A stretch of DNA of 64,000 nt from Clytia hemisphaerica (taxonomy: Eukaryota > Cnidaria > Hydrozoa > Leptothecata > Clytiidae), in NCBI GenBank assembly GCA_902728285.1, contig CACVBU010000152.1, forward strand, positions 248,001 through 312,000, in the 5' to 3' direction. Shown piece by piece: positions 1-64,000 of this stretch. The first letter of the stretch is position 1; the number at the start of each line of letters is the position of its first letter. A program made the translations under genes and the position numbers. The notes below the pieces were generated by a model. It saw only the letters and a program-made list of their open reading frames with translations. It did no database searches and was not told where the DNA came from.

Positions 1-800
1 GGATTTTCCATTGGGTTTTATCTATTTTCCAACTAAGAAATCTTGAAATTTCCAACCTTGGAAATCGAAATTTTTTTCCTGTGTTAGAGTCTCTTCTTTC
101 CTTTGTCTTTTGACCATGCTGTTTATGTTTCTATGTTTTAATTTGTATTCCCTGTAGAGTCTTTTAGTTTTCATGTGTCTCTTGAGTCCTCTTTTGTTTA
201 GTATCCCCTTTTTTGTTTTTTGAGTGTCTTTTGTATTCTCAAACTGCATTTTATGTCATTTGTAATTCCTCTAGGGAAATTAGGATGTGTTTATTAACTG
301 TACATAGAAATCAGTTCAACACTGAAAGACGCGAGCGAGTGTCTTGTGTGTGAGAAGAGTGTTTTACTAAAGTTTAATTTACTGTGCGTTGTCGTTTTAT
401 TTCGGTTCTTTTTGGTTTTGTAGCATTTTAGGTTTGTTTCAGTTCAAGAATTGGTGTTTGCTTTTTACATTTTCTGTTGTCTGCTTTCTGTTTGGTTTCC
501 TTTTAAGTTAGATTTTTTATCCATTAAGGCTGAGGTATTTCGACCAGTCAAATTATTCAAAACATCTTCGTTCTCCACTCACAATAAATTTTCCTTGACC
601 CTATTCGTACTAGGAGGGAGGGGGTTCTGTTCGGGGGTGAAACTGATGCTAATAGCTCCTAAATAATGGAGCTTTTGGCATGAAATTTTCTGTAAATTCC
701 TATCTTTTATTTAGTTAAAGCTTAACACATGATTCTATATCCTTATTGAGATTTTAATGACTTACTGTAGATAAAATTTAGATAAGATAAAAAAAGGTAC
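1..800 (-). other. Intron of the FN3 receptor, running off the window
   Basis: The exon ending at 801 has a clear donor (GTACC), and I find no further coding exon to the left edge. The small open frames here do not resemble known proteins and lack plausible splice context. The catalytic exons expected for a receptor phosphatase must lie beyond position 1. Confidence 0.6.
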
Positions 801-3800
801 CTGCAGGAAGGTGGACGGGGTCATCGATATACCCTTTGTTTTCTGCACCTCCATCCAATTCGTCCATCTTCTTACTGACTGTTGTGCCTCCCATTTGTTG
901 TCTAAGTTGGAAAGGAAATGATGGATGCTACAATGAAGTTTTGGGTCAATCAAGAGGTTTCCATGTAAACGTCATGACAAGGCTGTTTGTATACTGTTGA
1001 CCCTTGCGGATTCAAACTCGAAAGGGGAATTTGTTTGGATTACAGAAAGATTCGACTTGTAGAAAGAGTTTCTCCTTGACGGGGACTTGAAATAAGTTCG
1101 AGTTATAGAAATATTCGAATAATAGAAGTTCGAATAAGCGAGAGTCCGCTGTACTGTATCTGTGACTGAATTAGTGAGCCAGGAAAGAAACTGTTGAAAC
1201 TGTCCGAAAGATAATACGATGAAGTAGTTCTTTTCACTATCGCAGATATTTTATAGAATAAAACCTTACTAGGCCAAATACGTTTCCAAACATATGAAAG
1301 GTAGTAAATGAATTTAGGAAAAGGCTAGAACCTATTAGAGAAAAGTTTATAAAAATCAATATTATGATTCAGATAAATCACCTCCTCCTATAATAAACAA
1401 AACCAATAGCCAGTACCAGAACAACGATAATGGCAACGAATGTACCAGCAATCGGGCCAGCTAGATTTGATCCCTCATCGCCTGTACCCGATCCTTTTGT
1501 TTCTCCTCCTGAAAAATCAAGGAGATTTTAGATAAAAAATAGCGAGACTTTTCACCGATTCTCCTTTTAATGGCAAAAGGTTCCCAAGATTGGTGACATT
1601 CACTGCACTATTTTTATGTTGCACGTGCGTATTTCAATTCGGTTAAAAGCATTTTAATTCTTTTCATGACTATAGATTCTTTAATTTCTTCTTTGGGAAA
1701 ACAGTAAAGCGATAAAAGAATTACCGAAAAATGCTAGCTGTGAAATTTCAACGACGATGAGCCAAGGACTCAAACAACTTATTTTCCATCATACAAATAA
1801 GGATTAGTGTGTTAAACATACCTGTTGTCTTTGTGCTTCGCCAGTCCGGACTCGAAACGTAAAGATCCTATGGAAGAAGAAGACTTTTACAGGTTGGCGT
1901 AACGCTAGGCTCTTTGGAAAAGCTTTTGTTATAAGGGATGCGAAACTGGAAAAAACACTCCCAAGCTTTTGGTGGTTTGATCCTTTTACTTTTGTAATCA
2001 AGATTTGAATAAAGCTTACAGTATTCTACGGACCTCGCGCACAATAATAACATTTCTGACTAATATTCTCAATGACCCTAACGATTCTACCTAAATAGTA
2101 GGGGTCGTGACATTTTTTATGCGACACAACCAAACTAGGTCCAATTCAAAGATTGAAGTATTTTTTAGAGCCTTCGACTGGTATAACTGGTTTTGGGTTT
2201 TATTGACTTTCAAAATTTCCCCCAATTTATAGGGTCAATGGGTTTTGCATATGACGTCAGTTTTTGGGTCCTAAAAAATTTTCAATGAAATAGTCAACCA
2301 TTTATACACCAAGTTAGAAGATTATGTAATTTTCAGTTGATATCTCCTGATTTTAAGCCAATTTAGATTCCCTTTAGGTTTCGGTAATATTAAAGATTCT
2401 AATTAGTGTCATCTTGAAATTGGACGGTGGCGGGATAGTAATCAGCGTTGACTTCTGGCCTGCCGAAAAAGGGGTGATAATGATATCAAAAGTCCTAATC
2501 GCAACAAACCTGTGAAATATGTGCCCTGATGAAATAATGATAGCTTCTTCCTTCGCTTAAGGGGCCATTGTCGTATTTCGGAACGTTGAATAAAAATCTT
2601 GATTGTTGTTGAGACTGTCCAATAACAAAGGTACCATTTTTAAGTTTTGAGAATTCGTCTCTTGACAACGACGCCGTAATGTAGGGTTTGAATTCTGTTT
2701 TGTCAGCATTTTTAGCCTCTAAATACAACTGGTAGGTTTGATCTCTCAGCTCTTCATCTGTGTATTCATTTGGAAGTTTTCGCGGTTTTTCTGCTGAGTC
2801 CAAAACAACGATGTAATAGAAACTAAAAAAGAAGAAGAAAAATGTTAGTGGCTTTTCAGAAACTTCTGCGAATTTCAAATTCAAAAATCCAGTAGAAAAA
2901 AAGAAAATTGGAAAAAGCAACATAGTTATCAGCAAAGACATATTTTAAGTCTGAATATAGATGCTATTTAAATTGGAATAGATTATACACATTTTTCAAT
3001 TCAATAGTTGCCCTTGGGTAGGCCTACCTCACTTTTGAGCTAAACCAACAACACAATATCAAACAGTTATTGGACAAAGTTTATTATCCGTTCATCGCTA
3101 AAATATTTCTCGTTTTCAAACATAATTACAATTTATATGCCAATCAAATGTCGCTATTTACGCGCGTCGGATAATAATCAAATTTCGGGGATCAACAACA
3201 AAACAAATCCACATACTTGATTCGACCATTCTCATCATTAGGTGTCCACATTTGTATGGTGATGGTCGTTTCGCTACTTCCCAAAATCGGTTTCGGTGTA
3301 ACAGATGGAATGACAGGATCTAAAATTAAATAATAAGACTGTTCATGTAACGTTTCCAGACCATCTAAAAAGAACGACAAATAACTATCAACAAGCGACA
3401 AAAAGAACGATAAATTTTTAAAGTACGAAAAATTTCATAGTTCGCCGCCCACAACCCCGACCGAAAGTGACTGTACCACCCCAAATTCATCCCTCTTTGT
3501 TTATCACGAGAATTAACTGTATGTGGTTTAAAAGAACGGCAAATTACACAAGCGTATAAGTCTCTATTTGGGTGAGCTGGAAATATTACATGAACTAACT
3601 CATAATTCGAAGGCATAAGCCGACCTCCAATGTAGCAATAAAACCTTTTTACCTGCCTTAAGGTTTTTTCTTTCTAGCCTTGGACTATATCTCATTTTAG
3701 ATTTCATTCTCAAAAATTACTTGGAAAGTGTTTAATGAAAATAAAATAGCTTTTTGAAAATCCGCAAAGGCTTGGGGACACGATAAGTCTTTTTCATGCT

Positions 3801-6800
3801 CTAGCCCACCAACACAAGAAAAAAGTGTGTGTCACATGGTTTCTTTTTTTGTTTCATGGGACAAAAAGTGAGGGAAATGCCCAAAAGACACGCTGATTTT
3901 GTCCCTGGGACAAAAGTGAGAAGAGAACACACAAATTCACTTTTATTGGAAGAAAGAAAAATGGGGTCGAAATACAAAAAAATATTTCAGGTTGGTGGGA
4001 TGGGTGTTGCATTGCACCAACACCGAAAAAAACTTCTCGTGTCCCCAAGCCTTTAAGCTATAAAACTTTTTGACGTTACAAAATTACTGATGACGTAGCC
4101 CAAGCGGTTTGCGCGATGGCGTGCAGTTGATGGTACTTTTAAGGTGCAATGGCGTTAACAACAATATAAAGGCGATTTGTGATTTGCCGAAAATTTAAAT
4201 GTTTTATTTTTGCATAAGTGTTCCCGTTTCATATCAGACACATATTTCATATCAGGACAGTGTCTTGCTATTGTTATATTGTGCTGATATAAGCGAAAAA
4301 AAATTTCCTTTTCCTTTTTCTGACCAATCTTGCTACACATACGTGTCAATCCAATGTGAAAAAGCTTGTGAATTAAAATTGATGAGTAAGCAAACGATAT
4401 CACTCTTATTTAAAAACAAAACCTTTAAAGCTCGATGCGTGATGATCAAGATTTCCTGTTTGTGATGAGAGAAAATGGATTTGCGTTATCAAGGGGGGAT
4501 GCTTCTTGATGTATGTAAGAAACCTACCTGTTGCCAAAGTTCTGGCAGTTACTCCGTCACTTAGTGGACCTTCACCACCTGTTGATTTACATTTGATAGC
4601 GAAGGTGTAGGAAGTGAATGGTTTCAAATCCTCAATGTTGGTCGTTTGCTTGTTCCCATCAACATAAGTGATGATAGAATCTTTTCCTTTATCATAACTG
4701 ATGAAATAATTGGTGATAATTCCGTTTGGTTTAGTTGGAGGTTTCCATTGTAATTTAATAGAGTTAGGTGTGAAGTCTTTTTCCACGGCTGTAAATGATT
4801 TGGGAGGACCGGAAGGGGCTGAAAATAAAGATGGATATAAATTATTTTTATTTTAAGAATAAGGGTAGAAACCAAGATGCAAAAATGGAGAAATTATTAT
4901 CAACCTATTAGGTATAGTATTGAATTAAGATTCTCAGTAATACAAATGACATAATCTTTACATAGCATATATCATGAATGAACCAAAGAACATTTTACCT
5001 GCAGAAATTGTAATAAAGTTCAACCTTGCTTTTGGTCCAAAGATAGAATTAAAAGCTTGTACTTCAACCACAAATCGAGTGAAAGGTTCTGAAAAAAAAA
5101 CATGAGTTTATTAAGAGTCGTTTATATCATTTGATGTCTTATCATGTTTTCATTTTTAAAGCTTGGATCATATAACTCAATCAAGGGCTTCCAGAAAAAG
5201 CAATAAATCCTTCCACTAATAATTAGGCTGCTGGCATCCACTAACAGATTCATGCTCCTTTATATATCAGCTGTGGATTTGTATAGGACTTCGATTCAGA
5301 CTAACTACTAATATCGGCGATCCAAAAAATATCCGCAATCTGATTGGTTAAAAAGAGTACAATATATCTTGAATTCTACGTGTAAAAATATAAATTGACG
5401 AAAAGATGTTGTTGCATTGTAGCAGTAGCAGCAATCTAACGTCACTTTGCAACAAAATTGGCCTGTGCTTTTTTCCAACATAAAAAGTGCATTTTTTAAA
5501 GTTAACTTTAGAACGCCATGGTCACCGATAAACCAGTTATCAGACATTTGCTCCTACAATATGGAAATATTTTACTCGTTTTCTCATATCATCCTTCAAT
5601 CAAACACTGTTGAAACACGTTGAAAAACGTTCCATTTCCCTACAAAGTTGTTGAAAGACGAAAAGGGGCTTAATAGATGACTCACCCAAACCTCCGACTT
5701 CTTTAGAAGTTGATTTCTCGTCAGTAAAAACTTTAAATGGTGTGTCAAAACCTTTTTGATAAATAAAGATCTTGTAGCTCTTAATCTCGCCATTTGGTTG
5801 GAGGGGTGCTTTCCATTCGATGCGAACTTTTTTTAAATCATCTTCCACGTTGCTGATGTTGGAGACTTTTAATGATTGAGGTTTACCGGGTGCTGTGAAT
5901 GTAGAGAAATAAAACGAAATTCAATTTAAAATCAACAAGTTTTACTATAAAAGAAGGGAGAGATTTCATCTCAATTTTTAGGCGTGCTTGAATGCAGTCG
6001 TGCTTGAATGCAGTCGTGCTTGAATGCAGTCAACACTCGACCAAAAAAGTTTTTTTTTTCTTTCTAGCTTTGTGAAAATTTGGGCATTTCGACAGTTGAG
6101 ATTTTTTAGTGATGCCGGATCCTAGTCACTTTGTACCATAGTGTATTTGACTTTTTTTGTTCGTGCAGCAAACCTCAAAAAGTTATACAATCTAAATACA
6201 AATTTACATGTAGGCGTAAAGACAAGAACCTATGTAAGGTTATTAAATGAGGAAATTCAACTCACTTCCTGGCAAAGTTTTAATTTCTCGATATTGCGAG
6301 AACTCTCCCATCCCTTTGTCATTTCTAGCAGCGATACTGAAGCGGTATTCGGTCCAAGGTGACAAACCAGTTATGACAACCGTAGCGTTCGTCCTTGTGA
6401 CTCCTTCCTCAACCTCATACGGCTTATCCAGTATTTTAATTTCATTTTGATGAACTCTGATAGTGTACTGGTTAACAATACCATTGCCTTCTGATTCGGT
6501 AAGAAATCGCCACGTGACAGAAATAGAGCTGTTTGATAGGGCGCTTAATTCTAGTATAGTAGGAACACCAGGTACTAAAGAAAAGAAAAATAATGGTGTG
6601 ATAAAAGCAAATAAAAAGTACGGGCATATCCCTAGCTTCATTATGTATGATCACAAAACAATACCCTTACATACAAAACAAAATGTTATGTGAAGATATC
6701 TGAAGTTTTTTATCTAAAGTTTTTCAGCTTTTCCAAATGAAACGAAATAAAGCCTCGAGTCTGTCTTCTAAAACAAGTAGCAGTTTGTAAGTTCAATATA

Positions 6801-9800
6801 AAAGTTTCCTAATTATATAATTTATGAGTAAACGCAATATCGTCCTAAGGCAAGTTGCACCATTTTTTAATTTACTTTTATAAACAGGTAAAATAAGACG
6901 TTAGCACTCTCTGAATCATAAGAAAGGGAGGAATAATGATGTTTGAATAACCAATCCTTACTTGCACTATCAGAACGCACTGTTATAGTTTCCAACTCTG
7001 AATCTCCACCTCCTAATGTGTAAGCTTGAACTGAAAAATTGTACTCCGTGTACGGTTGGATTCCTTTCTCAACGAAAAAGCCAGTCTGGACCAATCCGTC
7101 GCCAATTGATACCTGGTCATCCGAATCGGTTTCAATTTGGAATACTCGATATAGAACGATTCCGTTTTCATATTCCGGTTTTACCCAGCTCAATCGGATT
7201 GATGTTGCACCAATATCACTTGCTGTTAAAGCACGAACGGGACTGGGAGCTGAAAACGGAAAAAAGAAGTGTTCAAAAGCAATACCAGTGTCGCGTGGAG
7301 TGGGAATTTATTTTAGGTACATAGATAAATAACTATATAGTATAAAGTTTCTCATACGTAAGAGTTAGAATAACCCTATATTCAAAATAACGTATTCAGA
7401 AATCATTTTGAAATATAACACGAGGCACGATGTATGCTGGACATCAGCATACTGGACAAAGCTCTAGATATTTTCATACATTAGTAAATGAATGCAAGAG
7501 CTTACCAGCTTGTTGCGTTGTTAGGTTCACGTTTGCCGGCTGGCCTTTTCCAATGCTTGTTTGCGCGGTAACGTAGCACGCATATCGCGTGTACGGGGTC
7601 ACTCCGAAGGACATATTGAACATCATATTTGTTTGAATTTTTTCCCCGTTCAGTTCTTCCCTGAAGGGTTCATTTCTCCTCTCACTTCGAATTTCCAACT
7701 ATAACATTAAAATAATATAAAGACTAGAAAATTATACTGTTTGATTTAATAGAGGACAAGAAAATGTTGATCCTTGTTCCAAAAACTTTTCAAAATTATA
7801 AAATTCTGAATGTAGTCACATGAAAGGCAACGGCGGATTTAAGAAAATAGAGCAAGTACGTCGGAAACATGTGAAGGAGTGCAACGTTCGTTAAAAGACA
7901 ATGAAATTACAATTACAAATCTCTTCTTCTGATAAGTTCGACATGGTCTAAAACCGCCTATGGAACATAAATCAAATAACAAAAAGCAAATTATCCCTCA
8001 TAAAACCGTAATGAAAGAAATAGGCAATTTTTACGGTAACGATTTACTTACGTGGTAGGAATTAATGATTCCATGAACTTTCAAAGGAGCATTCCACAAC
8101 AGAGTGAACCAATAAGAAGACACTACACCTGTTCGTAAATTGTCAGGAACATCTGGCTCTAGGGGTGGGAAATAAAAGAAAATTCTTTAAAGCATACAAT
8201 GGAGAAAATAAAATGAGTTCAAAGTACCTGAGACGAAGGTTGTTTATGTTATGATTGCAAACCCGAAAGCCATTTAAGATGAATTGACTTTGTTATTGCC
8301 AAAGAATAAGCATTAGGCACCTTTACGGACAATGTCTAAAAGGCTGTTCATTGCTGGGTTTGACAATGACCCTCACAAGGATATATGAAAATATTATCTT
8401 CATTCTAATGGTAAAGGCCGATCATAAGTACGTATACAAATAGGCCTTTTCATAAATTATTTTAAGTGCAACGACTGCCTCGTTTTGAAACCATTACCAA
8501 GGTGATTATATCCCTTGAGACTTTAAGTGTTACTTTTTGAATAGAATGAACCTCCCATGAACTCCTCTGGGAATCAATTACCATAGTAATATTTTGAAAA
8601 CGAGGTAAGCGGTGCTCGTGACGTAACTTATGAAAAGGTCTATTAGAGATATCATTCTTAAGGTCAGTCTCCACTTTCGCGCGAAATAGGCGACAGTTTT
8701 TTTCTTAACCTTCTTTGCCCGAAGAAAAGATTACGTCATAAAAAAGTTTTGCGCGAACAAAAAAAAGTTGAAGGAAGTTGCTTCAACAACTTGCCTGTTG
8801 ATATCAAACGAATTGACAAAAAGGAAAGCTTTGCTGATAAATGCTGGAATTTTTATTTTGATAGGGCGCTAGCCAAATCTCTAAGCTAATTCAATTCAAC
8901 CTCGAGTCACAAACTTAATCAACACAGTCGATCTAGTACCTGATACTTACGTGTAGTCTTTAGCATTTGCAGCCTAGTCTATTTTCTAAGGTCATTTATT
9001 TTCAATCACTTGCTATATATTTGGACTCACTCTTCTTGTGTTTTCTAGCCCACCAGCGATTCTAGCGTTCCCCTTTTGATATATTTAATTTATGTTAAGA
9101 TTTATTTTATTTTATCTAAAACATTGTTCTAGCATTTTATATTCCTAAATGAGACCGAACCTATATTCTATTTTACCGCAGCCATTCCACAATCTTGCCA
9201 TCACAATATCTACAAATTTAACCGAATGATTTTAGTTTTGATGTTAATTCGATGTTGCGCTATTACGTCTAGTCTATACTACATTCGAATTTTCTTCTCA
9301 GTTTGATCTCCTATGAATATATTAAAATATTATTATATTAGTAGTTTTTCTGCCTAATATTCAATATTTACTATTTCATTGCATAACTAGGACTTTGACA
9401 ACCCACACAATTCGACCTAAGTGATTTTTTATCTATATCATCTTATCCGACGAACCTATCTTTCAGCGTCTTCTATATTAGGTTGCCCTTTGATTTACTA
9501 TTTCAATACTATGTAGCCGACCAACCCACTAAGCTTACATCAATGATTTAGCTGTCCACTTCGTATCAGTTTGAATCGTAGAAATTTATATACATTTATA
9601 TACATATCGCTCATGTCGCGCGAACGTGGAGACAGGCCTTTAAGAACCTGAAAACACTAATTACTGTTAGAGAATGGAAAAACGAATGGATCTCTTACTG
9701 CTTTCTTTCGTCATACAAGTCACTTCAGCGATGGTACCGTAACCGGCTGATGTCCTTGCTTGGATGGTAAAATTGTAAAGACGGTAAGGATCTGAAATTG

Positions 9801-12800
9801 TAATAAAAATTATTAGGTATTTTAAAAATAGCTCTCTACTTTCAATGAAATTTTATGCTTTCTCTCAAACCGGCTTTTTTCAATTAATTGTTTTTTTTAG
9901 TTTAAATTTGAAACTGTTGAAAAAACATTTGGACAGAGGCTTTAAGAAGCATCCTAAAGAAGTTCAACGAAATCAATTTCCCGTTGTAAAGATAATATAT
10001 GAAGATCTAAATACGACTTACGCAACATGGTGAAAGTTTTTTCGGAGGTCTTTCCATCAAGTTCTTCTACTTCGCTCTCTTCTGAATCCGTTCTTGAAAT
10101 CCGATAATTCTCGATTATTCCGTTTGGGTTATCCGGTTTAGCCCATGTTAACGTGATAGAGTTTTGTAATGTTTCAAAACACGTGAAATTGCGTACAATA
10201 CTAGGAACTAGCAGAAGATAAGAAAAAAAAATTACTTCTGGAGATAAATCATACGCATAATCGGTTAAGATATTTAACACCACGAATTATATGCAACTTT
10301 CTAAAATAATAGGAAGTCTCAAAAGTTGCAAAGGCTGTATTAAACAGGCTGTCTTAAACTATCCTAAAATGACCAAAATATAATCTAGCCAAGTAAGTAT
10401 AAAGATGGTAGGGGATAGAGCAGTTTTACAAAATCTCACTACCCTTAACAGACTTCGATAGTTTCCCCCTTGAGCTTAATTCCCCCTTGAGGTAAATTGA
10501 AAGAATGTGTCTATATAACCAGAACGGTATTTGTATCTACAGTTGACACTCTCTAATTCGACGTTCTACTTATTTGATACGCTCCATTATTCGATAATAT
10601 TGAAAGCCGTTGTCAACAAGAAACTTAAACAACGCTTTACTATTCGATATGCTCTCTTATCCGGTAATCCAATTCCCATTGAAAATCGAATTATTGAGCA
10701 CTTTAATTATTACAAAAACAAATCGTGGACTTACTATCAGGGAGTGTTTTAAAAGTCGCCTCAATTTCAGGACCTTCTCCTATTTCATTTTTAAGCCGAA
10801 CTTCGAAAGTGTATTCTTTAAAAATGCTCAAATTTGTCACGTTGTAAAAGGTGTCGGTTGTATTCAAGAATTGTTCGATAGAACTTTCTGATTGCAAACG
10901 AACTCGGATGGTATACATCTCAAAGATTCCATTGATTGATTTTATAGGAGGTGCGATCCAGTGAATTTGAATGTTGGTAGATGAAAGTGCTTGTGCTGTG
11001 AGGTTGGTTGGTGCAGTGTCGGGTACTGTAAGTGCAAGTGGGAGAAACAGTGCAAATATGTGTAAGGAGCTATGAGCTATATATGACAAAATATATGACA
11101 AGATAATCCTTGATAAAGACCAAAAGTAGGATCGTATGGGCTAAATAATCACAGGACTATAAAAGATGATTTTTATTGTTAGAACATTTGATTTTAAAGA
11201 ACTCTCAACGTTCCCGGGGAAGGAAACGTAGTCCTAAGAAATTTTCCATTCATTAATGCTCATTAATGCTGCAGCCTTTCAACTTCATTTAAGAAAGACT
11301 CGCTGGTTCGCACCAAAGAATAAACTTACAATCCGCCAAAGTATGTTCACTGACACTTGCTTTTGGAGACTCTCCAATTTGATTGAAAGCACTGACAACA
11401 AAGGTGTAGTTAGTAAATGCTTTCAGATTTATTATAGTATACATGTCTGTGTCAGTAGCGTTGAAACTCTCAACGAATGAGTCCCCGATTCGGACTTCAA
11501 CTTTGTAGATATGGATGATTCCGTTTTGAAGTAATGTTGGGATGGGATCCCACGAGACTTGAATAGCGGTGGATGAAAGTGCTTTTGCAGTGAGGTTGGT
11601 AGGTGCAGATTCTGGGACTGTGTGAAGTGCAAGTGAATAGTGATTGTAAGTGTAATGCAAAGTGTGAAAGAATAACGAATTTTAACCAAAAAATATTACT
11701 CAATATTTAATTTCGTTTGAATTCGTTATTTGATTTTAAATTGGTAAACACTTTTTCGAGAGAAAGAATTTCGCTAAAAAGATGAAGACTTGCTGAAGTG
11801 AAGTTAAACTGATTAACGTGCTTTTTCCGAATGGTTTATTCGGAAACAGATTTATTATTTTATTCTTCAAGGGTTGTTTATAGGTGATTTAAACTTTCAT
11901 AGACGTGAGGGTGCAAGAAAAGGCTTATATTTAAAAGCATCGATGAAAAAAATGTATGACACTAGAATAGCCCATCCAGTTCCATGTTTTTTCTAACAGT
12001 TGGACAACAGTTCTCAAGCCAATTACGGTTAGAAGATTGGTTCCCAGCATAAGCCAAGTATGTTTCCAGTTATCGAGAGTTCAAATAAAAATATAATTAA
12101 AATATAACTTACAATCTGGTAATGTTTGTTTGGTCGCCATGGCTGACGGACCTTCTCCAATTTCATTGGACGCACTCACCAAGAAAGTATAATTGGTGAA
12201 CTTTCTCAGATTGGTCACGTCATAAAACTGTTCTGTAGTATTCAAGGATTTTTCTGTTTGATTATCACGTATAACTTGAATATTGTATGAAATGATTTGT
12301 CCGTTTTGTGATTCGAAAGGTGGTTCGTCCCATGAGAGATCGATTTGTGTTGATGAGCGTACGATAGCAGTAAGGTTCTCAGGTGAAGCACTTGGTACTA
12401 GAAATGGATAGTAATTCGACTATAATAATAAGGGCATAATAGCGAATTTATATATAGGAGGATATCAAGGACGACGGTAAGCAAAGTCGACGCAAAACGA
12501 AGTCGATAGTTGATATAAGGCTATATCGTCTTTGCTTGCCTAAACAAACAAAGGTATTTTGGTGTTTTTACCGTCGTCGATCAAAGTGGACAGCGATTGT
12601 GGAGGCTTTGCTTTATACCGTTTCCTTCGATTTGTCTCATAAAGTCGCTAATAATAAGGGCACAAGGAAACGCCTTATTCAAAATTAAAGATAAATCAAT
12701 CGTTGATTTAAAAGGTTAAGAACGGCAAGAAGAAAATGATTGCCCTTGTTTCACTGCTGGAAAAATAGCAGTGGGGATGGGGGCTAAGATATCTTTTCTC

Positions 12801-15800
12801 CTGTAGAGATTTTGATTAATTAAAAAAACACATCGCAATCGCAAAACAAATCGTTAGAATCAATCAAAGAATTTCACGTTTAAAAAAGTAATACCTTGAG
12901 GTAGGATGAAGATACTTGACGATACAACCTCAGCTGAAATTGCAAGAAAGTAAATAGATTACTGTATAATACCTCCCCCTTGACTAACAGCTTATTCTTG
13001 GAGCCTTGAGCGATGAATTAAGTAAGTGAAGATATTAACTCAATATAAAAATGAGAAGAAAATATGCTTACAACTCATTGCACTACTGGGTGTGAGACTT
13101 GTGCTGACAGCTGAAGAAAGAATTGACCAGAACAATTACAATGGTGAAAAAGCAGAATGTAATGTTTCATTCAGTAGTGTAGACAGGAGGTGCGCAAAAT
13201 TTGTGCAGGAGAGCAGATTCTTATGACACGGTAATTATCTTTTTACATCATGAATAGATAATTACTGTGACATAAAAATCTGCTCTCCTACACAAATTTT
13301 GCGCCCCTCTTGTCTACGCTACTGTCATTCATCCAACCAACATTGACGAACACACCCGGCTTTTTACCCGGTGGAAGCCAATGAAATAAGATGAAGAATA
13401 GTTATACTTATGTAAACAGGGGTGGGGAAATTATTTGTTGTTTTTTTTTGTTTACAGCCCAAAATGAAGTTTAAACTACCAAACAATTCACGTTTCCCTA
13501 CACAAATGAAAGTAGGTGTTTTTTTCGATCGGGATGAAGTTTCAGGGTAATTCCATTATGGTGAAAGGTTTTGGTCATGTCTTCCCGTAGGTAAAAGGTA
13601 TCTATGGGTCTGTGATCAGTGTTTAATAATCAAGATTTCGAATACTTACCAACGCTTTCATCGATCGAGGATGAGATACTGCTGCTTACGAATACTTGTG
13701 TTGACATTGAACTACTGTACGAAGCTTCCATTTCTAAAGACAAAGAAAGGAAATAAAAAATGAGACCGAATTTAACGAAGTAAAGAGCTTAAGAATACGG
13801 AATACACAAGTAGCCTAAAATGGAATCGGGAAAAATCAGACTGAAGTTTTTAATGCATTTTGGCTTTTGTTATTCAGTATTAACAAATGCATTAATTAAG
13901 GTAGCTTTTTAAGAAACTTTGGTACAAAAAAAGAGTCTTTTACCTGATGAAGATGAGAGGTAAATCGTGGATACAAATTGTGTCTCAAACAGACTCTTTA
14001 TCGATGATATAAGTGAAGACGAGATGGATTGAGTTTCAAACAGACTATCTGATGATGCTGCTAGTGTAGAGATTGATTGAGTTTCAAACAGACTCTCTGA
14101 TGATGCTGCTAGTGTGGAGATGGGTTGAGTTTCAAATAGACTATCTGATGATGCTGCTAGTGTGGAGATGGGTTGAGTTTCAAATAGACTTTCTGTTGAA
14201 ATCTCCGGTGATGAGGTAAGGAAACTGCTGTAAGATAGGGAGGATGAAACAGATGATTCTTGGCCGACCGCAAAAGATGATGACGATTGAAATATACTCT
14301 GAGTCAATGGTGATACAGATTCAAAAAGACTTTCAATCAGTGAAATTGATGACTGAGAATCTAGAATGGATGTTGAAAAGGATTCAAAGATATTCTCGCT
14401 TGGTGACATTGATGCAGAAGATGATTCCATGATGCTGGTGAACGATTGGAGATTATCGCTCATCGAGAAGGATTCGAATGTTTTGGACATCAATGATGAT
14501 GATTGGTGCATTTGAGATGATGCTGGTGACGAAGAGAAGCTTTCAGTTTGTTCTGGTAAAGAACTTGACGGTGATGAAAACATCTCTGGCGAGGATGATG
14601 AGAACATTTCTGATGCTTCTGGTAAGATTGAAGATGAAGATGAAATTATTTCAGATTCTCCCGGTAGAGCTGTTGAATAAGAATCTACCATTGATGAGAA
14701 GCTTTCTAGTTGCTGGTAGCTCGAGCTGACTGATGACATTGGTGGTTCAAGAAGGGTCGAAACACTGCTGGAGACGAAAACTGATGACGACTCTTGTTGA
14801 TGGTCGATGGATGTAGAGAATATAGATTCTGATTGTTCTATGGACATTGTTGAGCTTGTGATTGATTGCATTTTAGACAGATTTGGTGTTTCAATATCAA
14901 GATTACTCGACGCCTGGCTGACAGAGGATGTTATGCTTGACGAATTTTCAAGTGCACTAATGCTTGCTATCATACCTATGGATTGACTTGGGGATGCCAG
15001 CAGTGAAGATACTGACATTTCATTGTCCACACTACTGCTTGCCAAAGCTGGTGTTGAAGCCAGATTAACAATGGAACTGTCAACATAGTTACTTGTCGAA
15101 GCCTCTACAGAATTCTCAATAGAAGTTTGTATAGCACTGTGAAGTCCTTGTGTTGGTGAAACATTACCAGTCTGTGTGGGAGTTATTGACTCCTTGATAT
15201 CTGAGATGCTCACACTTGACGACCCCTCGTCCTGGGATACTGAAGTTTGTTGGACAACTAATGATAATGAACCATAACTTGAAGACTTGGCAAGAAAAGA
15301 GCTTTGAACTTGAACAAATTCGCTTGGGGAGACAGTCGCTACGTAAGATGACGGTTGAAATTCTTGCAGAGCTTCAGATTGATCTTCTGTTTCTTCATTT
15401 TCGTTTGGTTCTTCCCCACCTTCACATTTTGATGGACCAACTAAATTAAACGATATCGAAATACAACTCAAATTTAACTCAATTTTCCCTGCCTTATTTA
15501 TTAGGCGAGGCCAATTTCATTCGTTGTTTTACGGGCAAAGCTACCCAAAAAAAGGGTCGGTCGGCGAAAAAATTAAAATAAAAGTAAAATTTCACCTTTA
15601 AAATCTCCTAAAAAGACACAAAAAGGTCAGTCATGGATAAAATGAAAAATTCTCAAAACCTTGGAAGAACTACCAAAATTTTGAAAATTTGGCAGTCTGT
15701 AAAGCAATGAAAATAAAAATGTACAACCAAAATCATGATTTTTGGAATGTCAGGGTCGGTTGGGCCCGTAAAACAACTAATCTTGCCTAAGATGAACTAC

Positions 15801-16144
15801 AAACGCAAGAGTGTCAAACGTGAAAGTCAAGGGATGAAAAAAAATATCTAGGCCAGTTAAAATATCAACCCCGCCATAAAAGCTTTTGAGAACTACCTGA
15901 ATATAAGGCTAACCAATCATACTAATCATTAGATAAAAAAATCAAAAGTGAAAGTAAACGAGAACAGAACCGTTACTTATAATTCAAAATAAATTCTAAC
16001 TCAATAATCTTGACATCCTCCCCGATCAAAATATGAGTCACAAAGGAGCAAACAAGGAGGGGCAAAAGGTTAAAAAAATCATAAATACTTACTGATTAAG
16101 ATACAAATTACAAAAACTGAAACCAAAGACTTCCATGCCAGCAT
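801..16144 (-). CDS. Receptor-type FN3 membrane protein, probably a receptor tyrosine phosphatase (3' part off window)
   Basis: I assembled 21 exons in frame (phases agree at every junction): 16093-16144, 13944-15440, 13650-13733, 12895-12933, 12113-12397, 11330-11617, 10735-11025, 10022-10207, 9699-9791, 8052-8158, 7506-7698, 6962-7249, 6266-6574, 5686-5892, 4999-5088, 4528-4818, 3217-3319, 2510-2822, 1822-1867, 1382-1508 and 801-901. The visible 1663 residues read: signal peptide, Ser-rich region to about residue 557, ten fibronectin type III domains (about 558-1572), linker, transmembrane helix near 1604-1627, then a basic and acidic juxtamembrane tail. The last FN3 exon contains YYIVVLDS and FKPYITASL, which resemble the membrane-proximal region of LAR-type receptor tyrosine phosphatases. 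No catalytic domain is visible because the gene runs off the left edge, so the phosphatase assignment is inference. Another FN3 receptor type, such as a kinase or an adhesion protein, is possible. Confidence 0.8.
994..1151. mobile_element. pogo/Tigger-like MITE, TA-flanked, copy A
   Basis: This 158-base element is flanked by TA (992-993 and 1152-1153). Its terminal inverted repeats follow the pattern CWGYKGACYCTYGC then ATTCRAAC, which resembles ends seen in pogo/Tigger-type elements. The interior matches the element at 61714-61872 when one is reverse-complemented, including the CCCGTCARGGAGAAA core. It lies in an intron of the FN3 receptor. Confidence 0.6.
1382..1508 (-). CDS. Transmembrane exon of the FN3 receptor
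   Basis: This exon encodes a Gly/Ser-rich spacer (GETKGSGTGDEGSNL), then a roughly 23-residue hydrophobic helix (GPIAGTFVAIIVVLVLAIGF) ending in the stop-transfer charges YYRRR. It is joined in phase to the small exon 1822-1867 upstream and to 801-901 downstream. The latter encodes a cytoplasmic juxtamembrane segment ending in GYIDDPVHLPA. This fixes the topology as type I, with the FN3 domains outside. Confidence 0.85.
3217..12397 (-). CDS. Ten fibronectin type III domains, each starting at a phase-1 intron
   Basis: FN3 domains 1-10 are encoded as follows: 1, 12113-12397; 2, 11330-11617; 3, 10735-11025; 4, 10022-10207 plus 9699-9791; 5, 8052-8158 plus 7506-7698; 6, 6962-7249; 7, 6266-6574; 8, 5686-5892 plus 4999-5088; 9, 4528-4818; 10, 3217-3319 plus 2510-2822. 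Each opens with an x-P motif (for example VPSASPENL) and carries the conserved Trp of strand B (DLSWDEPP, QVSWDPIP, KLQWKPP) and the Tyr/Phe of strand F (NYTFLVSA, EYNFSVQA). Domains 2 and 3 are the most alike and look like a recent duplication. Domain 10 is extended and degenerate, as in receptor phosphatases. All are extracellular, between the signal peptide and the transmembrane helix. Confidence 0.88.
3766..4054. mobile_element. Foldback element with TIR AAAGGCTTGGGGACACGA
   Basis: AAAGGCTTGGGGACACGA at 3766-3783 is exactly reverse-complemented at the right end, near 4054, followed on both sides by AAGT plus a T/A-rich stretch. The length is 289 bases with no coding potential. I could not identify a convincing target-site duplication. 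It lies in an intron between FN3 exons at 3319 and 4528. Confidence 0.55.
5983..6030. repeat. Three perfect 16-bp tandem repeats
   Basis: The unit CGTGCTTGAATGCAGT occurs three times head to tail without mismatch. It is intronic, between FN3 exons 5892 and 6266. Confidence 0.9.
8443..8640. mobile_element. TA-flanked foldback MITE of the GACCTTTT family, copy 1
   Basis: The two arms, each about 75 bases, are imperfect inverted copies: GGCCTTTTCATAA on the left and TTATGAAAAGGTC on the right, continuing through CCTCGTTTT and the matching AAAACGAGG. TA flanks both ends (8441-8442 and 8641-8642). The terminus resembles that of the larger hairpin at 50359-50538. It lies in an intron of the FN3 receptor. 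Confidence 0.6.
10541..10730. mobile_element. Degenerate pogo-like repeat remnant
   Basis: The sequence after a TA at 10539-10540 starts CAGTTGACACTCTC then TAATTCGAC. This matches the pogo-like ends elsewhere in the window, and several TTATTCGAT-type motifs follow. I could not find the matching right end, so the right boundary is approximate. Confidence 0.35.
13172..13324. mobile_element. MITE with CAGTAGYGTAGAC ends and 5-bp TSD, copy 1
   Basis: This 153-base near-palindrome has ends CAGTAGTGTAGACAGGAG and CTCTTGTCTACGCTACTG. TCATT is duplicated on both sides (13167-13171 and 13325-13329). The inner arms also pair (AGATAATTAC and GTAATTATCT types). A second copy with its own 5-bp duplication is at 57425-57570. 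It is non-coding and lies in an intron of the FN3 receptor. Confidence 0.8.
13944..15440 (-). CDS. Giant Ser-rich mucin-like exon of the FN3 receptor
   Basis: This is a single 1497-base exon, about 499 residues. It starts with an acidic stretch (CEGGEEPNENEE) and continues as a Ser/Thr-rich, low-complexity sequence with few aromatic residues. Near its 3' end a 17-residue unit of the form SLFETQPISTLAASSD recurs five times, seen as a roughly 51-base period at about 13955-14190. Such regions are typically heavily O-glycosylated extracellular stalks that hold receptor heads away from the membrane, but glycosylation here is inference. Most other exons of the gene are under 320 bases, so this one stands out. 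The two small exons after it (13650-13733 and 12895-12933) continue the Ser-rich character into the first FN3 domain. Confidence 0.8.
16093..16144 (-). CDS. First coding exon: signal peptide of the FN3 receptor
   Basis: This 52-base exon starts with an ATG and encodes MLAWKSLVSVFVICILI, a classic short basic/hydrophobic secretion signal. It is followed by a GTAAGT donor. It ends in phase 1 and joins the Ser-rich exon at 15440, giving an I-G-P-S junction. It is too short for a simple ORF scan, and the start is chosen because it supplies the export signal that the downstream FN3 and transmembrane exons need. I see no other good start between here and the next exon. No TATA box or initiator is clear upstream. 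Confidence 0.75.
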
Positions 16145-19100
16145 GGTTATTAAAAGTTGGCCAGGCTTAAAAATGCCTGTTTCTTATTGTTAAATACAAA
16201 TTTTCAGCCGAAAAAAAATAAATTCCACCCTCCAGTTATTAAGAAAAAGTGAAATATCATATGAAAAAAATGCTTTCTAATGAAGATACCACGCACTGTA
16301 TGTTATTTTTCGAAAGACTAAACAAATTTGTGTCTTATATGAAGTGATATTATAACAGTGTCATGATTGCACATGAAATATTATTCCACTTTTTATAAGA
16401 AAGTAGTTTTTATAGATTGAGGAAGTAATGAGTTTTAAACCCTTTGTCATCATTGATAAAGGAAGATAACTGTAGAACAATAACAGAAAACCCGGTGTAA
16501 GATTCTTTATCATGAAGACTTTCAGGTAGTTTCCATACTTCAATCAATAAAATTCATTATGACCGCAGAAGTCTTGTTATCACTTGTTTTCTTATGTAAA
16601 AAATAAAGGTCTCAGATAACATAAATTTGATCAGCCATAGAAGTAAATAAAAGTAAAAAATGCCAAGATCTTTGTTTTTGTGTACACTTCTGATGAAAAC
16701 TTCAAAATCAACATGAACGACAAGAGAACAATAATATGACCATTTTCTAATTATTCGTTTTGGTTTAAAACAAACAGGGAAAAGGGGTAACTTTCAGCTA
16801 AAGTCTTAATCCCTCTTTTTAATATCTATTTGATAAAGTAATACATGACTATTAAAAAATATGAAAAGAGGTTCTAGGAAATCTTAAACTTAACCTTAAA
16901 ACACTGAGTCAGCAATTTATCTCCAAAAATCAAGCATTCCTTTCCTTTATTTGATAAAAGTTTTCAAATCTAATTTTTCTAATTTTCCGATCCTTATCAT
17001 TGTCAAAGAAAAATATTGAAGATGGTAAATTGAATAAAATTAGTATTTCAGGGCTCTTCTCTTAAGGATGTTGAACTAATGCAAACACTTACACTTACTA
17101 GTTTAAACAGCCTACTTTAAAGTGAGTCTGTTATGACGTCATTAGGTTGTGGTTTATCACGTGATCATCCATTTGGAAATTAAATTTGAGGTTCTGTATG
17201 GAAAGTTAGATTATATTTAGCGACTTTTTCATAGATGAAAGGTTTCATTTTGACTCCTTGTTACTGATTGGAAGAATTACCTGACGTATCACTGCTCTAC
17301 AATTTCAGTCCCACTGGGATATTGACTTAATGAAAAAATCCGTCCAAAACCATCCTCGCATAATTTTTTGAGTTTGGAAGAATAGAATTTCTATCCCCGT
17401 TGGGATCTCCATAAAACTTTTCATCTCCACTGTGGGAAAAAGCTCTGAGGGCACTGAGACATGGTCGAAGTACTTAATAGAGCTTTTCCGAGAAAGAATC
17501 GTACATTGTCAATCAGGCGTTAAGAGCGATTTTGCATTAAAATCTGAAAATTAACAATAATTTAACGCATGGTGGATTCTAAGAAATGTTGAGATTGATT
17601 ACAGAAACCAACAAGTAAGGTCTGGAAAGTACCAAAATTTACCAGTGCAGTTCTTACAAAAATAAGAACTTGAGATTGGGAATAAGATTTTTGGATCAAA
17701 AGGTGTAATGATTGATGATAGAAAGTGATAAGATTTAATCCTTGCAAACGTGTTTTAAGGGCTTCACATTTTAAAAAGGGTTTGTATTGTCACGTGCTTT
17801 TGTCTTAAATCTGAGTCTTTTTATATGTTGGAGAAATCTTTGAAACGCGAATTCAACAGTGAATTTATTGTCACGACCTTCAATTTGACTACCACGTCAT
17901 GACCTTTTTGAAAAAGTTCTTTTCGTAAAATTTAGCAGACAGGATGGGGTAAAAATTTTACGCTGCTCATCAGAAAAGTTTTGTAACTTTCGTTTTGACT
18001 CCTAAATCATTATATACCTTTACAAAAAAAATACAGTATCTCTAGGGGCTATTTTTCACTATTCTGGTTTTTATAGATAGAGAGTGTTATTCAAAAAGTC
18101 GCCAAAAGTATATGTTTCCTTCTAGTTATGCAAAAAGGTATCAAAAAACTCATAGAAAAGTTGTCAAATTTCTTTTTATAAGCTTTAACATCGTGAAAAA
18201 ACTCAGCTCAAAATGTCACTTAGGATTTCGTTGAAAATCAAATTCAAATTTTGTTTGTGGAAAAAAGCCTCAACGATGGTGGACGTGTGACCCAGATTGA
18301 GTAACAAGATTACATAAACACCATCGCAGAGCTTTTTGGTATTGGATTACCAGTTTTTAGAAGGAACTATTATAAACAACCACTTCTAAAGTTCTAGAAA
18401 GATAGAAAGTGGAAAGGCTAAAACTTCAAATTTTGGTTCAAAAATGGTTAAAAGTTAAAAGTTAAATGAGAACGCGAACCTGTGCACAAATCAACTTATG
18501 TTTTCAGATGAAAAATGACAAAAACCAAGTAGACTTGCGCAATTTCTCAAAAAAACTTTCATTGAAAAAAGTAAGTTTATATTCAATTTGATAACCCCTT
18601 AATGACATATTCTTGAGATTTCTCAAAAGCGAATAATTTTAACTTTAAAAGCTTGATAGCTTTTGTTCCAATAAACTAATTCTGAATTCAAACTGCAAAC
18701 AGGATTTAAGGCAAGAAGCTTGATAGGGTTCGAAGTTTGTTTTTACACGTCAATTGTTTCCAGATCATTTTAAGACGCCTCATAAATCTACGTCACACAA
18801 AAAGCTCAGATTTGACGTCAAAAGTCTTTTCTTTTGCTATAAATATACCTCTGACATTGAGCCCAATTCAAAATTGACGTGAAAAGCTTTGTCCGTCCAA
18901 TTGTATAGATTTTTAATGGAACATCCCAATATAAAATAAATAACATTTACCTCATTTCCATTTTGTCACCAGTGAAGAAAGTACATGATTGACCATATTC
19001 TTGCATCGAGCATTTTCACATTTTATTAGTTGAGTTATTTTAGTTACTTAGTAGTCTAGAAAAGATAATTAGAATTACTGTAGCAATGTTTAGAATTAGA

Positions 19101-20170
19101 TTATGATAAAAATGCCCTTTATTCATATTTTCTGGAGGGTCCAAGAAACCTCGTCAAGTAAGAAAACAACCCCTCCCAATATTGTTATTTTGAGAGCCTA
19201 CTATGCAAAAATCACTAAATTATTGATTGGCCAAGATGATTTCAGTTGTCTAAACTTAACTGGTAGAAATTAGACGGTCAATTGTAGAATTAACAAAAAA
19301 TCAAGAGTGTGAAAATTGGAAACAAATTATTTCCTCAGCGGTAAACGAATGAATGAACATACAACAGTGATACTATTTATTAAAAAAACTGCATTCATCA
19401 AGATATAACATTTTCTTCAAACTTGTGATATGGACTAATAATTTTCATAACATTAATCATTCTATACTAAGCAAACAATGAAATTTAATTTTTATTACAA
19501 ATAAATTCAAAAAATAACTATAAATGATAAATGTGCATTATTAGTTTATGCAATAACCATAGTACAAGAGTTATGGTGTTTTTACTAAAAAACCAACATG
19601 GAAAGAGAAGAACTACAAGAAAATCACCGAAGAAATTTTCAATGATTTTGTCCAAGAACTAATAGTGTTGGTTTTAAGGTTTATCTATACCAAATGAGGG
19701 ATGTAGGTTCTAATGTATTTACAAAGTGAATGTGAATGACAAAAGAAGTTGTTAAAAAGATTATTCTATGGTTGGATAAATCAAATATTCCAAAATAAAC
19801 TAGCGTTAATGTTGAAGATGATAAAACTAACTCAAAAATAAAATGTTTTAAAAGGGATCGTACAAAGATTTGAGTTTTAAGATTACTACCTAACTTAAAA
19901 AAGGAGCACAAAAATTTAGCCTGCAGATCTGTGCAGATTCCATTGTACAGTTATATACAGTTTTTGGAGCTAAGTCTGTTCAGAACAAGGTGCAGTATCT
20001 TCATGTGCACACTGCAACGCTCTTTAAGAAAAGGTTTACAAAGCAAACAGGCAGTACAAACTTGCAAACTAACTAAAAGTACAAAACTTATAAAAATGAG
20101 AGACATTAAAAAAACGAAAATATTTCTAAAAATATTTATCACACACAATAATTACATCATATATAAGAAT
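16145..20170. other. Intergenic region between the FN3 receptor 5' end and the HPRT 3' end
   Basis: About 4 kb of AT-rich sequence separates the receptor start codon from the HPRT polyadenylation signal. No open frame here has family-like content or splice context. It should hold the receptor promoter and any 5' untranslated exon, but I see no convincing TATA box, initiator or clustered sites. Short A/T-rich repeats such as GTTAAAAGTTAAAAGTTAAA near 18450 are the only internal pattern I noted. Confidence 0.6.
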
Positions 20171-20176
20171 TTTATT
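20171..20176 (-). terminator. Polyadenylation signal AATAAA of HPRT
   Basis: TTTATT on the plus strand is AATAAA in the gene's direction, about 92 bases past the HPRT stop codon. It is the nearest canonical signal. Confidence 0.7.
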
Positions 20177-20267
20177 TCATTATAATTATAAATTTTTCTT
20201 AAAAGTTTTTTGATTCGTCTAACACCGTTGCATATAGTGACAATCTTTTCCAGTGGAAAACAATTAT

Positions 20268-23200
20268 TTATGATATGGAATATTTCTTCTTTCCACTCTC
20301 TGATATCACGCAAATATGCTAGAAAGGAATAAACAGTATTTTAATTAGTACCGTGCGGATAGCAATATTTCAGAAATATATTTTAAGCTTTATACAGTTT
20401 CTTCTTAAAGGTTTTCATGTCGACATTCAATTGGAAACTTTTATAAAAATATTCATTACTTTTCCAACTTAGAGAAGAACTTTTTTTAAAGAAGTATGGG
20501 AACCGTGGCCCTCACCCCCCCCCCACTTTTTTGCAGACCATGCCATACTTTTTCTTAAGTTACTATTTTAAGCCATTAAAACTTTTATTCTCCCCAATTA
20601 GATAACGTTTAAAGATGTTTTGAGGGTGTAAAAAGTTAAAAATTTTCTTCGTTGCCTGACCATGATGGCCGACATTTTTTCCAAAATATTTCCCCCCCCC
20701 CGCTCCAAAATGGGGCCCATGAGAAGAGATAGTACTTACGTTCAAATCACGGTAGAATTCGTTGTAATCCTAAAAGGGGAAGAATAAAAGAAAGGTTATA
20801 TCATATCTCGTGAGAAACAAATCATTAAAATTATTACCTCCCCAGGTAGGTCCCAAAATACAAGACCTTACCAATGCATAACCGACGATGAATTTATCAG
20901 GAACTTGGAAGCCAATATCTACAGAAAAATGAGATTGAAAGAAAAATTGAATAACAAGGTATAAGAAGTTCTTAACAAACGATGTTTAGCTAGTTTTAAA
21001 AAATTCCACGAACTAAATTTCAGCAATATCTTTTAAAATTTTTAATCGAAGTTGAAAACACTGAACCCGTGGTCAACCAAGATAACTTTATAATATTGAG
21101 CACTTTAATGAAAAACTTACAGTCAGGTTTATATCCAGTGCCTCTGTTGTGATCTTTGATGAGTAGACTAGTAAGAAGAAAAAACAAAGCTTTATATTGT
21201 AGCTCAATATTTTGAAGATTTAACTTTGATATTATGACTATCTCAATATCGCTTTGAATAGATGAATAGATGAATAATAAAGAATCAAGCTAGAGATACA
21301 CGATTTCAATTTAATAGTACAACAATTCTTAAAGTCCATAGCAAACCATGAAAGGTAATTTTTGATTCACACTTATGCCCTCATCTACATATTGAAAACT
21401 TACGCAGCAACTTTAACAGATTTTGGTTGATATTTTTCCAACGTTTTCAGCAATCTTTCCATTGTCCTTCCAGTGTCTACAATATCCTAAAAAGTTTGAT
21501 ATATATTATTGTAAATTGTAAATTGACAAAAATTGGCAATAACAAGGCCTTGAATCAATCTAGGTGTGAATGAGACACCCACCTACTAATAGCATTAAAC
21601 CGCACTTGAAAAAATTAGTACTTTATTTTACGATGTCATGAATGGGGACGCCAAGTGGTTTTCAAAAAGATTGCGCGAATGCGTGAATTGAAAAACTTTA
21701 CGTGAACCAAAATTGTTTGAATGGCGAAAAAAATCGTGAAAAAAAAATTGCGTGAATTGAAGGGCTGCTGGAGGGGGGGGGGGCAAATGTTAAAGAAACC
21801 CAAATGCTCATTCTTGTAGATAAAGTCTTACCTCCACAATGAGAACATTCTGAAAAAAAACAACAAAGAGTTAAAAGAAGTAGTATAAAATATGATAAAT
21901 AAGAAAAAATTCGTTTTAAATTGTCATACTTTAATAAATTGTCCAAAGCTTAAACACTATTTTCACAATTACTACAAATCTGTTTAAAAAAAGTGATATT
22001 TCAATTTAATTCTTTCGTATCAGACTGGCACATCATACCTTATCTTTAAGATGAGTTAAGTCGTCACCACCGATGATATTGACTTCCCCAGAAGATTGAT
22101 CATTCTATAAAGAGTTATGAAATATTTATGGTTGTGTCCAATGGAAGTGTTTCATGGATTCTTTCTACAGCATACCCCCGGTAATTGCAAACTCCAAGGG
22201 GGATAACTGAGATTTTGAATATAGCTGAGAGTTCAAATAACTGAAAAATTTGTTTTCTCGCCAGATTTTTAACTTGACCTTAATGGGATGAACTTTTCTG
22301 AAGTAATTGAGGCGCAAATAATTTTTACTTTTTCAAGAATGAATAAATTTGGACAAATCTTTAACATTTTTTAAATATGGAAGTTATAAAGGAAATGTTG
22401 AAGACTATTGAAATTGCTTGAATATTGAATTCTGATTTTTTTAAGACAAAAAGTGTTTTGAAAATCAATGTTCTCAATCAACGATCTCTTAAGAAGAATT
22501 TGACTGAGGGTGATTTAGCCTATATATGGTCCCGAGGTGAATAGCCATCTCTAATTGAAGAACAGCATTATTCCAATAAGTTCAGGTTCCAATAACTGGG
22601 AGTCTACTGTATTCTTGGTATGCACGGAACTTTATTATTGAAATAATGAAAATTATAAAGAACTTTGAAATTTGCTGAGAAAACACATTGTTTTGGCTAA
22701 ATATCCATCTATTTGCACAGTATTACTTCCGTGTTTTCTTTAATTGGCTGTTTAAAACTCTTGATCAAGTTTGACAAAAATAATACATACTTTGTAACTT
22801 TTCACTCGAAGAAAGTCTATTCCCAGTTGGATTGATTTTCCTAATAATAAATTCCACAAGAAAGAATTGTTACACTGTCACAGTGTTGTTATAAATTTAC
22901 TGAAATTGAAGAAGGGAAAGGGGAGGTACGTTATGCGGAAGCAGAGCACTTGTAATTGATCAAGAAACCTGACTATGGTTCAGTTTAGAATGGCCTGAAA
23001 ACTAGTCCTGTATTGTCTTCTACCTATGAAATAGATTATAAACAATAAAATTCTGGTTAGTAGTGCAACAAACCTGATCCTCTGTTGAGTGCTTTTATGT
23101 AGTGTGTAAGGTCATTACAAAACTGATATCCTCCTTTCAAAATACATAAGATTTTCAATGACTCATCATTAAAACATTCATGAATATCCCTTGCCATTCT

Positions 23201-23924
23201 TTCAATCCTGCAAGATAGAAAGAAGTTTTTATTCTTAGAAAATTTTCAACCTTGCAAGAAAATTAACGCCTTCATAGCTTTACAAACGGAAATGTATAGG
23301 AGGATAGATATTAACCCTTGAAACAATCGTGCACTTTTCCTTTTCATAAAAATCTTTGAAGATACTAAACCTTTTGGAATGTCAAAGTTAGCATAAATGT
23401 TTTGTAACGTTAAAACAATTTCACAATCAAGGAACGTCACTTATTAGAAATGAATGAGGATTCCTGGTACCTGTTCATGATTAACCCATGGGGAAGAATC
23501 ACAGATTCGACAGCTTCCTCATAATGTTTGGGAATAGTGAAATGCTGCAATGAATACATCGATTCTGTAATCTGAAATGATTATTTGAAAAACATGATTA
23601 TCCCACTACCAACTTTATTTTGCCTGAGTGTCAGGCGTGATGTTAATTCAAAATTAATTTCTAAGACCAACTGCATTTATTAAATACTTAATTTAAAACT
23701 ATCTGCCAGTTGTTACATCCAATCAAATTTGAGTAATTTTCTTGGAAATCAATTTTAATGACCTCAGCAATATTTTTTATAAACTGTTACAGTTATTTCA
23801 TTTATGATGAAACAAAAGCTCACAATAAATATCGAAATGAAGAGTAATAAAAATAAAAATATAGAAAAAAACTTTAAAGCAACAAAACTTGGGGTTTTAC
23901 CTTGATGTAGTTTTCTTCTGCCAT
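20268..23924 (-). CDS. HPRT1: Hypoxanthine-guanine phosphoribosyltransferase (HPRT)
   Basis: Eleven exons (23901-23924, 23471-23571, 23074-23207, 22791-22840, 22039-22104, 21832-21849, 21404-21486, 21121-21167, 20872-20918, 20740-20769 and 20268-20318) join in frame to 216 residues; human HPRT1 has 218. HPRT transfers the phosphoribosyl group of PRPP to hypoxanthine or guanine, making IMP or GMP in cytosolic purine salvage. Visible hallmarks are ILPHGLIMN, the diphosphate loop LKGGY, the mobile-loop SY (101-102), the PRPP motif VEDIVDTGRTM (130-140), the purine-contacting Lys163 (LLIK), and DKFIVGYALDYNE near residue 190. All catalytic residues I know of are present. The start MAEENYIK is the only ATG fitting the first donor. 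Vertebrate PRTFDC1 is a close paralogue, but the complete active-site set favours HPRT. Confidence 0.96.
22168..22609. mobile_element. pogo/Tigger-like element, TA-flanked, copy C
   Basis: This 442-base stretch in an HPRT intron (between 22104 and 22791) is flanked by TA (22166-22167 and 22610-22611). Its ends are CAGCATACCCCCGGTAATTG and, inverted, CAGTAGACTCCCAGTTATTG. The ends resemble those of the pogo-like copies elsewhere in the window. There is no coding capacity. Confidence 0.6.
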
Positions 23925-24489
23925 AATAACCTTTATATACTTCTTTTTTTAACTGTCTAATTTGTTTTTATGTAGGTTAATTTATTTAAACTTGATACTA
24001 AGAGTGAAAAAAATTCATACAGAATATAATTGATTACTTTATAGAATTTAACAGTCTAGCTGTCAGCTGCCAGGAGGTATCATTAAAAGAACATGAGAGC
24101 TTTCCAAACGAAAACACAGATTTACTAAATTGTATAGGATTATTGTGTAGTGATTCTAATGCAAAAAATCTCCACTCTCTTATAACCATTGATTGAAATC
24201 CTATCCCAAATATTTTAAAGGCAACAAACTCAATGCTTGAACTTCCAAAAACAATATAATATGAGCTTTCAGTCTTGCTTGAACTTCAAGGCAATAGCTC
24301 TAATTTTCATAGTGTAAGGACAAAATCTTAATCAGGAGAATGTTTTGTCCCCTGACCCGAGAACAAGTTACAGTCAGTCACAAACGGGTTGGTCTAAAAA
24401 GCAGGGTAGCCCTATGGGGTTGCCCAAATATTATAAGCATAGTGCTTTAATTTGTGAAAATACAAGACTAGAACCTTTTACCAGTCATT
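23925..24489. other. HPRT 5' flank
   Basis: The sequence between the HPRT start codon and the RTE insertion is AT-rich. It must contain the HPRT promoter unless an untranslated exon lies further upstream. I see no CpG cluster, TATA box or recognisable factor site worth naming. Confidence 0.4.
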
Positions 24490-24502
24490 TAAAGAAATCA
24501 GG
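24490..24502. repeat. Left target-site duplication of the RTE insertion
   Basis: TAAAGAAATCAGG here is repeated exactly at 27516-27528, on the other side of the RTE element. Confidence 0.8.
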
Positions 24503-27500
24503 GTGGGCCGAAAACCTCATCGCTCACCAGTTCAACCTGTACTACGGGAGCCAGGGGTGGTGTTTCGGTGAGGGAAAGTAAGCAGGGAAGGTTGACGCGT
24601 TACCACATAGCCTCTCACCTTCTCAGACTGCTGTGTGTGTGGTAGGAGCCACATCCTTCACGAGGTGCCCCTGTTTGGAACAGAACACAGCCGATCTAGA
24701 AGAAGGAAAACCTCGACAAAACAACCCCTCTCTCCCACCGCAGGATGAGTGTGTCCCTACAGATGCTGATACCGACCGATTACCGACTGGTCTATCGACA
24801 TTTAGCGGTGAAGATATTGGAATGCAGGATGTCGGATGGTAACCAAGGCGATATCAAAGTTTGATTTTGGCTTGAAAACCTGTGGTGAGGCAATTTGACA
24901 TGGAAACCTCTCCATGCAATTTGGTGAAGCACACCCGCTCCAAAACGGGGCACTGCTCTCTCTTGTAGGACTGACGCCCGCAAGTTATATCTAGTCATGA
25001 AAGCATTATGATGATTACCTCCGTCACTCGACAAGTCCCTAAGCATAACCTGCTGCTTATAGGTGGTGACTTTAACGCTCACCTCGGACAAGAAGACGGA
25101 TATCATTTTGCCTATCACCATACAACGAATCGAAACGGAACCATGCTGAATAATTTCATCAAGGAACAAAACCTCTTAGCTCTTAACACATCCTTTCAGA
25201 AACGTGTTGGTCAAAGATGGACATTCACTGCACCAAACGGAACAAAGGCTCAACTCGATTATCTTCTAATCAACACTAAATGGCGAAATAGTGCAAAAGA
25301 CTGCAGAGCTTTCAACTCATTTCAAGGAGTCAAAACAGATCATAGAATTGTTTCTGCTCATATCAAACTGACACTTAGAGCTAATAAAAGTAAATCCAAA
25401 AAATCTCCGACGTTTGATTGGTCTTCTCTCAAAAATGACCAAGATATATCAAATCGCTTTACAATATCCTTAAGAAACAGATTCGATGCCCTACAAAACA
25501 CAAATGAAACCAATTCACCTAACCAAACCTTCAACAATTTTGTCATTGCCTGTGAAGAAGCAGCACATAATAGCATACCAATAAAAAAGAAAGCCAAAAG
25601 GCACATACCCTGGGACACAAACGACATATCCCTAAAAAGAGATAAGCTCCGCAAATGCTCAGAAGTAAAAAACTCAAACCCTTCCCAGACCAACATCATT
25701 AAATACCTATCTGCAAGGATTGACCTTGAAAATACATACAAATCGGAACAAACAAATTATCTAAACCAGAAAATTGATGACATTGCATCAAAATCTATTA
25801 ACCAACAATCTTCTGAAGCCTGGAAAATAATCAATGAAATAACAGGCCGAAAAGCATCCAATAACTCCAAACTTAAAGCCCTAAATGACGAAGAAAGGCT
25901 AAAATTATGGAAAACTCACTTTGAGACACTTCTAGGTGAGACAACAGACACTGACGAATCTACCATAAACATTATCTCGCACGAATTACCAATAATTAAA
26001 GGTGATTTCACCATTGAAGAATTGGACATTGTTTTAAAAAGTATAAAAGACAAGAAAGCATGTGGCCTAGACAACATACCCGCTGAAATCTGGAAGTTAA
26101 GAAACTTCAATGATATCCTGTTATCACTTTGTAACTCTGTCTATCAAGGACAGCCAATTGACAAATGGAGAGAAGGATGTATTCTTCCTTTTCCCAAAAA
26201 AGGAGACCTTGGTGTTGCGTCCAACTATCGAGGAATCACCCTCACATCAATAGCAGCTAAAATTTACAATACCATGCTACTGAATAGGCTTCGACCACTC
26301 ATTGATCCATTATTGCGAAAAAACCAAAATGGCTTCCGACAAAACAGATCAACTAACGGCCAGATCCTGACCATTCGTAGATTAATCGAAGGAGCAAAAG
26401 AAAAGAATCTCCCACTTGTCCTTCTATTTATCGATTTTTCTAAAGCATTCGATTCCATAAATAGAACCAAAATGAAACAGATCTTACTCTCCTATGGCAC
26501 ACCTGAAGAAACAGTTTCAGCAATAATGATGCTCTATAAGAATACAAAATCCATGGTCAGATCTCCAGACGGTGACACTGATTTTTTTAATATAACCAAA
26601 GGAGTATTGCAAGGTGACACGCTCGCACCATACCTCTTTGTAATTTGCCTTGATTATATAATGAGGAAAGCAACCGAAGATAATACGAATCTTGGCTTTA
26701 CTCTAAAACAACAGACAAGCCGTAGACATCCCCCCGATATGATTACTGATGCTGATTATGCCGATGATCTTTGCATCACTTCTGACCTTCTCAATGATGC
26801 AACTGTCCTCCTACATCGTATTGAAGAAGCGTCCATCAAAATAGGTCTCTGTGTCAATGCAAAAAAGACAGAGTTCATGGTTTTCAACCAAGCGCATTCA
26901 GGTTCAATTAAATCCCGAACAAACCAAAACATCCAAGCTGTTCAAGAATTTACCTACCTTGGCAGTAACATTTCCTCTACAAAACGAGATATGGAAATCA
27001 GACTAGCAAAAGCCTGGTCAGCCCTCAACAAACTGGACAAAATATGGAAATCTAACCTATCAGCAAAATTAAAAAGGAATTTCTTCAGAGCTACAGTCGA
27101 GTCAGTTCTTCTATATGGAGCTACCTCGTGGACCCTAACTAAAACCCTCGAGAAAATGCTGGATGGCGCGTACACAAGAATGCTTCAGGCAGTTCTGAAT
27201 ATTTCGTGGAGAGAACATCCAACAAAGAGATTACTCTACGGAGATCTTCCACCAATAAGCCAAACATTGAAGGACAGACGTCTCAGGTTTGCTGGACATT
27301 GTTTTAGGAGCAAAGATGAGCTAGCTAGCGATCTTGTCCTTTGGCAACCAAATCACGGTTTCAAAACACGCGGTAGACCAGCAAAGACGTATCTTGACCA
27401 ACTCTGTCAAGATCTAGGCTGCTTGAAAGAAGACCTCCCGGTGCTTATGAGAGATCGAACACGGTGGAAAGATCAAGTCATCAGATGCCGAGCTCGCTCG

Positions 27501-27515
27501 ACCCGGTAAGGTAAG
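24503..27515 (+). mobile_element. RTE-clade non-LTR retrotransposon, 3.0 kb
   Basis: The element is bounded by a 13-bp direct repeat (24490-24502 and 27516-27528). It ends in a short tail GGTAAGGTAAG just after the stop codon, typical of RTE elements with tiny 3' UTRs and microsatellite tails. The first 500 bases are distinctly more GC-rich than the surroundings and look like an RTE 5' UTR. The endonuclease reading frame only opens in the middle of its domain. The upstream part is closed by stops, and I find no N-terminal catalytic block there, so an internal deletion of the first half of the endonuclease is likely. Confidence 0.82.
25008..27509 (+). CDS. RTE-type endonuclease/reverse transcriptase, N-terminally incomplete
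   Basis: An open frame of 833 residues. It begins within an apurinic-type endonuclease domain: GGDFNAHLG near residue 23, QLDYLLI near 86 and TDHRIVSAHIK near 112, which are the back half of the catalytic set. The reverse transcriptase follows with NYRGITL, FIDFSKAFDS, GVLQGDTLAPYLF and the catalytic DADYADDLCI, then the C-terminal RTE region ending in TRWKDQVIRC. The ATG at 25008 is simply the first in the frame. The normal start would be about 130-150 codons earlier, in sequence that appears deleted. No stop or frameshift interrupts the RT domain, so the copy is young, but it is probably not autonomous because the first endonuclease motifs are missing. Confidence 0.88.
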   Translation: MMITSVTRQVPKHNLLLIGGDFNAHLGQEDGYHFAYHHTTNRNGTMLNNFIKEQNLLALNTSFQKRVGQRWTFTAPNGTKAQLDYLLINTKWRNSAKDCRAFNSFQGVKTDHRIVSAHIKLTLRANKSKSKKSPTFDWSSLKNDQDISNRFTISLRNRFDALQNTNETNSPNQTFNNFVIACEEAAHNSIPIKKKAKRHIPWDTNDISLKRDKLRKCSEVKNSNPSQTNIIKYLSARIDLENTYKSEQTNYLNQKIDDIASKSINQQSSEAWKIINEITGRKASNNSKLKALNDEERLKLWKTHFETLLGETTDTDESTINIISHELPIIKGDFTIEELDIVLKSIKDKKACGLDNIPAEIWKLRNFNDILLSLCNSVYQGQPIDKWREGCILPFPKKGDLGVASNYRGITLTSIAAKIYNTMLLNRLRPLIDPLLRKNQNGFRQNRSTNGQILTIRRLIEGAKEKNLPLVLLFIDFSKAFDSINRTKMKQILLSYGTPEETVSAIMMLYKNTKSMVRSPDGDTDFFNITKGVLQGDTLAPYLFVICLDYIMRKATEDNTNLGFTLKQQTSRRHPPDMITDADYADDLCITSDLLNDATVLLHRIEEASIKIGLCVNAKKTEFMVFNQAHSGSIKSRTNQNIQAVQEFTYLGSNISSTKRDMEIRLAKAWSALNKLDKIWKSNLSAKLKRNFFRATVESVLLYGATSWTLTKTLEKMLDGAYTRMLQAVLNISWREHPTKRLLYGDLPPISQTLKDRRLRFAGHCFRSKDELASDLVLWQPNHGFKTRGRPAKTYLDQLCQDLGCLKEDLPVLMRDRTRWKDQVIRCRARSTR

Positions 27516-28863
27516 TAAAGAAATCAGGTCTAATTTTTCTCCGTAACTTTAGTTACTCATAGTTATTTTATATTATTTTTATATTCAAGACAATTGAATT
27601 GCAATTATTCGATTGCGTTCGATTGCGATTTTTGTTCAAAGTTGTTTGATTGACAATGTCTGGTTAAGTGCATATTTTAACTTCCTGAAAAAAGTAGAAC
27701 GCTCTACTTGTCAGCCAATGTGGTACCGTCAACTGCTCTAACTTAGGACGATTGGTCGAAACATGGGACTGTTGATATCTGGCCTGTATTTTCACTTACT
27801 ATTAAATCTCTTTGACAACAAATTTGTTTTGATAACTCCACCAAGTTTATCAATCATACTTTTTGTCATAACATGTCACGATAACTTTCACTGATTGCTC
27901 CCCCTTTTTAACTCGTTTGTTTTCATTCAAAATGAACGGATGCCGATTGGAGAATTAGAGAACACCTGCCACCTAACCTCCTAACGCCCGCTGGGATTAA
28001 CAAATAGCAAGTGTGTAACTTGCCACACGAGTGACGTCAGACGCTCCATCGTTTTGCCACTAATTTGGTCTTCTTCGTTCCAGACATTCGCGATTTTTTT
28101 TCATATTTCGATTTAAAAGCCTACTAGGCGGGAAAGACAAAGCGTGTATTTTTAATGCCCGGTTCATTAACTCAAATCAATTTGGAGATTCGGTGAAATG
28201 GTGACCAAATTTCCGTCCCATGTTTTGTCCAATAATCCCAAATTAGAGCAGTTGACCGCACGTTTTGAAAGCTAAACTTTTTTCAAAAATCCTGCTTTTG
28301 TTACTGCCACAGGGGCGAACTTCTACCTCCCTACCTCATAGCTGTCAACTTCGCCTCACAAAAATGCGGGAGCTCCAAGTCGGGAAAATTTTCCCAGATA
28401 ATCCAATATTTCCAAATCGGGGGAATTTTCCTGCAAAATCTGATTTTATCGGAAATTTTTTTCTCGGGAAATTGGGGAAATCGGAAAATTGGGAAAAATT
28501 GGGAAATTTGGCCATTCCGTTTTTTCAAAATCTGAATTTTCTTTCAAGAAATTGGAAAATTTTTAGAAATGCGAGAGAAAACCCTGAAAATGCGGGAGAT
28601 TTGGCTGATTTTTTTCCTGCAGAAGAAAACGTTGGGTTGCCCAAAGAAATATCGAAGTTCCAGCCGCACTGTACAGGTCCGTGTTATACACAGCACAGAA
28701 TGTAAATGCAACCGTGAGTGATCCTAAATCTGACAGACCTGCCTAAACCTGACCCCCCCTATAATAACTACTTTGAAAAAAAATTCTATGTTTACAAACA
28801 TTCCTTCCCTCTCCAAGTTGAGCAATAAACAATAAACTACCTGCAAAGTCGAGTAACTTGTAT

Positions 28864-29047
28864 CAGTGGAGGGAAACTTGCATAGCCATCAAATGAATGA
28901 CCAATCAAAGCAGCAAAATTTTGAAACAAATGAACTACGCAGCTTGGCTCGCAGCTCTACTCTACCATTTTTATTTTTATTTAACTTTGTATTTTAATGA
29001 CCTGACATGTCATTCATTTGAGGGCTATGCATAGTTTGCCTCCACTG
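28864..29047. mobile_element. Foldback MITE with CAGTGGAGG ends
   Basis: CAGTGGAGGGAAACTTGCAT at the left pairs with ATGCATAGTTTGCCTCCACTG-type sequence at the right. The pairing continues through TAGCC and the CAAATGAATGAC arm. The length is 184 bases, with no clean target-site duplication. Confidence 0.6.
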
Positions 29048-30663
29048 ATGCACATTACCCGATCGACTTCCAGGGGCATCAGGGTATATTGTATATTGCA
29101 AGAAATCTTGAAACAAAACATCTAACAAGATGACTAAGATCAGTAGATATGTCAATTAACAGTCCATCACAAACTGCCATATAAACAAAACTCAACATTC
29201 TCACAAAAGTTGTCTTTTTGATTTCCCAAACATTCGTCTAAAGCGTTCACTTCCGCAATAATTTATGTATAATTGCAATTTCGGTCACTCCACAGTCGGC
29301 TTCAACATATACACGTGTTTTTATTTACGTGACCGAAGTGCCTAGTAAAACAATCCGGGGGTAAGTGGCGAAAGAACACAGCAGATTATTTGTAAAGTAA
29401 AGAAATATCTTTTGGCATTGACGATCCAATATAATATTTATTATATTAGTATATTTACCTAATTCAAAAATCAAAAATTCATTTTTCATTCGGGAAAAAT
29501 AAAAATAAGAAAATAATGAATTAATATTACATACTAAGACGCCCCGTCTTTTACTCTCGTTTAATTCTGGATCTCGGAACGTGCAAAACGCCTGTCCCCG
29601 CCCAATATCCACCCAATCAACTTAATTCACTTTAATTGTACTTTGACTTAAAAATTATGAATTTACAATAATAACAAAAACAAAAAAATTGATATATACT
29701 TCATTAGTGAAATATTCAATAAATTCCAAGTTTCAATTTTCAGTGGGCGTTTTTCTAGTGCTTTGTTGATTGCGCAATTTTTGCGTCACACAAACTTTTC
29801 GGCCGCTCGTAATAATTATGCATTGCCAAATTTGGTTCTCCATTATCAAGTCAGGATCGATGGTGATGTCACCTAAGCATAAAAAAGAAAGGATTTCGTC
29901 AGTTTTATGCATATATTAATTTGCGAGATATTCTATTCACCGCACGAGCGCACTTTTCGTAGACTAGTCGGAATACTTTCTTTTACTCGCAGGATTGATG
30001 ATAACTTTTCATCTTCGTTATTTTTAAAATGAAGCACAACCGAAAAAAAACGAAACTTCAGAAAGTTGCGTATTTCCAGTGAGTAAATGATTCTGACAAT
30101 TTACAAAATTGATGATGATGATTTTTTTTCGGTCAGCCAAATGTCTTGTATTGGGGTTCCAGTCTTGACCCCTAAGCCTACGCAAGATTGAAGCGTTTGG
30201 GTAAACGAGACAAAACTCCAAAAAAGCTGGTGTTTTGAAGCGCTTCCGTGCGATCGAAATATCGCTGTTTGTGACGGACTGATTAATGTGATAAAAAAAG
30301 TGTGACTTGTAAAAATAATTACGTCTATTAATCTGAATCCATTGTTTGTGTTTAAAACGTTAAAACACTTAAATTGTAATAAAAAATTATGTTTTGCATA
30401 AAAAGCAGTTAATGTTTTGGTTCAATACACTGTTTAACAGTCTCGCCATCTCATCCGTAGAGGCGGTAGGTAAAAATGCTCACTTTAGTACTGTGGAAGG
30501 TTAGAGAAATGTAAACATTGCCATTTTTTTCCTTCCTTAAAAAGAGAATGTTTTACATGTTTGAACATGATATTAATGACAATTTTATGTATCTCTCCTG
30601 AAAATTTCACAAAAATTCATCAAGAGGAAAAGAAGTTATGATTAAAAGGGGTTCTTTACAGTA

Positions 30664-31603
30664 ACTTGGTCTAATGTCGACATCCCTCCTCTACCGTAGA
30701 GTCGTTTAATCTCGACATACGTCTTGCAATCTCGACACCGGATCTGTAAAATAATCAAAACAAACCTTGAATGAAATTCTTGGTATCATTCTTATCGAAC
30801 AAGTTCATCCATCAAACTAGAATCTACCCCTTTCTCAGGTACTTGTGTCTCTCAAGTTAATATACGAGTTAACCTCACTTTTTATACCAAAATATAATTT
30901 TTCATGTTTAGTTGTTTTTGATAATAGGCTACTGTTTGTCTGATATCCAAAATTAGACTGAAATATCATTGTTAACCTCACAATTAGGGTGTTTTTGTGA
31001 AATAACCTCAAATTTTACACCCTACTTGAAATGCTAACCTCATTTTTTCTAGCCTACTTTGTTGCCCAATCATTAAATAGTAAAACCCAATCATTTATTT
31101 TTACTTTAACCTCACATTTCATACCGATTTTGGTCTATCTTTAAGGACCATTAGGTTAACCTCAGTGCAAGTTAACCTCATATTCTTAAACCTACTTTGA
31201 CCAAGAATATCTCTTTAAATTCAACACTTAACCTCTATAATGTATATATCATTGTGAACCTGAATAAATTTTGAGTTAGCATGTAAAGTAGAAAATAAAA
31301 ATAAGTTAACCTCATTTATTTATCCTTTGTTAAAGTCAAAAAAGTTCTTTTGAAAAAGTTAGGCGATTTTTGGGGGTTTTGACTTGAGATGGTTCATGTC
31401 GAGATTAAACGACTCTACGGTAATTCCGACACCCTTTTTATCAGCTGAAATTGATAGAAAGGTCAAAGCTATTTTTCTTTGCTTAGTGATAGTGGTCAGG
31501 GAGGAAATATACTTTTTCAATCAGAGATTCAAACTTTCATATTATTCCTGCCTCTAAAGAAGGGTGTCGGAATTAGATGAGGGATGTCGATATTAGACCA
31601 AGT
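30664..31603. mobile_element. 940-bp nested inverted-repeat DNA element with TAACCTC motif array
   Basis: The outer ends ACTTGGTCTAATGTCGACAT and ATGTCGATATTAGACCAAGT form inverted repeats. Inside lies a perfect 26-bp inverted pair (30693-30718 and 31396-31421, core ACCGTAGAGTCGTTTAATCT). A third pair, AATTCCGACACCC at 31422-31434 and its inverse at 31562-31574, sits to the right. The centre (about 30869-31320) carries nine copies of TAACCTC in one orientation. There is no coding frame. This looks like a non-autonomous DNA transposon, possibly one inserted in another. Confidence 0.65.
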
Positions 31604-33067
31604 CTAGTCAGAAAGTCTGCCGTATACTATCTTCGCTTTCTGATTTGAATGATGGCGCTGCGATAGGACGTCAGAGGGAACCCCTCGACCGTTTTTGGTC
31701 GACGCATGCGTCAACTTTTGAAAATAATTCTAAATTGCGCAATATCTGTGGTTGTTTGATTAAAAATAAAATGCCCGTATTGTTTGTCTTTAAATAATGT
31801 TTTTATCTTAGTGAGGAAAACCACAGCTTAATTATTGATTTTGACTAACTGCCTTCAAAACAAAATCTAATTCCGAGAATCTAAAAGTTTACGACGTTTA
31901 CGAAGCAATTCTACAATGAAGATCTTAAAGAAGAAAACCAATCTAATCACATTGAGAAAGTAATGGAAGTCTTTCCTTTTGCCATTAAGAAAAAGTAATA
32001 TTCGATGCTGTTGCTAATGTATACTCACTTTCTATTTCATACGGCTGTCCTCCTATAATTATCTACTTTATCCTTTATCTACGATGGAGTGCAATTTCTA
32101 CGCTAATACGGCAGAAAGTATATTGAATAGAATGCTCTCTCATTCCCTGTGTTAAAAACAAAATAGAGAGAGTTTCGTGGTTGCACGGCTTTTTTAAAAT
32201 ACCCTCTCAATATCTTGATTTTGTTTGAGATATAGATCTTTAGTTGATACAACCAAGGGGATGTAAATAAACCTTCGAGAAGTCGAAGGCAAAATGGTAG
32301 ATAAGATACGGTAGAAACGAACGAAGATCTGATCAGTGGGTGGTAAAAGATGCTTGTTTATTTTCAAATTGGGTGATTAATTTTACACTTTTTGAACAAA
32401 ATCTTTTGGTTTTTACATCTGAAAACACAAGTGAGGAAGACATTGTTGTTCATTATGTTTTATATACAACAGGAAAAGAAAAAACACTTATAAAATAGTG
32501 ATTTTTCTCTTCTCTTTTTAAAAATAAAAGTTCATGTTCAACTTTTATGTTTGTTTTTTTCTGCCATTTTAGAATGAATAATTATGGTGTCAGCCCCTCT
32601 AATTATGCGAAGACCTTAGTTATAAATTTAAAAAAGAGGGAATTCTGATTGGTTTTAAATTCAAATTTGGTGTGACAGTTAATAGTTTCAGTTACATAAT
32701 TTGTGGGTTCCACTGGACTCTCTATTTTTTCCACCATCAGATTATCAAAGGCAAAAAATAGTTGAGCTCCAGACCCTGGACTAGACCAAGTCACGGTACC
32801 TACATTTCTCTGCTGGGTTTTCTTATGAGAACTGGATGTTTACCTACCATTTTTTTCGGGGGAGAGTGAAGTTTCCCGTGGCCAAATTCAAAACAATAGA
32901 AAATTGTTCATACGCGTGCGCAGTCGACACTGTTAAACGGTGTATTGGTTCAGTGTATCAAATCTCTCAGTTTTGTTGGTATCTTCATTGCATCACAGCA
33001 AAAGGTTTGTTTTTATTTCAGTTTGTATCTTTGAAAGACCCCATCGTCATCGAATTTAGGAGGACTT

Positions 33068-33405
33068 TGCCGACGCACCAGACTTAACGAACACCGGACA
33101 CGCGAAAGTCCAGTGTAAAATGAGAATTTGTTTTACCATCGGACTATCTCTACACCGGACTTACGGAAGTCAGATGTCCGGTGTAGAGAAAGGATATTTT
33201 TTTCCACCGGACAATCAAAACACGGGACATGACCAGCTGGTGCGTCCTGTTTTTTTTAATTTTTTGTTTCATAAATGTCCGGCGTCCAAAATTCCCTGTA
33301 TGCAACACCGCACCTGATTGACACCGGACTTATTGCGTCCGGTGTAGCGAAAGGATACTTTTTGCCACCGGACAAATACACCAGACAGTCCGGTGCGTCG
33401 CCAGC
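33068..33405. repeat. Cluster of CACCGGAC / GTCCGGTG motifs
   Basis: About nine forward or inverted copies of CACCGGAC occur in about 340 bases. Two direct copies of a roughly 60-base unit are visible: GGACTTACGG..GTCCGGTGTAGAGAAAGGAT near 33155-33215 and its relative near 33324-33375, each able to fold on itself. It looks like a duplicated small foldback element. Confidence 0.55.
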
Positions 33406-34037
33406 AGGGTCCTACTAATTATATTAATTTAGGCAGGGCTGTCAGAAATTTAGGACAACTTCACGGTACAAGATAGTGTTTTTCGAACATTTCCTTTATG
33501 TTTTACAGCAATTCATAAAGCTTATCCGCAGCACTAACCTGTGTCCTGCGTTGTTTTGAACCAACTATTCGTACTATTCATCAAACAAAATATCTTGAAA
33601 GCAAAATTGTCTAAAACTGTAAAAAACTCTACTTTTATATAAAATTTACCCTTTTCATGCGATACTTGAAATGGCATGCATGTTGCATGACAAGAGGCAA
33701 AGGATTTACACATTCTGATGTCAATTGAATTTCGAAACAACAATGTGCAAAAATAAGTGACAGGCGACAGACACTCTCCTCTCCTCTCACTTCTGTCTGT
33801 TTGTTGATCTGATTGGTACCATAGTCGGGTTCAACCTAATTTAGTAGCCCAAACAATGGGCTTTTTGCTTTTTCAGGTTGAGCTCGACTGAACACTTGAG
33901 CAATCGGGGAAGATAAGGATTAATTTCGGCGGGAAAATTGAAGAGCTGGCACAAATGTTGTCGTTTTGTGTGGGTTGTGGGTGGTGTTGTGGCCTGTCAC
34001 CCCGGGGGGTACTAGGTACTAGGATTGCGAGTTGACG

Positions 34038-34440
34038 GGTATGTGCCACCCGACTTTCGACGATCGTCTACCCTCAGCGGGACGAAAAAGGAGAAAAAAG
34101 GAAAATTTTGGCGCTAGATTATGGCGCGCCACCAAAGCGGAAATAATATATTATCATTCATTTCGCGACACTATCTTTTCATTTCGCGACACTATCTTTC
34201 ATTTCGCGACACTATCTTTCATTTCGCGACACTATTTTCCCAAAAAAACATTATTTTAATTCATCATGAAGGGTGCTAAGATGAAGGGTCGGCAAAAATC
34301 AGAAAATCAAATGTTAGCCCCACTGAAGGTCGGAGAAATAGGACAATTCAATTGTTTACCCCCGGAATATCAAAATTTGGTCAAAATTGGTAAAATTTGT
34401 CCCGGTAAGGGTCCAAGGGTCGAAAGTCGGTTGGCACCCC
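34038..34440. mobile_element. Inverted-repeat element with GTGCCACCCGACTTTCGAC ends
   Basis: GTGCCACCCGACTTTCGAC near the left end is inverted as GTCGAAAGTCGGTTGGCAC-type sequence near 34420-34438, with minor mismatches. It encloses the CATTTCGCGACACTAT tandem repeat. The boundaries are approximate. Confidence 0.5.
34159..34236. repeat. Four tandem copies of CATTTCGCGACACTATCTTT
   Basis: The units start at 34159, 34180, 34200 and 34220, a period of 20-21 bases, and are almost identical. Confidence 0.9.
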
Positions 34441-36412
34441 TTCCCGAAACTGAATTTGTTTTGGTGGTCTACATTTTGAATTTAGTTCTGACCTCTTGTT
34501 TAACGATTCCCCTTGTGGCTTTTGATGTAAAAAGAATTTAGGGGTAGGTTAGGTGAATTAAAGCTGCACAGACCTGACTGAATGCTGCGCTGGAAGCGTG
34601 CCTATCGGGGGGGGGGGGGTTGTACTTTTACGGTGTGATCGGATTGGCCCTTTTTTAGTACGGTTTTACGGGATTTGACGAAAAAAGAGACGGGAAAACG
34701 GTATTTTAAAATCAGACGGTGACGGTATTTAAGTACATTTTTGCCCTGTACAAGCCGGTGTGTGACGGTGTTATCATTTTTCAATTTTCGGGATTCCGGG
34801 ATTCAGCAAAAATTTTGACGGGAAAACGGTATTTAAAACCCCTACAAACCCCCCTCCGCTATCGGTATAACTTCAAAATCAATTCGCTAAAGCACAAAAT
34901 AAAGTAAAACAGGGCCAAATTTGGAGGTTCTTGGATCAATCGTTAACCAAAAATGGTCAAAAAACGTGGATTTTTGTCAAATTTTAGCATTTTTTTACTA
35001 TAAGGCTTAAAATCTCGCTGGAAAGACTCAATTTTTTTTGCTTGATCATATAGCCCATGCCCCCCCCCCAATTCTACTAGACTAAGAGTTTGTGTGCTCG
35101 AAAGAATTCTTAAGGCAAAGAACACGGCTGTCCACTGATTGGTTTTAGATTGATCCGAAAGGGGATAGGTAGGATATAAGTAACACACAAATGATTAAAT
35201 TTTACAGTGCAAAATTTTTGTCGATTTTACGTAAAAAGAAATGTTTCAGGTTTATTTACAAAGATTAAACTTCAATAATAAATCATAACCCATAACAAGA
35301 GCCTTCAAAGAGCTTCACAAGATTTCTTCCAAAGATTCGAAAATTTAATCTGTTGTAGATTATAAGAAATTGCTTATTAGGGATTTTTCTATTCGCAAAA
35401 TTAATTCTAAAGTAGCTGATTGTAGGACTAATACAACTGAAGATTATCACGAAAAAAGTAAAGAAATGAATTGGAAAATATCATAAGAGTTTCGCAAAAT
35501 TCACAATCTTGCAATCAAGAAGCCCAGTCAAAGCGGAAAACTTAATAAATGATTAGTATAAAATTAAAAAATACTCGCTTAAAAATAAATTCACTTTGAG
35601 AAAATCAATAATTTTACTTGAAAATGACACATTGAAAAGACGAAAAAACACAACACAGCAGTTTGTAGAAATTTTTAGTCAAGAGTCGTAAGTCGGAGAA
35701 ATGTGAAATTTTAAGCTATTTCTGTTCATTATGTATGTTATTTTTGTGCATTTTTCATAATATGCATGTTAGCGCAGTTAATATAAACAATCCGACTCAC
35801 TTCTGACTCGTGACTCTTGTTCTTCCAAAATCTACTTTTAAAAACATTTCCAACTCTAGGATTATGGTTCACGCTTACCTTTTTTAAATTTTAGACTACC
35901 ACAGAAAAAAAGCTGCACAGTAAATTTTGTTTAATTTGCAAAGTGATAAGTATAGAATAAAGTGATGTAAAATAGTAAAATTAAATTTCTAACTTTTTAA
36001 TATAAAATAATTGAATATTAAATGATAGTTTGAATTAATAGTTTGACCCGAAAAATTTGTCGATAGCATTGACTATAATACAAGAAATTTACTCGCAGGT
36101 TCGAAACGGGGTATTATAAAATCAGGCTATTTTGGGCAAAATAAGGATCTTTCTGTTTGAAAGTTGGAAATATTCTTAAAGACTAGTAAACGGGGGGGGT
36201 TGGGCCCTAATAAGGTAGCCACTAAGGTAGCAATGTAGCCTTTGCAGTATGAGCGACGGTGGACAATGTTTGTTGAGACGTTATTTAGTCTATTAAGTAG
36301 CAATTTAAAAATAGCTCAAGCCTCTTTAGATAATTAATGTAAAAATAACGAAAGAAAACATAAATTATCAAACTATACTTATCAAATGAATCAACCCTCG
36401 ATTGCAGCAAGG

Positions 36413-36418
36413 TTTATT
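36413..36418 (-). terminator. Likely polyadenylation signal of the TAX1BP1-like gene
   Basis: AATAAA in the gene's direction lies about 230 bases after the stop codon at 36645-36647. No nearer canonical signal was seen. Confidence 0.5.
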
Positions 36419-36644
36419 AATACAAGACACCCCCTTTTCACAGACCCAGTGGGTAAATAATCAAATCTTATTTTCTAACTTGAAAAGAGTGGAATTCAAA
36501 TCCGCAGTCATAAAAAACATGGGAATATCAAAATCGAGTTTCATTCCGTTATTCTAATCCCATTGGCTAAAACCCTAATTGGCCTATGAGAAGGGGGTGA
36601 TACAAGACGTTCGGGCGTAACAAAGAAATGTTTCAGTAAGACTT

Positions 36645-39600
36645 TTACTGATCTGTGAAATGCTCATTTACGTGATTACTTGCAGCGAGTTCTGAAAAAC
36701 CCTCTGGGAATCGGTGTTCACAGACCGGACAAATGGATATTGGACTAGTAGAGACACACCCATCTCGCTGGTAACCATGGTGTTGACCAGCCCCTCGGCC
36801 TCGCCCGCGTCCGATCAAACCATTGGCCGGTACGACGGGTTGATGACCAACATTAGTAGCGACTTGACTGATAGTAGGAGCAGAGGGCTGAGGTAGTTCG
36901 CGGTTAGGAATCATTTGAATGCTTGGTGGTTCCTGAGGTGTTTTTGAGGGTAACCATCTCGCATGTTCACGCTTCTCGCGTTCGATTCTGACCATGCTTG
37001 GTGGATATGCTATTTCAGGTTTCTTGGCTTCTGTTTTGTGAGGAACGGTTGGATCAAATTTTCGTCGAATGGTTGCTGTGGCACCTTATGAGAAACATAA
37101 ATGGAAATTATTAAGATGAACCAAGTATAGTTGGTAATCTAAAATGTGCAATGGTAACTTAAGTGTTGATATATACGAGAGAACATTCATTGAAAAAAGG
37201 GTTAAAATTGTATCTAGCACAGTAACGTTTCATTTTTGACCTCCATACAATCCTAGAATACACAAAATCATAGATTTTTTTGCTGGATTTCACCTCTTCT
37301 GGTAATCGATCGTCCTATTGCCGGATATCGGGTAACATAAACAGATTTTTGTATAAGCAACTCAAATTTTTTCGGGTCAGGGCTGGGGTTGCTTAGCATT
37401 CTAGCTCATTTTCTAAAAAAATTCTTTGATTGCCCTAATATTATACTATATTTATGCTCATGGGTCAAGGGCTCTATCTAAAAAGCTACCTTGCGAGATA
37501 TTGAGAAAGAATTGGCTAATTTAAGGGCTTAAACCTTTGTATCCTGGTTACTTGTAAAAAGAAAATGTGTAATACTTTTCAGCCCACTAGCCTTGATGAC
37601 CAATAAGAAAGAGTTCCTTACCTCCTTCTAGTAACGCTGATACTTGATGTTTCAATATGTCGTTTTCGATTTTCGCCAGTTTATATTTGTCTTCAAATTG
37701 TCGTACTCGATCGTTGCGATCTTGGAGTTGCGTGACAAGTTCCTCTTCGTTCTTTTCCTTAGTTGCCAGTTGTCCTTTGACGACAGTTAATTCCAATTCC
37801 AATGCTTCTTTCTTTTCCTTGACATCAACAAACTATGAAAGATATTGAAAGATGAATAAGTTACTTTCGTATTTGAAAAAAAACAACCAGTCTTTTTTGG
37901 ACGATTCTCTTTTCTTATTGGGGGCCGTCCACATAGTACGTACGCACTAAAATGTCGAAAATCGAATACCCCCTCCCCCTGTACGCAAGCGTACGCAAAT
38001 GGCTATACCCCCTCCTGGTAAAGTACGTACTTTTTCATTCACCCCCCCCCCCTCGGTTGAAGAAAATTTCGAATTCAAATCGTTTGGTTCGGACCTTTAT
38101 CACATTCATGAAATTCGTACATGAAACTCGATGTTTATTAAGAAACTTTTCTTTTCTTTTCTTTGATGCGTATAAGAAGCGTAAAAGTCGACAAAAAGAC
38201 AAGCAAAAAAGGACTATGAAATTTTTTTCTATGCGTACGTACAGTTTCCTTTGATCCCTCCCCTCCCCCTCTTAGTGCGTACGTACTATGTGGACGGCCC
38301 CTTGATAAGGATTTAAAAGGTATTGTGGGAAAAGTACTTCAACTTTATCAAGCATACAGCTTTGCTAAACAGTACTTCTTAAACAATAACGAAACATGAA
38401 ACAAGGAAATATAATCCTACAAACCTCAAATTTGTTGAAAGATTCGGCTGAATCTTTTGTTGAAGTCGATCTTTTCAATGTTTTCAATTCTGATTTCAGT
38501 TTTGAATTCTCTTTAAACTGCGTTTCAAATGCCTTTTTACCAAATTGAAGTCGAAGCTTGAGCTCTGAATTTTCTTTCACTACAGCATCAGGATTATCAC
38601 TGACTCCTACATCCTTGATATCACTGGGAAGATTCATGTGGTTCATTTTGCGGAGCTCCTCGTTTTCAGCTTTGAATTGTTTTAGTTGTTTTTGAATGAA
38701 ATTGTAAGCAACTTGCAAGGCATAATAGGATCCTTCAGATTTAGTCATTGTTGAAGGTTTTGGTGATTTTGATTTGGTCTCCTCTATCTGGTTCTCTTGT
38801 AATTCCTCGACTTTTGATCTCAAATCTTCCATGATCAATTCAGTTTGCTCTTCTTTCTCCTTGAAATTCATCTCCAGTTCAAGCATTTGATTTGTTTTCT
38901 CGTCCATTTGCAACTGGATGTTGTGCAATTGAGAATTACTCTCATGGAGCAAATCAGCTTGTCTTTTGATTTCATCATTCAAACGCTCAATCTCCTCAGC
39001 TTTTAGCCTACAAATTTCTTCAATTTGAGGCTCCAGCTCTTTCATTCTTTCCTGTGATTCATTGTTGATCTGCTCAAGCTCTTGTTCCTTTTGTTTTGAT
39101 TCTGCAAGCTCATTTGATAATTTGTCAATATGTTCCTGCATTTGGGTTGTCATCAATGCCAATTCCTCTCTCAAGCTATTTTTGATTTCTTGGAATTCTG
39201 CCTCCTTCTTTTCTGCAAGAGTTTTTAGTTGTTCATGAGATGCTGTCAGATTTTCAAAATCATTAAGGAGTGTGATATTCTTCTGTTTTTCAATCTTGAT
39301 TTGTGACTCAACCTCAACAAGTTTGATTTGAATCAATTTTGCTTCCTCAAGATCCTTTCCATGTTCATTCTTGATTTCGCTGAATTTTTCAAGAACATTC
39401 TTATGCTCATCTTCTAGCAACTTGCACGAGTTTTTCTCGATTTCAAGGGTATTTTTCAGGTGAGCAATCTCATTTAAAAGTGATTCTTCTTTGTTTTTGA
39501 ACTCTGATGTCATGATGTTATTTTCAAGCAAGGCCTTAGCTCGACCTGAATTGAGAGCTTCCATTTCCTTGCTAAGTTCAGCAACTTTGGCGTTGTGTTC

Positions 39601-40374
39601 AGCAATTAATTCTTCTTTCATATTTCTCATCTGCCCATTCAAATGGTTGATAACTTTCTCATTTTCTTTGACATTTTCCTCAAGAAGAGCAACCTTCTTT
39701 TCCCCAAGATCAATGTCCTGGTTCAATCTGTTAATCTCAGTAACAATATGCTTGCTTTGGGTTTTCATGCTTTCGTTTGATCTCAAGAGCTCTTCAGTTT
39801 GAAGTTTTGCTTTGGTCAAATCCTCTTTTAGATGAGCAGCTTTTTTTGTAACCATAACTGTTGTAAAGTCATCTTCGCTTTCAGTTATCTCGATGTTGTT
39901 TTCGTCAACCCATGTATTCATGCTGTTGCTTGTTTCAGTCTTACTGCTTCTGTCAGTTTCACTTCTTGGGCTTCCATTGCTACAGACAATGAACGGCTCA
40001 GAATCAGATCGGTTACAAATTTGGAAAGGACAACTTGCTCCATAGACAACTTCAGTTTTGATGTTATAAAAACAAAACTGATAAAACTCATCTGGATTAT
40101 TTGCTGGGAGTTCATTCTCAAGAAATTCAATTTGGAATGATTTATCAGACACAGCTTCAATCAACGTAAAGTTCTTCCGTGTTATGTTTGCCTCTAAATT
40201 ATCCCATCCTACTGGAAATATCGCAACAAAACAGTGCGGTTGTTCTTCGGTATCAATACTAACATTGTCCTTCATTGAAAAATAGCAAGCTACATTTTCA
40301 GTTGGTTTATACCATTCGACAACATTATGAAATATTACAGCACATCCTTCAAATGCTGATGTCCCCTCAGCCAT
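36645..40374 (-). CDS. TAX1BP1: TAX1BP1/CALCOCO-family selective autophagy receptor
   Basis: Three exons, 38425-40374, 37622-37832 and 36645-37084, join in frame to 866 residues (human TAX1BP1 has 789). Residues about 8-120 form a SKICH domain (VIFHNVVEWYKP, AIFPVGWDN, EFYQFCFYN, VYGASCPFQI). An acidic linker follows, with EDDFTTVMV at 168-175. From there to about residue 730 the chain is a Leu/Glu/Lys-rich coiled coil. A Pro-rich linker with a GRGRGRG run precedes a C-terminal zinc finger, CPVCEHRFPEGF with H858 and H862, matching the ubiquitin-binding finger of this family. Known members link ubiquitinated cargo to ATG8 on autophagosomes and restrain innate signalling. The ATG sits in a strong context (AAAATGG). 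It could be orthologous to all three vertebrate genes (TAX1BP1, NDP52 and CALCOCO1), so the symbol marks the family. Confidence 0.88.
37921..38301. mobile_element. 381-bp DNA element with 30-bp perfect TIRs
   Basis: The first 30 bases, starting GGGGCCGTCCACATAGTACG, are the exact reverse complement of the last 30. TTG lies on both sides (37918-37920 and 38302-38304), a possible 3-bp target-site duplication. The interior has further TACGTAC palindromes and C-rich tracts but no coding frame. It sits in the first intron of the TAX1BP1-like gene. Confidence 0.8.
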
Positions 40375-40811
40375 TTTGAATTTTACAAACTAAATTTATC
40401 TGGCGATCAATGTTTGGTTCCTCAATGTTTAATATCTTTAAAAAAAATATTCTCTGTACTTTTATGATTTATAAGATTATGTCACCATTGCCAATTTCCC
40501 TGTGATATGTCATATGCATGAATATTCGTTTTTTTTTCAGTTCTTAAACACATCAGCAAAAAAAGTTCAATGTTCGTTCAGCACTCAATCGATTTTCTAG
40601 TGTAAATTCCCTTTCGAACATTTGTCGAATTCTAGAATCAAAACAAAGTGCGTGGCCTGACTTACCCGTTGCAAACATAGATGGAAATGTTTGAGTATGT
40701 GCGACCATGTGTTTGAGCAGAACACTCGGGAAACTCTGAATCTATGACTACTCTGATCAATGTCAGGCAATGTCAATTGAAATTCTTTTAAAGAAATTAT
40801 TCTATTGATTA

Positions 40812-40981
40812 TACTTAGGCAAAAATGGATGATGGGTATGTGCGGACGGTAAGGATCGTTTTTTTCACCTTTCAAAGTCTCTCTAAGGGTCACCTTTTCA
40901 GCAAAAATCAGTCACTCTAAGGGGCGGTTCTCTGAGGTCCCGTCCGCACATACCCCTCATTCGCCAACCCTAGTACCCCCC
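40812..40981. mobile_element. GTATGTGCGGACGG foldback repeat, copy A
   Basis: GGGTATGTGCGGACGG near 40834 is inverted as CCGTCCGCACATACCCC near 40940-40956, and the element ends in CCAACCCTAGTACCCCCC. It holds two copies of the CTCTCTAAGGGTC-type motif. Related copies are at 55379-55607 and 60372-60643. Confidence 0.7.
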
Positions 40982-41045
40982 ATCCGGATCAAACAATAAG
41001 GCAATGAACGTGACTCAGTACATACAAAGGACCTCTATCTCCCTT

Positions 41046-41806
41046 AACCCTATTATTATCAGGCTTTTTTGGATTTTGTATTCTCAAGGGGGGTGTTTTC
41101 CACCAGCCTTGCATAACTTTTGATCTAGAAAAGGTATGGACTTGAAGTTTGGCACAAATGTTCTCTACCATAAAAGGAGTCCATATAAAAAAATTTGGGT
41201 TGATGACGTCATCATAAAGATGATGACGTCATCACAAAGTTTCATAATTATCGCTTACCAATGAAAAAGTACTATTCAATAAAATAGCAGTTAAAGTTGA
41301 ACGAATGGAGATTTTTCAATTCTGTTTTGAAATTCTAAAAGCCAAAAAGAATATCTTTAACATATTTGCCGGTTTTTAACATACGAATAAAATCGAGGTT
41401 TGAAATCCATGCAGAAAATGAGTAAATCTTTTCATAAAACAATGACGTCATTTTTGATGACGTCAGCAGTTTTTGAAGATTTTTAAAATATTTTTTAAAA
41501 TTTATCATTGACACCTAGAACCTATCAAAATTTGAAGTCAGTTGGATGCCTAGATGTAAAGTTATGCTAAATTTAAGATTTTGGGATTTTACAGGGTTTT
41601 AGCTGGATTTAATGATATGCCTGCACAAAAAAGTCATAAAACCTGATCTGGTCGGTGTATAATTGTAAAATTTGGTATACATGCTGCTAATAGAATTATA
41701 TTAAAAGTCAAAAACTTTCAGAGTGTTAAAAAAAATTTTCAGTGAGCTATTAGCAAAAGAGTGCCAGCCTGGTGGAAAACACCCCCCCCCCTGATAAAAA
41801 TAGGGT
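41046..41806. mobile_element. 761-bp TIR element containing four TGACGTCA palindromes
   Basis: The ends AACCCTATTATTATCAGG and CCTGATAAAAATAGGGTT are inverted repeats. GGGGTGTTTTCCACCAG and its inverse lie just inside. TGACGTCA occurs at 41204, 41224, 41443 and 41458. There is no coding frame. Confidence 0.65.
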
Positions 41807-43004
41807 TCATGACCAAATTTGGTACTACCTTTTAAAATTTCAAATTCAAAATTTATTGAGATTTCTTTTATTAACTTTAATGATAAGCCTGGGACTCAAG
41901 GTACACTAGGGTACACTGTAAGGGGTGTAAGGGTCGAACGAAATGAGTAAAAAGGAGAGAAAAGTGCTAGTAAGAGTGCAAAAGTGAAAAACGACGTTTT
42001 TCGGACAAAAATTTGGAAAATCTGACAATTCTTTGCCTTAAAAAGGACAAAAAATTTTCAAAAAATGCATCCGTAAGGATTGACTCTCGCCCAAATTTAC
42101 TCAAATTTGCCAAAGTAAATTTTCTCTGCACTGTAAGGGTCTGATTTTTCAAAGGCCTAATTTTGGGCCGCACATACGGTCGTTTTTAAATCGAGTGTTT
42201 CCCGGATTGGAATGGTCTGTAAAAAAGCACGAAAATAAGAAGAGATTTATTTTTCTTATCAGGAGCAAAAAATGTGAGAACAGGAGTGAACAATAATTTA
42301 AAGTGCAAAATTTCATTATTTTAAATGAGTATTTGAAAAAGTTTTCCTTTAAAAATAATATAGTTGTTTTTTAAATTAAATAAACTAGCAATATTAAAAC
42401 TTTTCTCTTCTTAAAAAAAATTGAAATTGTTAATTAAAAAATTTATAAACTGAGAAAAACAAGCATCCAGAGACCAGGGCCAGACGGTGAGCCTTAAAGT
42501 GGAGGAAATGCAGGCACGAAATGACTTGAAATTATCACAATAGAAAATGGATTACAGAAAGTAATAATTCTCTCAGAATATGATCACGGACTTCAAAAGA
42601 TTTCAATGCAACTGGCCAGGAAAAAGCTTTGCATCAGTCAGTATCATTTTTGTTTTGGCCACGAAAGTTTCTCATAAAACGTTGTCTACTCGTGTTAAAG
42701 TAGGAAATATAGACAACGCCACAGGGAGTGTATTTTTTTACGTTCTCATGTTTCGTCCATGCTTTCCCTTTCATACAAAACATTATTGGATGCATTACGA
42801 ACCCATGACAATGAGGTGCATTCTAAAAAAACAAAACAAAACAATTTTTAGAGAAACCGTCACAGGGAGTTGCACTAATTAAATTGTTGACCATGACAAA
42901 AATACACAGCAGCACAAGGCACAAAAGAAATTGCGCAATGATTATATCAAGAGAAAAATTTGCTGACAAAGCATCTCGTAATGTTAATGAAAGGTGAAGT
43001 AATG

Positions 43005-43010
43005 TTTATT
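43005..43010 (-). terminator. Likely polyadenylation signal of the UBX-LRR gene
   Basis: AATAAA in the gene's direction, about 140 bases past the proposed stop codon at 43147-43149. Confidence 0.5.
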
Positions 43011-43146
43011 AAAATTAGATTCTTAAAATCACGTTTTCTCTATCAAGTAATGCGAAACAAGAAGCTGCATTGTGCGTGGAAGTGGTGTAGCATTTCATCT
43101 GATTTAGTTTAAAGTTGTGATTTGAGTGAACTTTGGACTAAGCGTT

Positions 43147-43184
43147 CTAGTAATCAGAAATATTTCTGAGTTCTGTCATCTGAT
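43147..43184 (-). CDS. Proposed last exon of the UBX-LRR gene
   Basis: An acceptor at TTTTAAG (or a second AG 12 bases later, in the same frame) leads to QMTELRNISDY and a TAG stop, in phase with the exon ending at 43332. The match is supported only by phase and by the nearby AATAAA. Confidence 0.45.
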
Positions 43185-46100
43185 CTTAAAATACTTCAAA
43201 CCCAAATAATTGCTTATGCTCTATTATTATGTTCGTCGACTGCTATTATGCTTGCCGATGCATAATTGCTCTTGATGATTAATCCTCTTATCACATTCTG
43301 CCTGAGTGAGGGGACAACATAAACAACTTACTTAGCAAAAGTCTGTTGACAGCTTGCATAGTAACATCAGTCCCGTCCAACGTCAATATACTCAATCGTG
43401 GTGCATTTAGATTGATAAGACCTTCATCGTCAATACGGGTGTGACTTAAGTTCAATTTGACGAGATTCAGACATAGAGAAAGTGACGTCAGGAGCTCGTT
43501 ATCGATTTTCGTTCCCGTGAGATCGAGTGTGTGTAATAGTCTAAGCGCTAAAAAGATACAAGTAAAAACGATCGACCTAAATTTAGTAGCGAACCAATAA
43601 ACTGATAACAGGAACAAGATTTGATCACGAATTTCGCATCACTTCACCGACTGAGGAAGGTCCTCAACGATTGCATGGATTTCGTTTCGAATACAACTGA
43701 ATCTCGCTAATTCAAACTTGAACAAAGAATCGAATTTATTGAATTAGCTTGTCGTAAACCACAATAAACTTGAATTAAAAGAGCAAGCATCCACATTGAG
43801 CTGTTCCATTAAATTTCCATAAAAGGGCGAACCTTTCCAAGACAAAAAAATTCTTAAAAATGTGTTGATACTCCCTGGAAAATGGGCGACATTTGCAAAA
43901 CAACTTTGGAGAAATTCTTTTCATACCTTAAAAATGAGGGTGGATGAACTAAAATCAGTCTTTTAGCCCCTGGAAATTTTGGAATAACCTTTTACAGCCT
44001 GGAAAACGAAACAAATATGGAAATTCTTCTCCGATTACCTCCTGAAAATGTTCGTCCACCCCCTGTATGGATATAAAATGGAATGACCCATTTACCGATG
44101 CATTCGGTAACTTACCTTCGAAGATTGGTGTAATGGATGAGGTGACATTTGTGTGGCGAAGATTCAATGTCTCCAAATCACGTAAAACTAAAAGAAAAAC
44201 AGCGACATCTAGAAGTGTGTCCGAAAAAAAAGCGGACACGTTTTATATAAAGTTAAATCCTCAAAACTCATTATCTAAACTGAGCTTACAAAAATTGAAA
44301 TAGGATTAAAATTCTCTGTTCAATCAATAGCTATTTAATTCCCAAGAAGATCGCATGGAATTTGGAGATTGAAATATTAAGTGTTACAAGTAATAAAATT
44401 TTGCATAAATCATGAAAGTGAACTAATTTTTATATAAAGTAAGATCTTTATATAAAAATTAGTTCACTTTTTTGATATTGTGACACACTGCATGAACACC
44501 AAATAACAAAAAAGTGTACCCTGGGTACCAGAGACCAAGTTTTCAAAGAGAAAATATTAACGATTATTCGAGCTGTGATACTTACGGTAACAAAAGTGTG
44601 TTTTATTGAAAAACAACTCAAGAAGCCTTGAGGCGTTAATGTTGAGCGCGGAGAGCCGAGAACTGAGTTATATAAAGGATTTTGAAAAGGAAGAGAAATA
44701 CAAAGATTTATAAAGCCCGAAGGGCTAGATGGCGTACTTTTGCTGAAAAGTGTGCCATGGTTAGGTAGGAAATTCTACCTACAATCAGTGCCATAACATA
44801 TTGGCACCTTTGGCTAATTTACCATTTTTCGAAAATTTCGGGCCTTCAACTTGATTTCATCGATTATTTCGATCTGGGAGGGATTTATTAGTTTCTAGGC
44901 TATATTTCAAGCCCTACTGGACCATTGTTGAACTTTTGGATCCTCAGATCCTAAGGTCGTGAGTCTCAGAGTTAAAACTCTACCCTTCCAACCTGCTTTA
45001 GAGCACTTGCAAATCGATTGTGGTTTCAAAACTTCCCGGTGGATTTCCCTTTTGTGCCAAGTATTTCGTCACCCATTGTAGGTCACCTGACATTACAATA
45101 GAATTTCAGCAACAATATTTTTTTCCGATATTCACTTTTTTTGCCTGCAATGGCTTAAAACACGACATCATCATATAAATCTATGGAGAAATGTTGACTT
45201 TACGTAGAAAGTCACAGGACCGATTTGGGGATCTGTTATTTGCAATTTCGGCACCCATTGAATCTTCCACTCGCTTTACGCGCAAGAGCAAGAAGATTGA
45301 ACGCTTGTCTATAGTGTGGAGGTCGCAGTCAAAATTTCCAAAACCTTAAATATCTAACGGGTTAGGAAGGAAATAAAAAAAACCAACCTTTCAGCTGGAT
45401 GACACCATTGTCGGTAATTTTGGATAGTTGCGTCAAATACAAGTGTTTCAAACTGGAAATGAAGAAAAAAGTGAAGCTTGAGTGGAATGCAAACAAGTCC
45501 GTCCTCACTCTCATTCTCGACCGCATGGAAAAAATTGCAGTTCTACGGAGTTCATTATACATAGTGGTTTTACCGAACTTTAGTCTATTGTTATAGTATT
45601 TTTCATCATAGCCTTTTAGTAGGGGACCAAAACTTAGGATCCGAAGCATCTTTCGCGGGACTCAACCGCATGTGATTGGTTTGATAGTAGATAGGATTTT
45701 GAGACTTTCTTGAGAGGTGGCCCGCGAATTAGGCCTGGCAAAAGTTTTTATGACCAAAAAATTGACGTCGTAGGCAAAACTCCTAACCCCCAAAATGAGT
45801 TAAATATTGAGTCGAATTAAACTAAAATGATTGATACCTTCAGATAAAACATGAAATTCTGAGCAAAAAAAGTATACTACAACAAGTCTTATACTCAAAC
45901 CAACAAAATGTATGGCCATTTAAAGTTCGAAATCTTGTGAAATCTTTTATGTTTTAAACAAAATTTGTCTTCAATCGTACTCTAACTGAGAGAATTTCAA
46001 ACTCCAAAAGCCTGTATTTCTATATGTTTGGGTACACGACTTCGGACCATCTTCGGTCATTACCGAAAGAGCTAACAAGAATGATAATTTTCATCTCTTT

Positions 46101-49100
46101 GCTTTGTACATAGTTAAGCCAAAATATTGTTGTATAATTCCTCAAATCAAACTTATTTTGAAAAAGTAAAAACTGTCATAAAAGTTGGATTGATGATCAA
46201 AACTAAAAATTGGCAATACTAAATGAGTCTGTTTTTATGTTTCTTCTTATAAAAGCAAGATTGGGCTCTTCCAGAAAATTTGCCTTGTTTTAGGGGCAAA
46301 TTTTGCTCTGATTAGGGGTGATTTTGAATGTCCGGGGGGTCAACTGATGCTTGCCCGGGGGGGGGGGGGGGGTAAATTTCCCCAAAATGATATATCCTCC
46401 ACCCCCCACATTCAATTTTTTTTCTGGAAGAGCCCTTTGCGTCATTAAGAAAGATATCTCGAGTTTCATGAAATCACAAATGAACAGGTCTAGATCGGTT
46501 GACATTCGAAGAGACGGAACGAGTGGAAAAAGTTTGCGTTCTGTCACGCTCAATCTCATATTTTTGTTTAGAACAACATCGGATCTTCTTGGTCACCAAC
46601 GGGTTCAAAATAATATAAATCAAAGGGTCAGATGTGTATCCAAAACCGAACAGAAGTAAACTGATTTGTCTGGCGTATGTGATTTTAGAAGATGTTATCA
46701 AGTAATTTGTCATCGATAAAAATGAAGCAGTCACTTGGAAAAGTAAACTAGTCAAAATAATGAAAAAGGGAGCCATAAAGCGTGCTTTGTTTTTGGTTAT
46801 GAAAGGGTTATTCTTGCGAGTTTTTGTTTTCATTTGACGGTATTTGACGTAAAGGTAGGTGTACACTACGATTGAATTTGCAAGGAATATAGCATCTGTG
46901 GCGAAGAAAAGGAAGAATGCGAATCGGTCAACATCATTGATATTTGAAGCAGTTTGAGATATAATCACAAGGGTTAAAGCAAACACTAAAGTGAAACCCC
47001 AACACACTATAATAATCATTTTATTAACTCGCGATGTGACCAGGGACTTGTATTTCAAGTGTAGATAGACCTCTAAGAAGCGGTCGAACGCGATATGATG
47101 CATCGTGAGTGTATACTGCAAAGCGACGGCGAATCGAAGCAGATGTTCAATAATGAGCGAAACGCTACCGAGCTGGATATGATGTAGAGCTAATGCAAAC
47201 TTGAAAATCCAAATGATTAAAAATAAGGTCTCCGTGGCGCACAAACTAAACATGATGGTTCTCTGGTTGCCAGTATTCTTTTGTTTCCGTAGCAACCAGA
47301 GGTAATAGAAAGCGATCATTTGCATCCCAAGTGCTGTGGCGTATATGAAGAGTAGTATGGTATCGAAAGTGGTGTCCTCGAGCTCTGAATATTGTTCGTG
47401 TTGCCCATCTCCCATCATTCTTTGCGAAAAAGTTTCTCGGTTGTGTTTTAAGGTCAACGAACCTTTTGTGAATCGAGCAGTTTAATCTTTCGAGTTTGAT
47501 ATAATGACAAACCAAGAAAGTGTCCAAAAAAGCACATGTACAATTCCGTGCCCAAAATAACAAGTTTGAAGCCTTTTTAAATTCGATAAAAACTTGACAA
47601 TTCCCTGACTCCAAAGGAGCATTAAAATTTTGTCTTGAGTAGTTTTAGAAGTAAAAAAAGACCTATTTGCTTTCTTCGTTCAAATTTTTGTTTAGAATTG
47701 ATGTAAATTTTATTGTGAAAGTTCACTATTAAATAAAGAAATGGTTCTTTTAAGTTAACACAGTTTAGATGAGATTTTACTAAAGCTCACAGGAAGGGTA
47801 CGAAAGCGATCGAATTAATTGGTTTACTATCGTATAGCTGTGTTGTATTTATAATAATCTCGTAAGCAAGTACACCGTGGATTTCTTATACAAGACACTT
47901 ATTAAAAAAAATCATAATTAAAATTCGGCATCTTGTGATGACAGAGTAGGAAAAGAACTTTCTTATGATACCATGCAGAGAAAATAGAATGACAACTGAA
48001 GGAAATTTGATGTTTATCCATTTTGGGAATGGAAACTATTTGAAGATAAAAAAGGAGAAGATAAGAATCGAAAAGGAAATACAATGCGAAATTGAGACAC
48101 CCGTATAGCATGTATAATCAATAGAAATCGAGGAAATAATTTACTGGACTTGGGAATTTGAGAAAGATGTTAAGTGATCATTTTACGATATTGGGTCAAT
48201 AACTATTCACACTTTTCAAATTTCGACTTCAACAAAACACCCGCAAGACACTTTAAAATAGAGTCTACACGCTTTTTTTATAAGAATACACTTTATAAGA
48301 ATGTCCATGATGAAAATAGCCAAAAAATTAAGAATAATGCTAAGAATTTCACCATCATGGAATTTTGCTACTCAACCTAAGAATGCCATTTTTAGAGCAT
48401 TTTCAATTATAAATTGTCAATTACCCCCCCCAAGTAAGGTTCGCTCCTTTCACAAAAATGCCAGTTTATGCTTGAGACGTATTTACTAAATGTTTTAATC
48501 TGGTCTGAATTAGGATCCTAACCTAAGTATGCTGTAAGAATATTTTAGGATGATTTTCGCAAAGAAGTTAAGAATATCCATGATGAAATCGATTTACACC
48601 ATTCTTATAAAAAATAGAGTCTACGGTGCTAAGCCTAGAGGTCTTGAAAATCAAAACAATCAACATTCCATCAAATTTCACTCTTTAAACACTCATCTAC
48701 ATTATGAAGAAGAATTAAAAAAACTAAAAGTGAAAGTTTGACGATTTAGTTATCACAAAAGAAAAACACCATTTTAGACTCGCAAACGTTACAAAACGAG
48801 GAAAAAATTAGACATACAACAAACATTAATTACTTCATTCCTGGGAGGTTCCAAAACAATCAAGCAAAATTTGAAGAAGTCAAAACAGAGGGATATATTA
48901 AGAAATCTCAAGTTTCTTCTTTGAATTCTTTTGTTTGCAAAATAAACGAGCAGAACAGCAGGATGTAAATTTTGTTCATAATTTCGAGATATTTTTTTGG
49001 TTTTCCTAATCAACTACTCTTCTCTGGCTTATTGTTATTGGTTTTTCTGATAACAAATTAATGCAGTTTCTAAATAAATCTGAAATCTCCTTTTTTATAA

Positions 49101-52100
49101 AGGAGATTCAAATTCAAGACTAGATTACAAATAAACCACTAATAAAACCAAAGATAGCGTCAGGTTGGAAGGAATCCTTATAGCTTATGGCTCTCCAAAC
49201 CTTTTGAAAAAGGCTTTAGAGTTTCACTATAACGTTAAACAAATAAAAAACAAAGATTGAGGACCTGGTACGAAAAGAAATGATTAGTGACTTTACCTTA
49301 ACTTCTAAATTAGACGGTGGCAAAACTTGTATTGTATCGAGCGCAACGAACGCTTAACGAGCTCCTCAAAGAAAAAATAGACAGAACATTGTACGAAAAT
49401 ATGTACCTTTTTACTTTACGTATGCTTGGTATACAGCCATCATCTAGATGAACGAAATTGGTCAAATCTAACGCTGTCAAAGGGAAGTCTTCAATAACTT
49501 TGATACTTTCATTAGTGACGTACATTCGATCAGGGAAACTGAATCGCACCAGTCTTTTTGCTAAACAAAGAAAATGAAAAATAGAATTAAGCTGAGCGAG
49601 ATGTTGAAGTGGGACACATTTTATCTTTCAAGTAAAACCAACCTTTCCTATGAAAACTAAATTTCCACGTCTAGTGTTAAGCCTAGTGAGAATTACTTTA
49701 TCAACTTTTAAGAATTACTTTATTAGAATTTTACTTTACCATAGATGATTGATGCACAGAACTAATGAGTAAATATAAAGATTCCCGGACAATTCCCCCC
49801 TGGTGAATTCCCCCCCCGGTGAATTCCCCCCCCAGTAAATCCCCCCTTGGTGAATCCCCCCCGGAAAATTCCCACCCGGTGAATTCCCCCCTGGTGAACT
49901 AAAAAATCATGTAATTTGAAATAAGCGATTTTACTATTTACTAGTCATAGCTTTCACTAAATGCCCACGCAGAAGATCATGTCATGCACTTATAAAGCTT
50001 TTAATGCTTTAAAGATTAAAGCATTAAAAATAATCAGGAATAATTGATTGATTTAATTATTGAATGATTGATTAATTGATTGAGGCATATGCTTGAAAAA
50101 AAAATTATATTCCATTAACACAATACTTGAAGAATTTATGCAGCTTGATAATTTGATGAAATTCAAGGAAAAGCTTCTCAACAATTTATTTTAAAACTTA
50201 TGGTATCATTAGTTTACTGGTTTTCACATCTCCTGTTTGTTTTTTTCTCCCAGTTTCTTTCTTACAGCAATATATGTCATGATTATTATTCACAATAGAC
50301 CTTTTCTGATAATGCCGCAGACATCTTAGATTGTAGGCAAAATATATAGCGGTGAATAGACCTTTTTTTAACAAGAGGCAGCCATTTTGAATAATTATGT
50401 ACTCCAGCATAAAAACAATGATACAGCCATGCATAATTTTTAAAATATGCATAACACAGTAATTATGCATGGCTGTATCACTGTTTTTATGCTGGAGTAC
50501 ATAATTATTCAACATGGCTGCCTCTTTAAAAAAGGTCTATAAATCAACAAGGTAACCAATCAGAAATAGCCTGAAATAGCTTGCTTTTTTCATTGGCAGC
50601 TATATTTCAACACTTCTCTATTGCTACTTTGCCTATAAAACAATAGTCAAGAAAATACTACTTATAAAATTTATCAAAAAGTTCTGCGCCATCTTAAATT
50701 GGGTGAAATAGAAACCAATCCTAGTTAAGGCCCGGGCTCCTCTTGTGTACGCTGTGATTGCACTTCGCAAGCAAAATCTTCTATGTTGTTGGTCAAAAGA
50801 AAAATAAACGAATGCCATTGTGGTCTATTCAGACTTACAGTCGAGAAAAGTTGAAATGCGCTTTAGTTTTTTTTTCAAGTGCATAGTACTTTTTCATGAT
50901 GTGATGCAATCTTTTCTCCAAGCTGAAAGGATCGAAGCCATTAAGATGATCGCAGCGCAGATAATGAAGAGACGTGCCTCCAGGAAGCTAGACTTTTTGA
51001 GTTTATAGCTATATACTTTCACTTTATTGTGTTTCCGAATGACTGTCTGTGTATCTAGTCTAACCACCGTTAAATGCCTTCGGGAAGGTCCCTCCTAACT
51101 TGGAAAGCCAGAATTGGAGCTATTTCACCAAACCACTGGAGCATATAGGTTATTTTAGAAAAAGTTAAATATGCGCATGTAAAGTTAAACGAATGTTAAA
51201 ACAGTGAATACACTCTAAGTGAGGTAAATCCAAAAGAAAAAGTTTGTTTACATTGATTGACATTCAACATTCATTCAACCACTTTTGGATTCAACTTTAC
51301 ATATGGCCATATGCATACATTCAACATTTTTGAACTTTGCCGGTATCTTGTTTTACTAAGTTAAGAAGGACTTTCTTTCTCTTTGTTATCGCTCCCCCAG
51401 TCAGACTTCTGATGAGTTTGAGGTTTTCTCTCGTAAATGGGAGGAGACAATTATAAACATTAATAATTTTTCTCCGACTGCTACAATTTTTCTTGGGGAT
51501 TTTAATGTCAAGAATTCTGACTGGTGGGGCGGTGACGTCACTGATCCTGGTGGTAGAGATATTCAAAATCTAGCTACCCAGCATGGTCTGCGTCAATTAA
51601 TTGATGGACCTACTCACCTCCTACAAAATTCTTCTTCTTGCATCGATCTAATTTTCTCATCAGCAGATCATTTGGTCTTGGATTCTGGTATCCTTCCCTC
51701 TTTGCACCCTAAATGCCATCACCAGATAACCTTTTGCAAATTAAATTTTAAAATCCCTTTAGCTCCATCTTATGAACGTAAAATTTGGGACTTTTCCAGA
51801 GCAAACCCCATTCCTATTCGGAGGGCATTAGACATGGTAGACTGGGATGTATGTTTTGAGGGTCTTGATGTCGACGGGAAGGTTTCTCTTATGACTGAAA
51901 CTATAATCAATATCATGTCAAATTTCGTGCCAAATAAGGTCATAACCGTCAGGAACAAGGATGCAGTATGGATGACGGCTGGGATAAAGAGAGCCCTACT
52001 TGAAAAATCTAAAGTCTATAAGCGGTATGTCAAAAATGGGAGGAGGGTAGAAGATCTTGAAACCCTCCATGAACATCAGTCTAGGTGTAGAAGGGTAGTC

Positions 52101-54533
52101 AGAGATGCAAAAAATTCTTATTTTTCTCGTTTAGCAACTAATTTTAGTGATCCAAATCTGGGAACGAAAAAATACTGGTCCATTTTAAATCAATTTCTTC
52201 ATAAGAGGAAGACGCCAAGGATTCCCCCTGTTCGAGACTCCAGCAATAATCTCATTGCTGATGTTCCAACAAAAACAAATATGTTTAACAAATTTTTTGC
52301 TAATCAGTGCTCTCTCATAGACACTGATAGTGTTTTGCCACAACAAAGCTTTGCTACAAATCTTGAAATAAACAATATTGCTCTTGATGAAGCAAAAATT
52401 TTAGCCCTTATACGCGCACTTACATCTAACAAAGCGCATGGTTGGGATGACATCTCCATACAGATGATTAAGATCTGTGATGAATCCTTGGTTAAACCTC
52501 TTATGAAAGTTTATCAATTTTCCCTAGATTCTTGTGTTTTTCCATCGAATTGGAAAAAAGCAAATGTTGTCCCTGTTTATAAAAACAAAGGGGACAAGAG
52601 TGTGTTAAAAAACTACAGGCCAGTATCTCTTCTACCTATTTTTGGTAAAATCTTTGAAAAATGCATCTTTGACTCTGTTTACACCTATTTTGAAAACAAC
52701 AATCTCTTTACTAATTCCCAGTCTGGTTTCCGCAAGGGTGACTCTTGTGTGTCCCAGCTTTTGTCCATAACGCACGACATCCTGGTAGGTTTCGATTCAA
52801 ATCCACCTCTAGATACTCGCGGAGTATTTCTTGATATTTCCAAAGCTTTTGACAGAGTTTGGCATGATGGGCTGATTTTCAAACTTAAGTTGTATGGTGT
52901 GTCCGGCCCCCTTCTTTCATTACTTCAAAATTTTCTCTCAGGTAGGTTGCAGCGGGTGGTTCTTGATGGCCAAGCTTCCAATTGGACGGAGGTCTTGGCC
53001 GGTGTACCTCAAGGCTCTATTCTAGGACCGCTCTTCTTTCTGATATATATTAACGACCTCCCTGAAGGAATTATTTCCATGATCAAAATTTTTGCTGATG
53101 ACTCGTCAATATTCTCCCTTATCCTTGATCATATTCGCTGTTCAAACGAATTGAACAGTGACATGCAGAAGGTTAGTGAGTGGGCTCATCAATGGAAAAT
53201 GACCTTCAACCCTGATCCTTCTAAACAGGCTGTTGAAGTGTACTTCACTCGGAGGATAAATCTACCTGATCTTCCAGAAATTTATTTTAACAACGCAGCC
53301 ATTGCTCGACAAGATCATCAAAAACATCTTGGTCTCATTCTTGATCATGAGCTGGCTTTTGACCGTCATCTTGATGAAAAAATTAAAAAAGCCAATCAAG
53401 GTATTGGTCTTATTCGTCGGCTTCGTGCATTCCTACCTAGGGATTCACTAGTCACGATATTTAAAACCCATATTAGACCACACCTAGATTATGGAGATGT
53501 CGTGTATGATCGTCCAGGTAATTCCACTTTTTCTGAAAAACTAGAATCAGTTCAATATGATGCTTGTCTTGCAATAACTGGATGTTTCAGAGGAACTTCC
53601 AGAGAAAAAATTTATCTTGAGTTAGGTCTTGAAAGCCTGTCAGACAGGCGACTAAGTCGAAGACTAATTTACTTTTATAAAATAATCAATGGCTTTGCAC
53701 CTGCTTATCTCTCAAATGTTCTTCCTCCCCAAAGAGGGGAGGAGGAACGTAGGGCAGGGCGGAGGATACAACCACCATTTGAGGCACCATTTTGTAGGAC
53801 TGAACGTTACCGTGCCTCCTTTTTCCCCTTTTGCATCAATGAATGGAATAACCTGGGCGAAAATATACGAAATCTTCCTTCTATTTCATTATTCAAACAA
53901 GCGATTCTTAAATTTCTCAGACCTTGCGCTAACTCAGTTTTCAAGGCTAGTGACAACGATGGCGTGGTTCTACTTAACCGATTAAGGGTTGGTTTCAGTC
54001 ATCTTCGGGACCACAAATTTAGACATAACTTTGCAGACACAATCGACCCATTCTGCAACTGTCGAAGTAATTCTGTTGAAACAACACAACATTTCCTGAT
54101 GCATTGCTCTGATTACTCCAATAACAGACTTGTTATGTTCGACAGCCTTCTTCAACTTGACATAACCTTGTTTCCATTTAATCCCAAAACATTGTGTAGA
54201 ATACTTCTTTATGGCGACCCCGATTTTAGCATTATCCAAAATCATGATATATTGAGTATAACGATAAAATTTATCTGTGATACAAGCCGTTTTGGGGGAC
54301 CGTTATTTTAGTCTACTCCAACTGCTCTCCTAGCTCTTTTAGTTTTTGTTTTTTATTTCTGTTAGTATTTATCCTCTGTAGTTTGTTTTCTTTTTTCCAT
54401 TTATTAGTTAATTTAATAGTTTATTGTTAGCTTAGTAGGGTTCCTACCTCCTGGCGGTATGATCTGGTGGTCCTTTTGCGGGAGGTTAGGAACCTTTAGT
54501 TTTGTACTATTTGTTCGTGTTACCTATATATAG

Positions 54534-54568
<35 letters not shown>

Positions 54569-57500
54569 ACTTTCTCGAGTTACGACCATATTATGGTATT
54601 TAAAGCTCAAGAAGCTCTATAAGCAATAAAGAATAAAGCTAGTTATTAATATAATAGCAGACAAAGATAAATTATAGTTTGAACAAAAAATATCAAATAT
54701 CAAATGTACGTACATTAAAAAACTTGAGCAAATTTCTTTAAAGATTCCAGAAAAAGAATTGAAATCATTGCTGAAATGAACTTCTGACTAAATTACAGTA
54801 TTTAGTATTCAGTTTCAAAGACAAGAAACAAAATTTGACATACAAAACACTTTTTCCAGTCACGAATGAATCAGCTCAACATCATAACCAGTCTGCCATT
54901 TTGTTTGTTTTGATTTGCACAAGTAATATTGTAATTCGTGTTATATCATACACTGTTATAAATAATTTGCATTTATAACACTCGCTTCAGCTTTTCAAAG
55001 CTAAATCAAAACTAATAATTTGTAATACGTAATAATGGTAATAGCATATAACGTAATATGAAAATACGCATACTACTAAAAACCGAACATTTACGGAAGA
55101 GACTAACTACGGGGATGCTTGCGCGACAAAACAAAAAAACAACAAAATTTCGAGATTCCAGTCCAATATCTATGCGTGAAACTATGAGTGCCTCCTCGTC
55201 GCTGCGCTCCTGCGGGGGCAATTATATAAAAATATGTGTAGACGACTATCATGTAAAAATCTTTAATTGTTTTCTCAGAATAAAAAAAAATGGGCGTTGT
55301 GATTCTTAAAACTTTGTAGACTATCATGTAAGAATCCTTGACCCTGAAATCGGAGGTTTGTTTTGAAAGTTTTAAATTAGTCTCTCTAAGGGTCGGAAAA
55401 TTCAGGATTTTTAGGAAATTTTTTGATTTCCAGAGAAAAAATTGTAATAAAGTCTCTCTAAGGGTATGACTTTTTTCAAAAATCGAAAAAAAAATTCAAA
55501 AAGTCTCTCTAAGGGTCACCTTTTCAGCAAAAATCAGTCTCTCTAAGGGTCGGATTTCGGAGGTCCCGTCCGCACATACCTCTCATTTGCCAACCCTAGT
55601 ACCCCCCGAGGTTACAGTCCATGATTTCGAAACTTAAAAGCACATATGAAAATATATGGGTGGGAATTCACCAGGGGGGAATTCACCGGGTGGGAATTTT
55701 CCGCGGGGGAATTCACCAGTGGGGAATTGTCCGGACACCAAATATAAACTTGACGTAAGTTTCAAATAGCAATAATGATACAGGTTTAAACAGGGGGTAC
55801 ACAGTTAGTGTACTGGACCAGTGCCCAAAATGTGCACTTTGACTCAGAAAATTTTTTTGGAACCACCACACCTTTGAAAACTTGTAATTTACGTTCAAAA
55901 TAGGTTGACCACCCCTTACAGTCTGTTATACCACCCACCCAGCAGTGGTCCCTATAACTTACTACCGATCCCCCTCTTGGTTTAAAGACTAAAATCAAAA
56001 TTAACTCAAATTAATTTGCTGTGGTTTAGAAAGGTTCAAAGAAGCTATATTTTACCATGTAGATGAGACAGCCCTTCATGTGTAATATGTGTCGAGTGAA
56101 GTTCCAAAGCGTGAAGATGTTTCAATGCAGCTACAAATGTCATATCGTTGTCACTGATGGAAGTCTTCTTGACGCTTAGAGATCGTAGGTTGCTCATCTT
56201 CTCCAGAAAGCTTAATGATGTTACCTAAGAAGTGAATGAAACAGTTGCCAGTATAAAATAGTCGTTGTTTGAAAAATGACGTAATTGCTGAAGTCAGCTA
56301 AAATTCAAGGACCACCCAAAAAAGTTTGTTTCTATCAAATTTAATAGAGGACCTTTCAATGACCTTTCAGCTCATTGGGGCTAAACAAATATCAAAATGT
56401 TTGAAGAAATGAAGAAATCACCAGGTATTCTACTAAGGGACCAGTAAGTGTGCAAAATTCAACTCAAACCCACAATTTATGGACGTGGCAAATGTGGCTA
56501 GTAATCAAATCTATTTTCAACATTATAAATCCTTCCCCAAATTGAGTGGGGGGGGGCGAGGGGTGACTAATGTGGGGGGGGGCGAGGGGTGACTAATGGG
56601 GCTTATTCTCATTACATTCTGTCCATTACTACCATGCTTGCGGCTAATATTTTCTGCCTTAAAATTCTAGCCTTGTTCAAGCTAAATACTCATCTCGGTC
56701 CATGAAAAAAATTACGCCCGGGTATTCACTAAAGTAGCACTTCATAGAAAAGGAAGAGAACTTCTTTTTTCATCACAAAAACCTTTACATAGATTACTCA
56801 CCTTACTCTCGTCAACTGATAAAGCGGTAATCGACGGAAAATCTGCAAACAAAAAGAACGCATCAGCTTGATAGTATTTCATAGAAAAGAATCTAAATGG
56901 GTAACAAAAGACAGGAAAAACTAAACAAGGAATAAAAATAAATATGATAAAAAGCTAACCTTCTTCGAGATCGAGAGCAGCATTAGTGATGTTGCACCTG
57001 TTGAGCGATAGCTCTTCCAAGTCTTTGGCGATCGCCATACGAAGGAAGTTTCGAGTGTATTCATCTTTCAGCTATCGAAGGAAAAATGAAAGATTTAAAA
57101 ATGAATTGTATACCACTAAAAGGCCAAAAAAAATCGGAGTGGTTTGAGTTTTGCTAAGTTAAACCATAAATTAAGAACTATCGAATAGATTTACCGTCTC
57201 AGCCTCTTTTTACTTAATATCATACATTTTTCTTGCGGTTTCGCCAAAATTCAGATTTTAAATTTTTCGAACCGACCAACTTTTGTGAACATGGCCAATC
57301 GCGAAAATCAATTCATGCGAAGAGTAATCTTAAGAAAATCGACTCCCTTTTCAGCAGCCACTTCAAAAGCAGATCCCGATTGACCGATGGCGTCAAATTT
57401 GTTAATACAAAATATGGACCGGTACAGTAGCGTAGACAAGAGGGGCGCAAAATTTGTGAAGTAGAACATATTTTTATAACACATTAATTATCTCTTCATA

Positions 57501-60500
57501 TTACGAATAGATAATAATAGCATAATAGCCCTCCTACACAATTTTTGCGCCTCTCTTGTCTACGCTACTGCGGTAAAACAAGCGGTCGAGACCTATCAAA
57601 ATATTTGAAGAATGAAGAATGATATGAAACAAAAATTGATCAATTCCAGACCACTTTGAAAACCATACTAAGATCAGTTCTAGTTACTAATGATTGTAAA
57701 AAGATCAACGTTCAACAGTGCCAATTCTCATGCCCCGGGGTTTCACTCAGGAAAAATAAAGCAAGGGGGCTGGTTAGGATTCTGTCAAAGCCTGAGCCCT
57801 TAGATTTTCGTGATTACTGTAAGAATAAAAAATCGTGCACGAATTTGTGTTTCAATAAAAAATGGATTGGAAGGGATGTGATGCAAAAAAGAAGAACTCG
57901 GTGAAATTTTCATCCGACACGCTAAAGCTCTGAAGGTCGGGAAAATTTTCAACATCTGGAAGGTTTACATTACGGAATTTTGCACGACTGCGTCAAGAAT
58001 TTTTCAACGGAGGTCTGGTAACCCATCCTTCGTATTCGGGGATTGGCGGGTCCAACCGAAATATTTATAGGTTTACGCACAAGGGCTGTTGAACCTGACT
58101 GGGGGTGGGGCACATCAAAGGCCGACTATCATTTCTCTCCGATGGGAAATTGGTCCGCTCCTTTAGGGCTTTAGCGTGGGCGGCCGCCAATCCGCCATGC
58201 CATCGGAATATCAGATAACCATTAGGAAAGCGAACGTTCGATTTGCGTAAGGAACCGCCTCTACAGATTCAAATGTCTGCTAACATAATGATGGAAATTA
58301 CGTAAATTAACAAAGTATGAAAAACAAGCACAATGCATACTGGACCTACCGAATGAAAAATATATAGAATGGAAATAGAAAAGGAATTAAAATAAGAAAC
58401 GGCATATTTCCGGCATTTTCGGCCTGAAAGAATTTTTTCTCGAAAATCGGAATCGGCCTTATTTTGGACATCTTTTGATATCAAAGACATTAACTTGGAC
58501 AAAGAAAAATGATAAAATTACATACCTTAGTCCGACTGAGGTTCAACGACTTTAACCTGGATAGACCTAGAAAAAGAATGCAAAAAGTATTTGAGACAAA
58601 TTGATCAAACTTTTCAACATTGGAAAGTCAGGGGAAAAAAATTAACTTTTTGAGTTATGGAACTGACTGACTCGGTCGGTCAAAAGTTATGAAGTAAAAT
58701 CAGAATAACACTCTTTCAAAAAAAGAAACAAAAAAGTCATGAATGGCCAATCGCCATTTTTAGCTTTCTCAAAAAGTCAATACAAAATCTGTACACTTTT
58801 CTATGAAACACCCGGTACAATGAACACCGTGCTTACCTATAATAACCCAAACAACCCAACAATTACTGTCGAACGTGCTAACCGCACTGGCTCAACTTCA
58901 GTATTTTTGAAATCATTCGTAGGCCCAATTGTAAACTTAATGGCTTAAGAAAAATTATAGCATTTTGGGTTTTAGCCTCGTTTAGGCTAAAAACTCGTCC
59001 CCAGGCCCCAAAAATCAAAATTTTGAAAAAATGAAAAAAACACCCCCAGGGATTTGCCCAAGGATCAAGTGTGCAAAATTTCAACCAAATCGGACAATTT
59101 TTGAAGTCTCCAGCCTGCCCCAAAGTTTTAGCCTCGTTTTGGCGAAAAACTCGTCCCCAGGCCCCAAAAATTAAAATTTTGAAAAAATGAAAAAAACACC
59201 CCCAGGGATTTGCCCAAGGATCAAGTGTGCAAAATTTCAGCCAAATCGGACCATTTTTGAAGTCTCCAGCCTGCCCCAAAGTTTTGAGGTGACAGACAGA
59301 CAGACATTCTCAGATTCTAGCTCAACTGAAGTTGAGAAAACGTATCAAAATTACAAGAAATTATAGGATAGTGCTGCGGTTTTGCGCTCTATCCACGAAA
59401 GACTTCATGTAAAGCCTTTTTTTTAGCCGGCCAGTTTGGTTTGTCTCTCAAATCGGATGATTTTTCATGTATGAATTCCAAAAAAAGGGATAAAAACTAA
59501 CGAAATTTCGAAGAAAAAATTCATGGATTCCCGATAACGAAACAATTTCAGAATTCCGAAATACCGAAGGAATTTTACCTGAGCTCCTAATTCCGAAGAA
59601 AAAAGGGTAGATTTCCGCTATTCCGAAAAGCCGTACGCCTCCACTAAATTGCTTGAAATTGAGTAATCGGATTTTTAGCGGATAAAGATAAATATACAAA
59701 CCTCTAGTGGCGGTGAGAAAACTACCAACGATAGCTTCACAGTCTGATAAATTGAGGTACGTTATACGTGGAATATCTGAAAATGAAGGAAAATCAACAT
59801 AAAGTTACCCTCAGGTGTATAATGGGACTTTTCAAATTCTGTTAGACGAAGGGTTAGGGTCCTCTTTTGCGTGGGGGTTTGCAAATGTTTTTCTATAGTT
59901 TGAAATAAGGCGATTGTGAGCAACATAAGGGCCCTATTTTATGGTAGTCGAACTATTTTCAAAAGTTTAATAAACGTTGTCTTTTCCTGGTCAAACGACG
60001 AAAATGATTCCTGACCTTGTACCAAAATCTTTTAATATCTGGAAGTTGTTTTGATCTTTTACATCAAAAGTACAATAAAAAAACACAATTCTCATTAATA
60101 GTTAAATTTCCCATGCAAAAGATTGAAAACCCTTACTTTTGACGAGAGTTTCAACGAGACGGTCAGAGACACAAGTCACCGACTTCAAGCTGATCCTTCG
60201 TAAATTTTGATGTGATCTAGAAAAAAAAACATACCGAGTTTCAAACAGTCACTCTAGACACTTGAAAGATACATTCTAAGAGGTCAGGTGTTTGGTTAAA
60301 GTCTTTTTGTTTGAAAATTGCTGCTTGCTTCCTTATAAAATATCGAAACACGAAGAACTTACCCACTCTCCGGGGGGGGGGGGGGTACTTAGGCAAAAAT
60401 GGGTGCTGGGTATGTGCGGACGGTAAGGGTCGTTTTTTTCGTCTTCCAAAGTCTCTCCAAGGGTTGAAAAAATCAGTCTCTCTAAGGGTCGAAAATTCAC

Positions 60501-63500
60501 GATTTTTAGGATTTTTTTTTCGATTTCGAGAGGGAAAATTGTAAAAACGTCTTTCTACTCTAAGAGTCACCTTTTAAGCAAAAATCCGTCTCTTTAAAGG
60601 CCAGTCTTCGGAGGTCCCGTCCGCACATACCCCAGTGCCCTCTTGGGCCCACTCTTCGTTTTCAAATCACTTTACTAATCACTTGGTGACTTTTCAATAC
60701 TCATAATTTTATTAAGTTGTGTGATTGTTTTATGCATGGCATAGAAACGTCTCCATAACTCGACTCACGCAAAGGGAAAATAAAGTTTGTTAGAGTTATT
60801 GAAAATCTGTGTTATAAAGACTTTTTTTAGCATCTGAAGAACCAGAAGATTTCTTCGAGTTTTAAGGAGAGATTCGAGTTATGTCAGATTAATTGTAACA
60901 AGAAAGTAAAAAAATTGAGATACCTTACTTTAAAGCATATAACAAATCAACTGATGCCAATCGACAAAAATCCAAATTGATTTCTTTTAGCTTACTGGAA
61001 AACAGAAAATAAAGATTTTCAACGTAAAAACTTGATTTTCCAATGTAGGAGAATTTTCCTGGAAAAGTAAAGGGACGGAATCAAGAAAGAATACAATAGA
61101 AGAGAAAGGGTACCCAATCGAATTTCTACTATTGAACTCGCTATGTGTTTCGAGTTAGAAAATCAGAATTCTCCAATTATATTAAATCCTTCTCTATAAG
61201 GCAAAGAAAATATCACTTGGCCTCTCATTAATAAATAAATTAGGTAGAATAACTGCGAAATACCATGGCTGTAAAATATTCAACAGCTCTGTGGTAAGAT
61301 TGTTGCTTCTTTGTAGCGCTTTAATGATCAAGTCCGCCGTGGTTGAGTTCAAGTATTGAATGTTTTCAACGATGTGTTTTTCTTTCTTTATGAGTTGTTG
61401 AGCGATAAAAACAGCTGAAGATTTTTGTAAGGACGTGATACGTCTTGATGAAGCGTGGTAATCGTGATTGCCTTCCTGCGCTTGTTCTGTAGAATAGAAG
61501 GGATTATTGAAGCCTGATTCGAAGACCTCTATACTTCCTAAATACTATTATGGTATTGTCATTCCCAGCGAAGTGGAATGGGCCATTTCTATTTTTTTTG
61601 ACAAGTGAAAGAATTTGCTAAAAAAAGATGCAAGTTGAAAATGGCGTAAACAAAGAATATAAAGATGCTAATAAAGAGTGACTGAATTTTTGCTTCATTA
61701 ATTTTTGCACATTCAATCGACTCTCGCTTATTTGAACTTTTATTATTTAAATCTTTCTATAAGTTGAAGTTACTCTCAGTTCCCGTCAGGGAGAAATCCT
61801 CTTAAAATACTCTCTGTTATTCGAACAAATAATACTCCCGGTTCGAGTTCGAATTAGCGAGAGTCAACTTTGCATTACAGTTAGTCCTTGGTGATTGAAT
61901 ATCAAACTGGGTTAACACTGGTAGAAACAATATCTAGTACTAGCCGGTACCCGGCGTCGCACGCCGGTTAAGCTTTAGCTGAACGCACTAAAAGTCCTTT
62001 GGATGTTGAAGCTGGCTTTAAAAAAACGATCAAATGAATAAAATGATATCTTCAAAGTTTGACTCTAACCCTCCCCCGGAGATCTTTTTCTCGCTTCGCT
62101 CGCATTAAATACGCCGTCCAGTTTTCGACAATTTGAGAAAATGTCATGGTAAAGAGGAGTGAAATGGTAAAATGACAATTCTTTATGAAGAAGCGGGAAA
62201 GCCACAAAGAATATAGTGCAACTTTGTTTTTATCAGATCTAAAAAGATAAATAAGTCAATTCTAAATTGTTTTTTTTAAACCCTTGTCATAACTTTTCGA
62301 ATTTAAACATGTAAAATAGCGTACACAGTTAAAGAGATGGACTACTACTTTCTTCTCTTGCTTTTTATCGCCCTTTGAATGCTGTTATTGTTCGACAAAC
62401 TTTTTAAATTTATGTTTTGATGGGTTGATTTACATTTGAAATGTTCTTTTCTATAAAAGAAACTTGTTTTGTTTTGAAAAGAATTCGAAAGTCATTAATA
62501 AATACGATCGTTAAATACATTCGAAAACATTTCAAACAAAAGAAAAGAGAAAAACAGGATCAGGCAAAGCTGGGCAGAAATTAAAATTACTAAATGTAGA
62601 TGGGCTTTAAATTTCAAAACAAAGGCTGAATAAAGTCTAAACCAGGCCCTATCCGATCTGTCAATCAAAACAAACTTATCGAGAACAAAACATTGCTTGC
62701 GAAATCTTTTGCAAATGGCGCGAATCCAATAGAACAAATTTGTGAAGCAAGAGACTAAAAGTCATAATTCTAAAACACAAACAAAGCGAAAACGAAAGTG
62801 GTGACACACAGACACACAAAGCACCGCTATTAATATATAGAAATGACGATAAAAGCACTCTTACCTGTTAATCTCCGTTGAATGGCTTGTTGTATGAGAT
62901 CGGGGTTTGCAATATCTTCATCTGGTTCTTCGTCATCACTAGGATTGCCAACATCCATCATTGCATCGTCCTCGATGTGATTGTCCAAATCACCTTCGGA
63001 GAAAGAATAAAATGTAAAGTTGCTCAATCGATCAATCTCAGTCAAAATGATTGTTATTTGAATTTAATTATAGAACATTTTTTGGCAAATTGCCCGTTTC
63101 AAATTCAGATTTAAAGCCTTGCCCTTCGAGAAAGAAATATAATAAACACTCACCCATGAGCACAGAATCTGGAAGTAAACTTTAACGAAAAAACATTGTT
63201 TGAGAATGACCCTAAAAGCGTACCTTGCAACAGCCTTGATCCTAGACATGGTCGTACAGCAGGAGTAGCCACCATAGGCTCCTCAGCTTGACCAACTGCT
63301 TGGCTTTCTGGTGATAAAAGTTCTATTGATGGTTCTTCAGGATTCGGTGATTGTTGATTTGGTGTCTCATTTAAACCCGATGCATTTTGTGGTTGTGAAG
63401 CTGTTATGTTTGGAGAATCTGAGTTTTGTTCATTTGATGAGGGTTGTTGATATGGTTGGAGAATCAGTCGACAAGAAGGACATAATCCTAGCTCTTGAAG

Positions 63501-64000
63501 TGTCTTTGTGTAATGATCTTCAGTAAATGTTTTCCTTGGAAATGTCTAATAAATGAGTGAAAATTGGGTTTTGCCAAATTTTCTGTATCTGTTGAGGATA
63601 TCCATTTTTGTTCCACAGCCCCCTGGATTTCTGGCCTAAAAATATATAGTCTCTCTGGATATCCGACATTAAAAAAATCACCCCCTGGATGTCCAAGTGG
63701 ATGGAAGGGTTGAGGATGCATTTTGTTCCGTACTGGATTTGGATTGTACTTGGATTTCCTCTCTAATCCATTTACCTGAGCCCCTGGATATCCTCTCTTA
63801 TAAAGTTCTACCTCCTGGATATCCAGATAGTATTTAACCCCCTGGTCTTATCTTCAACTGGGGAGGCTCGGACTATGTCTGGAAAAGCCCACTGCAAAGA
63901 AAAATACCCGATGGAGTCCTAATTTTAGTATATATTTCTTAGAGAATGTAAAGTTAAAATGAGGTTACCTGAACGAACGAATATTTGACATTATCGCCGG
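43147..64000 (-). CDS. UBX-domain leucine-rich-repeat protein (5' end off window)
   Basis: Sixteen exons join in frame: 63969-64000 (partial), 63224-63545, 62865-62993, 61264-61486, 60929-60994, 60137-60216, 59702-59776, 58526-58566, 56960-57071, 56802-56842, 56056-56224, 49407-49560, 45388-45452, 44116-44187, 43332-43547 and, less surely, 43147-43184. About 611 residues are visible. The first two exons encode the C-terminal half of a UBX domain (TFPRKTFTEDHY, LQELGLCPS), including the FPR loop that contacts the p97/VCP N domain in known UBX proteins. A Ser/Pro/Gln-rich then acidic linker follows, then a helical segment (SSAVFIAQQLIKKEKHIV). After that come at least a dozen leucine-rich repeats such as LETLNLRHTNVT and LVKLNLSHTRIDDEGL. 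UBX predicts p97 recruitment and LRRs predict target binding; the role is inference. I recognise no named orthologue. Confidence 0.85.
43332..60994 (-). CDS. Leucine-rich-repeat array of the UBX-LRR gene
   Basis: Exons from 60994 down to 43332 encode successive LRRs of about 23-26 residues: LKEINLDFCRLA, LRRISLKSVTC, ITYLNLSDCE, LKSLNLSRTK, LEELSLNRCNIT, LRSLSVKKTSISD, LHALELHSTHIT, LKHLYLTQLSKITD, LETLNLRHTNVT, LHTLDLTGTKID, LVKLNLSHTRID and LSILTLDGTDVT. Introns often cut within repeats at varied phases, so the array is not built of one repeat per exon. The ID-N/D-GL pattern resembles the cysteine-containing/RI-like LRR types found in F-box and ubiquitin-ligase substrate receptors. Confidence 0.88.
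44415..44470. repeat. Perfect 25-bp hairpin with 6-base loop
   Basis: AAAGTGAACTAATTTTTATA plus TAAAG (44415-44439) is exactly reverse-complemented at 44446-44470 across the loop TAAGAT. It is intronic in the UBX-LRR gene and would fold in the pre-mRNA. Confidence 0.9.
46263..46435. mobile_element. Foldback MITE with GGGCTCTTCCAGAAAA ends
   Basis: GGGCTCTTCCAGAAAA at the left is inverted as TTTTCTGGAAGAGCCC at the right. The interior holds a 16-18 base G run and C-rich tracts. It lies directly after the GPCR stop codon, so it probably falls in the GPCR 3' UTR. Confidence 0.7.
46474..47418 (-). CDS. Intronless rhodopsin-like orphan GPCR
   Basis: A single-exon frame of 314 residues, starting at the MM pair at 47418. 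An in-frame TAA lies upstream with no earlier ATG. Seven hydrophobic helices are visible at about 18-42, 54-78, 86-118, 132-154, 166-192, 213-241 and 250-274. Helix 3 ends in FDRF (112-114 DRF) in place of DRY, and helix 7 has DPLIY (264-268) in place of NPxxY. CC at 281-282 after helix 7 is a likely palmitoylation site. The usual extracellular disulfide cysteines of helix 3 and loop 2 are absent, as is the helix-2 Asp. I recall DRFLEVY-type motifs in cnidarian orphan receptors. The ligand cannot be predicted. The gene is nested in the UBX-LRR intron between exons 49407 and 45452, same strand. Confidence 0.88.
   Translation of the reverse strand: MMGDGQHEQYSELEDTTFDTILLFIYATALGMQMIAFYYLWLLRKQKNTGNQRTIMFSLCATETLFLIIWIFKFALALHHIQLGSVSLIIEHLLRFAVALQYTLTMHHIAFDRFLEVYLHLKYKSLVTSRVNKMIIIVCWGFTLVFALTLVIISQTASNINDVDRFAFFLFFATDAIFLANSIVVYTYLYVKYRQMKTKTRKNNPFITKNKARFMAPFFIILTSLLFQVTASFLSMTNYLITSSKITYARQISLLLFGFGYTSDPLIYIILNPLVTKKIRCCSKQKYEIERDRTQTFSTRSVSSNVNRSRPVHL
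49780..49899. repeat. Array of GGTGAATTCCCCCC-type repeats, left copy
   Basis: After CCGGACAATTCCCC come about six degenerate units of the form GGTGAATTCCCCCC. The array is the inverted counterpart of 55656-55739, and AAATATAAA flanks the outer end (49771-49779). Confidence 0.75.
50359..50538. mobile_element. Long hairpin MITE, TA-flanked, GACCTTTT family
   Basis: The arms are about 80 bases and nearly perfect: GACCTTTTTTTAACAAGAGG, then CATAATTATG-type and GTACTCCAGCATAAAAACA sequence, all inverted on the right. TA lies at both ends (50357-50358 and 50539-50540). The terminus resembles that at 8443-8640. Confidence 0.75.
51377..54311 (+). CDS. LINE endonuclease/reverse transcriptase, 5'-truncated open frame
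   Basis: The frame is open from the first base of the insertion (about 977 codons); the first ATG at 51672 is not a true start. It holds the remaining endonuclease blocks (FLGDFNV, CIDLIFSS, KCHHQITF) and a reverse transcriptase with [53 protein letters not shown]-type motif B and the catalytic IFADDSS near 53090. The C-terminal region has a Cys/His motif (CNCRS, ETTQHFLMHC). The RT motifs place it in the Jockey/CR1/L2 assemblage; the clade is not resolved by eye. Only the N-terminal endonuclease part, and any ORF1, are missing. Confidence 0.9.
54537..54564 (+). repeat. Poly(A) tail of the LINE
   Basis: About 30 A residues, interrupted by nothing, preceded by TATATATAGAT and followed directly by the 11-bp target-site duplication. 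Confidence 0.9.
55379..55607. repeat. GTATGTGCGGACGG foldback repeat, copy B (left end missing)
   Basis: Four copies of AGTCTCTCTAAGGGT occur in about 180 bases. The right end CCGTCCGCACATAC followed by CCAACCCTAGTACCCCCC is the same as in copy A. The left inverted end was not found. Confidence 0.7.
55656..55739. repeat. Array of GGGGGGAATTCACC-type repeats, right inverted copy
   Basis: Four units of GGGGAATTCACC form end in GGGGAATTGTCCGG. This is the reverse complement of the start of the array at 49780. AAATATAAA follows at 55740-55748. Confidence 0.75.
56547..56598. repeat. Two tandem 26-bp G-rich units
   Basis: TGGGGGGGGGCGAGGGGTGA plus CTAATG is repeated twice without change. It is intronic in the UBX-LRR gene. 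Confidence 0.8.
57425..57570. mobile_element. MITE with CAGTAGYGTAGAC ends and 5-bp TSD, copy 2
   Basis: This 146-base foldback has ends CAGTAGCGTAGACAAGAGG and CTCTCTTGTCTACGCTACTG. CGGTA is duplicated on both sides (57420-57424 and 57571-57575). It is the same family as 13172-13324 and lies in an intron of the UBX-LRR gene. Confidence 0.8.
58971..59285. repeat. Two tandem copies of a 156-bp unit
   Basis: The unit, containing GCCTCGTTT, ACTCGTCCCCAGGCCCC and CACCCCCAGGGATTTGCCCA, starts near 58975 and again at 59131 with few differences. An ACAGACAGACAGACA simple repeat follows. The long minus-strand frame across it is a by-product of the duplication. Confidence 0.85.
60372..60643. mobile_element. 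GTATGTGCGGACGG foldback repeat, copy C
   Basis: It starts with a G run then GTACTTAGGCAAAAATGGG, TATGTGCGGACGG, and ends CCGTCCGCACATACCCC. It carries about four degenerate TCTCTCTAAGGGTC motifs. It is intronic in the UBX-LRR gene. Confidence 0.7.
61714..61872. mobile_element. pogo/Tigger-like MITE, copy B
   Basis: The ends CAATCGACTCTCGCTTATTT and, inverted, CAAAGTTGACTCTCGCTAAT are a pair, 159 bases apart. The interior TTCCCGTCAGGGAGAAA matches copy A at 994-1151. TA flanks are not preserved. Confidence 0.6.
63224..64000 (-). CDS. UBX-domain exons of the UBX-LRR gene
   Basis: Exon 63969-64000 (GDNVKYSFVQ) continues in phase 0 into 63224-63545 (TFPRKTFTEDHY, TLQELGLCPS, LILQP). This is the second half of a UBX beta-grasp fold: strand 3, the FPR loop, strand 4, the short helix and strand 5. 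The N-terminal half must be in exons beyond 64000. After residue Pro of LILQP the exon becomes Pro/Ser/Asn/Gln-rich and disordered. The next exon (62865-62993) is strongly acidic (DDEEPDEDIANPD). Confidence 0.85.
63597..63845. repeat. Scattered CCCCTGGATATCC motifs
   Basis: About eight variants of CCCCTGGATATCC occur in 250 bases with irregular spacing, in the intron between the two UBX exons. No unit length is constant. Confidence 0.5.

What the first reader, a model, noticed from the sequence alone, without database searches (positions are those of the whole stretch)
43147..64000. UBX domain fused to a long LRR array in one gene
Sixteen exons join in phase from a UBX domain with an intact FPR loop, through an acidic linker, into at least a dozen LRRs. 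Known UBX proteins recruit p97/VCP through the FPR loop, and LRRs commonly select substrates. A UBX-LRR protein would look like a substrate-selecting p97 adaptor. I do not recall a vertebrate protein with this layout, though I could not search for one.
Basis: partly seen in the sequence, partly recalled or inferred. Interest (0 to 1): 0.75.

Follow-up and report, generated by a model that had tools for sequence, protein, structure and literature searches.

The report
UBA-UBX protein with LRR tail
One gene appears to encode a protein that can dock on the cell's protein-unfolding machine p97 near one end and carries a 15-repeat recognition arm at the other, a layout not seen in the p97 helper proteins that could be checked here.

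Summary
The model, about 920 aa, has a weak N-terminal UBA, a charged stretch, a full UBX domain (E 1.6e-15), a linker, an acidic stretch and 15 LRRs. So it is a UBA-UBX protein with an LRR tail. Another UBX gene of the genome reads to a stop right after UBX. The FPR loop is intact, but the strand-1 arginine of the 'R...FPR' signature is asparagine, so p97 binding is likely, not assured. The UBX exon has a top-ranked donor and no stop after UBX, which argues against two genes; there are no transcripts, and some splice sites are weak. No eukaryotic protein collection could be searched, so rarity is untested; the paper listings seen showed no UBX-LRR protein. Most likely a client-selecting p97 adaptor: a new variant of a known kind.

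The parts
63969..64000 (-). exon 7 (in-window part; it begins at extended 64097 in L007): end of the first half of UBX, GDNVKYSFVQ
   Evidence: UBX E 1.6e-15 on the joined domain
63224..63545 (-). exon 8: second half of UBX with the FPR loop, then about 77 codons of P/Q/S/N/T/E-rich linker (residues 329-405) with no stop
   Evidence: donor rank 5 of 1381 GT
63154..63168 (-). exon 9: 15-nt phase-neutral microexon (could be skipped without a frame change); low confidence
   Evidence: donor rank 236 of 1381, acceptor 110 of 1472
62865..62993 (-). exon 10: acidic stretch, 14 D/E and no K/R in residues 411-444
   Evidence: donor rank 8 of 1381, acceptor 129 of 1472
61264..61537 (-). exon 11: linker and lead-in to the LRRs
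   Evidence: acceptor weak, rank 293 of 1472 AG
60929..60994 (-). exon 12: LRR 1
60137..60216 (-). exon 13: LRR 1 end, LRR 2
59702..59776 (-). exon 14: LRR 3
58526..58566 (-). exon 15: LRR 3 end, LRR 4 start
56960..57071 (-). exon 16: LRR 4 end, LRR 5
56802..56842 (-). exon 17: LRR 5 end, LRR 6 start
56056..56224 (-). exon 18: LRRs 6-8
49407..49560 (-). exon 19: LRRs 9-10
45388..45452 (-). exon 20: LRR 11
44116..44187 (-). exon 21: LRR 12
43291..43547 (-). exon 22: LRRs 13-15 and stop TGA; or it ends at 43332 at a GTAAGT donor

Best explanation
It is one gene for a UBA-UBX type adaptor of the p97/VCP unfoldase that carries a C-terminal LRR solenoid nearest in sequence to those of F-box/LRR proteins. 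Proposed working: the UBX FPR loop inserts in the p97 N domain; the N-terminal UBA binds ubiquitin on the client; the charged stretch (coiled-coil-like by composition) positions or dimerises the adaptor; the LRR arm, on a flexible and acidic tether, binds a particular client or partner, so that p97 is brought to it. Shown here: gene anatomy, UBX and LRR domains by sequence score, the FPR letters. Inferred: a single transcript, UBA function (below Pfam's cut-off), p97 binding, client choice by the LRRs.
For: In-phase GT-AG chain of 22 exons from ATG to stop. UBX E 1.6e-15; solved relatives by sequence are UBXN4 (2dzk, 2kxj) and UBXD7 (5x3p; 1wj4, listed as KIAA0794 and taken as UBXD7 from recall). 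LRRs by Pfam, by spacing, and FBXL17, FBXL2 and SKP2 as best solved matches of the first repeats. MGF-type UBA at the very N-terminus, weak (PF22562 E 0.005, PF00627 E 0.011; best chain USP5 UBA E 0.21). Exon 8 runs past UBX with no stop into a donor ranked 5 of 1381. PMC5389986 (passages read) describes UBA-UBX proteins as substrate-recruiting p97 cofactors and R...FPR as the contact; PMC9377798 (passages read) shows that a coiled coil beside UBX is needed in FAF1 and FAF2.
Against: No transcripts. Strand-1 Arg of R...FPR is Asn here. UBA below Pfam cut-off. The microexon donor (236 of 1381) and exon 11 acceptor (293 of 1472) are weak. Poly(A)-like hexamers at 63068 and 61744 lie between the UBX and LRR exons. 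UBXN1, the known protein nearest in layout, bound p97-UFD1-NPL4 only weakly and did not stimulate it in vitro (PMC9377798). The top single solved match of the in-window protein is an internalin, not an F-box protein. No homologue of the joined architecture was found; the three answered collection scans cover prokaryote and viral contigs only.
Confidence: 0.68

Rival explanations
1. Two neighbouring genes on one strand: a UBA-UBX gene ending just after exon 8 (stop about 63150) and an LRR gene starting at the methionines of exon 10.
For: Poly(A)-like ATTAAA at 63068 and AATAAA at 61744; two Met codons in exon 10; weak microexon donor and exon 11 acceptor; another UBX gene of this genome reads to a stop right after UBX (L001).
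Against: Exon 8 stays open about 77 codons past the UBX match and meets a donor ranked 5 of 1381; the microexon and exon 10 continue in phase, and exon 8 to exon 10 is also in phase without the microexon. Exon 8 tail and exon 10 codon scores exceed 95% of intron windows, weak support. No other pattern as strong as the microexon's (strong acceptor, 6-60 bases, GTRAGT) in 24,280 intron bases.
Confidence: 0.17
2. One gene, but the UBX domain no longer recruits p97 (strand-1 Arg lost); the protein works as an LRR scaffold with a ubiquitin-like fold.
For: Asn in place of the Arg that precedes the turn in UBXN4 and UBXD7.
Against: The FPR loop, the part that inserts in the N-domain pocket (PMC5389986), is intact and the UBX score is high.
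Confidence: 0.12
3. Assembly artefact joining unrelated exons.
For: Assembly unnamed, not checked with reads.
Against: No N in window or L007; 417 Mb in 951 contigs; phases agree across the joins.
Confidence: 0.03

Closest known systems
UBXN1 / SAKS1
   Same: Listed as a UBA-UBX protein (SAKS1, PMC5389986); UBA, charged middle, UBX in that order (order recalled).
   Different: The human protein ends right after UBX (recalled); here a linker, acidic stretch and 15 LRRs follow. A separate gene of this genome (C321, L001) reads to a stop right after UBX and fits UBXN1 better; its upstream exons could not be fetched.
UBXN4 (UBXD2, erasin)
   Same: Best solved UBX match (2dzk, E 2.9e-10).
   Different: No UBA and a membrane segment after UBX (recalled); strand-1 Arg present there, Asn here.
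UBXN7 (UBXD7), FAF1, FAF2
   Same: UBA-UBX adaptors of p97; UBXD7 UBX is a solved match (5x3p).
   Different: No LRRs (recalled); a UAS domain in FAF1 (legend) and, from recall, UAS and UIM in UBXD7.
FBXL2, FBXL17, SKP2
   Same: Closest solved LRR chains for the first repeats.
   Different: No F-box among the Pfam matches; UBX instead.
CUL2 receptors LRR1, ZYG11 family
   Same: LRR client receptors (recalled); the lead-in SLQKSSAVFI resembles a BC-box in shape (motif recalled).
   Different: The motif's usual Cys is Ser; no Pfam match for the lead-in.

Membership tests
UBX-domain p97 cofactors | UBX domain | tested here: met
   PF00789 57.5 bits on the excised domain, 52 on the whole protein, cut-off 21, profile 2-81 of 82
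UBX-domain p97 cofactors | FPR in the loop that inserts in the p97 N domain | tested here: met
   TFPRKTF aligned with FPR of UBXN4 and UBXD7
UBX-domain p97 cofactors | Arg of the R...FPR signature in strand 1 | tested here: not met
   IQVNFPDR against IQFRLPDG (UBXN4) and LMLRYPDG (UBXD7); L001 has FRLPDG. Which Arg is meant is recall of FAF1 numbering
UBX-domain p97 cofactors | Binds p97 | not testable with these tools
   needs protein
UBA-UBX subgroup | UBA domain | tested here: inconclusive
   MGF motif, E 0.005-0.018, below Pfam cut-offs; USP5 UBA E 0.21; no UBA listed when the whole protein was scanned
UBXN1 orthologue | Protein ends at UBX (recalled) | tested here: not met
   open frame continues; another gene ends there
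F-box/LRR proteins | F-box | tested here: not met
   no F-box among Pfam matches of the full protein at E up to 5
F-box/LRR proteins | LRR array of the F-box/LRR kind | tested here: inconclusive
   15 repeats of 22-27 residues; FBXL17/FBXL2 best solved matches of the first repeats, but an internalin is top for the in-window protein
Cullin-2 BC-box LRR receptors | BC-box with Cys (recalled) | tested here: inconclusive
   by eye SLQKSSAVFI, Ser at the Cys place; no Pfam match

The most novel reading that the evidence does not exclude
A class of p97 adaptor absent from mammals in which one polypeptide carries ubiquitin sensing (UBA), p97 docking (UBX) and its own client-recognition solenoid (LRR), doing alone what mammals split between an E3 substrate receptor such as LRR1 or an FBXL and a separate UBX adaptor; possibly with a degenerate BC-box in the LRR lead-in.
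Probability: 0.3. Interest if true: 0.65.

Novelty: new variant of a known kind. Interest (0 to 1): 0.45.

Why it matters
UBA-UBX adaptors are described as reading ubiquitin on the client. A natural UBX-LRR adaptor would be a direct case of client choice built into a p97 cofactor, and a testable model for how E3-type recognition and unfolding can be coupled in one protein.

Tried and rejected
TONSL (a UBL before LRRs) was my first guess and was dropped: Pfam calls UBX, the FPR loop is there, and no ankyrin or TPR family was listed. A UIM in the acidic exon: no Pfam match. The UBX exon at C928 (L006), with a similar exon break, was looked at for LRR exons nearby in two fetched stretches (L009, L010); none were seen by eye among minus-strand frames of 35 codons or more, but LRR exons are often shorter, so this is not a clean negative. 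A stretch near 57.93 kb was left out of the model because its phase did not fit. Relatives: genome contigs twice and viral contigs once, none; these hold prokaryotes and viruses. Rfam and tRNA scans of the window: 0 matches each. Structure: exon 22 alone gave mean pLDDT 46 and no usable fold.

Papers. Three searches with UBX and LRR terms returned 0 papers. One search returned 1 (a Culex transcriptome paper, listing only, not opened). One search (UBXN1 and LRR) found 104 and listed 15; one search found 165 and listed 20; one search found 680 and listed 12; one search found 1. Only two papers were opened, by passages: PMC5389986 and PMC9377798. So the listings seen show no UBX-LRR protein; most of the matching papers were not looked at.

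Not answered: the own-genome search with the spliced protein (for retrocopies or paralogues) and with the GFP family (to place the organism), and the fetch of the other UBX genes in full. The machine was busy in 25 tries. One search's request was answered. only waited; 61 and 69 also waited after computing.

Full report
What is there. The window is G000:C110:248001-312000 of an unnamed 417 Mb, 951-contig assembly. The gene is on the minus strand. Sixteen coding exons within the window join with GT-AG sites and agreeing phases into 633 residues. The contig continues, and the next 10 kb (L007) hold six more exons on the same strand, all in phase, starting at an ATG at extended coordinate 70336. 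Total 921 residues: UBA-like 1-42, charged stretch 88-215 (85 of 128 residues D/E/K/R/Q, against 297 of 921 overall), UBX 247-328, P/Q/S/N/T/E linker (43 of 68 residues in 338-405), acidic 411-444 (14 D/E, 0 K/R), a lead-in, and 15 LRRs from 547 to about 911. No coiled-coil predictor was run; 'coiled-coil-like' rests on composition.

Domains. The excised complete UBX scores 57.5 bits against a cut-off of 21; the in-window half alone scored 34.6 bits as a 63-residue piece. Four distinct solved chains match it at E up to 1, two named UBX domain-containing protein 2 and 4 and two of the UBXD7 kind. LRR_4 scores 55.1 bits against 27 on the in-window protein and 50.2 on the full one, where LRR_6 and LRR_8 stay below their cut-offs. 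The LRR spacing is 22-27 residues for 15 repeats; none of 2000 shuffles went beyond 8. The first repeats match FBXL17, FBXL2 and SKP2 best among solved chains, while the in-window protein's top single match is an internalin, followed by FBXL2, so the F-box/LRR kinship is moderate. The UBA is weak: the MGF motif is there, E-values 0.005 to 0.018, below Pfam cut-offs, and best chain USP5 at E 0.21.

p97 docking. PMC5389986 (passages read) says that UBX domains bind the p97 N domain through an R...FPR signature. The FPR is present. In the alignments the residue before the turn (IQFRLPDG in UBXN4; LMLRYPDG in UBXD7) is Asn in this protein (IQVNFPDR); the genome's UBX gene at C321 keeps FRLPDG. That this is the signature Arg is my recall of FAF1. 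Binding is therefore likely but could be weaker. PMC9377798 (passages read) reports that UBXN1 itself bound p97-UFD1-NPL4 weakly and did not stimulate it, whereas FAF1, FAF2 and UBXN7 did.

One gene or two. For one gene: exon 8 reads on about 77 codons past the UBX match without a stop and ends at a donor ranked 5 of 1381 GT dinucleotides of the gene span; exon 10's donor ranks 8 of 1381 (weights trained without junctions after exons 7-11). A 15-base microexon between them fits the phase, and no pattern as strong by plain consensus (strong acceptor, 6-60 bases, GTRAGT) occurs in 24,280 intron bases (that exon 9 itself meets the criteria was read by eye). The exon 8 tail and exon 10 have codon scores (7.8, 7.2) above 95% of 300 stop-free intron windows each (1.0, 1.4), but 10 of 23 segments of the gene score below zero on the same independent table, so this is weak support. 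For two genes: poly(A)-like hexamers at 63068 and 61744, Met codons in exon 10, and weak sites by the gene's own weights: microexon donor 236 of 1381, acceptors of exons 9, 10 and 11 at 110, 129 and 293 of 1472. I put one gene at about 0.80, the sum of the readings above that assume it.

Relation to the other UBX genes. The Pfam search of the genome gave six UBX places including the window's own; only the best candidates are scored and split domains can be missed. The best, C321 (L001), reads to a stop a few codons after UBX, shares with the window gene an exon start at the same place in UBX (FRLPDG there, VNFPDR here; read by eye) and 36% identity (25 of 70). It fits UBXN1 by its ending (recalled), so the window gene looks like a separate, related UBA-UBX gene with an LRR tail. 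Its upstream exons could not be fetched.

Three-prime end. The alternative is the in-frame TGA at 43291. The acceptor of the former is poor in pyrimidines by eye; AATAAA at 43010 suits both.

Novelty. Three paper searches with UBX-LRR terms gave 0 papers, one gave a single paper that I did not open, and of 104 papers with UBXN1 and LRR I saw 15 in a listing. The library holds open papers only, and no eukaryotic protein collection was on hand, so automatic annotations of the same layout in other animals may well exist. I rate it a new variant of a known kind.

Noticed in passing
46477-47418 (-): Intronless rhodopsin-type GPCR-like frame (7tm_1 30.3 bits, cut-off 30.5) nested in the intron between exons 19 and 20, same strand.
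   Followed up: partly
38368-40374 (-): SKICH-domain frame with a long charged tail (PF17751 E 3e-12), CALCOCO/TAX1BP1-like by recall, just downstream of the UBX-LRR gene.
   Followed up: partly
51360-54311 (+) and 24975-27509 (+): Two long open frames that read like LINE reverse transcriptases (by eye); the first lies in the intron between exons 18 and 19 of the gene, antisense.
   Followed up: no
L007 about 3220-5396 (+): Antisense frames in the intron between exons 2 and 3 that look like a class C GPCR with Cys-rich linker (by eye).
   Followed up: no
6870-7307 and 10706-11140 (-): Fibronectin type III exons; the frame 2498-2944 gave no family. A long Ser-rich frame 13912-15516 (-) near them gives a Xin-repeat score of 27.9 bits with no single stretch passing, probably chance.
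   Followed up: partly
about 49790-49900 and 55660-55735: Similar short gaattcccc-rich repeats in two introns (by eye).
   Followed up: no
L006 (G000:C928:1635804-1635917): Separate UBX C-terminal half exon with FPR, closer by eye to the FAF/UBXD7 kind.
   Followed up: partly
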